This document shows positions 1 through 64,000 of a stretch of DNA of 64,000 nucleotides, piece after piece. Made by a program: the position numbers and the translations under genes. The notes below the pieces were generated by a model. The model was not told the DNA's origin. It saw only the letters and a list, made by a program, of their open reading frames with translations, and did not search any database. The stretch's first letter is position 1, and each line of letters starts with the position of its first letter. The stretch spans positions 991,824-1,055,823 of the forward strand of contig UYJD01000014.1 in NCBI GenBank assembly GCA_900618795.1, written 5' to 3'. This DNA comes from Cyanodermella asteris. Taxonomy: Eukaryota; Ascomycota; Lecanoromycetes; Ostropales; Stictidaceae.

Positions 1-1491
1 TCGCAGCACGGTGTTCAAGGTCGGCGACAGCTGATCAATGACTTGCGGCTCCTGAGCTTGGATCGGCTGAACCAGGGCTGTTGCGCTTTTCCGAGTAGGG
101 AGAAACGGAATGAGGCCGGTAAGTGCTCTTGCGTAAAGACTCAGTTGCTGCAATGAGAAAGCAGGAGCCAGAATCGCGCAGTGGTGATACAGACGCGAGA
201 TCTGAGGATTCAACTGGATGGCACGCCCGTACCAGTCCTGAGCGATCTTGGTGAAGATGGATCGCTCCTCGGGGTTCTCCGCAAGAGCGAGTCGATAGCG
301 GCTCAAATCCCCGATGCATTCTAGCCAGGTAGCCTCAAATTGAGGCACAGTTTCGAGAAATAGCGTCATATGGTTGAACGAGATCAGTATGAAGGCGATC
401 ATATGTTCTCGGCTATCTGGAAGGCGCATTCGAAGCACCTCTAAAGGTGCATGGATCCCGTGGCGCCACATGCGTGCAGGGATGGAATAGCGGCCAATGA
501 GTAGTCTCAGGGCAGGACTGGCGGCAGGATGCTGACAGGCGAGGCACAGGTCGTGATGCTCATGCATGAGCACCTTATGGTCAGCAATGAATGCCATGTA
601 CTCCTCCTTTGTCTTTGTTTTCCGGTGTGCGGGATCAACCTGCGCTTCCCGAGTCTCCACTGCGTCAATCCGAATTACCTTTTCTTCATTGCGAACGACA
701 AAACGATATATGGTGCCAACCTCAGTGTGAAGCTGCTCCGTTGTTATAGTGCGAGTTTGAGGTTGTAAAAGCACCTCGACCTCTTCATCATCATAAGTTG
801 TTTGCGAGTCTGTGTCCATAGCATCGGAGTCGACCGACTCGCCTCCGTCAGACAACTCGGCTGATCTCCCAGATGAGCCGGCAGACTTCTCCGACAAAGC
901 CTTGAGCAGCTCCCCCGGCGGATTCTGCAGCCTCTCGACTCTGGTAGCCTGTGGTACGTTCTCATATTCCCGGCTGTCAAGTCCGCCTGGGTCGCCTGGA
1001 GGCCTACTTCGCACTCGTGCGGAAGGCCCTCTGGTAGATGTCCTTCGCTTATGAACTTGGCTCGATTCCGGATTCACAAGGGCCGATCGGGATCTCTGTG
1101 GTCTGCTGGGCAATTGTATCCGATTTCTAGGACTAGTTGGGGACAAAGATGTCTGTGCAAAACTACCAGCGCTTGGCTGGGGATTGGACACATTGCCACC
1201 CTCTGGACCACCATGGTGATCTGGATTGGCCTCCGTATAGCGTGTAGAACTTCCATGTGCAGCTAAGGAATCCGCCGCGTCATGCGGTAATCTTCTATTG
1301 TTGTTATCTGCGTTGTAGACATTGTGACTGTAGCATGTCAGGTCCACTGCCAAGAATGGTGATTAGATGAGATGGTAGGTAAGCTTCACGTACTTGTTTT
1401 GTCGCGAATTATTATGTCGGCGCGGCGCACGCCTTGCCCAAAACTTTACGCCGGGTGGTGAAGGCCCCTTGGGTTGACTCTGTTGCGACAT
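1..1491 (-). CDS. Est1/SMG7-like DNA/RNA-binding domain protein, 3' end cut by window
   Basis: Proposed exons are 1491-1394 and 1327-1, with a 66-nt intron 1393-1328 (GTACGT donor, CTACAG acceptor). The C-terminus lies outside the window. The start ATG at 1491 opens with MSQQSQPKGPSPPGVKF. A long low-complexity, Ser/Arg/Pro-rich region follows, then an acidic stretch near the codons at 780-830. The visible C-terminal part (about 1-520) has the conserved pattern of fungal EST1 DNA/RNA-binding domain proteins, for example RMWRHGIHAPLEVLRMRLPD, then FLETVPQFE, TWLECIGDLSRYR and SRLYHHCAILA. The family is related to the telomerase subunit Est1 and to SMG5-7/Ebs1, which act in telomere maintenance and nonsense-mediated decay. 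Which role applies here cannot be told. The family call is fairly firm; the first exon is an inference from frame and splice signals. Confidence 0.75.
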
Positions 1492-4400
1492 TACGGCCGG
1501 CTGACCAAAAAAGGAAAATGACGGCTTTGCCTGGATAAAATACAGCAAAAGCTGCCCCGCCCGCGGCGCGCCAGACTTGGTGTCGCGCAGCCTCGTCGTC
1601 GAGTCGCGCGATTCTCGAGTCCGGCAAGGCCTTCAAATCCTGGCAAGTGCCCGGATTCTATCAGGCTCGGGCTGTCGAGTCCGTCTGAATGAACTGGTTG
1701 GAAAGCAGAGAAGGATAACAAGTGGCGGACTTTCGGCTCGGGGAGGCTCGCGCGGATACCAGCTTTTGTTGGCTGGAAGTCATCGGATCAGGTCAATCAT
1801 GCAGTATTTGCCGTGACTGGTGTGTTACGCACTTTCGGGGAAGAACTGCGTAGATGTCGACGGGACGATAGACAAAGATGCAAGCCTGTGGAGAGAGCAT
1901 TGCAATACAGTCAAGCAAATCTAACTCGTTCCGCAGCAGCGACCGCGCTTTAAACACAGTCTGCGGCTCAACACCGGGGCGCGGACACTTTTGCCTTACG
2001 CCTTGCATTTGCATTAGCGGCGACGTAGTATCGCCTTATTAAGGCACCAGAATTTAAAAACTGGAGAGGGGTAACATATACGTTGCCTGTAAAGTGACCG
2101 ATCGCCTGTTAAATACATAGTTCGCGTCTGCTTCGCATCTGCACGCTCTAGCATACCTACACGACATATAATATGGAGAGGAAAGGGGGAATACTTTTTG
2201 CTATTTATCCTGGCAATCATGAGGCTCTTGCTCGCACCCCGATCACGTGGCTCTAGCATTCACGCTGCGTCGAGCTTACCGCCACCATGGCAGCCTATAG
2301 AGTGCACCTGTAGACTGACTGGATACTCAGGACGACTTTTCGGAGCCAGAGCTCGCAATTCGAGCTATGCTGATTGATGCCCTTCCCATGGTGCGTGCCA
2401 ATCTGCCGTTCTCGGTGCCCGTGGCCGCCTTTAGCTTGGAGGAAAAGGCTACGACCGGTCACAAGCAATGCTACGCCTTTTTGCGATCTGTGCAGTGGCG
2501 CCTTCGATACTCATGATTCATCGCTTTCGGTCAGAGCCATTGATAGATACCTTTAAGAGGTTTGCCTACTCGCCTTCCTACACTGTTCTCGGGCACGTCT
2601 TCCAGTCTTGGCTGTCAATTCTCAGCAGTCCGCGTCATCGATGTGGAGGAAATTTTCAACATTTTAGCTCACAAATGGCGGTCTGTCACCGCTGTTTTTG
2701 AGCACGACAAGAATGTGAATGGGACGTTGTGGCTTTGTCCAAAGACGGTCTCATCAATGCAATGTCCTGATAGACCGAACGGTTAGTCAAAGCTCATACC
2801 CGAGGCAAAGGACCGTAAGATCATTGCATGATATCAGGAAAGCTCAAAGTCACGCATTAAGCGCTCATAACGCCCTTTTTTATGAAGTTGTCTTCTTGGA
2901 GCTGAGCTTATCAGATTTAATGCATCTCACAACATCTCCACTTTGCGGCGCAATTAAAATACAGCGCGATGAAAGCGACCACTTTGGTGCGACCAACTCT
3001 TCATCGACGTACTTTTCTTTTTGGCAATGTCGATATGAAATGAGGTTGATTATGGTCACGTTTTCAAGCATTGGGGCGAGTATGCATCCATCCGCACCTA
3101 TCCGACTGCTAGACGCTGGTGGATACCTTTCCAGATCGGAGTACCGGCCACAGAACCCGGTCTGACGGGACCGGGAAAACCATTCCGCCCTTTGGGATCT
3201 TTCCCCGACCTATCTCTGCCTTCGGAGAATGGGAGTCTCAAGCCCACAGGAGTCTATTCCAGGGCTTCAAAGTGATAATGCAGCATCCACAAGGCTCGGG
3301 GAGGTCAGCCCGGGCAGCTGTGTCCGCACCATCCGCTTATTTCGAGCTCGTCTATGGCGTGAGTGTAGGTCAATTTCACTACCCTTACATGTAACGAAAT
3401 GATGTCAAACTCGTGTACATGTCATACCCAAAGCGATATCAGTTGGGATATCATGGCGCGCGTGCGCTGTTGTGACGAGGCAAAAGTCGGGTTCACAACC
3501 AAGCAGTCGGTTCTCAGTCAGCGACAAGAGAGTCATCGCCCAACATGGTTCAGATCTTGATTCAGGTTGAAAATTCAAGCTATCAACAAGTGGCTGCCAA
3601 TAAGAGGAAACCAATAACGCCTACGCCCAATGATGCCCAATCTAATGCGGTCCGCGATTCACAGCTACGTGTTCGACAGGCGGCTGCTGGTGTAGACGTG
3701 CCGGAGCGTACGGACCTTCGAATCCGCTGCAGCGGACCGTGGAGTCTACGCTTCCGGTGGTGAGAGGACAGTGTGACACGAGATTGCAGCCCACCGCTCA
3801 TTAGTCCCTCTCCGGTAAGTTTTTTCTGCCGGCGGAACTTGAAGCCCAGTCCGTATCAGAACCATTGAATGTGATGGTGTGCTGCAGCGAAGAAAGTGAT
3901 CGAGCCAAGCAGGTGGCCAGAAGGTATCTGAAGGCGTTTAGTGCTACGAGATTGACGATTCAAGCTTTCGTATTGGATGTATGCGATGGATTTGTGTAAT
4001 TTGATTGATCGCTTTCTTGAGGTAAGACAACAGTCGACGAAATGGCTTCACTGCAGGGGCTGCAGCAGAAGGCGAGGATGTTCACCGAGTGAAACCCTAG
4101 ACCTACCTTGCTGGTTGGCAGAGTCATGTCACCGCCGGACTTCAATTGTAACGCCGGGTAGACGGAGCAACGGACGACTGGAATGTAAGATGTTCCAGCT
4201 TTCTGGTTCACCGTCATGCTTGTGAGATGCATAAGCTGATGGTCCGCGCTGAGTGCGAGCATACCGGTGGTCGTTTCTGGCACACAAGAAAACGCATTGT
4301 TCCGATGATAGCCAGACTTGCCTCGACTGGGATCACGATGTTGCGATATTACGTCTATGTGGCGGCCATCATCACCCCATATGAGCACAAGCCCTTGCCT

Positions 4401-4542
4401 GGGGCGTTCTTGGTACTCATTTGTTCAGATTTGATACCGTGCTTGGCCATCGAGTTTTACTTACTATTCTTAGAACACAAATGTCTTGCCTGGGGCGCCG
4501 ATGATAGAATTCATTTGTGAATCGTGAGATTGTACCCATTAA
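1492..4542. other. 3-kb gap without recognisable gene
   Basis: Both strands carry only short open frames (the largest about 148 codons at 2719-3165) with no recognisable domain, no signal peptide of note and no supporting intron structure. The first few hundred bases probably hold the promoter of the Est1-like gene, and 4385-4520 lies just downstream of the monooxygenase gene. I see no terminal repeats that would mark an intact transposon. Confidence 0.5.
4385..4520. repeat. Short imperfect direct repeat pair
   Basis: A motif of about 25 bp, GA(g/a)CACAA followed by CTTGCCTGGGGCG, occurs at about 4385-4406 and again at about 4472-4497. Each copy is followed about 10-15 bases later by a TCATTTGT word. 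The copies lie 85-90 bp apart, downstream of the monooxygenase stop codon. This is probably a small local duplication; no function is implied. Confidence 0.4.
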
Positions 4543-6570
4543 TCAAGCAGAAATTTCGAAGCCTCGAATGGCTCCTTCTTCCTCCCAGCTCTCAAGATGC
4601 CTTAGAAAGGATGGCATGCCCTCTCCCCAAGGTGCTTTCCTTGCAGCTGCCATTTGCTGCTCCGGAGACAGCCTCGCACTCGCTCCCTCCCCGTTAAGGT
4701 AGCTTGGTGTGCAACTGCCGATAGCTGCCATACCCAAAGACCTCATTGCAATCGCGTCGCCCCAAGCCACTTCTGCCTCGGCAGTGGGCTCGAGTACGAA
4801 GGTCTTGTCCCCATCTTTGCCGGTCTTGGCCGCCCTTTCCTGTGCCTTGTTTAGGATGTGAACCATGTTCTGCGCCATTCGATCGACAACCTTTGCGTAA
4901 TTGGCGCTGGCGGCGAATTGAGAGAGCTGGAGCATGAAGAAGTTTGGAAAGCCGTTTGAGGTCAAAGCATGAAGCGTGTTCCAGTTATTGTTGTACTTGT
5001 CGTCGAGCGAGACACCGTTGCGCCCTGTGACTTTGATGCCGGCGCGTCCGGCTGGGCTTTCGCCTGGATACTTGTATCCCGTGCCGAGAACGAGAAGGTC
5101 GACTTGCAAGTCTTGGCCGTTGACGACCATCCCCGACTCGGTAAATTTGTCGATGCTCCTGCCGTTGGTGTCTATCAATTCGACGTTCGGCTGGTTGAAT
5201 GTGGGGAGGTAATCGTCGTTGTAGCAGGGTCTCTTGCACCAGGTCGGATACCACGCCTTGAGCTTCTCCGCCGTCTCTTTGTCTGTGACAACGTGGTCTA
5301 CCCTTTGTCGAAGTCGTTCTGCCCGCGGAAAGTCGAGCTCATACATCTGCTCCACGTATTTTGGAATGTCTTCCGGCCTTCTAGGAATGCCTGCGCCGCC
5401 AGTGAGAGCCTTATACGCAGGCGCAAATGTCCAACCGTCTTTGACAAGATTGACATCAGGGACGTCCGGGTAGTTTGCCAATCTTTGATCGAAATTTCTG
5501 TTTCGATCGTACTGCCAGCCTGGATGTGTGGCCACCTCGCGTTTGAATGTCTCCGGGTCGGTTGCATGCTGGCCTCTCCAGTCGATAGAGGAAGGGGTAC
5601 GCTGAATGACGTACAGCTTTTTCGCCCACTTGGCCAGATGAGGTACAGCTTGGACTGCAGTTGCGCCGGTACCGAGGATTGCCACGGTCTTATCCTTCAG
5701 CTTCTCCATATCGGGCTGATACTCGGTACCTCCTGTTAAACCATAGTCCCAGCGAGAAGTGTGAAAAATGTCGCCCTTGTAACCTTCAAGTCCATCCACG
5801 GCGGGCACCTTTGGCACATGAAGAACGCCTGGGCAAAACAGCATGAAAACAGAAGAAACAGCGACCGGACTATCTGTGTCCTTCAAGGTGAACGTCGTCT
5901 TCCAGCGTTTGGTAGACTCGTCCCATTCAGTTGACGACACCTGCGCTTGAAATATGGCATTTCGCCGCAGATCGTATTCATCCACGAGGGAATTGAGGTA
6001 GCTGCGAATCTCATAGCCGTATGAGTATTTGTGCTTTGGGATGTACCCAGTCTCTTCCAGCAGTGGGAGGTAAATGTAGCTCTCAACGTCGCATGCCAGC
6101 CCTGGATAGCGGTTCCAGTACCACGTCCCGCCGAAACCGCCAGCCGAGTCGAGAATCCATATGTCGTCAGCTGTCACGCCGTTTCTTCTCAACCGGATGG
6201 CTGCACTGACTCCAGCCATTCCCGCTCCAAGGATGATGTACTGGACCGAATCTCCGTTTTTCACGGTCCTGGCCCGTCCAGCGTGCGGCTCAGTTGCAGC
6301 GAAAGGATCATCCTGAAAATGCTTGAGTTTCGCCGATGCATCGAGATTGATAAATTGAGACAGACCATCGGCCCGGAGTCGCCTATCCCTTTCTTGATCG
6401 TATTTGATTCTCACCTTCTCACTTGCGCTTCGAGATTCGTCAGTACCGAGGGAAGCTAGCGAAACGTCGCCAGCAGCGCTTTTTTCCAGAGCCACGTCCG
6501 CGGCATCCGTCACCACGGCACTGTCAACGGCCTGCGCCGCATGTCTCTGCGTGCTTTGATCTTCTGCCAT
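4543..6570 (-). CDS. Baeyer-Villiger-type flavin monooxygenase
   Basis: One uninterrupted exon of 675 codons. The first in-frame ATG is at 6570, because the codons upstream begin with a non-ATG triplet. The protein carries an FAD-binding Rossmann motif (GAGMAGVSAAIRLRR, about residue 115), the BVMO fingerprint region (GDIFHTSRWDY, about 270; the family consensus is FxGxxxHTxxW) and a second NADPH-binding Rossmann motif (LGTGATAVQAVPHLA, about 300). Such enzymes use NADPH, O2 and FAD to insert oxygen next to a ketone, giving esters or lactones. The long N-terminal extension containing RDRRLRADGLSQ and the overall length resemble the larger CPDMO/polycyclic-ketone subgroup, which is my inference. 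There is no signal peptide, so it is likely cytosolic. No biosynthetic partner gene lies next to it; the nearest gene is the macrodomain gene. The substrate is unknown. Confidence 0.9.
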   Translation of the reverse strand: MAEDQSTQRHAAQAVDSAVVTDAADVALEKSAAGDVSLASLGTDESRSASEKVRIKYDQERDRRLRADGLSQFINLDASAKLKHFQDDPFAATEPHAGRARTVKNGDSVQYIILGAGMAGVSAAIRLRRNGVTADDIWILDSAGGFGGTWYWNRYPGLACDVESYIYLPLLEETGYIPKHKYSYGYEIRSYLNSLVDEYDLRRNAIFQAQVSSTEWDESTKRWKTTFTLKDTDSPVAVSSVFMLFCPGVLHVPKVPAVDGLEGYKGDIFHTSRWDYGLTGGTEYQPDMEKLKDKTVAILGTGATAVQAVPHLAKWAKKLYVIQRTPSSIDWRGQHATDPETFKREVATHPGWQYDRNRNFDQRLANYPDVPDVNLVKDGWTFAPAYKALTGGAGIPRRPEDIPKYVEQMYELDFPRAERLRQRVDHVVTDKETAEKLKAWYPTWCKRPCYNDDYLPTFNQPNVELIDTNGRSIDKFTESGMVVNGQDLQVDLLVLGTGYKYPGESPAGRAGIKVTGRNGVSLDDKYNNNWNTLHALTSNGFPNFFMLQLSQFAASANYAKVVDRMAQNMVHILNKAQERAAKTGKDGDKTFVLEPTAEAEVAWGDAIAMRSLGMAAIGSCTPSYLNGEGASARLSPEQQMAAARKAPWGEGMPSFLRHLESWEEEGAIRGFEISA

Positions 6571-7399
6571 AACGACGAGCAAGTGAGACTAAGCAAGCGC
6601 TGGTGCTTCCCACGGGAGAAGACCGGCACAAGTGAAGTTGCCGTGGCTGGCACTATATACCCTGACGTTGTTCGGCTTTGTCTAGGCCCATGTCCAGTCG
6701 CACATGATCATGCAATTGCAACAACCTATGAACCCTCGACACAGTTGGCTTTCGTTCCTCGTTTATCATGAACAGGGGAGCTACTGGCGAGCAGCAGTCC
6801 CCAACGGTTGCAAGCGATACGCTCGGCCAGGGTCTGCGACACCTTCGCCATGGCGGAATACGTTTGAGCCGTTGAAGAGTGCGGAGACGATAGAGTTTGG
6901 GGGCGGCGGTTCTGCATGATCGATCGAACTCGGTGGAACAGACAATCCGCAGGCTGTCTCAATTTATGCATATCTGAAACGTACCCGTGAGAAAGCTAGC
7001 TGTTAGTCGATGTTTGACACGAGCGCGTATGCGAGCCTGCGACGCTTAATGGGCGCCTCATCTCATGGCGCTGCTTCTGTCGCTCATTTTACAACATTTT
7101 GCGTGGTGCCACTTTGCCGCCAAGACGGATGCTCTGGAGGGTGACTTGCGCTGTATAAGGTTCCGTGACTTGCCCCGGCTATCTGATGACTGTGGGAAGC
7201 ATTGGCGGCCAGACAGCCTATTTTCGGTCCGTGAGCCGAAATGTAGGGCTCGTATACGTCGTACTTGGGCATGCAGTCCGCAAGCTGAAGCCGAGCGGCT
7301 ATGAATCAACAGTGGAAGGGCACAGATGAGAATGAGGTGGGCTTCCTTGAACGCCAGAAGCGCTCATATCGTTACTCATATATAGCGCTGATCGCGGAT
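6571..7399. other. Intergenic, promoter side of the monooxygenase gene
   Basis: Noncoding as far as can be seen. It contains the 5' flank of the monooxygenase gene and the 3' flank of the macrodomain gene. A TATATA-like run occurs at about 6652-6660. Small open frames at 7058-7309 on both strands have no recognisable features. Confidence 0.5.
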
Positions 7400-8092
7400 T
7401 TACATGTCATGTGTGCGCTCAACCTCTTCGCTAATCTCCAACGCCCTCTTCCAATCCAAAGCACTCCACTTTTGTTCATTTGCACGAGCCTCATCAAAGT
7501 GACGAAGAGCGAGAAGTGCCTGAGTGGCCCATTTCCAAGGACTCACCCGACCTACACCCGTAGCCAACGGCGTCATCAACAAGCTCGATATCCTATCTGA
7601 CCCCTCGCACGTCTTGTTCCACTTGTCGATAGCACAGAGCAGACTCCACATGCATTCGTATACGATTTCACGATCCCACTTCACAACCTGCGGGGACCGC
7701 ATCGTTGGGCAGACAGCAATGAACCTGCATCCCCGCCGGTTGGTTTGCTTGCCAATGTCAAAGGGGACGATGGTGCAGGTTCCTGGTGGGGCGAAGCCCT
7801 TCCATTCTTGGTACAGGTGTTTCTGAACTGCGCGTGTGAGGGCATAGTAGTCGGTCGATGGTGAGAATTCTCTGGAAAGAGCGTCGTCGAAGGCACCGTC
7901 CATGAAACCGTAGCTGTTGGCCGGAGACACGGCGAGGTCGAAGTGAACGGACCGGTCCAGCATGTTCAGCGAGCCTTTGTGCTTAGACAGCGAGTAAGAA
8001 TCCGGCAATGGATACGCTTCAAGCGCCTTTTCGAAAGTATCCATATCGGCATCATGATAGGTAAGAAGATGGATGTGCGGAAAGTGGACCAT
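7400..8092 (-). CDS. Macrodomain-like protein
   Basis: Single exon, 230 codons from the ATG at 8092. The sequence has the hallmarks of a fungal macrodomain family: an N-terminal strand leading to AVSPANSYGFMDGAFDDALS (about 58-77), which matches the Asn-containing, glycine-rich ADP-ribose loop. A later block, MTPLATGVGRVSPWKWATQA (about 180), is the second phosphate-binding segment. Macrodomains bind or hydrolyse ADP-ribose and its derivatives. Whether this protein is a reader or a hydrolase cannot be decided here. There is no signal peptide or membrane segment. It stands alone, with no neighbouring ADP-ribosyltransferase. Confidence 0.8.
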   Translation of the reverse strand: MVHFPHIHLLTYHDADMDTFEKALEAYPLPDSYSLSKHKGSLNMLDRSVHFDLAVSPANSYGFMDGAFDDALSREFSPSTDYYALTRAVQKHLYQEWKGFAPPGTCTIVPFDIGKQTNRRGCRFIAVCPTMRSPQVVKWDREIVYECMWSLLCAIDKWNKTCEGSDRISSLLMTPLATGVGRVSPWKWATQALLALRHFDEARANEQKWSALDWKRALEISEEVERTHDM

Positions 8093-8792
8093 ATTGTTCG
8101 TCAAAAAAGATGAGGAACAATAGCAAATTCGTAAAATCTAAATCTGGAGATTATTGGTATCTGTATGTGCAGTCAGAACGAAAGTCCAAGTAGACGGACG
8201 CGATGCATCACAGGCTGTGCAAAGTTCTGCCTGAGACCAGTCCCGGCATTTCTAATCTGCTTCAGCCTTGCCCCCCTCAAAGACATAATTGGACATGATT
8301 GGGTGCAAGACGTGCGAACAAGTGGTATCTAGTGGAGGATCGACAGGCAATGCTGGCTGATGGTTGATGGCAAGGCAGAACAATTCCTCACGTAAACCCG
8401 CAAAAGCCATGGGAAACTCCTCCCTCGCGGGACGGGCTCGAAATCTCAGGGTCAAGAGAGCTTGTCATATTTTTTGGACCGCGATGTCCTTCACGGGCTC
8501 GAATATTGTATGATCAGGATGTGATAAGGGCAAAGATGTAGCTTTGGAGAAACAAAGATGCGTCTGCTCACGTGTTGGAATCTGAAGGAGGGGTCCGCTG
8601 ATCTGTCATTGGCCCGTGCGCCGCATCCCAGGTGACTGATATCAGAGTCAGACAGGAGTCGATTCGGCTTGCATGTACGTGTATCTTTCTCTCTAGTTGT
8701 TCACAGACCTCGACATCATCGAACCCAGACGTTACGACCTGGACATAGACCAAATCATCCGATCGCCAAGTTCTGGAACACCAACATTCAAG
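8093..8792. other. Divergent promoter region between macrodomain gene and ATG3
   Basis: No supported gene. The macrodomain gene (-) and ATG3 (+) are transcribed away from each other across this roughly 700-bp stretch, so it should hold both promoters. An open frame runs into ATG3 from 8697, but its upstream codons do not resemble Atg3, whose conserved start is the ATG at 8793. Confidence 0.5.
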
Positions 8793-9865
8793 ATGCAGAA
8801 GGCACTCCGCAGCATGGTGGACGCTGCCCGCGAACGCCTTGCCCCCGTCAAAACCACCTCCACCTTCCGCGCCACGGGTCAGATCACGCCAGAAGAGTTT
8901 GTCCTAGCGGGCGACTATCTCGTCTACAAGTTTCCCTCGTGGGCCTGGGCGCCGGCTGCGTCGAAAGCACAGCAAGTCGCCTATCTCCCCGCAGACAAGC
9001 AGTACCTCGTCACGAGGGGTGTTCCGTGCAGGAGACGACTGGATGAAGACTTTGCTGGCGATGCGGGAAAGGGGGAGAACATGGTCGGTGGCGAGGATGG
9101 AGACGAAGAGTGGCTGAACACCGGCGGTACTCCGAAGCGGGCGCACGAGAGGGATGTCAAGGCCTTGGAGGGGAGCCAGGGGGATGTTGAGCAGGGCGGT
9201 GAAGACGAAGAGGAGATACCGGATATGGAGGACGAGGATGATGATGAGGAAGCTATCATAAGAGATAACTCTGCTGGGGGACCTAATGCGTATGTTGCCC
9301 CGCCAATATGCATGGAAGAACGCTTTACTAACACGAACACAGGCCGATGCGAACGTACACATTATACATCACCTACTCTACGTATTACTCGACGCCGAGG
9401 ATGTACATGTCCGGCTACTCATCACCAGGAACGCCTCTCCCGCCAAACCAGATGCTCGACGACATTGTTGGGGACTACAAGGACAAGACCGTCACGTTAG
9501 AAGACTTCCCTTTCTTCGACACGTCGGTGAAGATGGCCTCCGTCCACCCTTGCAAACACGCATCGGTGATGAAGACTTTACTCGATAGAGCAGACGCAGC
9601 TATGAAGATTCGCAAGACGAAGGAGAAGAGGGGCATCAGCACAGGCGACGCTGGCCTCGAGGGCCTTACCGACGACGCACAGAAGCTCAGCCTTGGAGGC
9701 CGACAAGACGCACACGGAGCAAACGATGCCGAACAGTGGGAGGTTCTCGAGCAAGATGACGAAGACGAGGCCGCTATCAGGGTAGACCAGTATATTGTGG
9801 TCTTCCTTAAGTTCATGGCTTCGGTCACACCGGGCATTGAGCATGACCAGACCATTGGCGTTTAG
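8793..9865 (+). CDS. ATG3: Autophagy-related E2-like enzyme Atg3
   Basis: Exons 8793-9289 and 9343-9865 are joined across a 53-nt intron (GTATGT donor, TTACTAAC-type branch, ACACAG acceptor), giving 339 residues. Atg3 is the E2-like enzyme that receives Atg8 from Atg7 and transfers it to phosphatidylethanolamine during autophagosome formation. The N-terminus ([20 protein letters not shown], then [17 protein letters not shown]) and the E2 core after the intron ([30 protein letters not shown]) are near-invariant family blocks. The catalytic cysteine is Cys236 in [13 protein letters not shown]. The middle acidic loop (about 120-160) is long and poorly conserved, as is usual. The gene converges on ALG5. 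Identification is secure. Confidence 0.97.
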
Positions 9866-10275
9866 CTTTGAGATTTCTGTGTTCGTTTTTTTGATGGGAG
9901 ACTCAGGAACTCATGGTGCATTGGCCGCGGCCATGATTTTAAGGCGTGAGCTGTAATGATTTACAATACAATCATACAAGCAGAACCTAGACTTTTCGGG
10001 GACACCATCCGTCATGCGAGCGATTGCGCGCCGTCAGTAGAGCAAGTTTTTGCCAACTGTGATAGGTCAGCCTCGCCATTTTCCTAGTCGGGAAATCGAG
10101 CCACTCTCCGAACCCCACACTGTAGGCATTCAGGCAAAGGCGTGCGCTAGTTCAAAGTCTTTTGTTGAGCCTTGACATATCCGGTCGTCGAGAGCAATGG
10201 CACGAGTCGCGGACCCATGCGACGGCAAAAGGTATTCAGATAATCGAGGTATGTGAATTCCCCACCTCTTTCTCC
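9866..10275. other. Convergent 3' flanks of ATG3 and ALG5
   Basis: Holds the 3' untranslated ends of the two convergent genes. Poly(A)-like AATAC/ATACAA words lie near 9960-9980. No gene is seen. Confidence 0.5.
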
Positions 10276-11564
10276 TCATGTCCTTTTGTAGACACCCATC
10301 AACCAAGCTCCACGAATGACCGCGAGTCCCCATGCCATGCCTAAGGAGTCCCAGACCACATTCAGCTTGCTCCCTTTGATCTCCTTCCAACCCACAGGCA
10401 CCTCCGCAACCTCAATGCCCGCCGATTCCGCTAACATTAACATTTCAACGTCGAATATCCACCCTTCGCTATGCATGTATGGAACAATATGCGGCAATGA
10501 CCCACGGCTGAAGAGTTTGAACCCACACTGTGTGTCCCCAATCTTCGCCGTCTTTGGTGGGGTCATCAACTTCAAGAAGATATGAAACGACCTCATGAGA
10601 AAGTTCCGCAGCGGACTCCGCTTGACGACCGCTGGCGTATTGACCATGTGTGCCCGACTGCCCACACTCACCGCCGGCAGAGTTCCCGGCGGCGTGGCAT
10701 CCACGCTGTCGGCTACGCTTCCGAGTCCTGCCGGTGATAGCTCCAATGCACGACAAGCGTCCAAGACGGGCCCGAGATCGCTGAAGCGCGTAGCGCCATC
10801 TGCATCGGCAAATAGAGCGTAACATCCTCGAACATGCCGTAGGCCGTGTGTCACCGCGCCTCCTTTTCCCCTGTTCTTCTCCAGTGTCACGACGCGTAGA
10901 TTGGAGCGCGATGCCGGAGGCAGCTGCTTGCGGGCGAACGTGAGGGCCGTCTCAATCGTCCGGTCTGTCGATCCGTCCGAGACGATCAGGATCTCGTAGC
11001 CGCTGGGCGCTGCTGGATGGTGCTGTGCGCCGGTGACCTCCGTCGTCCCATTTGCCTCTCCACTGGCTTCCTTGCCTTTTGATTTCGCAGACTTGCTTTT
11101 CGAGGGCGTGCGGGCGGCTGGTGTACCTGAGGCGCCGTAGTGTTGTTCCAGATATGCCGCCGCTTCCGTCAGCATAATTCCAAGGCGTTCCTCCTCGTTG
11201 TATGCGGGGACGACCAGCGAGACGAAGATTTCCGCGGGTTCAATGGCGACTGAGGCCTTCCCGCCAGCTTCCTTCGTAGCTTGGTATTTGTCCAGCCAGC
11301 ATGGTAGCTGCTGGAATTTGCGCGTCGACCCGTCTTCTGTGATATACGTGCAAGTCTTTTCTGATGAGAACGGCGCTCGAGGTGTAGAGGCGACTATAGT
11401 CAATGCTGTATATGTCTGCGTCTGTCAGTCAATGGATTGCCTGGCATGCACCACAGTCAACGTACAAGCACGAGAAGGGCGACGAGCAATCCCGCCGCAA
11501 TTCCTCCCAGAACCGGCAGAGGGGTCTGCGCAATTGTGCGCGCAACAAATTGAACGATATCCAT
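10276..11564 (-). CDS. ALG5: Dolichyl-phosphate beta-glucosyltransferase (ALG5)
   Basis: Exons 11564-11466 and 11415-10276 with a 50-nt intron (GTACGT donor, GCAG acceptor), 412 residues. Exon 1 encodes the N-terminal membrane anchor (PVLGGIAAGLLVALLVL), which is expected for this ER enzyme that transfers glucose from UDP-glucose to dolichyl phosphate for N-glycan assembly. The GT2 domain shows VSLVVPAYNEEERLG, LIVSDGSTDRT, the acceptor-side block EKNRGKGGAVTHGLRH, the metal-binding YALFADADGAT motif (DxD), and the family block KIGDTQCGFKLFSR followed by EGWIFDVEML. A low-complexity Lys/Ser/Ala insert sits between the first two motifs. Identification is secure; the first exon is inferred from phase and the hydrophobic anchor. 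Confidence 0.95.
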
Positions 11565-12475
11565 GATTGTTGCCATAGCTGGACTTTTGGAAGAGAGTGT
11601 GCTCGGTCATGCACTGTATAAGGAGGGATGATGGTATTCAGATTGGATGATATGAGATGCTGAAGCTCATCATCGGGTCAGGACCATGCGCGCAGACATT
11701 TAGACGGAAGACAAAAGATCGGATCCCGCCTCGCGAGGCGAGCTGGAGGGGACGTGTGCGTATACGAGTTGCGCGGCTTAATAGTATATAGTCGCAGCCG
11801 GTGTGGAGGACAGATTGTTCCTAATAAAAGTATCCTTGCGCTGATGCTTGCGGAAGGATCGCCCCGAACTCAATTTCGCGATCTACAATTCAGCGGCTTG
11901 CGGCTCGTGTAGCCTTCCCCACCGCATCGGTGACCGTTCAAGCAATAATGCTGCATTACTTATCTGAGATACACACGCCGCGAAGAGACGAAAGAATCTC
12001 CTCGGCACCACTGCCATCCTCCAGTGTGCTGACGAGTCTGTTGGCAGGGTTCAGGCGAGGCAACCTTCCCGTTAACGTCGCACTTCTTTTGGAGACATGT
12101 TTCAATACATGAACTCGGCTAAATCCATAGCCAGGACTTACATGGGCCGCTATACGGAAATTCGGCTGAATACCTGGCATTGAACTTGGTAAAATGCTCG
12201 ACTGAGTACCTCGCGTTCGAAATATCTGGCCAGGAAATTCGTAACATGTTTCAAGAACAATTCCACAGGATTTCTGGAATAAGTTCTCACAAAACACTCC
12301 AGGCAATTTCGGTACCACTTGTGGCGCGAATAATAGATCAGAACCAATCTTCCTATATAGCTCAAAGCTCATCCGTCTTTTACGTCACTTAATAGCAAAC
12401 CGCATTGCTACATGCCAGAGTCGCCTGTGTAGACAATTTCACCAGACACTCGAGGCCTTCGCCACGATCCTTCTC
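11565..12475. other. Intergenic, ALG5 promoter and GNAT 3' flank
   Basis: No supported gene. A 138-codon open frame on the minus strand (11956-12372) shows no recognisable domain and is probably fortuitous. TATATAG-type AT runs occur at about 11785-11792. Confidence 0.45.
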
Positions 12476-13198
12476 TCACTTCGTTCTAAACTCCTCCAAC
12501 CGCTTCCTCTGCCGGCCCTCTCCATCAAAGTTCCCCTCCTCCAACCAGCTCTCCAACTCCGACCTCCTCGCCGGCCACTCCTCATCCGTAATACTGTACC
12601 ACGCCGTATCGCGACTCCGTCCCTTGACCACAAAGTGCTTCCTGAAGATCCCCTTGAACACAAACCCGAGCCGCCTCGCCGCACGGTTGCTCGGCGCGTT
12701 CAGCGCATGACACTTCCACTCGTACCGCCTGTATCCGAGACCCTCGAAAGCATATCTTGCCATCAGGTACATGGCCTCCGTAGCCGCCGGCGTCCGCTGC
12801 AACGCCGGCGAGAACATGATGTTTCCGACCTCGATGCTCGCGTGCACCGGATCGATGCGTAGGTACGAGGCCACGCCTAGAACTTTCTGGCCTTCCGGGG
12901 CTGACGAGTCGGTGTCCCTGTTGGAGAGGATGGCGTAGAAGAGCGGATTCGTACTGGTGGATTTGGTCGTGAGGTTTGATCTGAAGGTGGCGAGGTCGTG
13001 GTACGGGCCGTCCAGCATGTAGTCCCAGAGGTGGGCGTGCTCGTCGCCGCAGACGTGCGGATACAGGGCGTCGGCGTGTTCGGGCCGGAGAGCTACGAGC
13101 GTTACGTAGCGGCCGGCGAGAGGCTTCTCGTTGGAGGGGAGTGGTCGAGGGATTGGATCGACTTCGGGGCCCAGAGGGTTCGGAGGTCGTGAACTCAT
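12476..13198 (-). CDS. GNAT-family N-acetyltransferase, RimJ/RimL-like
   Basis: Single exon of 240 residues from the ATG at 13198. It has the order typical of Acetyltransf_3 proteins: an N-terminal strand (AGRYVTLVALRPEHADAL), a central strand with VLGVASYLRIDP and ASIEVGNIMFSPALQRT (acetyl-CoA-proximal region), then EAMYLMARYAFEGLGYRRYE and the late block NAPSNRAARRLGFVFKGIFR. Members acetylate amino groups of proteins or small molecules. Fungal proteins of this layout are largely uncharacterised, so the substrate is unknown. There is no targeting signal. It lies head-to-tail downstream of the Kex2-repeat gene on the same strand, without obvious functional linkage. Confidence 0.85.
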   Translation of the reverse strand: MSSRPPNPLGPEVDPIPRPLPSNEKPLAGRYVTLVALRPEHADALYPHVCGDEHAHLWDYMLDGPYHDLATFRSNLTTKSTSTNPLFYAILSNRDTDSSAPEGQKVLGVASYLRIDPVHASIEVGNIMFSPALQRTPAATEAMYLMARYAFEGLGYRRYEWKCHALNAPSNRAARRLGFVFKGIFRKHFVVKGRSRDTAWYSITDEEWPARRSELESWLEEGNFDGEGRQRKRLEEFRTK

Positions 13199-13733
13199 AT
13201 TGCAGGTCTCTGTGTGGAATTTGGCTTATGAGGCCCTTGACCGATTTTTGATGACTCTCACTTGCTTCTGAGACATGGAAGGTGGAGTGAGCATGGTATT
13301 TATGTCGTGCGGACTTAGACGGGTGTCCGGTGGAGGATGAGTTGAGTCATTGGTTTTGAGTTACGGATTGCGAATCCTGCAGCACGTTGTCAGCTTTTGC
13401 GGGTGTCTATGATATTTGGTGTGATAGACTGATAGACTGCCAGGATCGTACCCGAAGTTCTTTTAGGAAGGTACATCCAGCGCGAAGTCATCCATCCCTG
13501 AGAGGACAATTATCACTTCAGCGGGGCGGTGCCGAATATCACGATGCCCGATGCTCAAAGTCAGCAGTATGGCGCGTTCTTGAAGTGAACATGAAGTTCA
13601 CATGGCAAGAAAGACAAATACTTCTTTCATGGCTGACGATGAAATTGTCAAATGAGTGTGCAGAAGCTCGCTACCTAATACCCACCATTCAGATCTCAGG
13701 TCCAGCACCTTGACTCTAGTCCACAATTCCCAC
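13199..13733. other. Intergenic between GNAT gene and repeat polyprotein gene
   Basis: No gene is recognised. It contains the upstream region of the GNAT gene and the 3' end of the polyprotein transcript. Confidence 0.45.
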
Positions 13734-14869
13734 TCAGCTCATGCAGAGGGCATTCCTCTTCCCAAGCCCACCAACCTCATTGTTCCTCTTACTCCACTCT
13801 TGATACGCCTCCACCGTACCCGGAGCCCTCTTCCACTTCTGCAGCGCCTCCACAAGTTCATCGTCCTTCCTGACCAACGCCGGCCTTCGCCCATGATCCT
13901 GCAACTGCTCCAACTTGGCCTCCGCGGCAATCTGCTCAGCAATCTGCTCGTCATCATCGCCGGCCCCATCGCGCTTCACCTCCACGGAAGCCTGCTCGTC
14001 CACGGCCGTCGCAAATTGCTCTTGCTGATCCTCGCTCAGGCCGATCTTGGAGAGGATGGAGGCCAGGAAGGAGTCTTGAGTCGAGCGCTTGCTGACTGCG
14101 GCGGCCTCCGCGGATTGCATGGCGACGAGGCTCTGGGCTTGTTGGATTGCGGGAGCGCCGAGGCCTGCTTTTTCGAGGATGCGGGTGAGGAAGGCGTTCT
14201 CGGGAAGGGCGCGCTTTTCGTCGGCCTTTGAGACTTCGTTTTCTTGGGCTTGCTGGACGACAACGTCTTTGGCCTGAGCCGCCTGGTGGTCACTCAGACC
14301 GACCTTCAGGAGAATGCGGGTAAGAAAATCGCTGCTTTCGATGGAGCGCTTGCCGGCTTTCGCGGCCTCGTTCTCGGTGGCTTGCTGGGCGACGACGTCT
14401 TTGGCTTGGGCGAGTTGGTTGTCGTTGAGGCCGACTTTTTCGAGGATTCGGGTCAGAAAGTCGGTGCTCTGGATTGAGCGTTTGCTGGATTTGGCCTCGT
14501 TGACCTGACTCTCCTGGTGAATCACATCCTTGGCTTGTGCGATTTGAGCGTCGTTGAGGCCGACTTTCTCCAAGATGTTGGTCAGGAAGCTGGCGGGTTT
14601 GGTGGAGCGTTTGTGCACGTGAGCACCAGGGAAGCGGACACCAAATGCTGGGTAACGGCGCTGTAGTGTCGCCTATGAGCTCTTAGCAAGGACATCGTCG
14701 CCTGTTTGAGCGGTCATGCTCATACCTCATCAACGCCCATCGCGCGCTCGGCCTCGATCCTGGCAAGATCTGGGTGTGCCGCATCGGAACCCAGGTCAGA
14801 GAATGGAACTGCACGAGCAGCAGCCTGCTCTGCAGCGAGTGCAACGGCAAGGAACGTAATGTACTTCAT
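13734..14869 (-). CDS. Secreted repeat polyprotein with Kex2 (KR) cleavage sites
   Basis: Exons 14869-14726 and 14660-13734 (65-nt intron, GTATGA donor, CTACAG acceptor) give 356 residues. Residues 1-20 (MKYITFLAVALAAEQAAARA) form a signal peptide. After a propeptide, RR at 49-50 and KR at 65-66 bracket a short segment. Five homologous units of about 36-43 residues follow (67-107, 110-151, 154-196, 199-238, 241-276), each closed by Lys-Arg. Shared core: F-L-(T/A)-x-I-L-x-K-(V/A/I)-G-L, then AQAKDV in units 1-3, which looks like an amphipathic helix. Further KR pairs at 277, 325, 339 and 349 would release one acidic segment and the short tails 327-338, 341-348 and 351-356. This is the architecture of kexin-processed repeat proteins (the type that includes pheromone and RiPP precursors and Ece1), but the core matches none I recognise. 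The role of the peptides is unknown; no modifying enzyme lies next door. Confidence 0.8.
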
Positions 14870-15389
14870 TGTGAACGACGGTGAAAACGAGTGACAGTAG
14901 ACTTGAGCCGGCCAAGTCACGTAGGACACCTGCAATTCAACTATGAGGTGGAAAACGATACAAAGGAAAGCGACACGAGCATCACACAAAGCAACTTATA
15001 AGAATTCGTCTGATGTTCCAAGGGCTGGGAATGAAGGGGTCTGTACATAGGCAAGGGGCCTACGCACAAAGTCGGAGGTTGGCTTAAGGAATGTCCGTCT
15101 GCCGCACGACCAAGGGATAGGTGCTGTGTGCCACGCAAACTTGCCTGTCAGAAATAGCTATGATCAGCCATCAAATAACATAAAACACATCACACTCAGA
15201 CATTCGGGTATCACAAGGTTTCAGAATCTGCTCAGTTGCGCGGCCAAATAAATGCTGCGTCTCGTGGGGAAGGTCGCAACAGTTCTTTTGAAATTGTCGA
15301 CGGCTATGCCGGCCGAACTTGCGACCGTCAGCCTGACCGCCTTGTGTCTATTTTATTGTTATTTTTCATCAGTCGTAAAGCTATGCGAG
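14870..15389. other. Promoter region of the repeat polyprotein gene
   Basis: No gene is seen. It probably holds the polyprotein promoter and the 3' flank of the coiled-coil gene. Confidence 0.45.
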
Positions 15390-16811
15390 CTATGCATTCC
15401 TTCCAGCATTACCCGACCCCCATGCTGAACCAAAATTGAGTGATCGCTTGATCCGCAGTGGTGGGTCGCCGCCATCTTTTTGAGCGACATCGTCCGATTT
15501 TGACAGACTCGACCTGCTTGAGATTTCTTGCTCTCTTGACAAGCTATTCAGCCTGTCATCCAACTTGCTCAAGAAGTCGCCTCCTTTCTGGTCCTTTTCC
15601 TGGCCAGGCTGATGGGGAAGACTAAGCGGTCCCTTCAATGCAGGGTCGTCCTCGAGATTCTTTACGTCTGACTGTGCAGTCGCGGTAGCTGATGCATTCG
15701 CTTCAGGAATTGGCACGTTGAAGTAGCTGTCGGCACGTTCGTTTGGTGGGCGGATAGGCTTAGCTCCGTCCAGCGTCGAGGGACGAGGCTCCAGTGGTGG
15801 TTTCTCCTGTTCTGCCTCGTAAACAACCGGCGCAATGCCGAGCGGAGTCGTGGCACCCGTGCTCTCTCCTGGAGAATCAGCCAGCCTGGCGAGGGGTGTG
15901 TGACCAGCGGCATGAGTGTAGAGCTCCTTGGATGGAAGTTGAAGTATCTTCTGCGTGGACGGGATCTCTATAGTCACAGGCCTTGATGGAGTCGCAGCTT
16001 TGTCTTCGGGAGACTTGATCGGACTCGGACTGAATAGAGGTGAAGGTGTCCCGCTGTGAGAATCCTCCAAAATTGCCTTCTTGACCGAAATTGGTAAGCT
16101 TGTGGCTTTTATTATAACGCCATCAAGGTTTCTATCGACCAATTCCCCAGGAATAACTTGACCCTCGAGTTCCTTGTTGATCTGCTCGTTTGTCGGACCG
16201 TTGGCGAAAGCGACGCTCTTTGTACGCTCGACTCCCTCCGGAATAGACTGCATGTGCGGCTTCGACCCTGCGCGATCTTTGGACATGACGCGATCCATTC
16301 CTACTGATCCAGGAGGGCCTGCCGAGCTTGGACTGAGGTTCTGCTCCTTATTCGATAGATTCGGGGCAAGGTTGCTTGGTGCACTGGCAGTCCTGGAACT
16401 TGTGGCGCTGCCGATGGAATACTTCGATAGCTTGTCCGCAATTGAAGGGATATCTGATCCTTGAAGATGTGATATTCTTGTGATCTTCGCCTCCAGCTCC
16501 GCAACCTTCAACAACAGCTCTTGTCTCTCAATCTCCCACATGGATCGCTCCTCACGGTGCTGTTGTCGCAATGACTCGACAGCTTTTCTGTAGTGCTCGA
16601 TGTAATGCTGAGAAGCGACGTGCTGCGAGAAGACTGCGGCTTTGATATCGTGCTTGGGCATCTCACTCGCCGAAGAAACGGTCGCTCGTCGTGGCGGGGA
16701 TGGAGGTGCTGGAAGGGATGGAGAGACCAAGGCGGGCGAGGAGGAGTTGTGGGACCATGATTGATTCATGGTCGAGCTCATGGGATCAAAGCTGGGAGAC
16801 GCAGTAGCCAT
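15390..16811 (-). CDS. Uncharacterised Ser/Pro-rich protein with coiled coil
   Basis: Single open exon. I place the start at the ATG at 16811 (473 residues), because the open frame upstream of it has no ATG; an upstream exon cannot be excluded. The N-terminal 60 residues are Ser/Pro-rich. A helical, probably coiled-coil segment follows (QHYIEHYRKAVESLRQQHRE, then ERQELLLKVAELEAKI, about 75-115). The rest is disordered, with many SP/TP sites (LFSPSPIKSP). It ends in a basic and aromatic tail (LRIKRSLNFGSAWG) of the kind that is conserved in such fungal proteins. I do not recognise a named family. It could be a scaffold or a cytoskeletal adaptor, but that is a guess. Confidence 0.7.
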   Translation of the reverse strand: MATASPSFDPMSSTMNQSWSHNSSSPALVSPSLPAPPSPPRRATVSSASEMPKHDIKAAVFSQHVASQHYIEHYRKAVESLRQQHREERSMWEIERQELLLKVAELEAKITRISHLQGSDIPSIADKLSKYSIGSATSSRTASAPSNLAPNLSNKEQNLSPSSAGPPGSVGMDRVMSKDRAGSKPHMQSIPEGVERTKSVAFANGPTNEQINKELEGQVIPGELVDRNLDGVIIKATSLPISVKKAILEDSHSGTPSPLFSPSPIKSPEDKAATPSRPVTIEIPSTQKILQLPSKELYTHAAGHTPLARLADSPGESTGATTPLGIAPVVYEAEQEKPPLEPRPSTLDGAKPIRPPNERADSYFNVPIPEANASATATAQSDVKNLEDDPALKGPLSLPHQPGQEKDQKGGDFLSKLDDRLNSLSREQEISSRSSLSKSDDVAQKDGGDPPLRIKRSLNFGSAWGSGNAGRNA

Positions 16812-18057
16812 GCTGGGCGGACGGGGAGGAGCTCGAGTGAGGGAGGTCGTCAAGGACAGACGCGAGGGTTCGTGCTGGGTCGTGTCAGGCACCAGGCGAC
16901 GCACAACAGTATTCGAAGCACAAAGCTCCGGGGTCAATCAAAAATGGTACCGAAGCGCCGGCGCAAGGTCATGGGGGTATCAGGCGGGCTGGCGGTCGTG
17001 ATGGAGATGCAGTAGGAAAATGCTGGGGACGGCGGTGAGGCAGCAAACAGTCAGGAACAACTTGTTCATGGTTGGGCGAACAAAGCTTCGATGAGGCTTT
17101 TGTGTGGAGGAAGCTAAACTGGTTCGGAAGCGAAGTCTGTTTGGCGATGGTGACTCGTGAGCGCGCGACTTCCCTCGCCTTCGCCGGCAGGTCGCCGTTG
17201 CAGATCATTACGTCGTCGCCTCAGGGTCCGCTCGCCTGAAGCATCTGAAACCCAAGGAACACAAGCCGTCTCTCTCACCTTTGCGTGTTTGTACACCATC
17301 CGGCATTCTTCGTGCAAGGTCATGACCCGGCTGTTTTGTTGATGAGCTTCCAAGCGTCGCAGAGGCGGACATCGCCCATGATGCATAGATTTCCGCCTAA
17401 AGGTACGAAAGAGCGCTTCCCAGCGGCAAGGGATCCCAGCGCAGGAACAGAAGTTATATTTAAGCTCATGATATTTCATAATCGTGCTATCTGCTTATCA
17501 CTGGTGGGTTCAGCTGATCTGAGGATTAACAACGTTACTGCACCGCCTCACACATCGTTTATTCAATGCTGTAACCCATGCCAGACTTGATTTGCTGCTG
17601 CGACAAGGAAGCGTAGCTGTGGCGCTGGACACGTACTTGGACTGTAGTCTCGGCACAGAACATAGTGCACAGCCAGACAAGCCTTCGGCCTCGAACAAAG
17701 GCAGGCACTATATCAAGTACCAAGTAGAGAAGCCATCCAAGTGCACGCTCAGAAACCCAACCACTTGAGCCGTCCAAGATCCAGCTGAGCAGTTTGATAG
17801 ACTTGAGCGTAGGTGTCAATCCAGGTCGCGATTGCTGTAGTGCAGGACCGTCACTCACTTTGTTGTTTGGAATCTTGATTGCCCATCGGAAGAAGACGCC
17901 AGAAATTCTGGGATGTTGCCGTGAAAGTAGTCTCCTTGTCCACCGGTGTTGCCTACTATCACATATAGCTTCAATGTGGGCTGAACATAGGCCAAGATAT
18001 CAGTCGCTGGTCAATCATGAAGTCAGCTGTTCCGAACTGACGTTTGGAAGTTCGATC
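16812..18057. other. Intergenic between coiled-coil gene and cyclin gene
   Basis: No supported gene. A 99-codon open frame at 17559-17858 (-) has one hydrophobic stretch but no start context, intron or family resemblance that would support it. Confidence 0.45.
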
Positions 18058-19051
18058 TCATCGTTCAGCTTCGCTTGCCAACTCCCTGTTGACGATATTC
18101 ACCTCTCTTTCCACATCCTCAACCGTGAGTAACCTTCTCCCGCCCAGCTTCCTCCTCTCCTCCTCAACCCAACCCTCCAAACTCAACATTCCCACAACCA
18201 AGAACCCCAGCTCCTCTCTCTCGACATCAAACACCTCCCACCAAGCCCCCGCCTCATCTCCTACAACCCTGACCTTCGTCTGCCGCGACGCAAGATAAAT
18301 CGCCGACACAGCCAGCGCATGCGGCTGATGTGTCACGTACAGCAGCTGCGGGCTGAGCAGAGCCGTGTTGAGAAGCTCCAAAGTCCGGGCCGCTAGGGCT
18401 TTCGATTTCTCGGTTGGGTTGCCGGGTGGCAGGGCGCCGAGGGTGCTAAGATAGGTTAGGGCGAGGCCGTGGGGCAGGCTGGTGCGAGTTTGGTAGGAGA
18501 GTGTGCGTAAGATCAGGGACTCGGAGCGTTGGAGGGTAAGGAGTGAGGCTTGGTACATGCCTTCGGTCATGGTGTACGAGGTTGCATCTTGAGGTCGAGC
18601 CGCCGTCGAATTCGTACTTTGATTGTGTGATGAAAGTGGCGAGATTTCGGAGATTAAGAAGGCGTAGACATTGCAGACTGATCGTGGCGACACTGGGCTT
18701 GCAGAGAGTTTCGCCGTCAAATATATGGCAGCGGCTGAGATATCCTAGCTCCCTGTTAGCAAAGATCGATCGTTGGCGTTGGGAAAGGATTAATCAGACC
18801 TTGATTGAGTGGGTGCGAAAACTTCCGCCTTCTGGACCCAAATAGAATCTGGTGACCGTGACGATGGCCTGGGCAATGACATCTTGCGGGAGTCGGAGGA
18901 AGATGCCAGCAGACTGCGTAAGGATATTCCCTTGATATCGAATTGAATTGATCAGTAACGAAGGGAGGCCGTCCAGTACCGACGCGGATTGAGTTATTTG
19001 GTCCGGCGTTGCGAGTGCATTCGATATTGAACTGAGCGTCTTCAGCTCCAT
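18058..19051 (-). CDS. Cyclin L-like cyclin-box protein
   Basis: Exons 19051-18800 and 18744-18058 with a 55-nt intron (GTCTGA donor, AGCTAG acceptor), 312 residues. The cyclin box spans the splice site: GNILTQSAGIFLRLPQDVIA, then QAIVTVTRFY, then after the intron DISAAAIYLTAKLSASPVSP and RSVCNVYAFLI. This order (an IQAAGIFLRLPQ-like helix, a VTxxRFY helix, then A-IYLA-K-SP-R) matches transcription- and splicing-type cyclins of the L/K class. These partner CDKs acting on the RNA polymerase II C-terminal domain or splicing factors. The second cyclin fold (LSPQLLYVTHQPHALAVSAI) is also visible. There is no RS-rich tail like that of animal cyclin L. The exact orthology is inference. Confidence 0.8.
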
Positions 19052-19285
19052 GTCTTAATCCTTGCAATTCAGAAGATGCCTGAAAGTTGTAGACTCGACA
19101 TGAAAAACTAATTCGGTTTGTGTTACTCTTGTGTTGCTTCGTTATAAGTCGACCATTTCCCCCAACATACTGCTTTTCGACACACGCGTGCAACACAATT
19201 GATAGAAAAGAGCTCTATCAGTAGGAAGAAAAAACTGGAGGCGAATGAAGCAAGTGGAATGTCGGAGCGACTGTCAAAAATTGAT

Positions 19286-19289
19286 AAAA
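19286..19289 (-). terminator. Pol III T-run terminator of tRNA-Met
   Basis: Four consecutive T residues on the minus strand lie 3 nt after the mature 3' end of the tRNA, the usual RNA polymerase III stop signal. Confidence 0.6.
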
Positions 19290-19292
19290 GAA

Positions 19293-19364
19293 TAGCTACA
19301 GCTGGTTTCGATCCAGCGGCCTCCGGGTTATGAGCCCGGCGATCTTCCCCTGATCTATGTAGCT
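19293..19364 (-). tRNA. tRNA-Met (anticodon CAT), no intron
   Basis: The reverse strand folds into a cloverleaf. The 7-bp acceptor stem is AGCTACA/TGTAGCT, the D stem GATC/GATC and the anticodon stem CCGGG/CCCGG around loop CTCATAA (anticodon CAT). The T stem is GCTGG/CCAGC with loop ATCGAAA, followed by discriminator A. The acceptor stem and body resemble an elongator rather than an initiator methionine tRNA, although the two cannot be fully separated by eye. A TTTT run just past the 3' end (19286-19289 on this strand) would terminate RNA polymerase III. Confidence 0.88.
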
Positions 19365-21823
19365 GACAAGGCAACCATGTCGACTATGGGCTTTGGCGGA
19401 ACCAAAAACAAATATATACTCTTGTTACTACCCGCGTCACACTTTTTCCCCTTGTTGACGCTCTTACTATATACAATACCGCTCACAACTTGCTTTACGG
19501 TTTACAGAGCTGCATACAGCAGCCACCGTTTATGAGTTGCGCATGTCCCTGCGATGAATCCTTTTCTAGGCAGCTAACAGGCAATGCGACTGTGAGATAT
19601 GCGTTGGGCACTGCAACGCCATCGTCATCATTACACCTTCCGTCCTGCGAGCATCCAGACCCAGCAACGAGACACACAGACGTTCGTTTAGTCGGACTTG
19701 TTGAGGCTACACTGCCGACCCGATCGACGCTCGCAGGTTGACTCTGAACTAGTGCAAGGAGGGGAACGTACTGGTAGAAAGGATGTGGTACAGCAAGCAC
19801 CTCAACTGGTTCGAGATTTCGTAATGAAAGTACCATGTTGATTCAAAATTATGGGCATCATATCGTAATGCATCAAGAGGTGGTCACTTCTGCCCACTCA
19901 AGCTGAATGCAATTTCGAAAAGACCGAAACATTCGGACGTAAACATTATTGATGTGAAATTCACACTATAACCATGGCCAGGTCTTGTGCCAGTATTGGA
20001 CGATTGGTATTTCCGCTGCCAGCGCGCAGCGGCTCGTGGTGAAGAGATCACCACAAAGAGCTCCTTCATCTAATTTGCGCGATAATCATGACGGCATGCT
20101 GTTTCAGACAGCCACCCAAGCCGGACCGGTTTGTCGCTGCCAAGTCACCAGCCTATCTTTTGTATGCGCACACCTTGAGATGATTCATGGGAATGTGATT
20201 GTGCAAGTGCTAAAGCTAGCGAGTGCCTCGCTTGTGCAGACTTCGTGGGTGTTGTCACACGCCAGGCCCTTGAAGGGAGAACGGATAACACGGTTCTGAG
20301 CGAAAGCTTAGGAGAGCTTTACGGTGGGTGTGCCAAAGTAGTCTGCGATCTGGTGTGGAGAATGTGGGTACAGAACCTCAATCATCGAGAGCATTATTAC
20401 GATAAGATTGCTAGGGAGACCTCCACACTTCGACCAGCAGTGTTGCCACCTTTTATCAGAGAGCGATTGTTCATTGCTTGCAATCTGCAACAACGATTGT
20501 AGAAATATAACACTAGCCACAGCACGAGCGAATATATGCTCAACGCAGGATCCAAGCCTCGGATAGAGATAGAGAGGCCTCGCTAACGACCAGGCAAGGA
20601 TCATGGGTCGAGGGAGATGAGTGAGCTGCGCCAGGGCCATAGAAACAGGGAGGCAAAGCGCTGAAGAGGGTGAAAATAGCATCCGTATACGGAAGCTCCA
20701 GCGCTCCACCCTTGTTAGATCGTCGGGTGCAAGCGCTCACCATTTTAAGCAACGCCAATTAGACAATCGAGGGTCGCCACAGGACCGAGTGCTGTTTTCT
20801 GCGCTGTGCATGATTGCGGTGCCCGTGTGAGAGATCAAATGATCGATCGAGACGGGGTGAAGATGTAACAGTCTCTACGGTCGCATCTAGATCTCCTGTC
20901 TGTCCTCAGACTAGGTCGTAGTCGCTCGACGGTTCAGCAGCCTCGTCCATTGCCATCTGAAACGAGTGCGTCTGTTGTCAGCCTGGAGCAGTTAGCAGCT
21001 GAGACATCGACAACCTGAGACTAAGCAAGGAATTCGACAAACACCAGCGTCTAATCCGTACAGCACTAGGAAAGTGCAAGTCGACCGCGCCAAAGTCTTT
21101 TTGCCGTCTGCACAATAATTATAGGGTGTCGGAGGTGTGCTGCAGCGGGTTGGCCAGCGGAGCTTCCTCATCATCCAAAAGCTTGAGCGCGACGCGGTCC
21201 GTGGATTATTGTGCTCCAGCAGCGAGCCGTCCAGCGTCGTTGCACGCACCCTCGCCAACTAAACTTCCGCCCATCCACCCTTTCGCTCACTATCTTTTCG
21301 CCTTCTGTCCCTCGTTTTGACCCCTCTCACCCTATACGAACTTACCTTTCTTCTTCAATCGACTGTCGCACAGTCTACGATTTCGCTGGGAATCGAATGG
21401 TGCTGTCGCTTTCTTTCCGGTGCTGACGGCAGGTCCGTGAAGGCGATTGCAGCCAGGAGAAGGGTAGGAGGAATCGTGGAAACGACGGGCACATCCGTTT
21501 CAACTCCTTCAAGTCGTCCTCGGATATCTCAACAACTTTCGCTTCGACCTTTGTGCCTGTAAGAGGTGGATTTGCAGATTTCGGACGGCTTTCACGTTGT
21601 TGCCTCGTACGTTGGGTTTGGTTGTCTTTGTGACAAATAGCCGGCTGCAAATCAGCACCAACTTCACTCAGCTTAACGCACTCGATACCATCCAAACGCA
21701 TCGGCTCCACACCGTGGTCAACCATTCTCGAAGCTTTCAGCCGACTGCGTCAAGCCCTATCGCCGACTGTCTGTAGTTTTGCGCTCGATCGCGAGCTCTG
21801 CAGTCCGTCCAGGATCTGCCAAA
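19365..21823. other. 2.5-kb gap between tRNA and WSC gene
   Basis: No gene is recognised. Open frames reach at most about 133 codons and lack recognisable motifs. The last several hundred bases are rich in pyrimidine tracts (CTTTCTTCTTC, 21270-21360) and are likely the long 5' leader and promoter of the WSC sensor gene. Confidence 0.45.
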
Positions 21824-23280
21824 ATGTCCAACATTGTGCCCTGTTATAGCACTTTGCTATTGCTACTCCACTTCAGCGCCCTTGCAATTGCCAATACTGC
21901 ATCGCTCTGCTCCAACCAGAATACAGGCTCGAGTTTTTCTGGAGGTATGGATCGCTGTTCTGTCGATCGTCTACCTTCACTGCTCACATTTCATAGTGCA
22001 AGATAACTATCAGTCCAATGGCGCCTGCTCGACGACTTGCTCCGGGTATTCTTTTGCCATCGTCCAGTATGATATGTGCTGGTGCTCCAACATTGCTCCT
22101 GGCAGCACAGTGAGTTCTGGGCAGTGCAATCAAAATTGCCCTGGATATCCTCTCGAGAAATGTGGCAACCAGGGCAGTGGTCTCTATGGCTACATTGATC
22201 TCGGCAAGGCGCCTCAAGGCACGGCTGACAGTGGGGGCTCTGGCTCGTCAGGCTCATCTCCTTCACCCGCTCAAAGCTCTTCTGTAAGTGGACTCTTTCT
22301 CTGGTGCATCGACGTTCTCCCTTTATATCCTCATCGTTCGCGTCGATTGGCTGTTTGTCCAACAAACAGTGCTCCGCGAATGATCAAGGTCTGACAATTC
22401 TCTACAGAGTCCTCAAGCAGACACTGTGACGTCGCTGGCGACAGTAACACAGATATCGTCTGTCATTGTTGTATGTTCTGTTTGCGCTGCCGGCAGCAAG
22501 ATGCCTGAGAAGTGCTTCTTGAGCACCCAGCTGACTGACCGTATAGAGCCCTTCAAATCCTTCCCCCTCCACAGCCTCTCAGAAGACGACGCCGAGTCCG
22601 AGCTCTGTGAATACACCTACGCCTTCAGCATCGGTCATGACCGTCAGTGGTAGTGTAAAGACCGTCGTCGTCACACCCACACAAGCGCCACAAGTGACTA
22701 CCACAGTTGTCGCCAACGGATCTACCGGTGCCGACAGATCACAAGGATCTTCCCAGCAGAGTGGTGGATTCTTCAGCAATAAAGGAGCAGTGGCAGGTGT
22801 CTTCACTGTGGTCGGCCTTATTGCAGCTGGTCTCATTGCGGCTGCTGTCTGGTTTTTCTTTTGGCGCCGTAAGAAGGAGCAAGAAGGAAGCGAGCGATTG
22901 AATTCCTTTGAGGAAGAACGTGGTAGCCGACCACCAACCTTCATGAGTCGACGCAAAAGTGAACTCGGTCTCAAGACAGACCTCGGCGCAGCTGCCACGC
23001 GTGGCAGTGATGAGAAAACTCCCACCAGCAGCCACATGACGCCTGGTGGCCTGTCCAGAAGGACTAGTATCCCTCTTACCGATTCGAGACTGAATGCTGC
23101 GGCGATGTTCCACGATAACGGTAGTCACATGAGCGTTCAAAGTCTTCAAGATAACCAGGACTATACCAGACCTGTGCTTCAGGTATGCTCAGATTGATTG
23201 CTGCTCTCGTTTTGTACTAACAGCATTACTAGGTTGCCAACCCGGACAGGCCTGGAAGTAGCGCCATTGAAGACGATTGA
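21824..23280 (+). CDS. WSC-domain cell-wall stress sensor
   Basis: Five exons are read from consensus splice sites: 21824-21944, 21997-22283, 22408-22470, 22547-23182 and 23233-23280, giving 384 residues. A signal peptide (about 1-24, LLLLLHFSALAIANT) is followed by a WSC cysteine domain (about 29-110: GACSTTCSGYSFAIVQYDMC, then WCSN, CNQNCPGYPLEKCGN, LYGYID). A Ser/Thr/Pro-rich, probably O-mannosylated extracellular stalk follows (about 115-235). A single membrane helix lies at about 238-262 (VAGVFTVVGLIAAGLIAAAV), with a basic stop-transfer (WRRKKEQ) and a cytoplasmic tail. This is the layout of Wsc1-type sensors that report wall stress to Rho1 and the cell-wall-integrity MAP kinase pathway. 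Three of the four introns are in phase 0, so exon skipping would keep frame. Confidence 0.92.
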
Positions 23281-24399
23281 AGAGCATCAGCACATGGTAC
23301 GGGCGGAGAGTCTACACCTGAAACAGGATCGAACTAAAATAATGAGCGAAACGGACACATGCATGCAGTATGGAGTTTACATGGCTGGGCGTTTGCCACA
23401 GTGGAGGGCACTTCGACACACAAGTGGTGGAGAGTTTTGAGAGATCATTCGGATCATATCCGTGCACACGAAAGGGCTTCCTGTGCGATTCACTAACGGC
23501 TAAGTTATGTACATGATGGCAGGGCAATTATACTAGAATCTTCGTCGAGAGGCCATTTCTCCCCACATAGCTCACAGCTACAATTGAACAAACTTTCAGG
23601 TTTTCGAGACAAAGCATCTTTGTCATAATCACCTTGTTCGAAGATGATATTTTTCAATCGTCTATGGTGTTGACGCCTCTTGTTCCTTGTGCGTGAGGCG
23701 ACGAATTGATGCGTTCAAGACTTGACTGTGGAGGCACTGTATGCTGATGTGACGACTTAACCTTGGAGTGATCAGATCGCAAGGCTCGTCCACACGTATG
23801 TTGACCTACCTTCACCAAATTGAAGCAATAATGTTGAAAGCATGAAAGCATACAAAAAAGCGTCTGCGTCTCCAAATAGCCCCTGCGAGTCAACGGCCCG
23901 AGACTACCGCTGCCGGATCTGTCTAATGGCTCGAATCTTGCCTGATTTGTGAGCAATTGGTCTATCATCCAAGTAATATTAGTTTGAAAAAGTTTGACGG
24001 AGAGGGTGACTGCAAGCAGGAACGAATGAATCCTTAAGAAGTCTCAATGCGGACTAGGCCGGCCTCGGTCGGCTTACACGTTCGCGCTCGCACGGATCGC
24101 CCCGATGCCGCACACAGCAAAGACGAGCTTTGTGCCCCGCTATACTTTCGAACGGGAATATTCCGGCGCCCATTCTCTCTGTCAGGATAAGTCATCCTTT
24201 CCGGTTGGGTCAAACGTTGCTGGGCGAATTTCTCTTATCAAGGTCCCCACTAGCGTTCCACTGTTAGAAAAACACGGTGAACCATCGTGCAGACTTGACT
24301 TCCATCAACCACCGACTTCCATCAACCACCAGCTTCCCCTCCCAACACAACGACACCTTATCATACAGCCTCGTGGCACATGAGCATTCTATCGTGCTG
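23281..24399. other. Intergenic before the CPA1 leader
   Basis: No gene is supported. The distal half should hold the promoter of the CPS-A small subunit gene; its transcript must start upstream of 24400 because the attenuator uORF begins there. The tandem word CTTCCATCAACCACC occurs at about 24299-24327. Confidence 0.5.
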
Positions 24400-24581
24400 A
24401 TGCGCGTACTGACCAGCGTCTTCACATCTCAGGTGTGTGTTCCAGGAGACGGACCAACGGGAAGACCATTACTGACTCATTTTCAGGATTATATTTCTGG
24501 TACAGAGTCTCACCATCAATTGACACGATTATGCATCCTTACGATCTTACAGACCAGTTGTGGAAGGCAAACGTAAATTAA
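24400..24581 (+). CDS. Arginine attenuator peptide uORF (24 codons, two introns)
   Basis: Exons 24400-24432, 24487-24499 and 24553-24581 encode the 24-residue peptide MRVLTSVFTSQDYISDQLWK followed by ANVN. It matches the arginine attenuator peptide known upstream of fungal arg-2/CPA1: the SVFTSQDY core, an Asp at position 12, a Trp at position 19 and a length of 24, as in Neurospora. In the known system arginine binding makes the nascent peptide stall the ribosome at the uORF stop, which blocks initiation at the downstream start and can trigger decay of the mRNA. Introns are 54 nt (24433-24486, GTGTGT...TTTCAG) and 53 nt (24500-24552, GTACAG...TTACAG). The uORF stop lies 40 nt before the main ATG. 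The peptide only appears after splicing. Confidence 0.9.
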
Positions 24582-24621
24582 ACAGAGGGAAACTCGCAAA
24601 CTGAATCGAATTGAGAACAAA

Positions 24622-26141
24622 ATGGCAAGCATGGCAAGGCTGTTTCGACCCTCAGCACTGGGTGCTAAGCCTACCAACATCATGATGTCAGCCAGACTTG
24701 GATCGGCTAGGTTCATGGCCACCGAAACCAGTGCTGGACGTGCCATGCCGTCGAACCCACGAAAGAAGGCAACTCCGATCGCCCACGAGCCTGCAACTTT
24801 CACTCTGAGAGTAAGACAAACCACATGAAATCAACTGTTCGTATCGCTAAACTTATATAGGATGGCCCAATCTTTCACGGCAAGTCCTTTGGAGCTAAGT
24901 CTAACATCTCTGGCGAAGCGGTCTTTACGACCTCGCTTGTTGGCTACCCCGAATCCCTGACCGATCCGTCCTACCGTGGACAAATCTTGGTCTTCACGCA
25001 GCCTCTCATCGGCAACTATGGCGTGCCCTCCTCGACTAGAGATGAGAATGGCCTTCTCAAATACTTCGAGTCGCCCAATATTCAAGCTTGTGGTGTTGTT
25101 GTGGCCGACGTTGCTGAAAAGTACAGCCACTGGACAGCAGTCGAGAGCTTGAGCGAGTGGTGCGCCCGAGAAGGCGTACCAGCAATCTCAGGAGTTGATA
25201 CGCGAGCAATTGTCACATTCTTGCGTGAGCAGGGATCCTCGCTTGCTCGTATCACGGTTGGTGAGGAGTACGACGCAGACCAGGACGAAGCTTTCGTCGA
25301 CCCTGAGCAGATTAACCTGGTGCGTCAAGTCAGCACCAAGCAACCTTTCCACGTTGCCAGCAAGAACGGAGACCTTCATGTGGCGGTCATCGATTGCGGA
25401 GTCAAGGAAAATATCTTGCGTAGCCTGGTCAGCCGCGGAGCTAGTGTGACCTGCTTCCCGTACGACTATCCTATCTACAAGGTTGCTCACCACTTTGATG
25501 GAGTGTTCATCTCAAACGGCCCGGGTGACCCAACTCATTGCCAGGATACTGTGTACCACCTCCAAAAGTTGATGGACAGCTCTGACCTCCCAATCATGGG
25601 CATCTGTCTCGGACATCAGCTGTTGGCTCTGGCTGCTGGAGCTCGCACGATCAAGTTGAAGTATGGGAACAGAGCCCACAACATCCCTGCTCTCGATCTG
25701 ACGACAGGCCGATGCCACATCACGTCCCAGAATCACGGTTACGCGGTCGATACCCGGACTCTGCCCGAGGAATGGAAGGAGTACTTTGTGAACCTCAATG
25801 ATTCTTCAAACGAAGGTCTCATTCACAAGACTCGGCCCATTTTTGGCACACAGTTCCATCCAGAGGCCAAGGGTGGACCACTGGATAGTAGCTATCTGTT
25901 CGACGCTTACTTGGACTCTGTTGCACAGTACAAGAAGAAGACTGGCAAGGCTGACAATCGGCCAAGCCCTCTTCTGGTGGATATTCTTGCAAAGGAGAGA
26001 GTTGATGTTGCACCGATGACCGGCATGGAGGCCATTGCCAGGCAGCGTGCCGGGAAGGCAGCGGCGGGGCCTATGGCTGGGATGGCTGAGGCAAAGGGCG
26101 CAGTGGCACAGAGGCTGAGGGAGGTACCAGCCGCTGCTTGA
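24622..26141 (+). CDS. CPA1: Carbamoyl-phosphate synthase, arginine-specific small chain (mitochondrial)
   Basis: Exons 24622-24810 and 24861-26141 (50-nt intron GTAAGA...TATATAG), 489 residues. This is the glutaminase subunit of arginine-specific CPS: it releases ammonia from glutamine for the large subunit, which makes carbamoyl phosphate for arginine synthesis. The first 60 or so residues are basic and rich in Ser/Ala/Arg, which fits a mitochondrial presequence. The CPSase small-chain N-domain ([20 protein letters not shown]) precedes a class I glutamine amidotransferase domain. That domain has FISNGPGDP, the nucleophile Cys at about 312 in [15 protein letters not shown], and the His-Glu pair in [12 protein letters not shown]. 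The C-terminal tail is Ala/Gly-rich and variable. The upstream attenuator uORF indicates translational repression by arginine. Neurospora calls it arg-2. Confidence 0.97.
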
Positions 26142-26598
26142 TTTGAGAACTTGAAGAGCTGCCGAAGTTGTTGCATTTATCTCGCGTTCATTGGCGTTAA
26201 TTATGAATTCTGGCTGTGATCACATACTTCGGTCATCATCTCGTAACAAAAGCTTTTCGTATTTGGCGTTGAGCTGTAGCCTGTAAGAGTTCACCTACCA
26301 CAGTAACAGAGCAAGAGCAATTGGAGTTAGCATGCTATCAACAACTCGACGATCAGAATAGGCATGTATGAATCTGGCAGGGAAAGCTGCTCGATGCTCG
26401 CTGTCTGGGGCCAGCTTCCACCCGGGGCAACAAGCTACAGGCGGCATTTCGGGCGGGGGCTCCACGTTCCGACGGATGAGAGTGGGCAGTCAGTGCGCGT
26501 TTCTCGCTCATCACTTTGTTCCAAGCCTCATGCTCGAGCTAGGATCGTAAAGTTCAACTTTACAGAAGCCCATTGAGCAATCAGAGTCGAACATCAAA
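26142..26598. other. Intergenic, cyclophilin promoter
   Basis: No gene is seen. It contains the CPA1 3' flank and the cyclophilin promoter. Confidence 0.5.
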
Positions 26599-27120
26599 AT
26601 GACCACCGAACCCAACCCTGTCGTCTTTTTCGACATCTCCCTCGGTGCCGAACCTCTCGGCCGCATAAAAATGGAATTGTTTGCCGACCGCGTCCCCAAA
26701 ACTGCCGAAAACTTCCGCCAGTTCTGCACTGGAGAGACCAAGATGGGCGGCAAGCCCGTCGGCTACAAGTCCAGCAAATTTCACCGCGTCATACCGCAAT
26801 TCATGATCCAAGGTGGCGATTTCTTGAATGGCGACGGCACGGGCTCGATCTGCATCTACGGCAGCAAGACTTTCGACGACGAGAGCTTTGAGATGAAGCA
26901 CGATACGCCGGGTTTGCTTTCGATGGCGAATTCGGGACCGAATACGAATGGGAGTCAGTTCTTCATTACGACGGTGCCAACGCCCTTTTTGGATGGGAAG
27001 CATGTGGTCTTTGGCCGGGTTGTGGAGGGGATGGAGATTGTGCAGATGGTGGAGAGGACGAGGACGAATAGGGAGAAGCCGGTGAATGATGTTGTTATCA
27101 AGCAGTGTGGGGAGATGTGA
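26599..27120 (+). CDS. Cyclophilin-type peptidyl-prolyl isomerase (PPIase H-like)
   Basis: Single exon, 173 residues, the size of a single-domain cyclophilin. Catalytic and cyclosporin-site motifs are present: [15 protein letters not shown] (Arg, Phe, Met, Gln of the active site), [15 protein letters not shown] and [12 protein letters not shown]. The segment [20 protein letters not shown], in place of the GTGGKSIYG loop of cyclophilin A, and the closing VVIKQCGEM fit the PPIH/Cyp3 group, which in other organisms associates with the U4/U6 snRNP. The Trp of cyclophilin A that contacts cyclosporin is His in [10 protein letters not shown], as in that group. It has no targeting sequence and is convergent with the TIM-barrel gene. 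Confidence 0.93.
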
Positions 27121-27308
27121 GGGTTGAGAGTTGCACAAGGCGAGCCAACGAGAAGGTATCAGCGACCTGAGCCTCACCAATATATTCACGACTGCCGGGT
27201 ACATGTCAAACGGCTCACTGACCCTGGTTGCCAGTATCGATCTAGCCACGACACTTGGGCTACAAGGACCTTCTTCGCGCTTGACTGGGAGTCAGAGATA
27301 TTGCTTGC

Positions 27309-28214
27309 TTAGGTCTTCTGTACCTGGATCTTCTTGAAATCCGCTGTGATGCCCGAAATGGCTTTCTCCACAGGCAATCGCTCCATCGAACTCGCACCGA
27401 AAAACCCATGCAAGCCCTTTACGCGGTCAAGCATATATCTGGCATCCTCTGGCGTAGCAATCGGGCCGCCATGACACAATACAATTATATCAGCCTTTAC
27501 CCCAGTCGCAGCATCTCGAATGTCCTGGACCTCCTTTACGCAATCTTCGAGAGTCTTCGCAGTCTGCGCTCCGATCGTCCCAGATGTTGTCAAGCCCATA
27601 TGAGCAACAATTACATCAGCACCAGCGTCCGCCATGGCTTTCGCCTCCTCCAAATTGAACACATACGGCGTGGTTAGCAGGCCCAACTTTGCAGCCGTCC
27701 TCACCATCTCAACCTCCACACCGTATCCCATTCCCGTCTCCTCCAGATTCGCCCTGAAGTTCCCATCTATCAACCCGACAGTCGGGAAATTCTGCACACC
27801 TGCAAAGCCCATCTCCTTCAACTGTTTGCAGAATCGCTCCATGTCCCGGAAAGGATCTGTGCCGCAGACGCCGGCGATGACGGGCGTCTTGGTAACGATT
27901 GAGAGGACCTCGGAAGCCATATCGACGACGACGTCGTTTGCGTTGCTGAAGGGCATCAAGCCAGCCAGACTACCTCGCCCGGCCATGCGGAACCGGCCGC
28001 TGTTGTAAATTATGATCAGGTCACCGCCGCCGGCTTCGACGGACTTGGCTGAGAGACCGATGCCAGCGCCAGCACCGACAATGGGTTTACCGGCTTTAAT
28101 TTGGTCACGGAAGCCGGCTATGATGACGCAGCCCGGCGGGGCAGCCTTCCGAAGGATTGATTCTACCTTCTGAGCCTCCGGTCTCACCTTGCCAAAGGCC
28201 GCATTCAGATTCAA
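27309..28214 (-). CDS. PEP-hydrolase-type TIM-barrel protein (Tm-1 C-terminal domain homologue)
   Basis: An open frame of about 301 residues. The true ATG is not found: the frame opens at a TTG and no Met occurs before about residue 80. A short upstream exon is therefore likely, with AGCAG just before the frame as a possible acceptor. The sequence is a TIM-barrel of the phosphoenolpyruvate-hydrolase-like/IGPS superfamily: [20 protein letters not shown], then [64 protein letters not shown] and [16 protein letters not shown]. In plant Tm-1 proteins this domain is fused behind the UPF0261 domain, whose homologue is the divergent neighbour here. The reaction is unknown. Soluble, probably cytosolic. 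Confidence 0.85.
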
Positions 28215-28620
28215 TAGCTGCTCAGTGACACACAGTCAGACATACAGGCTAAGAAGGTTGAAGCAAGCCAGCAGACCTCATGACGTTGAGGTAATCGCTG
28301 GTCGCAGAGACCAACCTCGTGGAATGTACTTAGGCACTGGCTACGAATTTCGAGGTCGGCCAGCAGCGGGAAAGCTAGGCGGAAAGAGGGAATCAGCAGG
28401 AAGCGAAGTGACGCAAACTTGCGGACGACCCTCAACTCAGTCTGTCAAGACAACGTGTAAAGGGAACTTCTGAATATGCTTGTGGAACCCTAGCCCGAAG
28501 TGGAGTTGCGTTCATGTATAACATCTGGACTTGCAAGTAGAATGGGTATTGAAGACCTTATTGCAGCAGAACGTGGATGAGCTTGAAGTCGACCCATCAA
28601 CTCATCCCAAGCCTTCAACA
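28215..28620. promoter_or_regulatory. Shared divergent promoter of the Tm-1-type gene pair
   Basis: About 400 bp separate the divergent starts of the TIM-barrel gene (-) and the UPF0261 gene (+). The arrangement suggests co-regulation. The unresolved first exon of the minus-strand gene probably lies inside it. No specific operator is recognised. Confidence 0.5.
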
Positions 28621-29940
28621 ATGCCTCACATTATTGTGCTCGGAACGCTCGACACGAAGCTCCAAGAACTTCTCTATCTGCGTGATCAGATCCTGAAGCA
28701 ATCGATCCGACTCGGTCATGACACTCAGATCACCTTGATCGACTGCGGAAGGCATAATACGACCCACGAAGCCATTACAATCTCCCAGTCCTACCTACTG
28801 AAAACCTACTCGAGTCCGAACGATGGCGACCTAGCATCCTTACCCCGAGGCGAAGTTATCCGCCTCATGGCCTCGTACGCCACCCGCTGCGTCCTGGATC
28901 TTGTAAAGAGGGATACCATCCACGGCATCGTGAGCGCCGGTGGTAGTGGCGGCTCCAACATCGCCTGTGCAGTCATGCGCGAAGCCCTACCTATCGGTGT
29001 CCCAAAGCTGATGGTCAGTACGATTGCGTCCGGTGATACGGGCCCTCTAATCGGGGAGACGGACATCTCGACGATGTACTCGGTAGTGGACATTGCAGGC
29101 AACAATGCATTACTGAGAGCCATATTGAGCAATGCAGCGGGCTCGATCCTCGGTATGGCCAGTTCATATCAGAATCGTCTCGCGACGGCCGATGTCAAGT
29201 GTGCTACAGCAGAAACGGAGAGGAAGACAAGGATTGGGATTACGATGTTTGGCGTCACGACGCCATGTGTCGACGAGATCCGCCGGCACCTGGAGGCGAA
29301 GTATGATGTCGAGGTGTTCGTTTTCCATGCTACCGGCCATGGAGGACGGGCTATGGAGCGGTTGGTCAACGCAGGTGAGCTGGATGCAGTTTTGGATCTG
29401 ACCACGACGGAGATTTGCGACCATTTGATGGGCGGAAATATGTCTGCTGGTGGCAAACGATTGGAAGCGGCTTTGCGAAGGGGACTCCCAACAATCATAT
29501 CGACCGGCGCAACAGACATGGTGAATTTTGGGCCGAAAGCGACAGTGCCCGCGAAGTACCAGGACAGGAAGTTGTTTGAACATAATCCAATTGTGACGCT
29601 CATGCGGACTTCGGCCGAAGAGTGCGAGAAAGTTGCGATGTACATGGTTGAGAAGCTTCACGCTTGTGCAAAGAGACCGGAACTTGTGGAGGTTTGGCTT
29701 CCGTCGGGTGGTGTCAGCATTATTTCAACGCCCGGTGCACCTTTTGAGGACAAAGCTGCAGATGAACTTCTGAGGTTCCATATTCGGACTGCATTGCTGG
29801 ACCCGAAGTTCAAGATTGTCGAAGACCCAAGAGCGATTAATGATGAAGGGTTTGCAGTCGACATTGCGGAAGCGATGATGCGAAAGATCGAAAAGAGCGA
29901 ATCGCTGCAGGTACAAGCTACGGAACGAGACAGCAGCTGA
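28621..29940 (+). CDS. UPF0261 / Tm-1-like ATP-binding domain protein
   Basis: Single exon, 439 residues from the ATG at 28621, where the family's N-terminal strand begins (MPHIIVLGTLDTKLQELLYL). Conserved family features are the G-x-T-xx-dTK-E start, LIDCGRH, VSAGGSGGSNIACAVMREAL with PIGVPKLMVSTIASGDT, and a second lobe with GITMFGVTTPCVD, FHATGHGGRAMERLV and TTTEICDHLMGG. In tomato Tm-1 this N-terminal domain binds a tobamovirus replication protein, but the ancestral metabolic role in fungi and bacteria is not established. In plants both halves sit in one polypeptide; here they are two divergent genes. There is no targeting signal. Confidence 0.9.
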   Translation: MPHIIVLGTLDTKLQELLYLRDQILKQSIRLGHDTQITLIDCGRHNTTHEAITISQSYLLKTYSSPNDGDLASLPRGEVIRLMASYATRCVLDLVKRDTIHGIVSAGGSGGSNIACAVMREALPIGVPKLMVSTIASGDTGPLIGETDISTMYSVVDIAGNNALLRAILSNAAGSILGMASSYQNRLATADVKCATAETERKTRIGITMFGVTTPCVDEIRRHLEAKYDVEVFVFHATGHGGRAMERLVNAGELDAVLDLTTTEICDHLMGGNMSAGGKRLEAALRRGLPTIISTGATDMVNFGPKATVPAKYQDRKLFEHNPIVTLMRTSAEECEKVAMYMVEKLHACAKRPELVEVWLPSGGVSIISTPGAPFEDKAADELLRFHIRTALLDPKFKIVEDPRAINDEGFAVDIAEAMMRKIEKSESLQVQATERDSS

Positions 29941-29983
29941 AACTGTAGACGACCATCTCACTACCAGTGGCCTCAATAGGTCG

Positions 29984-32080
29984 TTACTTCTTACAAAACT
30001 GCCCAGTCGATTGCTCCAGGGCCCAATCCTCCCAGCGAATACACGATTTGCACCAGAACATTCCCTCCGGATCAACCTCCCTCTTGATCTTCGGAAGCCT
30101 CTCATAATTCCGGCGTCCCCAAAACGCCTCCGGTGCACCTGGCTGCTCAACATCCGCCTCGTTGAGATACGAGCCCATCTACGGAGCCATATCTTGCAGC
30201 AATTTCGTGATTCTTGGCTTAGACTTGCGAGCGATTGTTTCCGTGGTGGCGTTCTTGTAACTCCACGACGAAGCTCCGACGACTTGAAGGTACGCCCGTC
30301 TCCGCGCGGGGGTCAATGAAGTGCTGGCTATCTTTGACTCATCGTGCACGGCGGGACCACTCATCACGAGGCCTTGGATAACGTCCGCGCTCAGTTTGCG
30401 GCAGGTGTCGATCAGGCCGGTAAGGTTCAAATGCGGCCTTGTCTCAGGAATGGGAAGCAGGGACGACTTTGCAGCCTGCGGTACCGTTAATCTACGTCTC
30501 GAAAAGATCCGAAGAGCTGTCGGCAGGGACAATCGAGACGTTTCCGGCTGCACCGGGTGTGCTATTCAGCTTCGAGATGAAAGACTGCGTTGAAGTCATG
30601 AATGGATCAACCGACTATTTAAAGCCAGATCCGCCGAGATGAAATGCCACCGCAGGGCTCGTTCGGGTCGACGAACCGCTGTCCTATCATACGATTTGAT
30701 GCACTTGGACCTTCAAGCAGCAGTGCGGGCGTGACCTGGAAGTATCCATTGACAGGATTGTCTGACCACTTCATAAGCTCTTCGTGCAAATTTGCTAGTA
30801 GCTTATAGTAGTTGGTGTTGTGCGGTTTTGCGGAACGGAGCTGAAGATTGAAGCTGACGCCTTGGACGACCCGATGGGCTCGCTCTGTTACTGTGACGAG
30901 CACGCCGAATCTCTAACCTCCTCCTTGTGCTGTGTTCGTCTGATCAGCCTGTCAATCAGGAGGACATGACTTACGCCTCTAATTGCCCAGAGAAGGTCCT
31001 GGATTCGGGTACTCATTTGCTGTTACGAGCTCGCCGGCCGGAATGACCGTCGTGAACTCTAGCAATTGTCGACGGCAAGCCCGTTCAAAGCGCCTAATGG
31101 ACCATGCCCGCCTTCATTCAGGTGCCCACCAAGTCCAACGCTGGGATCTGCACCACCCGGGATAGCCACATTGTTGGCCTTTGTAAAATTGTAGATGGCT
31201 CCATACTGCTCACCAGCACGTATTGTCATTACATGCTCGGAATGGTTCGCCAGATACCCGCGGAGTCTCAAGTCGGTATGCAAATGCATTTTTCTCAAAT
31301 GATGTGTCCTTGTTTGGGAGCCTGGCGAGGTTGGCCTTCATGCGTCTGCTCGGTTCCGACAAATCAACGATGACAACATACCGTCCGAAGTAGTCGCGCC
31401 CAGTGTTCTTGATGCGTGCCCGGAAATTGTGTTGCTTCGCAAATTTCACAGTCTCGACGATGCCTTGCGGCTGGCTTGCGTTGACGATGTACCTGGCAAA
31501 TGGCTCTAGTTCACAGATGACGGACTGGGTGTATACTGCTCTCGGTAGACACGAGTCGTTCTGCCAGTTGAGTGCATGTACAAGCAAAGGATCTTGGTCC
31601 TTGTACCGCAGTTCTGTCCACACTTGCCCACCGCAGCGCGATCGTGGCCTCTGAAACCAGGACCACTTGGGTCACAGACGACGGCAGGCTGTAATGGAGC
31701 CAGAAGCTACCCTCCAACCGTTCGATTGAGTTTCGACGAAACGTCAGATGACCGCCAGTCAGCGGACCTGTATGTTGATTCAAATTTTGATGATGGCAAG
31801 GCCGTGGCAATCGTTGAAAAGATCAGACCGCTGACACAAAGAGTGAGAACCATGATAAAGGAATTGTCGAGGATGATGTCGAACGAGAGACAAAGTGAAC
31901 CTTGCCATCCTTCTAATAGTGACGATTATGCTGGCCATGCGCGGCCAATAGTCCCTCGACCAGAATACTAATGGCAGTGCTTTCAACTCAATACTCAAAC
32001 AAGGCACTATGTGAGGTCGTAACATGGTACAAAAAGAGAACTACACTCGCCGAGAGACAGACTGTTCCCAGCCGCGGCAT
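29984..32080 (-). pseudogene. Decayed BBE-type FAD-linked oxidase
   Basis: Fragments of one FAD-linked oxidase appear in order on the minus strand but in changing frames. A possible signal peptide starts at 32080 (MPRLGTVCLSASVVLFLYHV). At 31623-31210 the FAD-binding part has HALNWQNDSC and FAKQHNFRARIKNTGRDYFG. At 31298-31059 there is IRAGEQYGAIYNFTKANNV and HLNEGGHGPLG. At 30903-30619 there is a substrate-domain piece. The C-terminal BBE signature YLNEADVEQPG plus YERLPKIKREVDPEGMFWC sits at 30178-29984. An in-frame TAG at 30179-30181 separates the BBE tail from the preceding frame. The usual His of the NTGHD motif is Arg. Some frame changes could hide introns, but the internal stop, the lost His and the poor continuity favour a pseudogene. 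The family oxidises alcohols and sugars, or closes rings in secondary metabolism. Confidence 0.65.
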
Positions 32081-32970
32081 AGCCTCAGCCGTGCCGCCGC
32101 TGCCGCTCACAGCCTTGCGAGGATGAAGGCGACTCAGACATGTCAACAATGAACTTGATATCAAGTTTCCAGTTGGATGGACGTCATAACATTCTAGCAA
32201 TGTTTTCAGTCGATGCTGAAGGCAGGAGCGACTTACCTCGAAGGTGTGTTTTAGTATGCGCACCCATTCCTTCGGTTATTGAGCAGTCATGGCAATACCA
32301 TTCTTGGGTAGACTTACAACCTTTCATCGACAGCATGGTTACTTACCTAGGACCACGAGTCGACAGAACTTCGGTCAACTGCTTCGGACAATATTTGGGT
32401 ATGCCTCCATCTTACACCAGACAACGACTCGATGTTTTGAGACCACAGGCCGTCGCCAACGCGGCGCACCGTGACGAAATTATGCTTGACCTTTTTGCAA
32501 GGTGAACACAAGCTTCAATACATGATCAAATGTCACTAGATCAAGCGTGTGGTCGAGATTCCCAACATACCGCAAACAAGGTTTATTAGTCAGAATATTT
32601 GAGGAAATAAGCTTTTTGGTGAAAACGATTTAGCCGCCTCATGAGCTCGATCCATTTGTCGTAGAGTTGGGGGGGAGGGGCTGAGTCTGAGGTGCCTGGG
32701 AAGGCTAACGAACGGCTCTCGAAGCACCTTTTGAGACGCATTCGAGAGTATCTTTCTTTGTTTAGACATGGTCACTGGAAATGGCGGGAGTTTCGGTCTG
32801 TGGAGGGGGATGCTGGATGACGTTTCAAGCAGTTGGACCCTTTGCGCGGCGCCCCACTGCTGCCCGTCAACACAACATGGCCCCTCAACCTCCACGGTGG
32901 AGAACGTTCTGCAATTGCATCCCGACAACCTCGTCTACTAGTCAACAACAACTAAGACAAGCTGCCCACC
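32081..32970. other. Intergenic, PGM promoter
   Basis: No gene is recognised. A purine/pyrimidine-biased stretch at 32660-32690 (GGGGGGAGGGG) and CAACAACAAC-type leader bases just before 32971 suit the phosphoglucomutase promoter and 5' UTR. Confidence 0.5.
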
Positions 32971-34801
32971 ATGTCTGCGACTACCAAGACAGTTGAATTC
33001 CAGTCCTTCACCGACCAGAAACCGGGAACGTAAGCTACATCTACCCATCCCTCTGAGCGACCCGTTCCACGGCGCACTGCTGAGGCTCAACATTCACCAC
33101 CACAATTCTCGCTAACGCCGTCACAGCTCTGGTCTGAGAAAGAAGGTCGTCGTCTTCCAGAAGCCCCACTACTCAGAGTCCTTCATCACTAGCATCCTCC
33201 AAGCTATCCCCGAGGGCGTTGAAGGCTCCACCCTCGTCATTGGTGGCGATGGGCGATTTTGGAACCCAGAGGTAATCCAGTTAATAGCCAAAATCGGTGC
33301 CGCATACGGCGTCAAGAAGCTTATACTCGGCCAAAACGGCATCCTGAGCACACCCGCCGCCAGCCATGTCATTCGCAAGCGAAAGGCGACCGGAGGAATA
33401 CTCCTCACGGCCAGCCACAACCCCGGTGGACCAGAAAACGACTTTGGCATGAAGTACAACTTGAGCAACGGCGCCCCAGCCCCTGAGAGCGTCACCAATA
33501 AGATCTTCGATATCTCTAAAGGCTTGAAGTCCTACAAAATTGCAGACATTCCAGACGTCAGTCTGACAGAAATTGGCTCCAAGACGTATGGACCAATTGA
33601 AGTCGAGGTCATCGACTCCACCACAGACTACGTTGCTTTCATGAAGGAGATCTTCGACTTTGACCTGATCAAGAGCTTCCTAGACTCGCACAAAGACTTC
33701 AAGATCTTGTTTGATGGCATGTCGGGTGTGACAGGTCCATATGGCAAGGCGATTTTCCTGAAAGAGCTTGGATTGCCGGAGAACAGTGTCATGAACTGCA
33801 CGCCAGCTCCTGATTTTAATGGTGGCCACCCCGACCCCAACCTTGTCTATGCCCATGAGCTGGTCGAAGCTGTTGACAAGAATGGAATCCAGTTCGGTGC
33901 TGCGTCCGACGGGGATGGAGACCGTAACATGATTGTAAGCCATCAAACTTCAGCAACTGCCTCAGTGGTCAAGCTAACCTTTTTGTAGTACGGAGCGAAG
34001 TCATTCGTGTCACCGGGCGACTCTCTCGCCATCATTGCGCACCACGCCAAAAGCTACATCCCATGGTTCAAGAAGCAAGGTCTGTATGGACTTGCCCGCT
34101 CCATGCCCACGTCCGGCGCTGTGGATCTTGTCGCAAAGAAGTTGGGACTCAAGAGCTACGAGGTTCCGACCGGATGGAAATTCTTCTGTGCTTTGTTCGA
34201 CAGCGACAAGATGAACATCTGTGGTGAAGAGTCATTCGGTACCGGCAGCAACCACGTGCGTGAAAAGGACGGCATTTGGGCTGTTATTGCCTGGCTCAAC
34301 ATTATTGCTGGTGTCGCAAAGGAGAAGTCAACCGAGACGCCCAGCATCGCCAGCATCCAAAACGACTTTTGGCAAATTTACGGCCGGCAATTCTTCACTC
34401 GGTGGGACTTTGAGGGCGTTGACAGTGATGGCGCAAACAAGGTCATCGCCAACCTGAAGGAGCTCATTGGGCCCAAGCATGCTGAGTTTGTCGGTTCGAC
34501 CGTGGAAGGCAAGAAGGTCAGCGAGGCTGGTGACTTCTCATATACCGATCTGGATGGAAGCGTTAGCAAGAACCAGGGCATCTACATCAAGTTCGATGAT
34601 GGCAGCAGAATGGTTGTCCGCCTGTCCGGCACTGGCTCGGCTGGGGCCACGATCCGACTCTACATCGAGAAGCACGAGAGCAATCCTAAGGCGTTCTCCC
34701 TTGATGCTCAGGACTACCTTAAGGACAGCATCAAGGCTGCACAGAGCTTGCTACAGCTCAAGCAGCATGTCGGCCGTGACCAGCCTGATGTCAAGACCTG
34801 A
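32971..34801 (+). CDS. Phosphoglucomutase
   Basis: Exons 32971-33029, 33127-33934 and 33989-34801 (introns of 97 and 54 nt, both with GTAAGC donors), 559 residues. The enzyme interconverts glucose-1-phosphate and glucose-6-phosphate through a phosphoserine. The active-site loop GGILLTASHNPGG places the catalytic Ser at residue 116. The Mg-binding loop is SDGDGDRNM, the sugar-binding loop CGEESFGTGSNH and the phosphate-binding loop VVRLSGTGSAGA. All four domains are intact and the length equals the eukaryotic PGM1/2 norm. It is probably cytosolic, feeding glycogen, trehalose and cell-wall UDP-glucose. The first intron falls right after the first 19 codons. Confidence 0.97.
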
Positions 34802-35403
34802 AAGATGAATCTAGAAAAGTTGTGATATAGTTTGACTGGCTTGAGCGGCACGAATAGATACGACTGCATGACTGAGTGCTGGCGAAAATCAAGTCAGAAT
34901 GATCTGAGAGATAACCCAAGCAATGCGACGTACGCTCCTTGGTAGTCGTACAATGTCTTGTTAACTCGAACCCGGAAAGATAGGCGCTGACAAGCCAACA
35001 GCTTGTGGCTGATTTCTACTGGATGCGCTACGGATACCGCTCCCTGACAAGGAGGCCGCTCGATGCCATGAGATTGCCGGATCAGGCAGTCTTTTGTGGC
35101 TGCGTCATCAGCACAAGCCACAGGCCGTCGTCATCGTCGGGCCCCGCGTGCTGGCGTCCCAGAAGAATGAGAGCATCCTCTTGTTGCTGCCGGCAGCGAT
35201 GAGTGCCTGTCACGGAAGCCTTTGATCCACGGTCACCCAATACTTCTTATTCGCAGTCTGAAAGTCGCCGTACCACAACTTGCTTCAGCCAACTACGTCT
35301 CCAGCTTGTCTCACGCTTGTCGATCCTACATCAACTTCCCTCACCTCGCCAGCTCTCCCGACACACGCCTCTGTATATCTACATCTCCTGCACCTCTGTC
35401 CAC
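34802..35403. other. Intergenic, OSBP gene promoter
   Basis: No gene is seen. Pyrimidine-rich runs just before 35404 (35330-35400) are typical of a fungal 5' leader. Confidence 0.5.
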
Positions 35404-36725
35404 ATGGCTTCAGCAACAGTGCAAGAGGGCGCCGGTGCTCCGCCCTCGCAGCGAGGATCTTGGTCCACCTTCCTAAAAGTATACATGACAGTGTCCTCAA
35501 ACTATAGGCTCGCCTAAGCTGACATGTCCGGAATAGTCCCTCGCGTCCTACAATGGCGATATCGCGTCGCTCACTGCGCCGCCTTTTATCCTGGGGACCA
35601 TCTCCTTGACTGAATTCTCCTCATACTGGTCCGAACATCCCTCCGTCTTCGTTGCGCCGGCCGCCGAGAAGGATCCTGCCAAGAGAGCCATGCTGGTGTT
35701 GAAGTGGTTCCTGAGCACACTCAAACAACAATACTGCACTCGCAGCGACAACCAAGGATCTGAGAAAAAGCCCTTGAATCCGTTCCTCGGAGAACTGTTC
35801 CTCGGAAAGTGGGTGGACGCTGCTGGAGAGACGCACCTGGTCAGCGAACAAGTCAGTCATCACCCACCGGTCACGGCGTACAACATCTGGAATGACAAGC
35901 ACGGAGTCCGTCTTCAAGGATACAATGGACAGAAAGTGTCGTTCAAGAGCACCATCCACGTCAAACAGGTTGGCCACGCCATCCTACACATCGATGAATT
36001 CAATGAGGACTATCTGATCACGCTTCCCCCGGTCCACATCGAAGGCTTGGTCTTCGGCTCACCGTTTGTCGAGCTCAGCAAGACTACATATATTGCCTCC
36101 TCCTCAGGATATACCTCAGAAATCGATTACAGCGGCAAGGGCTGGGTCAGCGGCAAAAAGAACAGTTTCACTGCCAAGCTGTACCCGACTGGCAAGCCAA
36201 AGGAAGTCCTCTATACGTCTACGGGCCGTTGGAACGAAGCTTTCGAGATCCGTGAAGGCTCCAAGAAAGATGGCAAGCTGGTCGAGACGTATGTCAGCGC
36301 AACTGCAGCCAGCACTCCACTCACGATTGTTCCCGTTGAGGAGCAAGACGAGCTCGAGGCAAAGCGTGCCTGGGCAAAGGTCGTGGAGGGCATTAAGAAG
36401 GGCGATATGGACGTTGTTCATGCAGAAAAGAGCAAGATCGAGAACTCGCAGAGAGACCTGCGAAAGAAGGAAAAAGAGACAGGCAAGGAGTGGGAGGTGA
36501 GTCCGAATTTGAGGCGTCGTACACGAGCCCGACTAACATTCGACCCAGCGAACATTTTTCTCCAGACAGGCCAGCAGCCCTGTCTTTGACAAGCTGTCTT
36601 CAGTCGTCAAAGAGCAGATCGAGGCAGACAAGACCGATGGTATATGGCGATTTGACAAGGAGAAGTTCGATACGGCGACCAAACCGTACGGCAAAAAGAA
36701 CCTTCCAACTGGCCTACCGAACTAG
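35404..36725 (+). CDS. KES1: Oxysterol-binding protein, Kes1/Osh4 type
   Basis: Exons 35404-35478, 35537-36496 and 36570-36725 (introns of 58 and 73 nt), 396 residues. It is a short OSBP with only the lipid-binding ORD domain and no PH or ankyrin part, as in yeast Osh4/Kes1. The lid and tunnel begin with SWSTFLKSLASYNGDIASL across the first splice site. The family signature EQVSHHPP is at about 129-136, preceded by KPLNPFLGELF, the PI4P-contacting block. Helical residues before the second intron and the last exon (DGIWRFDKEKFD) complete the fold. Such proteins exchange sterol and PI4P between the ER and Golgi membranes. The second acceptor is read as GACAG at 36569, the only one that keeps frame. 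Confidence 0.94.
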
Positions 36726-37714
36726 GTGCATGTCAAATATGCTGGGCAGCAACAGAGATGAGTTATGAGGAATCAATTCAGTGGGTACGCGACGGCATGA
36801 CTGATGGACTTATGTTGGTGACTACAGATGACGGCAAGCCCGTACTTGGGCCTTTCAACTCGAGACTGATTGGTAGGCCGATAGATATGTCTTCATGCAT
36901 ACTGAGCTCTCGAATTACTTTTCGATTTGTGGTCCTCGTGCGACGTCCATTCATGCACCCTGGACGGCAAGTCGTCGAGCTTTTCGTGGACCTGATTGCT
37001 GTGATTTTATTCGGCTTAGGCCGAAGCTGGAGGCAGTCAACCTACGTGGCGAACGACCAAACACCTGGCCCCCATTTCCCTGCAAAGTGGCCCGCTAAAT
37101 GCCTGGCTAGGTACTCAGTTTGGTAGCCACCCAAGTCCTCAGCAATATACCTTCGTCGCTACTGTACCAAGTTCCTTGAGAAGTCAAAAACTTCTGTCAT
37201 CGTCAAAGCTCCTTGCTCCAAGTTGTGCATCGCGTATCTTCAGCTCGTGCATCACCTATACCATGACGAGCACAGCAGCCACATGGCCCAGATGTTCAGG
37301 AACGTCTGGCCGATGCTCGATAGGGTTCCCTCCTCTTCCACCTGCGTCGTATGCAGCTGGAACTGTTGGCTAGCAGCTTCCTGGCACGTCAATCTGAAAT
37401 TGCACCACCGCAGGGAGTCTAGTGCAACAAACCGAAGCAGCAGGGATCGATGCGGTCAATGTTTTGACAGGTCATCGTGCCGCGGATGAGCTGCTCTCAC
37501 TGGCCACTGAGTGCACCTGCCCTTGGCAGCTTGTCAAGAAGTGCGGGCGCGCACGCAGGGCAGGCGCCGCCCATGACGTAAACTTTTGTTTTCCTTTCGC
37601 AGCCTGCGCAGCGCATGGCAGTACCCTGCTCTGCTTGAAATTCCCACAATCCCATCTTTCTCCTGCGATTTCCCATCCCTCTCATTCCCCCCCCCCCCCG
37701 TTTCAGCAGACAAC
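36726..37714. other. Intergenic before the Ish1-repeat gene, with poly-C tract
   Basis: No gene is supported. A run of about 14 C residues ends at 37699, some 15 bases before the start codon at 37715, and is preceded by CCATCCCTCTCATT-type pyrimidines, presumably 5' UTR or core promoter. Homopolymer length here may vary or be a sequencing weak spot. Confidence 0.55.
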
Positions 37715-39472
37715 ATGAAGTTCTCGCTGAAATCCCTCTTCGTCGTCGCCCTCGCGGCCGACTCTGCCATCGCCAGCACCTGGTTCGGCAAGACCGGTAA
37801 GTGCATGTTGGACATTCCAATGGAAATCGAACCGTTGACTGACCCTGTGGTAGTATACAATAAGTGGCATGAAACCGAGCTTGAGCGCTGGCTTTCGGAC
37901 CACGATGTCCCATATCCCACTCCTGCCGACCGCAAGGACCTAGAATCTCTGATCAAGAAGAACTGGGACCAGAAGGTTGTCAATCCATACAACGAGTGGG
38001 ACACCAAGCAATTGAGTGACTATCTCACCTGGAAGGGTGTTGAGGTCAAGGACACTGCCAAGGCGAATAAGAACTCGCTCCTTGCTCAGGCCAAAGCCAA
38101 CTGGCACGAGACTGAAGCTTCAGCCAACGAGGCCTACGGCGGCGTCAAGAACTGGATTCTTGACTCCTGGACCGACTCGCAGCTGAAGGCTTTCGCTGAC
38201 AAGCATGGCATTCCTGTTCCTCATCCCCGCCAGCGTGACTCTCTCCTCAAGGTAGTTCGTGAGAACTACGAGACCATCGCCCAGAAGACCAAGGAGACCC
38301 TCAACTATCCCGGCAACTGGCTATACGCTTCTTGGACCGAGTCTGACCTGAAGGAGTGGCTCGACGAGCGCGGTATCCCTGCCCCTCAGCCATCTACTCG
38401 CGACAAGCTCATCGCCAAGGTTCGCCGCAACTCGCGTCTGGCTTCTCTACGTGCTCAGAGTGTCAGCGCCAGCGCCTCTGCCTCAGCTGCGTCTGCATCT
38501 GCTAGCCTCATGGACAAGGTTCTCAACTCTTGGACCGACAGCCAGATCAAGCAGTGGGCAGACAAGAACGGCATCAAGGTTCCTCAGGGGTCCAAGCGAA
38601 ACGAGCTCGTTGCCCTTGCCCGCAAGCACTCTGCTGCTCTTCTTGGCGACACCGTTGCCTCAACCGCCTCCGCCCAGTTTGGTGCTGCTACCTCAAATGC
38701 TGCAAACACAGCCGAAAAGATTGGCGAGGATGCTCAGCTTAAGGCCGAAGATCTCTTCAGCCAAGCTCTTTCAACCTGGAGTGACAGCCGGCTCAAGGCT
38801 TACCTTGACGCTCGCGGTGTTCCTGTTCCTCAGTCTGGCAAAGCCGATGAGCTCAAGGCCCTTGTCCGCAAGCACCAGCACAAGGCTGCCACCGGCTACT
38901 CTGCCTGGACATTCGACACCTGGACCACCGAGAATTTGAAGAAGTATCTTTCGCAGTCGTCTGACAAGGCCGCCAAGAAGGCTGCTGCCAACGCAAAGGC
39001 CACGCGTGAGGAGTTGGTCAAGCAGGCACAAGATAGCTATGCCTCTGCCTCCAAGTCTGGTGGCGCCGCTTATGCATCTGCTACCTCATACCTTGCCCAA
39101 GCCTCCGACAACGCCAAGGATGCTACTTTCGAGTCGTGGACCGACTCTGACCTCAAGGCTTACCTCGACAGCTACGGCATTCCCGTCTACCAGGGAACAA
39201 AGACTGAGGAGTTGAAGGCCTTGGCCCGTCGCAACTACAACTACTTCCGTTATGGAACTACCACTCCTCAGGGTACTATCTTTGCTCGTATCCAGGAGGG
39301 CCTCGGCTGGGTATTCGACCAGCTCAAGATCGGTGCTGCCACCGGCGCCAACGAAGCCAAGAAGCAGGGCCAGAAGGGCTACGATGCTGCTACTGAGGCC
39401 GCCACCACGGCTTCCAACCGTGCTCAAGAGGCGGCTCAGCGTGCGTCGGACAAGGCCAAGGAGGAGCTGTAA
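37715..39472 (+). CDS. Secreted/ER-targeted Ish1-repeat stress protein
   Basis: Exons 37715-37796 and 37854-39472 with a 57-nt intron (GTAAGT...GTGGTAG), 566 residues. A signal peptide covers about 1-20 (FSLKSLFVVALAADSAIAS). The rest holds eight Ish1-type units of about 35-60 residues, each with the pattern (S/E)-W-(T/S)-(D/E)-S-x-L-K-x-(Y/F/W)-x-D-x-x-G-(I/V)-P-V-P. Examples are SWTDSQLKAFADKHGIPVPH, SWTESDLKEWLDERGIPAPQ and SWTDSDLKAYLDSYGIPVYQ. Unit 7 has lost its central part and carries an Ala/Lys-rich insert. In fission yeast Ish1 is a nuclear-envelope stress-response protein; the location here is inferred. The intron is a multiple of three without a stop, so an unspliced message would still encode a protein. 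Confidence 0.88.
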   Translation: MKFSLKSLFVVALAADSAIASTWFGKTGKCMLDIPMEIEPLTDPVVVYNKWHETELERWLSDHDVPYPTPADRKDLESLIKKNWDQKVVNPYNEWDTKQLSDYLTWKGVEVKDTAKANKNSLLAQAKANWHETEASANEAYGGVKNWILDSWTDSQLKAFADKHGIPVPHPRQRDSLLKVVRENYETIAQKTKETLNYPGNWLYASWTESDLKEWLDERGIPAPQPSTRDKLIAKVRRNSRLASLRAQSVSASASASAASASASLMDKVLNSWTDSQIKQWADKNGIKVPQGSKRNELVALARKHSAALLGDTVASTASAQFGAATSNAANTAEKIGEDAQLKAEDLFSQALSTWSDSRLKAYLDARGVPVPQSGKADELKALVRKHQHKAATGYSAWTFDTWTTENLKKYLSQSSDKAAKKAAANAKATREELVKQAQDSYASASKSGGAAYASATSYLAQASDNAKDATFESWTDSDLKAYLDSYGIPVYQGTKTEELKALARRNYNYFRYGTTTPQGTIFARIQEGLGWVFDQLKIGAATGANEAKKQGQKGYDAATEAATTASNRAQEAAQRASDKAKEEL

Positions 39473-40248
39473 ATGGCCAGCAATGAACAGTGGAAAGTAA
39501 TCAATCGAGAAGCACTCTCGGAGAGGCAGGAGAGCAACGGAGAGGAAAACGGATTATGCCACAGATAGGTGGTAGTGTTTGAACTCATGCAATGATTGAC
39601 GACTGTAATGGAGCTTTCGCAGTGCTGGAATAGCACTATGACCATACCAAGTGTATGAACGTAGCTAGTGTACAATACAAGATTATCGCAAAAACAATAA
39701 GTCCCTGGAACTTTTGACTCAGTGTGATATCCACTCTTCAAAGCTGCGGGTCACGCCAGTGGAGAACTGCCTGGAATTCGGTTCTCAACCTCGTCCGCTC
39801 CCAGTTATCTTGAACACTGTTGACACGCACGTGCGATGAACGGAGGTTGGAAGCAAAGGCATTCCACAACGGCCGCTACGAGTTGCCATGTTCTTATCAT
39901 GAAATGATGCCATCAATATGCAGCCAGGGATTAGTCGTCGGTACGTCAGCCACTCAGACAATCAAGCTCGAGCTTCCCCGCACGCGACTCAATCAGTCAG
40001 CACGTCTGAGCTCCAAAACCCTTTCCCATCACTCTATGTAAAAGCCTCGAAATACCGCTTGACCTTCTCTGTTCTTCACCCCCCTACTTCCCCAAAACGC
40101 CACTTTCCCGCAACCCATCCAGACCGAATAAGAACAATACTTTCAACCCTCTATTGTCCTTCATCAACCAATATCACAATCTCTAAGAAACTACCCCTGC
40201 ATTCCTGTATTCCTGTATCCCTAAAACTTTTTTTTTCTTTCTCTCACG
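39473..40248. other. Intergenic between Ish1-repeat gene and small conserved gene
   Basis: No gene is supported. The last 200 bases are rich in C/T (40070-40240, including a TTTTTTTTCTTTCTCTC run), typical of a strong fungal promoter or leader for the gene starting at 40249. Confidence 0.5.
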
Positions 40249-40866
40249 ATGCCCATCCAACCAGCATGGGAGGACCGCCGCGGCATGTTCCAGCGCGGCC
40301 GCGAGGTCCACGAGCCCTCCTCTTCCGCCAGTGCCCGGAGAGCATCCGAGAGCAGCGTTGCCGGAGCAGCCGCCGGAGCCGTTGCCGGCGCCGTTTCCGA
40401 GGCGTTGGGCAAGACGACTACGAATCAGAGTACCGCGAGCAATGTTTCGGGCGGAGCTGGGAGCCCGACGAGGACGGCGGATTATAATCCGGGTTGGGGT
40501 GTGGAGCATCGACGACGGGTAAGCCTGATTTCATTTTATTTATTTATTATGCAATTTGTCCAAATCATCTACAGAGATAGAGCTGAAGGAAGTTGAATCA
40601 CCTTTGCATTGTGACTTTTTGGCTGATGTTTTGTTGTCGTTGTTTAGTCTTCTGCGGCTTCGGGATCCTCTGGCATGTTTGCCAATCTATTGAATCATAA
40701 GCGTGGCAGTGAGGATTATTATCAGCGACGTTCTAGCCATGCGGAGATGGAGGCGAAGAGTCCGGGTATCTTTGGTGGGGTCTGGAATTCGACGTTCAGG
40801 GGTATGCAGACGAAGAAGGAGGATGAGGCGGCGAAGAAGGAGATCAGGAGGGGCGTCATGGAGTAG
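40249..40866 (+). CDS. Small conserved fungal protein of unknown function
   Basis: Exons 40249-40518 and 40648-40866 (129-nt intron, GTAAGC...TTTAG), 162 residues. It has no signal peptide. An Ala/Gly-rich segment (SSVAGAAAGAVAGAVSEALG, about 35-54) could form a helix. The C-terminal part, MFANLLNHKRGSEDYYQRRS followed by IFGGVWNSTFRG, has the look of ascomycete hypothetical proteins with a conserved NL(I/L)NxKR ... GxxGGxWNS pattern, from memory of such families. Strong pyrimidine leader and compact basic composition suggest an expressed gene. The function is unknown. Confidence 0.75.
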
Positions 40867-41076
40867 ACATGGAAACGACCATGACTAGCAGTGACAACAG
40901 GAGATGTGAGAGACCGAAGTGTCTCACGATTGTACGATATCATGGCTTTTGTGCACTGACCTGGCGTTCTGTATGATAACTTGAATGACACTGTCCACAA
41001 GCACCAGTCCGAGTCACACTAGAGTTGGGGCCTTCATGCACTCATCTTCCCGTCATGTTCCAAGCGAAGCGATCAA

Positions 41077-42031
41077 TTACTCATTATCATAAACGTTGCC
41101 AAACATCTCCTCCACCTGCTCCCGATATTCCGAGTCCTTTGGACACCACGAATACCTCGAAAATCTCTCCAGCTCCGGTGTGACGCCTTTCCGTGGCACC
41201 TGCCTATAACACGCGGTCCGCTCTTTCGCCCACTTCTCCAGCCGATCCCAACTCCGGCACATCCTCGATTGGCCTAGCCCAGCAGACGGCTTCCCATATA
41301 TCTCGATCCACTGGGGCGTGTCGTCTGCTTCGCAAATGACCGCCTGCCGCATCGTCTCCAGACAGTGAAAGACGTGCTTTTCGTCGTGCGATTGGGGCAC
41401 GCCGGAGCGGTACTCGATGATCGACTCGAACAAGCTTTGCTGGCGTGGTGTGTGAGAGACGATGACATAGGATCGTGACATGGGTGTTGAGCTGGGGGTG
41501 GGGGGAACTTACGACGCAGTGCAGCTTGTGGTAACCTGAGAGCAGGTACACGCGCTTCGACTTGTCCCAGAAGAATTGGGAGCCAAGGGGCAGATCGAAG
41601 GCGTCGATTTCTGGCTGGGAGAGAGCTACCATTCCGGCGTCGATGTTGATGCTCTTCCAGGCTGCGAGGATGGTCTGGTTGTCGGCTTCATCCTTGGACC
41701 AGTATTGGGACTCGTAGTTGATCTCGGTCGGTATGTCGAGGGGATGTCGGACTGTCCGTCACATCAGCACAAGCCGTAAGTGATACGTCTGATGACCGTA
41801 ATTACCTGCGTCCGATATCCTGAAACCTTCTACATGTTGTGCAGTTGCTCCGGTATGGGACGAGGACGTTGCGATGGACCATGTCAGGATGTTTGTTGTG
41901 ATCAAGAGCAAAGCAGCGACTATGCCTGTCTTCCAGAGCCCCGAGACATTGCTCTTGCGTACTGCTGCATTGGACAGGTACTCCGGGTCCTCTTCAGGTA
42001 GCTGGTCATAATATTCACGCTTCACGCTCAT
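41077..42031 (-). CDS. UstY-type (DUF3328) oxidase homologue A
   Basis: Exons 42031-41806, 41751-41513 and 41439-41077 (introns of 54 and 73 nt), 275 residues. The N-terminal cytosolic part is followed by one membrane helix (WKTGIVAALLLITTNILTW, about 32-51). The lumenal part has the two family signatures: HKLHC (150-154, within SGYHKLHCV) and HVFHC (177-181, within HDEKHVFHCLETMRQAVIC). UstY/DUF3328 proteins are proposed oxidases that cyclise or otherwise tailor fungal ribosomal peptides such as ustiloxin and phomopsin; family members also occur in other pathways. Three features support a biosynthetic locus: its partner at 43036-44008, a tiny secreted peptide gene between them and a dioxygenase nearby. 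Substrate unknown. Confidence 0.88.
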
Positions 42032-42486
42032 GTTGGCACGAGGCAGGAGTGCAAGTATCGCAGAATCAGTGGCGACATCAGGAGCAGGCGCTGAGAGCAT
42101 AACAGAAGAATCTGGTGGTACTGTACCCAAATCCAACCCGTCAGACGGTCAGTCACCTTTGGTCATCGTACCTGACCTTGGGTCGCGGGGACCTGGCGAT
42201 CACAGAGGGTGTTGTAGGGACCGCAGAGTAGCATTCACTGTAGCGCCGCTGACGGCTAAGGACGATTACTTTCAAAATTACACCGACCGTAATATATTTC
42301 GGAGAGCTGAGAAGGAGCTTGTGTGCGCTTCTTTACAGGCGAGGTTCTACCTCGGGATACATGCCCAAACACAGTCTCCACTCTATCTGACCTTGCTACT
42401 CGTCGGCGTGCGGTGGGCCGAACGCCAGTGCTTCTGTCTCAATTCTTCCAGTCCCTTGCTTGTGCGAACCTGTTGGTGTGGCCTGC

Positions 42487-42677
42487 TCATTTACCTATGT
42501 CAACGAGACCCGCCTCAATCCTGGTGTCTGCAAAATTATTAGCATGCCAAGTCCGGGGACGCACTTGATTGACATCTTGGACTGACTTGGTGGGATCTCT
42601 GCAGCGCCGCCAGCAATGGGAGCGGCATTGACTGCGAGCACAGCCATGCAGGCGAGGAAAATCTGAGTAATGCTCAT
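42487..42677 (-). CDS. Small secreted peptide, candidate RiPP precursor
   Basis: The ATG at 42677 opens a clear signal peptide (MSITQIFLACMAVLAVNAAP), with predicted cleavage after VNA. The favoured model has exons 42677-42587 and 42527-42487, joined across a 59-nt intron with GTCAGT donor, GCTAAT branch and TTTGCAG acceptor, giving 43 residues. Reading through unspliced instead gives a 60-residue protein ending at 42495, and a further GTAAAT donor near 42495 could extend it. The mature part (about 25 residues) has no dibasic repeat and no Tyr-containing core like UstA. It sits between two UstY genes on the same strand, just where a peptide substrate would be expected. Without that context I would call it only a small secreted protein. 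Confidence 0.5.
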
Positions 42678-43035
42678 CTTGACTGCGGCGACTTCAATGT
42701 AGTCTTCAGAATCGACGGAGTACGGAGACGTGGAAGAGACGATTGAGAGGTTGTTTTTTTGGTGAGCTGCGGATGTATCGGTCACTGGTAGCAGTGGGAA
42801 GGGGCGACGAGGGAAGGCCCGACGAATATATCTCTTCTCCTTCCCGTTGGCGACGGCACATCGACGAAACACCCGTGGTTGGCGATGATCAGCATAGGTT
42901 CGCAGGTGTGAGTGGTATCTACTTGACACAATCGATGGTGCAGCCGACGGCTAATGTCAGGCCCAGGATTTGACTTTACTGGACAGGCACGGATCTTGCA
43001 AACACTGGTCATGGTATCTTTTCATTGCATTTAAA

Positions 43036-44008
43036 TTACCGGGCGGGTCCGTTATCGTGGTCTGCTGTCTCGACTAACTCGAAATGGTCCATGGCGTTTC
43101 GTTGCCAGAACTGCTCTTGCAGATTGTCCCAGTCTGCACACTGCTGCAGAACGTCTGGCCTCACTGACAGGTCGTGGTGTGCGTGGCCGGAATGGAAGTA
43201 GGGCAGCGGCGTCAAGTCTGGCACACACATCACAGACATTCGCAGGACCTCCAAGCAATGCACTGCATCAGTATTAGCAATTGCAGATCATGGTATCAGG
43301 AAGAAGCCTTACGGTGATGCTCGCGATAGGCTTCTGTTTCCGTCTCCGTCAAGTTTGGGTAGTAATGATCTGAGTATATGGACTGTCGCAAACGGCGCTG
43401 TTTACCGATCAGTTCTGGCCATTGACTCCTTCGTTGGTTCAGCTACTCACGATGCAGTGCAGGTTATGCGAGACAGCAGGGAACGTGATGATCTCGCCAC
43501 TCTTCAAACTGAGTCCATCTGTGATGCCAAGCTTTGCTGCTTCTTGCGGCGAGAGAGTCGTTGCACGGGCTGTCATTGAGATTCTTGGTCAGTGACTGCG
43601 CGTGTCAAGACTCGGTGGTACTCACGTCCTAGCAGCTTATTCCAAGCTATCTCTGATTCATCCCTTGGCTCTCCCATATACAAGTCACTGTACCAATGAT
43701 CGCGATCTGGACGGCTGACACTGTATCTTGCGACGGCAAGAGGAGCTGGTGCGGAAAGTCAGTAATCGGTCGACGTAGACAAAGGCATATCACTGACAAA
43801 TGTCTTTTCTCGCGGGCGCTCCCTGCGAGGCTGGAGTTGGAGCGTTTCTGTGCTCGTAGTACAACGAGGTCAATCCAAAAACGAGTGCGTGAGAGATGAC
43901 CAGCCAGAGCCAAAACATGGGACGAGATGATTTCTGCTTTCGAGGCGCGAAGTGCTCGTATTCATCATCGCCGGAAGCAAAGAGCCACTTTGGTACCTGA
44001 GGAGACAT
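43036..44008 (-). CDS. UstY-type (DUF3328) oxidase homologue B
   Basis: Five exons: 44008-43798, 43745-43626, 43569-43451, 43382-43313 and 43262-43036 (introns of 50-70 nt), 248 residues. A membrane helix near the N-terminus (FWLWLVISHALVFGLTSLYY, about 32-51) precedes the family block WYSDLYMGEPRDESEIAWNK. The first HxxHC motif is HNLHC (145-149), the second HHLHC (172-176), followed by LEVLRMSVMC. Both metal-ligand-like motifs are intact. It differs clearly in sequence and intron number from homologue A, so this is not a recent duplication. The 889-bp space to the divergent dioxygenase gene is a plausible shared promoter. The chemistry is unknown; by family it would be oxidative tailoring of a peptide in the secretory pathway. 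Confidence 0.87.
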
Positions 44009-44897
44009 CTCGAAAACGCATTACTCAACCTGGTTTCTACGAAGCCAGGGGCGTCGCGAGTGCGAGATCTGGTGCATAGCCTATATACAATGGAAAAGAG
44101 TCCAACAGCTGGCCGATGCTCGATCTTGCGTAATGACGGGAATGTGCGCAAGACGAGGAGGACGTACATTACAGGCCCGTGTATGGAATTTTATTTCAAA
44201 GCATTGCTCCTCGGCTGCGGAGAAATCGAGACTCGAACTCTACGCAAAACGTGCTGAGGCAAGGTGAGACAGGCGAAGAGTGGATCGTGAAGCATGGCGC
44301 GATCCACAGGACGTAGCCGAAAGGGTTCGCCGTCCCCGACATCGTGCCGTGAGGATGGCAGGTAGCATCGAAGTACAGAAGTTCTTTGGTCGTCTCCGCC
44401 GTCGGTGGCTCAGACAAGCTTTTCTTGACGTTTCACTGCGGACTTCAATTCTTCCAAGCGCTTACGCTGGCCGGACGAAGAGCCCTGGCTCGGAACGCAG
44501 ATCTTTCGTTCGACCATCGGACCACCGAACTTGTTCTCCTCCATGTTTGACCATTGGTATCACGGATCTAGCGCCGCTCTTACTAGCCTCCATCGGGAGA
44601 CGAGTTTCTGACTAGCCAATTGGCCCTGTCTTCTTGCGCAGGTGGCTCTGGCTGATCTCGGTGATCAGCCTTGCGGCGTTTCACACGTCGCATGAAAGGT
44701 CTTTCAGTAGTGCTCAGCTGAAGTGCACATCCCGGAAACAGAATCGCGCCATCAAGATCACCGGTGATACGAACACGAGCCTAAAGACCTTATCGCCATT
44801 CGTTATCCCGTTACAGTCTTACAACGCGCGGACAGTCTATGTAATGCTCTGGTTGCCGGCACAAAGTTGAGAGAGAGATTGCGATTGCGATATCAGC
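44009..44897. promoter_or_regulatory. Shared divergent promoter of UstY-B and the dioxygenase
   Basis: Open frames here are short and without recognisable features. Both flanking genes start outward from it, so it probably drives the locus in both directions. I could not recognise a specific Zn2Cys6 or other operator by eye. Confidence 0.45.
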
Positions 44898-46073
44898 ATG
44901 TCGGCTGCAGAGATACCGGTTATTAGCCTGTCCGCCTTTACAGGCTCGGGCGGAGATCACGATGCTCGCAAGAAGACAGCGACAGAACTCGCCTCCAAGC
45001 TCGGTGCAAATGGATGGGTTGGAATTTCCGGCCACGGCGTGTCCGCGGAAAGACTCCAGGAGGCCTTCAATGTCTCGAAGAAGTTCTTCGACCTTTCGTA
45101 TGAGGACAAGATGAAAGCTCCCCATCCACCGGGCTTCGTTCCTCACCGGGGCTACTCGGGAATTGGTCTTGAGCAAGGAGGCGCCACCGTCGAGTCCAAA
45201 GGAGAAGACTCAGCCAAAAAGATTGAGGCGTCTCAGGTCAAGGACCTGAAAGTATGTACGAACGCTGCCGAATTGTGCGACCAAAATTGACGGCGGTCTG
45301 TCAGGAAACCTTCGAAGTCGGAAGCGAGCACAATGAAGTCCAGTACAATATTTGGCCCCCAGAAGAGACAATTCCAGGGTTCCAACAATTCGCATTATCC
45401 TTTTACTGGGAGCTGAACAAGCTGGCCCTGGCGGTGTTGGAGGCGTTGGCACTGAGCCTCGACTTGACGGAACAAGAAACGCAAGCCCTGCTCAGATTGC
45501 ATGACGGCCAGGAGAATCAACTTCGTCTTGCCCATTATCCGGCAGCAAAGCCGAGCGAACTCGACAAGAGCCAGTCGCGGCTTGGGGCGCATACCGACTT
45601 TTGGTACGTGAATTCCGGCGTAAACTACTTCATCTATCAGAACTGACAAAATCACAGTACCTGCACTCTCCTGTTTCAGGATGGAAATGGAGGGCTAGAG
45701 TTCTACGACCGCGCCACTGATTCTTTCGTGGAAGCGGTGCCCATGGATGGAGTGGTGTATCTCAACATTGCTGATACCTTCCATCGCTACTCGAACGGTA
45801 GGTTATTACGGCAAACCTTGTATGATCGGCTGAACTAATCGTTCACCCCTTGCAGGCCGATATCCATCCGCAACACATCGAGTGGTAATCCCAGAGACCG
45901 CCTCTGGGACGACCCCGGCAAGATATTCACTCCCTTTCTTCGTAACTCCGCTTCCGAATGAACCCATTGGTCCGCCGCCATCGCTGACAGCTTCCTCAAC
46001 TGACGGCGCAATATTTGAGCCGATGACATACACTGCGTATAGTATGAAGAAGCTCGAAGCATCCAGGAGCTAG
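44898..46073 (+). CDS. 2-oxoglutarate/Fe(II)-dependent oxygenase (IPNS-like)
   Basis: Exons 44898-45251, 45305-45603, 45658-45797 and 45856-46073 (introns 53, 54 and 58 nt), 336 residues. The DIOX_N domain opens with IPVISLSAFTG and GANGWVGISGHGV. The 2OG-Fe(II) core has the iron ligands His214 and Asp216 (GAHTDFCTCTLLFQDG) and His272 (SATHRVVIP). The 2-oxoglutarate-binding Arg287-x-Ser289 lies in ARYSLPFF. All catalytic residues are present. Such enzymes hydroxylate, desaturate or cyclise; fungal members next to biosynthetic genes are usually tailoring enzymes. The intron splitting the HTD region places the Cys codon across the junction. A role with the two UstY proteins is an inference from position. 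Confidence 0.92.
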
Positions 46074-46992
46074 AAGGACAGATAGAACATGGAATACGAA
46101 ATTGGAAAGCGGCAGCTGGCGATGTCACCTTGAGGTAGAGGCGACGGAAGTGGTTGTCGGTTGTGAAATCAATCCGCGAATAGTGACTGTCGATCTATCA
46201 GCGTTCCGGCTGAAGATGAGTATCAGAGTTCTCTCGTCAGCGCTGTGCTGTCGTAATCCAGCGTGTAGATCACTTCTCATCTCTCTCTGCGTAACGTGGA
46301 AGAGTGCCACGACGCGTGGAAGGACGGAGCAGGTCGACCACTCGAACGCCGGCTATGTTGGTGGCATTAGCGGAGGGCGATTCTGGGTAAATATCTTTCG
46401 ATACTACTGGGTGGGATCGAAATACAAGCTTTACGTGTGTCCAAGGGTCTGGCGCCACGTTGGTACAACGTAATGACTTGCCAATCGCAATCAAGCGCGC
46501 AAATCCTATCCCGACTTCTGCCACCCACTCCACATCGGTTCCTCCCTTCTCAAAGGACTGTTGCGGTTCCGTCGGCGACGAGTCTGCGACGCTTCGCCCA
46601 AACAACTCAAATAACCGAATTATAGGTAGGTCGAAAGTTGAAATTAGCAGGAGCTTTTTTCTCAGGCACGTTGAAGAAAACGGTCTGCAAGACTATGCTA
46701 TTGTGGATGAAACTGCGACCGAGCAAGACTTTCTGGAGAGCGAGTAGAATCTGCTAACTGACGCTCCTCGTTGAGAACACCGACTGGGAACCCTCACCGA
46801 AAACCCTTGCTGACAGGTATCACGGGCTGAAGCTCTCGATCAAAATCTACGATCAGAGCTTACGATCGAAAGCCACGACAGTCATCCTTGCAAATAATAG
46901 GCGTCCTAACCGAGAGGCCTCGCTAAGAAAACCGACTACCGCATAAACACCACTAGTACAGCTATCAGAGGGTCCTTGCGAATCTTGCAGTC
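46074..46992. other. Intergenic between dioxygenase and MITE
   Basis: No supported gene. The 95-codon frame at 46460-46747 has no features. The stretch right before 46993 ends with GCAGTC, the proposed target-site duplication. Confidence 0.5.
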
Positions 46993-47241
46993 AAGGCGGG
47001 TGGGCAAAAGTCACTACGCATGCCAAGTCCGCACCCATCGGCGATCTAATTTACCCCTAAGCAGCGCGTATATATTGAATTTAGTAACTAATACGGAATC
47101 ATAAAATTCAATTCAAGCGAATTATATCCATGTGAATATCAATTACAACCGACATGGTTGCCCGTACACATTTTGCGGGTGCAAGATGTGAGCGCGAAAC
47201 GCCAAGATGCGCAACGACTTTTGCCCACCCGCCTTGCAGTC
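46987..47241. repeat. 6-bp target-site duplication flanking the MITE
   Basis: GCAGTC occurs directly outside each inverted-repeat end (46987-46992 and 47236-47241). Because the left flank continues as CTT and the element ends in CTT, the exact duplication border has a small ambiguity. Confidence 0.65.
46993..47235. mobile_element. MITE-like element with terminal inverted repeats and target duplication
   Basis: A 243-bp element is bounded by 20-bp perfect inverted repeats (AAGGCGGGTGGGCAAAAGTC at the left end; its reverse complement ends at 47235). The next nine bases also pair except for three positions, all transitions. Both sides are flanked by GCAGTC (46987-46992 and 47236-47241), a 6-bp direct repeat that fits a target-site duplication. 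The interior is AT-rich (about 47050-47160) and encodes nothing. This is the structure of a non-autonomous DNA transposon. The superfamily cannot be told from the ends alone. Confidence 0.8.
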
Positions 47242-47769
47242 TTCGTAGACTGTCGATCTTCGCTGATCCAAGGTGCACAACCTGCTGATAGCAGACGCCT
47301 CGCATGCGGCGCACACTGCTCGGAGTTTGTTACGTACGAACACGCATGTGGCAGTAGGCTGATAAGCCGGCGGTTTGGTGACACGCCGGCCGCCCATACA
47401 TAGGCAGAAATGTGTAGTAGCGTGAAACCTAACGTGTACAGCCTGTTCAGGACTGTGTAGCAAGAGGCAGGCGGCGCACGCCTGCCGCCAGAGTAGCGGA
47501 TGACACTCTCAAACTTTTCTTGCTTCCAGGCGGCTTACTAGTTCGACAGGTCGCAAGTGAATTGGAGGCCCCTAAATGCGCGATGTACGGATGACAGTGT
47601 GAGAGATGGACAAGCTATATCCAAGGCGTAAGCCGTTGTTCTTTTCGATCCAGATCTCTGTCAGATTCAAAACTCGGACTCGTCGAGTAAGTGAGTGAGT
47701 GAGTGAGCAGCAGAGATCCATTTGTTTTCCTTTCCTTTCTTTCCCAAGTCTGCGCCCACTTCGCGAATC
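47242..47769. other. Intergenic, promoter of rhodopsin-domain gene
   Basis: No gene is seen. A GC-rich hairpin (GGCAGGCG, five-base loop, CGCCTGCC) lies at 47466-47486. A GAGT tetranucleotide microsatellite of five units lies at about 47689-47707, 60 bases before the start codon. Confidence 0.5.
47689..47707. repeat. GAGT tetranucleotide microsatellite
   Basis: About five tandem copies of GAGT/GTGA sit in the 5' leader of the rhodopsin-domain gene. It is short and likely length-polymorphic. Confidence 0.7.
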
Positions 47770-49094
47770 ATGGCGTCTACAATTCGGATCCAACCACCGT
47801 TGTTGTGGTCTGCAGCGACGGTCTTGCCTGCGGTCTGCACCGTCGCCGTCGTGGCACGATTCATTGCACGAAGAGGACAAAATGTGCGATACGGAATGGA
47901 TGACTGGCTGATACTGCCAGCAATGGTGAGAACGAACCCCCTTCCGCCTCGAACAAAGCCGGCCACATACTCACCCGATTCCAGCTCTGTGTGTGGGGCA
48001 TGGCCGTGACGATCATGGTCGCGACAGCAGGAGGCGGACTCGGACATCCAACGCCCAAAGTCCCCGCAGACGAGGTCCTGACCTCTGCGAGTCCCGAGCA
48101 AATCTTGACTGAAAAGGCGTATGCCATCGTTTCGAGTCTGCAGACGGCGTCGGTGACATTCACGAAGCTGAGCATCATGCTCTTCTACCGACGCATCTTC
48201 CGCCTTGGAACATCGAGGGCGGTCAACATCCTCATTCACGTCGCGAATGCGGTCATCGTCGTTTGGGGTGTCTCGTTTTTCTTCTCGTTCCTGTTCGTCT
48301 GCCGCAGCCATCCTTGGTATTTGTGGTCGACGACGGCGGATGCGCTCAAGTGTCCGTCGAACATTGTGCAGATCGACTTGTCGCTCGCAATCTCGGACAT
48401 GATCATTGACGTCTTTGTGCTCATTTTCCCGATCCCTCTGGTATGTAAACATCGAGCTCGAACGGCGTTCAGAAAGTCCAGAAGGTGCTGACGTTCTTGA
48501 CAGATCACCAAGCTACAATTGTCCACTGTCAGGAAGATCGCCGTTCTGGGTGTCTTCCTGCTCGGTGCCTCGTAAGTTGCCGGCCCCGAGAAAGCTACCC
48601 ACATACTAACCGCTCGCAGCGCCATCGGAGCCTCCATAACCCGCCTCGCAATCATCGCCGAAGAACTCAGTGGCTACGGCGCCGCCGACACCGACGCCGA
48701 CTACGCCTCGACCGCCGGCGTCTACTTCATCTACCTCGAAGGCTGCATCGCGCTCCTGGCCGCCTGCCTGCCCTCCGTCGCCGGCATATTCAAATCCAAG
48801 GGCGTCAGCCTGTTCTTCGGCGGCGTCCTCTCCTACTTCAAGTCCCTTTCCGGCGGAGGGGGACGCTCGTCGCGTCGCAACCAGGGCGGAGCGCACGACG
48901 ACGACCAACCGGGCTCCGATGCGCCGAGCTGGATCAAGACCAAGAAGGGTATGAACAGTTCGTCGACGACGAACCTGCGCACGAGCTCGGCGAGCGCCGC
49001 GGCGGATAAGAATGATTTTGAGTTGGAGCCGATGCCGCAGGGGGGGATCACAGTGAATCACACCATTCGGCAGGAGTATGAAAGTGCAGTATGA
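47770..49094 (+). CDS. Fungal rhodopsin-domain (PTH11-like) integral membrane protein
   Basis: Exons 47770-47925, 47985-48440, 48504-48571 and 48620-49094 (introns 59, 63 and 48 nt), 384 residues. Seven hydrophobic segments can be traced, for example WSAATVLPAVCTVAVVARFI, LCVWGMAVTIMVATAGGG, KLSIMLFYRRIFR, NAVIVVWGVSFFFSFLFVC, ISDMIIDVFVLIFPIPLI, IAVLGVFLLGASAIGASI and GCIALLAACLPSVAGIF. Order and motifs (GMDDWLI, CxxxPW-like CRSHPWYLW, FPIPLI-KLQL) match the large fungal family often found near metabolite clusters. It has no N-terminal CFEM domain. The tail (about 275-384) is polar and Ser/Gly-rich. Whether it is a receptor or a cluster accessory is unknown. Confidence 0.88.
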
Positions 49095-49891
49095 GACTGC
49101 TTGAGGGGCTCTTGTGCTATCTTTGGGTCGTTGGTTGCAGCGCGGATGATTGCCATCGACCAGCGTTCACGTAGCTCTTCTATATTCGCAGGACAGTATT
49201 GTACAAATAGAACTAAAATTTATCCATCAGTCCACGTGTCCGGCCATTCTGTTCTCGGCTTCTAATTCTGAGGTGTGGAATAAAAGAACGTCCACGCTAT
49301 CCCACTGGTTCAGTGCTCGCGCATGGATCGATAGTTATTTGACAATCCCCAAAGGCACCATCTATTTGCCTTGTGACAGGTTTTTCTCACTTGTAGGCAA
49401 ACGATATCAATCACAGGCTGAATGATGTAGGGTTCGGACAAATCCGACTTCGCTTAGTTTGAAAAATTTTGAGTAGACTGGATACACGAGAGGAGGCTCG
49501 GCCGTCGCCACGTTCACGTGATTATATAAAGGTTCTCTTACACACGAACAAGATTAGACTGATTAGGTAGAATCTCTGCCTGCTCTCCTCTTTATGCCCT
49601 CGCACAAAACTCGCTTTGCACAAAATGTGGGAAAATGCCGTATGGCGTGTTTGCCTTTCTGCTCACTCACTTATTTCTCTCCTTCAAAAACGCCGTTGTA
49701 CAATTGCACAAGCATGTTCAAAATTTCGCAAATCTCCGAAAAAGAAATGACTGTTTGAGTCGATGGAGCGAGTATATCATCAGCTCCTGTACATCCTCCT
49801 CCCTTCCTTCTCCTCCAAGTGGTATTGTTGCTGAATGGAAATGGGTATCATGATCGCGTGTCGAATCTCAAACAAAGGTTGGTTCCTGCTC
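49095..49891. other. Convergent 3' flanks of rhodopsin-domain gene and RAX2
   Basis: No gene is recognised; both flanking genes end here. Confidence 0.5.
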
Positions 49892-52800
49892 TTATATTCT
49901 TGGTCCCTCGTTCCCTCTGCTAAGATTGCCTAGCAACTGGTCTGGCGGTATGCGACCCATGTTGGAGGTCTTCTCAACATAGTTCTGTGGTGCAGGCCTG
50001 TAGCCCTCACGCTTCCTTCTGTATCGCTCAAGTAGCATGCCAGCCACAACAATCAGGAAGATGAGCGCTAGTGCTATAGCAAGGGCAATAAGGACGATGA
50101 ACCCCAGGGCCAAATGATGATCAGAACTGGTTTGGAAATCCTGAACCCTTTCGGAGAAGAGCTGGCTCATGGATCCGGGCCCGTTTCCTGCATTTGAAAG
50201 GATGAAGGGAGTGAAATGGGTGCCGTTGAAGAGAGCGGAAGACGCGTTGCCAAAGTTGGGAATGTTCAACTGACCGCTGATGAGTAAAATCTGGGACGGA
50301 TCCAAGAGGTTTGTGCCGGTAGACGCTGTATTTAACAAGACGACAGATACACCACGGATGAGAGTGCCTTGGCCGAGCTGTGCGGGAAGAGCAATGAAGT
50401 TGTTACCATCGTACTTCATGATGTATGAAGTCCTGTTGTCAGCCATACCAGCGATCCAGTACTGCTTGTTGTCCCTGCTCGCGGGTGTGATGACATTGAC
50501 CACCCCAGGGACCTGGTCAGCGTTGTTGGGAATAGTCCAGGCTTGTTGCCCAGTCTCAAACGCTGCCAGAGACGAGCGATTCCCTTGCACGGACATGTTT
50601 CCTCCGACGATAAGATGGGTGTTGTCGGACCACATCATAGCATTTACGACACCGCCAAAGTCACGTCCAGGCTGTGACCAATCTCCGTTAGTGTACACGC
50701 ACAAACCAGGGCAGCCCAGTGCTCCGGCGGAAGAGAAGTTGCCGCCGACGTATGCGCTCGCCGCTGAAGGCTGATATGAGATGGTGTTGACACGAGCTCC
50801 CTGAGGTCCCAAGGAGGCTGGTTGCTGGGAACTGAAATTCTGGGCTGTGAGATCCCAAGCGATGATTCCGTTGATGCTCTGATCGCTGAGCCGGCCGGAA
50901 ACTGCGCCTCCAGCCAGAAGCGTCTCATTACCACGGGCTAGTGCCATGAAGGTTGAGTTCGAGTCAACGCCAGATGAAATTCCAGTCATGTTGTTTTTGC
51001 CATCGGAGCCGGTATTGATAAAGACCAAGTTGTTCACTGGTGTGCCAGAGCTGGCGTTCGTCTGGAAGTTTCCAGCCACCACTGTCGTGTTGCGGCCATT
51101 GTCGGTGATGAAGTACCCGGTGATAGCACCAGACAGGGTCACCGGAGTGCCGGAGTCAACGGTCTTCTGGCGAACCTTCTGACCCTGTGCTGCAATTTGC
51201 GGTTCTTGAAGTCCTAGAGAGTTGATGCTGGCGTTGCCGCTGTTGCTTTGTAGCGAGACAACATCCTGGATCGCCATGCCTTGGGAAGAAATGGTCCCCG
51301 CCAGAAGGGTGGCGTTGTCGTTGCCGGACGTATAATTCACTGCAAGAGTGAGCTGGCCGCGAATTGAGGGAATCGGGACGTTGAGGTTCTGCATCCAGTT
51401 ATTGTAAGCCGGAACCCAAATGGCGAGGCCGTCAGTAGCGTTGAAGCCGTTGCTGTTGGGACCAGGGAGAACCTTCGAAAAATCTCCGTTGACTGTGATG
51501 CAGCTCTGCAGTTGGCCATTGATGCTCAGCTCCAGGGGCACAATCGAGTCGACGGGACCGTTGACACCTCCTCCCAACGAGCTCCAGGTGCTGGAAGTTG
51601 CGTCGTACGATGCAACCCTAGACAATGGGGTCTGTCCATTGCGCGTGTTGGTAAAATTGCCTCCGACAAATACCAGGTTACCCCAGGTCAACAAAGTCTC
51701 GACTCGATCGTTCAAGCCACCTTGGGCCAATGATTGGGTCTCATTTTTGCTGAAGGTGAAGATATTCTGGAAATCATTGGTACTGAAGTTGCCGGCAATG
51801 AATAGCATATTATTGGCAATCGTCATCGAAGTGATGTCGGCGTTGTCGCTAAGGTTCTGGCCTACGCGGTTGATGACTGAATTATTGAAGTTTCGATCGA
51901 CGGTGGCATGGTTTGGGTTCACTTCATATAGCGCATTCAAGCCTTTGGTCTGGTATGTCGAGTTCCTGCTTGTCGTCACGTTTTGGCCGCTTTCTCCGCT
52001 AATGAGGCTGAAGGCCACACGAAGCGCAACCAGGCTGATGGCAGTGTTTTGATTGTCCAACGGCTGTATCTTGACGTATGGACGGAAAGAGCTGTCAGGA
52101 AGATCAACTTGTGCTGAGCTTGCGATAGTATCGTACTTTTCGAACAAGTTGGTCTGACTCAACGTCGCTTGATTCTGTTTCCCATCCTTGGTGAGGACCC
52201 AAGTGACATTGGCTTGCGATCGACTGCCACAGGTTCCCGCGGGTTGACAGCCGGGAGTATAGACTCTAATGTCGTACTTGCCCGCCTGTCCAATGGTCGG
52301 ATAGAAAGAGACGGAAGCAGAGTTCGAATTGACGCCTGGGCCTGGAAGGTCCGCTGTCAGATAGTCCGCAAGAGATTGCGTAGCGTTCGTTGGGGTCCAG
52401 TTGCCAGTGGTGTTGGAGCTGGAAGGATATGTCGAGTTCGAGCAGCTAGGTGCATTGAAAGCAGATTGGGCGTAGACGTAGTTCGCAGTCTGTGTAAGCT
52501 CAACACCGTTCAAACCAGCCCCTTGGCCATACCACGAGTACATGTCAATCTGAAATGCGCTCATGCCAATGACGTTCACGAAGTAAAAGTCCTGGTAGAG
52601 AAGGCTTGTGTCGTTGGAAAGCGGGCACTCAGCGTCGCAGGTCTTATTCTGGCCATCTGCCGGATCAGTGTAGGTAAAGTTCATGATTCCGTTGAGGGGG
52701 AAAGCTGTGAAGCGCCATGACTTGGTGCCACGACCTTGATAGTGCGTGTTGTACAAGCGTAACCGTGTCGGCTCGTAGCCATATCTGCTGATAACTTTCC

Positions 52801-53659
52801 AGGTGGCACGCGTGTTGTCCTTCGCCAGCCAGGTGTTTCCGGGTCCTTCCTGACCTCCAGTCTTGCAAATAATGTTCTTGGGGTCACTAAAACCAGCCAT
52901 ATCAGTCGACTCGGCGGCCGAAACGTCAGACGAGCCGCCAATGTTGACCACAAGATTGGGCAGTTGTGTGGTGTTCGTGTCGGTCTCTGTCACATTTCCA
53001 AGTTGCGAAAACTGACCGGCAAAGATGACATTGTCGTTATCAGGGTGCTTCAATATCGCCTTGACGGGACCGTTGAAACCTTCGAAGGGCATGTCGTTCC
53101 AGCCATTCATGTCACCATTCCATATGATCGCGTTCTTCGAGTCAAGACCCTCAAACGAGCCTCCAACGTAGACACGGTTGTTTTGCTTGTCGCAATGAAC
53201 GGTACTAACGGAACCATTGAGACCTGTAAGCATTGCAATCTCAAGCGGACTGGCCGGATTCCAAAGTGCTACTCCCTGTGCGGGCTGTCCTTTGATCATT
53301 GTGAAATTTCCTCCGAGGACAACTCCATTGAGCTTGTTGTCACTGCCGACGAAGGGACATGCAGTTATCACGTTGCCGTCCGAGTTGACGAGGGATTCAA
53401 ACATGCCATTAGGCATTTGGGCCAGCAGCGCCTGGCTGCCGTTGGTGGAGAAGGGGTTCTCATTTTGCTGCGTATACTGGTACACACTGATGGCATCAAA
53501 ATCTCCGGCCAAGGCGACCCGTCCAAGGTTGTCCAACTTCAAATCTGGCGACTGGACTGGTGTAAAGCTCTGCTGTGCTTGAACCGAGGAGGCAAGTAAG
53601 GCAAGGGCGAGAGATGAGGCATCGGCCGCGCGTGGCCAGGGCATGCTGGTGAAAAGCAT
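49892..53659 (-). CDS. RAX2: Cell-polarity/cortex protein Rax2
   Basis: A single very long exon. The ATG at 53659 gives 1255 residues; the ATG at 53644 would start directly at the signal peptide (MPWPRAADASSLALALLASS). After QAQQSFTPVQSPDL comes a long extracellular region of kelch-like beta-propeller repeats. These have the recurrent (I/V)-(F/Y)-(V/I)-(A/G)-G-x-F motif: NNVIFAGQF-like, NRVYVGGSFEGL, NLVFVGGNFTN, MLFIAGNFSTN, SAYVGGNFSSAG and HLIVGGNMSV. Many N-x-(S/T) sites are present. One transmembrane helix (about 1184-1210, LGFIVLIALAIALALIFLIV) and a basic cytoplasmic tail (ERYRRKREGYRPAPQNY) follow. In yeast Rax2 marks bud sites with Rax1; in filamentous fungi it is tied to polarity and septation. 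Length and topology match the family. Confidence 0.94.
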   Translation of the reverse strand: MLFTSMPWPRAADASSLALALLASSVQAQQSFTPVQSPDLKLDNLGRVALAGDFDAISVYQYTQQNENPFSTNGSQALLAQMPNGMFESLVNSDGNVITACPFVGSDNKLNGVVLGGNFTMIKGQPAQGVALWNPASPLEIAMLTGLNGSVSTVHCDKQNNRVYVGGSFEGLDSKNAIIWNGDMNGWNDMPFEGFNGPVKAILKHPDNDNVIFAGQFSQLGNVTETDTNTTQLPNLVVNIGGSSDVSAAESTDMAGFSDPKNIICKTGGQEGPGNTWLAKDNTRATWKVISRYGYEPTRLRLYNTHYQGRGTKSWRFTAFPLNGIMNFTYTDPADGQNKTCDAECPLSNDTSLLYQDFYFVNVIGMSAFQIDMYSWYGQGAGLNGVELTQTANYVYAQSAFNAPSCSNSTYPSSSNTTGNWTPTNATQSLADYLTADLPGPGVNSNSASVSFYPTIGQAGKYDIRVYTPGCQPAGTCGSRSQANVTWVLTKDGKQNQATLSQTNLFEKYDTIASSAQVDLPDSSFRPYVKIQPLDNQNTAISLVALRVAFSLISGESGQNVTTSRNSTYQTKGLNALYEVNPNHATVDRNFNNSVINRVGQNLSDNADITSMTIANNMLFIAGNFSTNDFQNIFTFSKNETQSLAQGGLNDRVETLLTWGNLVFVGGNFTNTRNGQTPLSRVASYDATSSTWSSLGGGVNGPVDSIVPLELSINGQLQSCITVNGDFSKVLPGPNSNGFNATDGLAIWVPAYNNWMQNLNVPIPSIRGQLTLAVNYTSGNDNATLLAGTISSQGMAIQDVVSLQSNSGNASINSLGLQEPQIAAQGQKVRQKTVDSGTPVTLSGAITGYFITDNGRNTTVVAGNFQTNASSGTPVNNLVFINTGSDGKNNMTGISSGVDSNSTFMALARGNETLLAGGAVSGRLSDQSINGIIAWDLTAQNFSSQQPASLGPQGARVNTISYQPSAASAYVGGNFSSAGALGCPGLCVYTNGDWSQPGRDFGGVVNAMMWSDNTHLIVGGNMSVQGNRSSLAAFETGQQAWTIPNNADQVPGVVNVITPASRDNKQYWIAGMADNRTSYIMKYDGNNFIALPAQLGQGTLIRGVSVVLLNTASTGTNLLDPSQILLISGQLNIPNFGNASSALFNGTHFTPFILSNAGNGPGSMSQLFSERVQDFQTSSDHHLALGFIVLIALAIALALIFLIVVAGMLLERYRRKREGYRPAPQNYVEKTSNMGRIPPDQLLGNLSRGNEGPRI

Positions 53660-55391
53660 GGCCACGACCCGCTGCGGCAAAGGGCTGACGGCTCGAGTTT
53701 CACTTAGCCAGAGTGAATATGTGGCGAATGATTAGGTGGAAGGGTGATTATGGATGAAGAGAGGTCGCGACGGAGCCAAGATTCGTCCCTTGCTTTCGGT
53801 CGCGATCAGGAGTGTATTTGGGCGTTCAGGGGCGAATTTGGGTGATGAGTCGTGTAGTTTGCATTAAAGTCCTCCTCTTGGTGTCGAATTGAATGCGTCT
53901 CCTATGTTGAAGGCTGTGTAAAGAGCGTAACGAGGTGAAAAACCTCTTGGTGCAGAGTGCTGCCAGATGTCAGGCAAACATGAACCCAAGCAAGGTAGCA
54001 GGGCGAGGTGAGAAGGTGAGGAAAGACGGGCGCAGCGCCAAGCCTTCTCCTCATTTCCTTCGCGGCACCAACGTTTCGCCGAGAGCCGTTATCTTCCACC
54101 AACCGAAAACTGCAAACTGCCAACTGCCAGCCAGCTGAGTACAATTTTCGAGGCGCTGCCATCCTCGCCGTCTCGAGCAGTTGTTCGAGCTCATCTACGT
54201 TTACACGTCTCTACTGCTGTCAACACCATGCAGCAATTTTCGCCAGCACGATGCCTGCTTACAGCTGTTCCAACCGTGCCCAGCCACCTCCGTTCCGGCC
54301 AGGTACTCCCGACTACGAAAGCAAGTCACGCTCAGGCACAGCATGCATCCTCTGGCGCGGTCCCACAGTCCCTTCCGATGCCCCTGGTAGGGGGTGTACT
54401 AGTCGACCAAGGCGCCGCCGGAACGCTGGTGCGACTTGGCCATCCTGTCTGTTCGAGCTTCTGATGCTAGACATGCTGTTGTCATCAAGCAAAAGCTCCC
54501 GCTGTCTATGCGTGTCTTTGGACCTGTCTTCGAGCACAAGCTTTCGTCAGCTCAGTGGCCATTCTTCGGTCGCGACCAGCGGCCGGCCAAAATCCGGCTG
54601 CCTCGGGTGAACGACCTTGGGCGGACCAGCTGGCCCACACGGACCCTCCTGTGAAGAGCGATCGACATGCACGCCACCCTGCCTATCCAACCTATTGTTG
54701 CTCATTATTCTGCCATGTCCATGAGAGCTTCTCTGAGCCTCCAGTTGCTAGGCACGAAAGCTATAAAAGGTGGAAAACGTATTGACTACAAGTGTCCCAT
54801 TCGAAGGGTTTAGCAAATAGCAGGAGATCAACGGCAGCCAACGGTTCGCGATTACGCGCAAACGTGGTCCGAGTCCCTACAGGAACACGAACTTCAAGTT
54901 TCAGGCTTACCAGGTAAGGACTCCGCTGAAACCATCAATGCCCAAGCAGGACCTCGATGACTTCTTGTCTCTGTCTCCTGGCATGCGTATGCCCATAGCA
55001 GCACGTTCATGGATGCCCCTGATGCTGAGTTTGCTGCCGAGACAATGATCTCATCATTGACGGTCCATTCGACCATGCAGAGGTAGCCTCCTCTCCTTTC
55101 CTCCAAACTCTATACAAAGCCTGAACCTTGAGCTGAATGACGGCGCTATTGGTGAGAGGATATCAGTTGCTGGTTGATCCGCTGCGTATCCATTTCACAA
55201 TCTTGCTCAGTTTTACCCAGCGTTATGAAGGGGGGCCCTTTGGAACACAGATGGAACTTTCATGCAGAGGATGATGCGGACCGCTGAGAGCACTCACTCG
55301 CGACTTTGCTTTAGTCAGCGCGAGAAAATAAAAGATTCTTAGGCCATGCGCCCATTCCACCTGCAGACAGGAGCCTTCATCGTCTTGACTT
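53660..55391. other. 1.7-kb gap, RAX2 promoter side
   Basis: No supported gene. The first 400 bases hold the RAX2 promoter and leader. Plus-strand frames at 54181-54785 are short and Ser/Arg-rich, with nothing recognisable. Confidence 0.45.
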
Positions 55392-56615
55392 TCATCTATC
55401 CGCAGAACGGTCAGTTCCTTCTTTGACTCTCCCCAAATCCGCCCAAGCCCAATATACTCTCCAACCAACAGCTCCTCCAGTACCCCTCAGTACGCCTTGT
55501 GCCTTCACATTATCCTCTCCCGTGTCACTATGCACCCAAGTCTTGTCCCCGACACCCTCGAAAGCCAGTAGCCTCGTCACCTCCCGATTCTCTCCGCCCA
55601 CTTCAACCTCAAGTCTCGCGATCTCGCCCTTCAACCTCCCGATGAGCACCTTTGCCATCCCCCGACCCCTCCACCTCTCCTCCACATGCAGCGAAGCCAA
55701 GCTCCCATCCGCGGCAATGAAAGCCCAGGCCGCCAGCTTTCCCACATGTTCACCCTCTGTCTCGCGAACAGCGGCAACGGCCCATTTCCGAATCGTATCC
55801 GGGGTACGGCGGATGTGAGAGCGAGAAACGACCAATTGGACGTCTTCCTCTATGCTTGCGGTCGACCATTCGAGACCCGGCGGTAGCTCTTTTATCGATG
55901 TCATAATCTTTGGGTCTGATGTGTCCGTAGCGGGTCCAGGTGGGTAGATGTACTTTAGCCAGATGACCGTGTGACCTCGTATGACGCCTCCTTCACTTGA
56001 ATTCCCACGGTCCTTGCAGCTCGGTTCGCTTGCCTGAGCGAGACCGGATCTTTCGTGCTGGATGCTGTAATCGATCGTGCCAAGACCTTTAAGGAGTCGG
56101 AGGCTGTTCTCGTGTAAGGATCCGAGCATCAATATATCATCCGGCACTGGTTCCGAGGCGGTATCAAAAGTCAGGCTTTCAACGCCACGTGACTGGCCCC
56201 GAGACTGTACATGCGAGAGCAGCGCCAGCATGTGTCTATACGCCTCCCGGTGCTGCGCTTCCACATCTGCTGCCGTGGCCGATGGGTCCGGCGGGAGGTC
56301 TGCGGTCGAGAAGAGCCAACACTCCGTCTCCGGAGCGCGCGAGCGGTCTACGTAGATTGCAGCAAAGGGCGTAGACGGCGTCGGGATCGTCGATTGCCAT
56401 GATGGAGCGTCAGGCGCCGAGCTGGGCGAGCTGAGGTTGGTAACGGTGGGAGGTTTGGAAGGATCGGTCGTGGAGAGGATGGTCGCGTTGGGTAAGTGGA
56501 AGTGAAATTGTATTCGGCGCAGCAGAGGCAGGGTGTATGGGAGGAGGTCTGTCAGGAGTGGGAGGAGAGTTGCTTGAGGGGAGGAATGCGTGTAAACGCG
56601 CGGGAGAGAAGACAT
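55392..56615 (-). CDS. GNAT acetyltransferase with FR47-like C-terminal domain
   Basis: Single exon, 407 residues. The N-terminal two-thirds is divergent. The C-terminal part has the acetyl-CoA-binding core: KLAAWAFIAADGSLASLHVE followed by ERWRGRGMAKVLIGRLKGEI. That is strand 4 and the RxxGxA-type pyrophosphate loop of FR47/glycine-N-acyltransferase-like GNAT proteins. It ends with GGAVGWRVYWAWADL, which suits the last strand. The substrate is unknown and no organelle signal is clear. It is unrelated in sequence to the GNAT at 12.5 kb beyond the fold. Confidence 0.85.
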   Translation of the reverse strand: MSSLPRVYTHSSPQATLLPLLTDLLPYTLPLLRRIQFHFHLPNATILSTTDPSKPPTVTNLSSPSSAPDAPSWQSTIPTPSTPFAAIYVDRSRAPETECWLFSTADLPPDPSATAADVEAQHREAYRHMLALLSHVQSRGQSRGVESLTFDTASEPVPDDILMLGSLHENSLRLLKGLGTIDYSIQHERSGLAQASEPSCKDRGNSSEGGVIRGHTVIWLKYIYPPGPATDTSDPKIMTSIKELPPGLEWSTASIEEDVQLVVSRSHIRRTPDTIRKWAVAAVRETEGEHVGKLAAWAFIAADGSLASLHVEERWRGRGMAKVLIGRLKGEIARLEVEVGGENREVTRLLAFEGVGDKTWVHSDTGEDNVKAQGVLRGTGGAVGWRVYWAWADLGRVKEGTDRSADR

Positions 56616-57234
56616 GATTGCAGTCCCAAGAAAATTTTATTCGTAAATGCAAAAACGTGGGGGAAAACGAGTACAAGTTTGTTTGATAAATGCACGTAAA
56701 CCCGCGTGGTCAGTTGGTGTGGCGTCAATGTTTTGATTTATATGATGATGAGGTTGCGATGCCCCGCTCATCGCATATTAGTAGTACACTGGCCGCGAGT
56801 GCTGTGACTCATGTTATGAAGCATGTTTAGTTCTATTTATTCCGGCTCAGATGGCGTATCTTCGTATCGATGGGATGCTGATACGCGAATGGCACAGAGA
56901 TCTACACGAACGTGGAATTTACAGACGCACAAACTTTGTTTTCCTCCATTTTTTCGGCCCACAGAAACTCGTCCAACGTCAATCCCGCGTCGGTGAGTGT
57001 CGCGACAAAATTTCTTATGTCAAATTCATTGTCTATTCTTGATCTTGTCTGAAGTTCATTCACGTTCTGTGCAGAATTTGCGGTCCTGTGACAATATAAA
57101 CGCCGATGCGCCTATTGGAACCCGAGTCTAATCCCGTGACCAGAAGAGCCAGTCTGTACCATTCGCCGAAGTCAAAGCCAGAAGAATACGACAGGAATCC
57201 GAAGAAAGACTCATCTCTTGACCACCAGAGGCTA
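56616..57234. other. Intergenic between GNAT and dynamin genes
   Basis: No gene is recognised. AT-rich around 56740-56850. Confidence 0.5.
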
Positions 57235-59394
57235 TCAGACGATCTTACGGCCCTCTTCGAGTTTCTCCACCTCCTTGATCAGAGCTTGGCGCTTCTCTTT
57301 CAGCAGTCCATCCTCACCAGCAATGTCCTCCAAGTCTGCATCCGAAAGGCGACTGACATAGTAAGCCGAGAAAAGCTTCAATGGCGAATCCGGTCCGTCA
57401 ACAAGGTGGTAAACGGCGGCCTGCTGGCTGACTGAATCAACGAAGCGCTTGAGTGCAACTTTGTAGTATGACTGGAGTACATCGTGGAAGTCTTGAATCA
57501 CGTGTTCCTTGTTGGACATGGAGTCGATTCTGCCGAGTTCGCTGACCTGCACGACCTCACGTTCCCCATCCCCACCGACCTTTACGCTGATGCTGAGCTT
57601 CTCGGCGGCCTTCTGGATGCGCTCCGATCTGGCTTTCTGTAGGTTGTCGCTGAAATAGTGGTTTGCGGTCAGAGGGATGCTTTGACGCTCGACCTTGAGC
57701 AGGAACTTGACATGGTCGAAAGCGGTCTTGTAGCGTGCGAGCAGCTCGTCGCTCAATTTGGACAGCAGAGCTTCCAGCACTACCTCATCGTGACAGATGG
57801 CACCTAGCAGGGTTGTGATGAAGTTGTGGACCATCTCGATGGCGTCGCTTACGTAGCCGAGCGCGATAAGGTCCCATTTGCTGGATTGCCCGCGAAATAC
57901 GGTGGTCAGAAGGTTTGGATCGATGCTGCCAAGCTCGAAGCCGCGCGATGAAGAGTGTTGATCTTGAATCCAGCCAATGATTCCGGGTACTGCATACTTT
58001 GACACGTACTCTCCGGGATCAACAGTGCAGTCGAGAAGCTCAGACGAAGTGGGAAGGTTACGGACGATAAGTCGCCGAGCCACGTCCTGGTCAGTCTCAG
58101 AATCGGAACTGTCATCGGCCAAGGTTACGTCCTGCCCATCCACCATGAAGCCGTACTCATGCCCGCTAAGGTGCATGTTCGAAGCGAATTGCTCTTGCCT
58201 GATAATGAGCCTGGTGGGCAGTTTCAATCCCTTATACCTCTCGAAGACGTCCGTGCTGTAGCATTTGTTCAGGGCCTCCGTCGTGGTTCTCTCAAACTTG
58301 ATCGCCAAATCCGAGAGAAATGCACGCTGCTCGTACGGGGTTGAGCGCTGCGCTCCAAGCGCTTCAAGCTTTTGGCGTGCGAGTTTGAGCCTGTCAGTGA
58401 TCTCATGGCGTACCTTTGGAAAAACATTTCTGGTATGGCGAGTGAGAATGTCCTGGAGCCGCTTCCTCAGGCTTGCAATGCCAACTTTCTCCACGGGCAA
58501 CAGGCTCCATGGGTATTTCTCGGCGAAGAAACGGCGCTCAGCAGCATCTCTGTTATAGTTGGGATCGTTCAAACTTGCCTGGCCAGGATTGCGGAGCAAT
58601 TGCCAGCCAAGCTTGAGAGGGTAGCGCTTGCCTTTTGCCAGCTCCATAAGCGGTTCCTCGGCACCTGCATCAACGAGATCAGGCTTGGTGAGAACACCCA
58701 AAGTGCGGATACCGTCCTCGTCGAATTCCTTGGCCATGGACAAGATCTCCTGATTCGCAAGATCGAGATTTGCGGCAAGAACGGTCAACATGACCGAACG
58801 TGGGTTCATCATGTGGCCTCGCACCATTCTAGTGACCATTTCCTTATCTTTCTCAGTCGTTCTACCAACTTCGGCGTTGCGGAAAATTCCAGGGACGTCA
58901 ACAATGGAGAGATGTTCTTGTTTGGGACCATATATTTCAATCTTGAAAACATCCTCGGAAAAGTTCGACTTGGACTCCTCATCGAACATGGAAGAAATGC
59001 TGACGTCGCCAATGCCCATGTGGTCTTGAGCTTCAAGAATGATTGCTGCAAAGTCCTTCGCTGTCAGGTCTGTAAGGTTGGGACGAGACCAAGCTTTGAC
59101 GCGAGCCTTGTGCTCATCTGAGGCGTTTGGACTGGGTATGATCGAGGCGGAAATACCTTCGATAGGGCTCCTGCGGAACGTGATTTGCGTTGCGAAACGG
59201 GTGCAAAGCTCTTTATCGCGTGGAAACGGCAGCTGCGTGAGACCTTCAAGCACAGAACTCTTGCCACTTGATTGATCACCGACGACGACAAGTTGCGGCA
59301 GATCAACCAGCTCTCCCACACCGCAATCAAAAAGCTTGTCGATCTTATCCAGCAAGGCCTGGTCGGCCAAGTTGCCAGCCGATAGCGAAGCCAT
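57235..59394 (-). CDS. Dynamin-family (Mx/fungal DRP type) GTPase
   Basis: Single exon. The ATG at 59394 gives 719 residues and places the conserved N-terminal helix (LADQALLDKIDKLFDCGVGE) just before the GTPase, as in relatives; the frame upstream lacks an ATG. G motifs: G1 GDQSSGKSSVLEG, G2 Thr in CTRFATQITF, G3 DVPG, G4 TKPD. A stalk follows (HEITDRLKLARQKLEALGAQ onward) and a C-terminal GED-like helix (LSRLSDADLEDIAGEDGLLK). There is no PH or Pro-rich domain, so it belongs with the Mx-like dynamin-related proteins that are numerous in filamentous fungi. A role in membrane remodelling is possible; the target membrane is unknown. Loop L4/insert B is not recognised. Confidence 0.92.
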   Translation of the reverse strand: MASLSAGNLADQALLDKIDKLFDCGVGELVDLPQLVVVGDQSSGKSSVLEGLTQLPFPRDKELCTRFATQITFRRSPIEGISASIIPSPNASDEHKARVKAWSRPNLTDLTAKDFAAIILEAQDHMGIGDVSISSMFDEESKSNFSEDVFKIEIYGPKQEHLSIVDVPGIFRNAEVGRTTEKDKEMVTRMVRGHMMNPRSVMLTVLAANLDLANQEILSMAKEFDEDGIRTLGVLTKPDLVDAGAEEPLMELAKGKRYPLKLGWQLLRNPGQASLNDPNYNRDAAERRFFAEKYPWSLLPVEKVGIASLRKRLQDILTRHTRNVFPKVRHEITDRLKLARQKLEALGAQRSTPYEQRAFLSDLAIKFERTTTEALNKCYSTDVFERYKGLKLPTRLIIRQEQFASNMHLSGHEYGFMVDGQDVTLADDSSDSETDQDVARRLIVRNLPTSSELLDCTVDPGEYVSKYAVPGIIGWIQDQHSSSRGFELGSIDPNLLTTVFRGQSSKWDLIALGYVSDAIEMVHNFITTLLGAICHDEVVLEALLSKLSDELLARYKTAFDHVKFLLKVERQSIPLTANHYFSDNLQKARSERIQKAAEKLSISVKVGGDGEREVVQVSELGRIDSMSNKEHVIQDFHDVLQSYYKVALKRFVDSVSQQAAVYHLVDGPDSPLKLFSAYYVSRLSDADLEDIAGEDGLLKEKRQALIKEVEKLEEGRKIV

Positions 59395-62053
59395 CTCGAG
59401 GTCTTCAGATGGTGGGTTGCCGAGAATATCGAGGAGCTGGAGAATGGCAAGGATGGAGACAGGATGGAGGTCCTGAGTTGTGGATGACGAATTCACGCGT
59501 CTGAGGGGGGCGGAGCTCGTAGCCGGCAGAAACCCGGGCAGCTGAGAATGAAGTGAGTGGTAAGTGAGTTAACTTAATGCTCCGGAAATCACTGATATAC
59601 GCCAAACTGACCGCTTTCGACGAACTGGGCTTGACTTGCATGTCTTCTACTAGGGGAATCTGAACAGGGAGGTAACTTATATTAACCAAACGAGACTTTC
59701 GACCTGCTTCTCGAATATCTCCTTGTTGTCTGCTCAGCTTCACGTTTGCTCATCGTGACCAAGTTTGCTGCACGGCCTCCTGCATGCATGGCCACGTCTC
59801 CGAATCTTGAACAAGGCATTTTGGGTTCGATTGGCGACAAAGGAAGCACACGAACAGAAATTGAGATCAGATGGTCAATTCGAAGCCCTCACAAGGCTGA
59901 ATGTATGTGCAGCTCAAGTAAGTCTGTCCACAGCTAGGCACTCTGCTACATGGTCGCATTGCTGGTCAAGATGAAGACAGGCAGCAAGTCTCTCCGAAAT
60001 TGTGCATGAGATGGAAGAGTGTCGATGTCGAACCATTTTGTTGAAGAGTGGGCAGGAGGCAGACTCACTTCAAACGGTTGGCTATTCGTGCGCAAAAGAG
60101 TGCGATCGGAGACGCCGAGACTGTGGCTCAAGGCGGCTGACAGAAGTCGGACTGTCTTACCGCCTCCGAAAGTTACTTCTGCGAGGAGCTCTACTTGCTG
60201 TAGCACAGGCAAGCCTTCAGTCAGTTTTGTAAGGTCTGTGCTGAGGCATGTTTGATGGTGTTGATGATGCTACTGAGCTAGGTAGGTCATCGAGCATCTG
60301 CATCAAGACTTGAGCCAGCCTGGGCTGCACCATTTCCCGTTGCTTTACTCTATTGGCGGGTCGACGAGTCAGCACAGCCCGGATGAGTATTCAGCCGCGC
60401 TTTCCAGGCGCCCTGACGCTGGCAGTCGAACCGTTGACACGCTTCTTTGCGACGGACGCTTTTTCGATGTCGCGGAACATGGCTGCATGGCTTACCGTCC
60501 AACAGGCCATCCGTGTGAGTGGGAGCAGAGTCGCAGAACCCCCAGGGACGACGTCCTAGAATCGGGAAGACCATGGCTATGGCCACGTTGTGAAAGGAGT
60601 GGGATCACACTCTCTCGTTGTTCTGACCGGAGGCCAGACAACGCCCGGCACATGGGTACCCTCGCGATGGAAAAAATAAGTGGCATAGCAAGATTGCCAA
60701 GCAGGAGAGTCCGCTGATTACCCCTGGAGGCATCAACTGAAGCTGTCTGCTAAGCAACCCTTAATAGCGGGTGCGCTCACTAAAGCCCCCCCCTTAGCGT
60801 CGATCATCTGGTAGTATTTTGCTGTGCCACCTTTTTTCTTTCCACCTCGAGGCACCTCAGTCGCTCGCACACGGCGGGTTTTGGTACGACGCCTTCACTC
60901 CAACCGGCCGGCAGTTGGCCAGGGCTGCGCTCCGTCCATTGTTGGTGTAGACGAATTAGCAGCAAAGGATGGAGCTGGCAGGACGTTTCAAGCTTCCAAG
61001 GCGTGCCAAAGCGCCGCCGAGGTCGTCCTCCATTTCTCGTGGTCTCCATCTTGCGGTGTTCAAACCTCCTCACGATACGGAGCTGCTATCAATACATGTT
61101 TGCTAACGTCCTTCGCTTTACCACAATCCTCTCCTTACGGCAGCCCCTTTCGTGTCTTGTAAACATGTCTCCGCCTCTATTACCGCTAGCTGCGGCCGTG
61201 TTAGGCTTCCTGGCCGTTCGCACTTCGGGGTCGATCGTAGTAGCAACAGCACTATCGCTGCTCAGCCAGCTGCCTCTCGCTCACTTCTCCCCTGTCGAAC
61301 TTGGTTCTGCGCAGCCTACATGAAGCCTGTGCAGGCATCATATCTCTGATCGATGGCAAGCCACTCTTTCCTTGCCACTGACGCACGTTGACAGTTGCAG
61401 CGAGGAGCGCACAGCTGATCAAGTTCTCTGCGGTACGAGCTGAAGTCGAGCAGTGCACGATGCATTAGCGGCCAGCCGTCCAGGCGCTAGCCACTAGGAA
61501 CAGAAGGCGGTCAAGCGATCGCCGGCCCGTAGCGCCAGCTTCCAGACGGGATGGATGGGAATCTCTACCGTAATGTGAGCCGAAACGCCTGTTGGTCAGG
61601 TTCGGCTCCACCCATCAACACCATTATAACCGAATGAAGAGGGGAGGGGATGGCCCACCACAATAGACAGGATCTTAAGCACTTTCAGTAAAGCGGCGTG
61701 ACTGTCGTCAGCCTTACATTCCGCCGGGAAGGAAAACAGGCTGTCAGCTAGCTACATCGCAAACCCCAGGGCTGGAGGGCTAAGATAGCGCGACTGTCCG
61801 AGCGATTTATAGCCTCTCGAGCAAGCAGGACGATCGAGAGACTCCGGATCTTTGCTAATATCAGAGCAATTACTGCGCCGTTGCTCACCCGATTTCACTA
61901 GGTTTGGTTGCCTTTATGCAGACTGCCGTCGTGCTAGGTTCGTATGTTTAGCGCTAAGATGTATACTGTTGATCAATGCCTGAAAAAATTGACCCAGAGC
62001 ATTCTCACACTTCGCGAAAAATGAAGCGATATGATGGCAAGTCGTCTGCTAGA
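59395..62053. other. 2.6-kb gap without recognisable gene
   Basis: Only short overlapping frames on both strands (up to about 135 codons at 60310-60717) with no domain, consistent codon usage or splice structure. A poly-C run is at 60787-60794. A 52-codon frame beginning at 61165 has a hydrophobic start (MSPPLLPLAAAVLGFLAV) but nothing else in its favour. Possibly relic DNA. Confidence 0.45.
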
Positions 62054-63724
62054 TTACACTCCTTTCTCGTCGGATATTTTCGTCTGTACGCCCTCCGCAT
62101 GTGCGGCTTCTTTATGGTTGGCTTGCCTCATGCCAACCCCCCTAACTTCGGACTGCGTCTCTTCGACCGTAGCCCTTTCACCGTCTTCTGAGTTCGCATA
62201 GGCTAACATCGTAGTCTTAATCCGTAGTACCTCTTCGATGGTCTTGCGCCACGTGCGACCATAGTACATAAACAGCCCAACGACGACAAGTCCCAGCGCG
62301 GTAAAGGCTGCCATGCCAGTATACATCCAACCACTGCCTATAGTCTTCGATAGAGGCTCCGTGATAGACCCACAAACGGCAGCAGACGAGTTCCGACCGA
62401 GTGCGTTGAGCGCCACTAATGACGCAGCCTTCGGTGGAATGAGCTCAGTTAAAGTCGTGGTGGCAAGCCCAAAGACCGTTCCCGCAGAGAAACCCACAAG
62501 AAACCAGCCGACAAGCTGATCGATGTCAGTTCTGAGGCCTCGAGACAAGAGACAGAGTTTCAAATACTTACTGGCCCCGCGATGTTTGTTCTGTATTGGA
62601 CTGTCCAGCCATATATCAGAAGCGAAATCAGAGCATTCACGCCGACGCGGTTCTCAGGACAGAAAAAGAGCTGTTCCAATGGATCGTGACGTGCCAGACG
62701 CTTTGCACGATGTGCTGCGATCTTGTCTGACCATCCACCACTCAAGAGACTATCTGCAATCAGACCACCAGCAAAAGAAAGATAACACAATCCAACCAGG
62801 ATGTAGGACAGCTCGTAGGGTGCTTCATGGAAAGCCTGCTGAGCAGTCGTTGCGGTCATCAGACACGCACCGAAGCTGGCGCTTGCTAAGAAAATCATGG
62901 ATGCGACCGCTGGGAAGCGCAAGAAGCTGATACTCGAGAGAGGGAGAAACAGGTAGTGAAATATTGCAGCGATGATTCTTGCTCTGTATCCAGACTTGGT
63001 AGTCCGGCTGCTCTCACCGTCGTCCTGGATAGATTGTTGATCCTGTACTCGCGTTTCGCTCAGTGTGAATATGAGCACAAACGCGACAGTGGCTGCATAT
63101 ACTCCAAGGAAGTACTGTGTTGCCCTCCAGCCCCAGACCTGTCCGACTGCTCCGCCAATGACCGGCCCCAAGGCCGGTCCGGTCAAGGGGCCTAGATAGA
63201 AGATGCTCATGGCAAAACCCCGGGTCTCTGAAGGCCAGATATCATCTATCACAGCAGCGCCTGCGACCGTTGTTGCACAACTGCAGAAAGAAGCAAGAAC
63301 TCGCATCACAATCAACAAGCTGACATTCTGCGATATCCTCCTATAACGGAGATAATAGTGAACAAGAACAAGGAGCTGAGTAAGACAGGCCGCCGCCCCT
63401 TCTCGTCTGCCAGAAGCGACCAGTATAGAGGTGCAACAGCGGGACCGATTAGTGTCAGGGTCGCAGTCAGATTTGACAGCTCCGTTGTGGTGCCGAGGCT
63501 GACTGGCAGTTGCGTAAGGTTCGCTATTGAACCAATAAGTCAGCGATTAACTCTGGTCCAACGAACGTCATCTAGAACGCACGATACAACAACGTATAAG
63601 ACAAAGGGTCGAGAAACGCCGTAGCGGCAAGGACGCTTGTGAGGAGCCATTTGATCTTGACTGGCTTGTCCTTAAGGTGTGTGGTATGGATCGCGGAAGT
63701 GCGTTGCTGCGGTACAGACTTCAT
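62054..63724 (-). pseudogene. MFS drug:H+ antiporter-like transporter with apparent frameshift
   Basis: Exons read as 63724-63583, 63523 to about 63336, then about 63335-62572 and 62515-62054. The 59-nt first intron and 56-nt last intron have clean splice sites. Major facilitator hallmarks: motif A-like LLADEKGRRPVLL after helix 2, motif B/C region LLIVMRVLASF and YLGPLTGPALGPVIGGAVGQ in helices 4-5, and the late half GWFLVGFSAGTVFGLATTTL. This is the DHA1-type layout (about 12 helices). Between ISVIGG and SQNVSLLIVMRV the frame must shift by one base (63330-63345), with no room for an intron. The gene is therefore either a young pseudogene or carries a sequencing or assembly error. Everything else looks intact. 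A substrate cannot be assigned. Confidence 0.75.
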
Positions 63725-64000
63725 CGTGATGTGCCTAGAGCCGATTTCCTGACCGCAACAGGTTTCAACTGTGCGAGGAGACAAGCTGGGAAGGCCACAA
63801 AGGGGCATGTACCTTTAATGCGCTCGATGGCACCAGGATAGTGTGCGCAGCTGGGCGTTCACTCCGCTCCTCCCTCCCCCCGTAACATCATATCAACATG
63901 GCCAGGCTACGCAGGCCGCCAGCAGCCTGGGCTGGGCTGGGCTAAACTCTCTTTCAGCTCTGTAACAGAACGCCCGTTACATCGATGCCGGGTGTAACGC
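63725..64000. other. Upstream flank of MFS gene to window end
   Basis: Probably the promoter. It contains a short GGGCT triplication (63930-63942) and GTAAC words in opposite orientation (63962-63982). No gene is visible. Confidence 0.4.

What the first reader, a model, noticed from the sequence alone, without database searches (positions are those of the whole stretch)
41077..46073. Candidate minimal ribosomal-peptide locus: two UstY-type oxidases, tiny secreted peptide, divergent 2OG oxygenase
Seen: two distinct DUF3328/UstY proteins with intact double HxxHC motifs, a signal-peptide mini-gene between them on the same strand, and a complete 2-oxoglutarate/Fe(II) oxygenase reading outward from a common 889-bp promoter space. 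Known: UstY pairs cyclise precursor peptides in ustiloxin, phomopsin and asperipin-type pathways. Inferred: this is a small, non-canonical member, lacking tyrosinase, methyltransferase and KR-repeat precursor, with a dioxygenase as tailoring enzyme.
Basis: partly seen in the sequence, partly recalled or inferred. Interest (0 to 1): 0.82.

Follow-up and report, generated by a model that had tools for sequence, protein, structure and literature searches.

The report
Repeat-less UstY peptide mini-cluster
A fungal genome that holds dozens of gene sets of a kind that makes modified small peptides has one here with two oxidase genes around a tiny secreted-peptide gene that lacks the usual repeated core, so it may make its product from a single copy of the peptide.

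Summary
Two intact, distantly related UstYa/DUF3328 genes with double HxxHC motifs flank a small signal-peptide gene on the same strand; a complete 2OG/Fe(II) oxygenase reads away across 889 bp. The peptide gene needs an intron: product 43 or 53 aa.

Main support comes from the same 28.5-Mb genome: 34 UstY loci; 12 of 20 fetched hold a tandem-repeat precursor, against 0 of 5 control stretches. In 8 of the 20 the precursor has a phase-1 intron just after the signal peptide; the window gene is built the same way. It is the only hit for this build in 64 kb, with 0 in 40 simulated windows (rule made after seeing the gene).

It differs in having no repeats, no dibasic site, no mature Tyr or Trp and no detected homologue. 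The 2OG may be a chance neighbour (P about 0.14 within 3 kb).

Verdict: probably a repeat-less UstY-type RiPP locus, a variant of a known kind. Dioxygenase tailoring is unproven; a decayed precursor is the main rival. Expression, product and synteny outside this genome were not testable.

The parts
41077..42100 (-). UstY-1 (UstYa/DUF3328 oxidase), 3 exons 42100-41806, 41751-41513, 41439-41077; 298 aa, or 275 aa from Met24
   Evidence: searches (model; PF11807, 1.3e-20), HKLHC and HVFHC motifs; best paralogues in the genome about 32-54% identical, exon by exon
42396..42677 (-). Small secreted-peptide gene, candidate RiPP precursor: exon 1 42677-42587, intron 59 bp phase 1, exon 2 42527-42487 (43 aa) or 42527-42495 plus exon 3 42433-42396 (53 aa)
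   Evidence: no homologue, only itself in the genome
43036..44008 (-). UstY-2 (UstYa/DUF3328 oxidase), 5 exons, 253 aa
   Evidence: searches (model; PF11807, 4.9e-34), HNLHC and HHLHC motifs; only 2 homologues found, 45% and 38%
44009..44897 (.). 889-bp divergent intergenic space between UstY-2 and the 2OG gene
   Evidence: coordinates; no signal-peptide-like ORF of 30 aa or more in it
44898..46073 (+). 2-oxoglutarate/Fe(II) oxygenase, 4 exons, 336 aa
   Evidence: model; PF14226, PF03171; 147 homologues at E<=1e-3; closest solved: thymine dioxygenase 5c3p, ucsF 9ktp; cluster membership not shown

Best explanation
A small UstY-type RiPP locus with a repeat-less precursor. Proposed working: the peptide gene is transcribed and spliced, and its signal peptide takes the product into the ER (build seen in the sequence, use inferred). 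There the two membrane-anchored UstY proteins, by the CctR precedent binuclear copper enzymes, oxidise inert C-H bonds of the peptide and may cross-link it (inferred). The only aromatic residue in the mature part of the 53-aa form is one Phe (LAFGPP), and the 43-aa form has none there, so a Phe or aliphatic side-chain linkage is likelier than the Tyr ether of ustiloxin (inferred). Release cannot rest on dibasic Kex2 sites, since there are none. The 2OG enzyme may hydroxylate the product (inferred, weak).
For: Both UstY genes are intact with both HxxHC motifs. The peptide gene lies between them on their strand and has a signal peptide, AP and a phase-1 intron; 8 other precursor genes at UstY loci of the genome have a phase-1 intron at the same point (9 of 9 with this one; sites by eye; 6 of the 8 also have AP). 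Sole strict hit in 64 kb, 0 in 40 simulations. 12 of 20 fetched UstY loci carry a tandem-repeat precursor, 0 of 5 control stretches, so UstY genes here often serve RiPPs. L007 shows the same UstY-precursor-UstY order on one strand. L016 lacks KR sites and L011 lacks tandem repeats, so non-canonical precursors seem to recur. Copper role: PMC12435403, passages.
Against: No repeats and no dibasic site, both usual marks. No homologue of the peptide (53 aa gives few search words, so weak). Its mature part is no more like 14 other precursors than shuffles are: lowest p 0.028 in 28 tests. Intron 1 sits at codon 30 against 19-25 in the others; six other precursors have no such intron. Intron 2 has no clear branch site (by eye). 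No shared upstream word. DUF3328 enzymes also serve non-ribosomal and polyketide pathways (PMC12048977, passages).
Confidence: 0.58

Rival explanations
1. Relic: the precursor once had KR-flanked repeats, has collapsed to a remnant and makes nothing, while the enzymes are still intact.
For: No repeats and no dibasic site. At another locus (L009) a repeat precursor has a stop codon inside its signal-peptide frame, so precursors may decay in this genome.
Against: Signal peptide, splice sites and reading frame are intact; both UstYs and the 2OG are open with motifs intact. No trace of a repeat ancestor: not similar to L017, the locus of UstY-1's best paralogue (p 0.30).
Confidence: 0.2
2. The two UstYs (with or without the 2OG) modify a substrate made elsewhere; the small secreted gene is unrelated or spurious.
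For: DUF3328 proteins also act on non-ribosomal peptides and polyketides (PMC12048977, PMC12435403; passages). 25 signal-peptide-like ATG starts occur in the window, so a signal peptide alone is cheap. 6 of the 20 fetched UstY loci gave no good precursor (L010, L012, L013, L014, L018, L020).
Against: No NRPS or PKS domain among the 20 ORFs or models scanned. The full build is rare and lies exactly between the pair, and 12 of 20 UstY loci have a repeat precursor.
Confidence: 0.17
3. Separate question of the 2OG: it is a bystander, a lone enzyme of a widespread fungal group that happens to lie next to the UstY pair.
For: Chance of such adjacency 0.14-0.35; homologues in many fungi, the best-scoring named ones Pezizomycotina (taxonomy recalled); the one named UstY-2 homologue is from Clarireedia, and no name among the 120 listed of 147 2OG hits reads Clarireedia (many are unnamed); no shared upstream 8-mer.
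Against: Divergent gene pair with a common 889-bp space; the only one of 17 2OG matches within 30 kb of any UstY locus; the genes found beyond it are a rhodopsin-type protein and Rax2.
Confidence: 0.5

Closest known systems
Dikaritins (ustiloxin, phomopsin, asperipin-2a; UstYa/UstYb systems)
   Same: UstYa/DUF3328 genes with double HxxHC beside a signal-peptide precursor gene; two UstYs as in ustiloxin (PMC7329392, passage).
   Different: No repeated core, no KR sites, no Tyr in the mature part; no tyrosinase, methyltransferase or peptidase of a cluster found in the ORFs scanned; a 2OG oxygenase is next door.
Victorin cluster (Cochliobolus victoriae)
   Same: Non-Tyr chemistry is known there: victorin is cyclised between a Phe side chain and a Leu (PMC9233826, passage), and the 53-aa form here has Leu-Ala-Phe.
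   Different: Victorin's precursor is multi-core. No sequence comparison with it was made; the Leu-Ala-Phe likeness is by recall and no evidence of kinship.
Lichen RiPP clans R1 and R2 (PMC12048977)
   Same: UstY loci with signal-peptide genes but no repeated core; the authors raise a possible single core peptide (passages).
   Different: Accessory genes differ (R1 tyrosinase, O-methyltransferase; R2 GNAT); the word intron does not occur in the paper's main text.
CctR and relatives in non-ribosomal peptide pathways (PMC12435403)
   Same: Same enzyme family and metal-binding motif.
   Different: Substrate is a non-ribosomal peptide; no NRPS domain was seen here in the ORFs scanned.

Membership tests
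Dikaritin RiPP cluster (definitions as given in PMC12048977) | DUF3328/UstYa protein(s) with two HxxHC motifs | tested here: met
Dikaritin RiPP cluster (definitions as given in PMC12048977) | Precursor with N-terminal signal peptide near the UstY gene | tested here: met
   (home-made signal-peptide score, not SignalP); that it is a precursor is inferred
Dikaritin RiPP cluster (definitions as given in PMC12048977) | Repeated core peptides | tested here: not met
   no tandem-repeat ORF in 1-60000 of the window; 12 of 20 other UstY loci have one
Dikaritin RiPP cluster (definitions as given in PMC12048977) | Dibasic Kex2 sites between cores | tested here: not met
   no KR or RR in the 43- or 53-aa product
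Dikaritin RiPP cluster (definitions as given in PMC12048977) | Tyrosinase, methyltransferase, transporter or peptidase in the cluster (2015 definition) | tested here: not met
   none near the locus in the 20 ORFs or models scanned (a GATase/peptidase-C26 match is the carbamoyl-phosphate synthase at 24861; an MFS transporter is at 62563); not every ORF was scanned
Dikaritin RiPP cluster (definitions as given in PMC12048977) | Cyclised ribosomal product | not testable with these tools
   needs metabolomics
2OG/Fe(II) oxygenase (DIOX_N + 2OG-FeII_Oxy) | Both domains and the metal-binding HxD...H residues (motif recalled) | tested here: met
   the alignment with thymine dioxygenase 5c3p pairs HTD and the distal HR
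2OG as part of this cluster | Co-expression or conserved synteny with the UstY pair | tested here: inconclusive
   only proxies tested: chance adjacency P 0.14-0.35, no shared 8-mer; no RNA or outside fungal DNA

The most novel reading that the evidence does not exclude
A class of UstY-type RiPP precursors with a single, KR-less core exists, and can be recognised by gene build (signal peptide, AP, phase-1 intron, short core exon) where repeat-based mining sees none; this locus, with two UstYs and a 2OG oxygenase, would be a very small example of it.
Probability: 0.38. Interest if true: 0.72.

Novelty: new variant of a known kind. Interest (0 to 1): 0.55.

Why it matters
Mining for these peptides leans on repeats and Kex2 sites, and UstY loci without repeats are left without a precursor (as in the lichen clans of PMC12048977). 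If the exon build marks precursors independently of repeats, those loci become searchable, and 'single core or no peptide at all' becomes a direct test. The same genome, with 34 UstY loci and at least 12 different repeat precursors, is a rich place to test it.

Tried and rejected
Peptide homologues: none in 5.8 billion proteins (no candidate shared three 5-residue words, so weak) and none but itself in the genome. Window peptide as a decayed copy of the L017 repeat (a likeness seen by eye; UstY-1's best paralogue is there): rejected, p 0.30 against shuffles; of 28 tests the lowest p was 0.028 (L003, 43-aa form), no more than chance (L009 was not among the 14 compared). A 37-bp intron at GTGCGT inside the 60-aa ORF: rejected as too short (pepC). 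Shared promoter word: none. NCBIfam: no match for UstY-1 or 2OG (UstY-2 not given). Solved structure of a UstY-2 relative: none at E<=1 (UstY-1 not given). L010, L012, L014, L018, L020: no precursor recognised (L014 has 1790 N). L013 has a non-repeat secreted ORF, L021 a secreted 92-aa ORF; neither has the build, and L021 was not in the repeat scan. Structure prediction was not run. Papers: passages found by term search in PMC12048977, PMC9632046, PMC7329392, PMC5006380, PMC12435403 and PMC9233826; no paper was read whole, all others were seen as listings. That I know of no print on the intron build or on DUF3328 with a 2OG enzyme in one RiPP cluster rests alone, in an open-licence library.

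Full report
1. What is there. The four genes of the finding are real. On the minus strand UstY-2 (43036-44008), a small gene (42677 down to 42487 or 42396) and UstY-1 (41077-42100) follow each other; the 2OG oxygenase (44898-46073, plus) starts 889 bp from UstY-2. The introns are GT-AG and the frames stay open after splicing. Pfam places both UstYs in PF11807 (1.3e-20 and 4.9e-34) and the oxygenase in PF14226 + PF03171. Each UstY has two HxxHC motifs, the signature that in CctR binds two copper ions and is needed for activity (PMC12435403, passages). The two are only 31% identical over 91 aa.

2. The small gene. Unspliced it reads 60 aa. A 59-bp intron with a CTAAT branch site gives 43 aa; a second possible intron (61 bp, weaker) gives 53 aa. 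The product has a signal peptide and AP, then a short tail from the second exon on. The mature part has no Tyr, Trp or Cys, no KR or RR and no repeat. It has no Pfam family, no relative in the genome or in the protein collection (a weak test for so short a query).

3. The genome around it. The window lies in a 28.5-Mb, 25-contig assembly with 68 UstYa exon matches, which I group into 34 loci. I fetched 20 of the other 33 and part of one more (L021). A six-frame scan for tandem protein repeats found one in 12 of these 20 (L001-L009, L015, L017, L019) and in 0 of 6 ten-kb stretches of the window, five of them controls and the sixth holding the finding itself (the last 4 kb of the window and L021 were not scanned). 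By eye 11 of the 12 have KR or RR between units, L001 a single R. Examples: APYAPAVDAWLVDDVEKRA (L003), TNIYPGVKYEGDVEKR (L008), AEAVAYPDAYKRD (L015), EAGVQNIPVPAAAAKR (L017). These look like dikaritin-type precursors with different cores. Two more loci have odd precursors: L016 (several PW units, no KR) and L011 (no tandem repeat, one RR).

4. A shared build. In 8 of the 20 loci (L002, L003, L007, L009, L011, L015, L016, L019) the precursor's first exon ends 19-25 codons from the start, soon after the signal peptide, and the intron (46-67 bp) is in phase 1. The window gene does the same: codon 30, phase 1, 59 bp. That is 9 of 9 in phase 1, with splice sites chosen by eye; L009 is broken by a stop further up. 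For L011, L016 and the window the frame after the intron is not anchored by repeats, so those three are softer. Six other precursors (L001, L004, L005, L006, L008, L017) have no such intron, by eye. A scan for signal peptide + AP + phase-1 intron + branch site gave one hit in the whole window (this gene), and among the 20 loci three genes (L003, L007, L011), each a precursor beside UstY. Without the branch rule the window still gave one; the loci gave L003, L007, L011, L016, L019 and one hit in L015 that is not its precursor. Forty simulated windows (first-order Markov) gave 0 strict and 6 relaxed hits. The rule was made after seeing the gene, so these numbers overstate the case somewhat. In L007 the order UstY, precursor, UstY on one strand is the same as here, with a third UstY beyond.

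5. The oxygenase. 147 proteins matched at E<=1e-3, 120 listed; best 56% identity in Glonium stellatum. The nearest solved relatives are thymine dioxygenase and ucsF. In the genome there are 17 2OG-FeII_Oxy matches; only this one is near a UstY locus, the next nearest being 31 kb away. With 34 loci, at least one such neighbour within 3 kb has a chance of about 0.14, within 10 kb 0.35. So adjacency alone does not prove membership. No 8-mer is shared by the three upstream regions, with about 0.2 expected for random stretches, so this test is weak.

6. UstY relatives. UstY-2 found two homologues, an unnamed one (45%) and one in Clarireedia jacksonii (38%), both with the HxxHC motifs. UstY-1 was searched only in the genome: closest stretches at L017 (38%), L013 (32-54% by exon), C13:759 kb (42-48%) and L020 (35%).

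7. Boundaries. Left: a small gene at about 40249-40866 (first exon without Pfam match) and an Ish1-repeat protein (37577-39469). Right: a MITE-like element, a fungal rhodopsin-type gene (about 47707-49094) and Rax2 (49895-53731). No NRPS, PKS, tyrosinase or methyltransferase domain in the 20 ORFs or models scanned over the window; other ORFs were not scanned.

8. Reading. The simplest account is a minimal UstY-type RiPP locus whose precursor lacks the usual repeats and may carry one core. Shown: genes, motifs, build. Inferred: secretion, oxidation by the UstYs, cross-link type, release, use of the 2OG. By the broad definition quoted in PMC12048977 (DUF3328 as class-defining enzyme) it is a dikaritin candidate; by the stricter marks, repeats and Kex2 sites, it fails, so I do not file it as a canonical dikaritin. 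It is a variant of a known kind. Clans with UstY but no repeats are in print (PMC12048977), where a single core is raised as a possibility; the exon-build argument I did not find.

9. Limits. No transcripts, no product, no fungal DNA outside this genome; species unknown; home-made signal-peptide score; splice sites by eye; 12 UstY loci not fetched and one only in part.

Noticed in passing
whole genome G000 (28.5 Mb): 34 UstY loci, 12 of 20 fetched with a different tandem-repeat precursor; for comparison, V. inaequalis was reported to have nine dikaritin clusters (PMC9632046, passage). A RiPP-rich fungus.
   Followed up: partly
L009, about 7714 onwards: Repeat precursor (KRDVDAIRDVFVAD type) has an in-frame TAG at codon 4 of its signal-peptide frame; broken gene, assembly error or another start.
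   Followed up: no
L016:5681 and L011:5904: Two further non-canonical precursor candidates beside UstY genes: PW-rich units without KR, and a product with several Tyr but no tandem repeat.
   Followed up: partly
46992-47236: MITE-like element with 21-bp exact terminal inverted repeats; one 85% copy on contig C7. A target-site duplication was not resolved.
   Followed up: partly
about 47707-49094: Fungal rhodopsin-domain gene (PTH11-like, name recalled) about 1.6 kb beyond the 2OG gene; could be a cluster neighbour or not.
   Followed up: no
14720-14869 minus: Another short signal-peptide ORF (49 aa) just upstream of ORF 13737-14672; perhaps exon 1 of a secreted protein.
   Followed up: no
27312-29937: Head-to-head pair: phosphoenolpyruvate hydrolase-like and UPF0261 proteins.
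   Followed up: no
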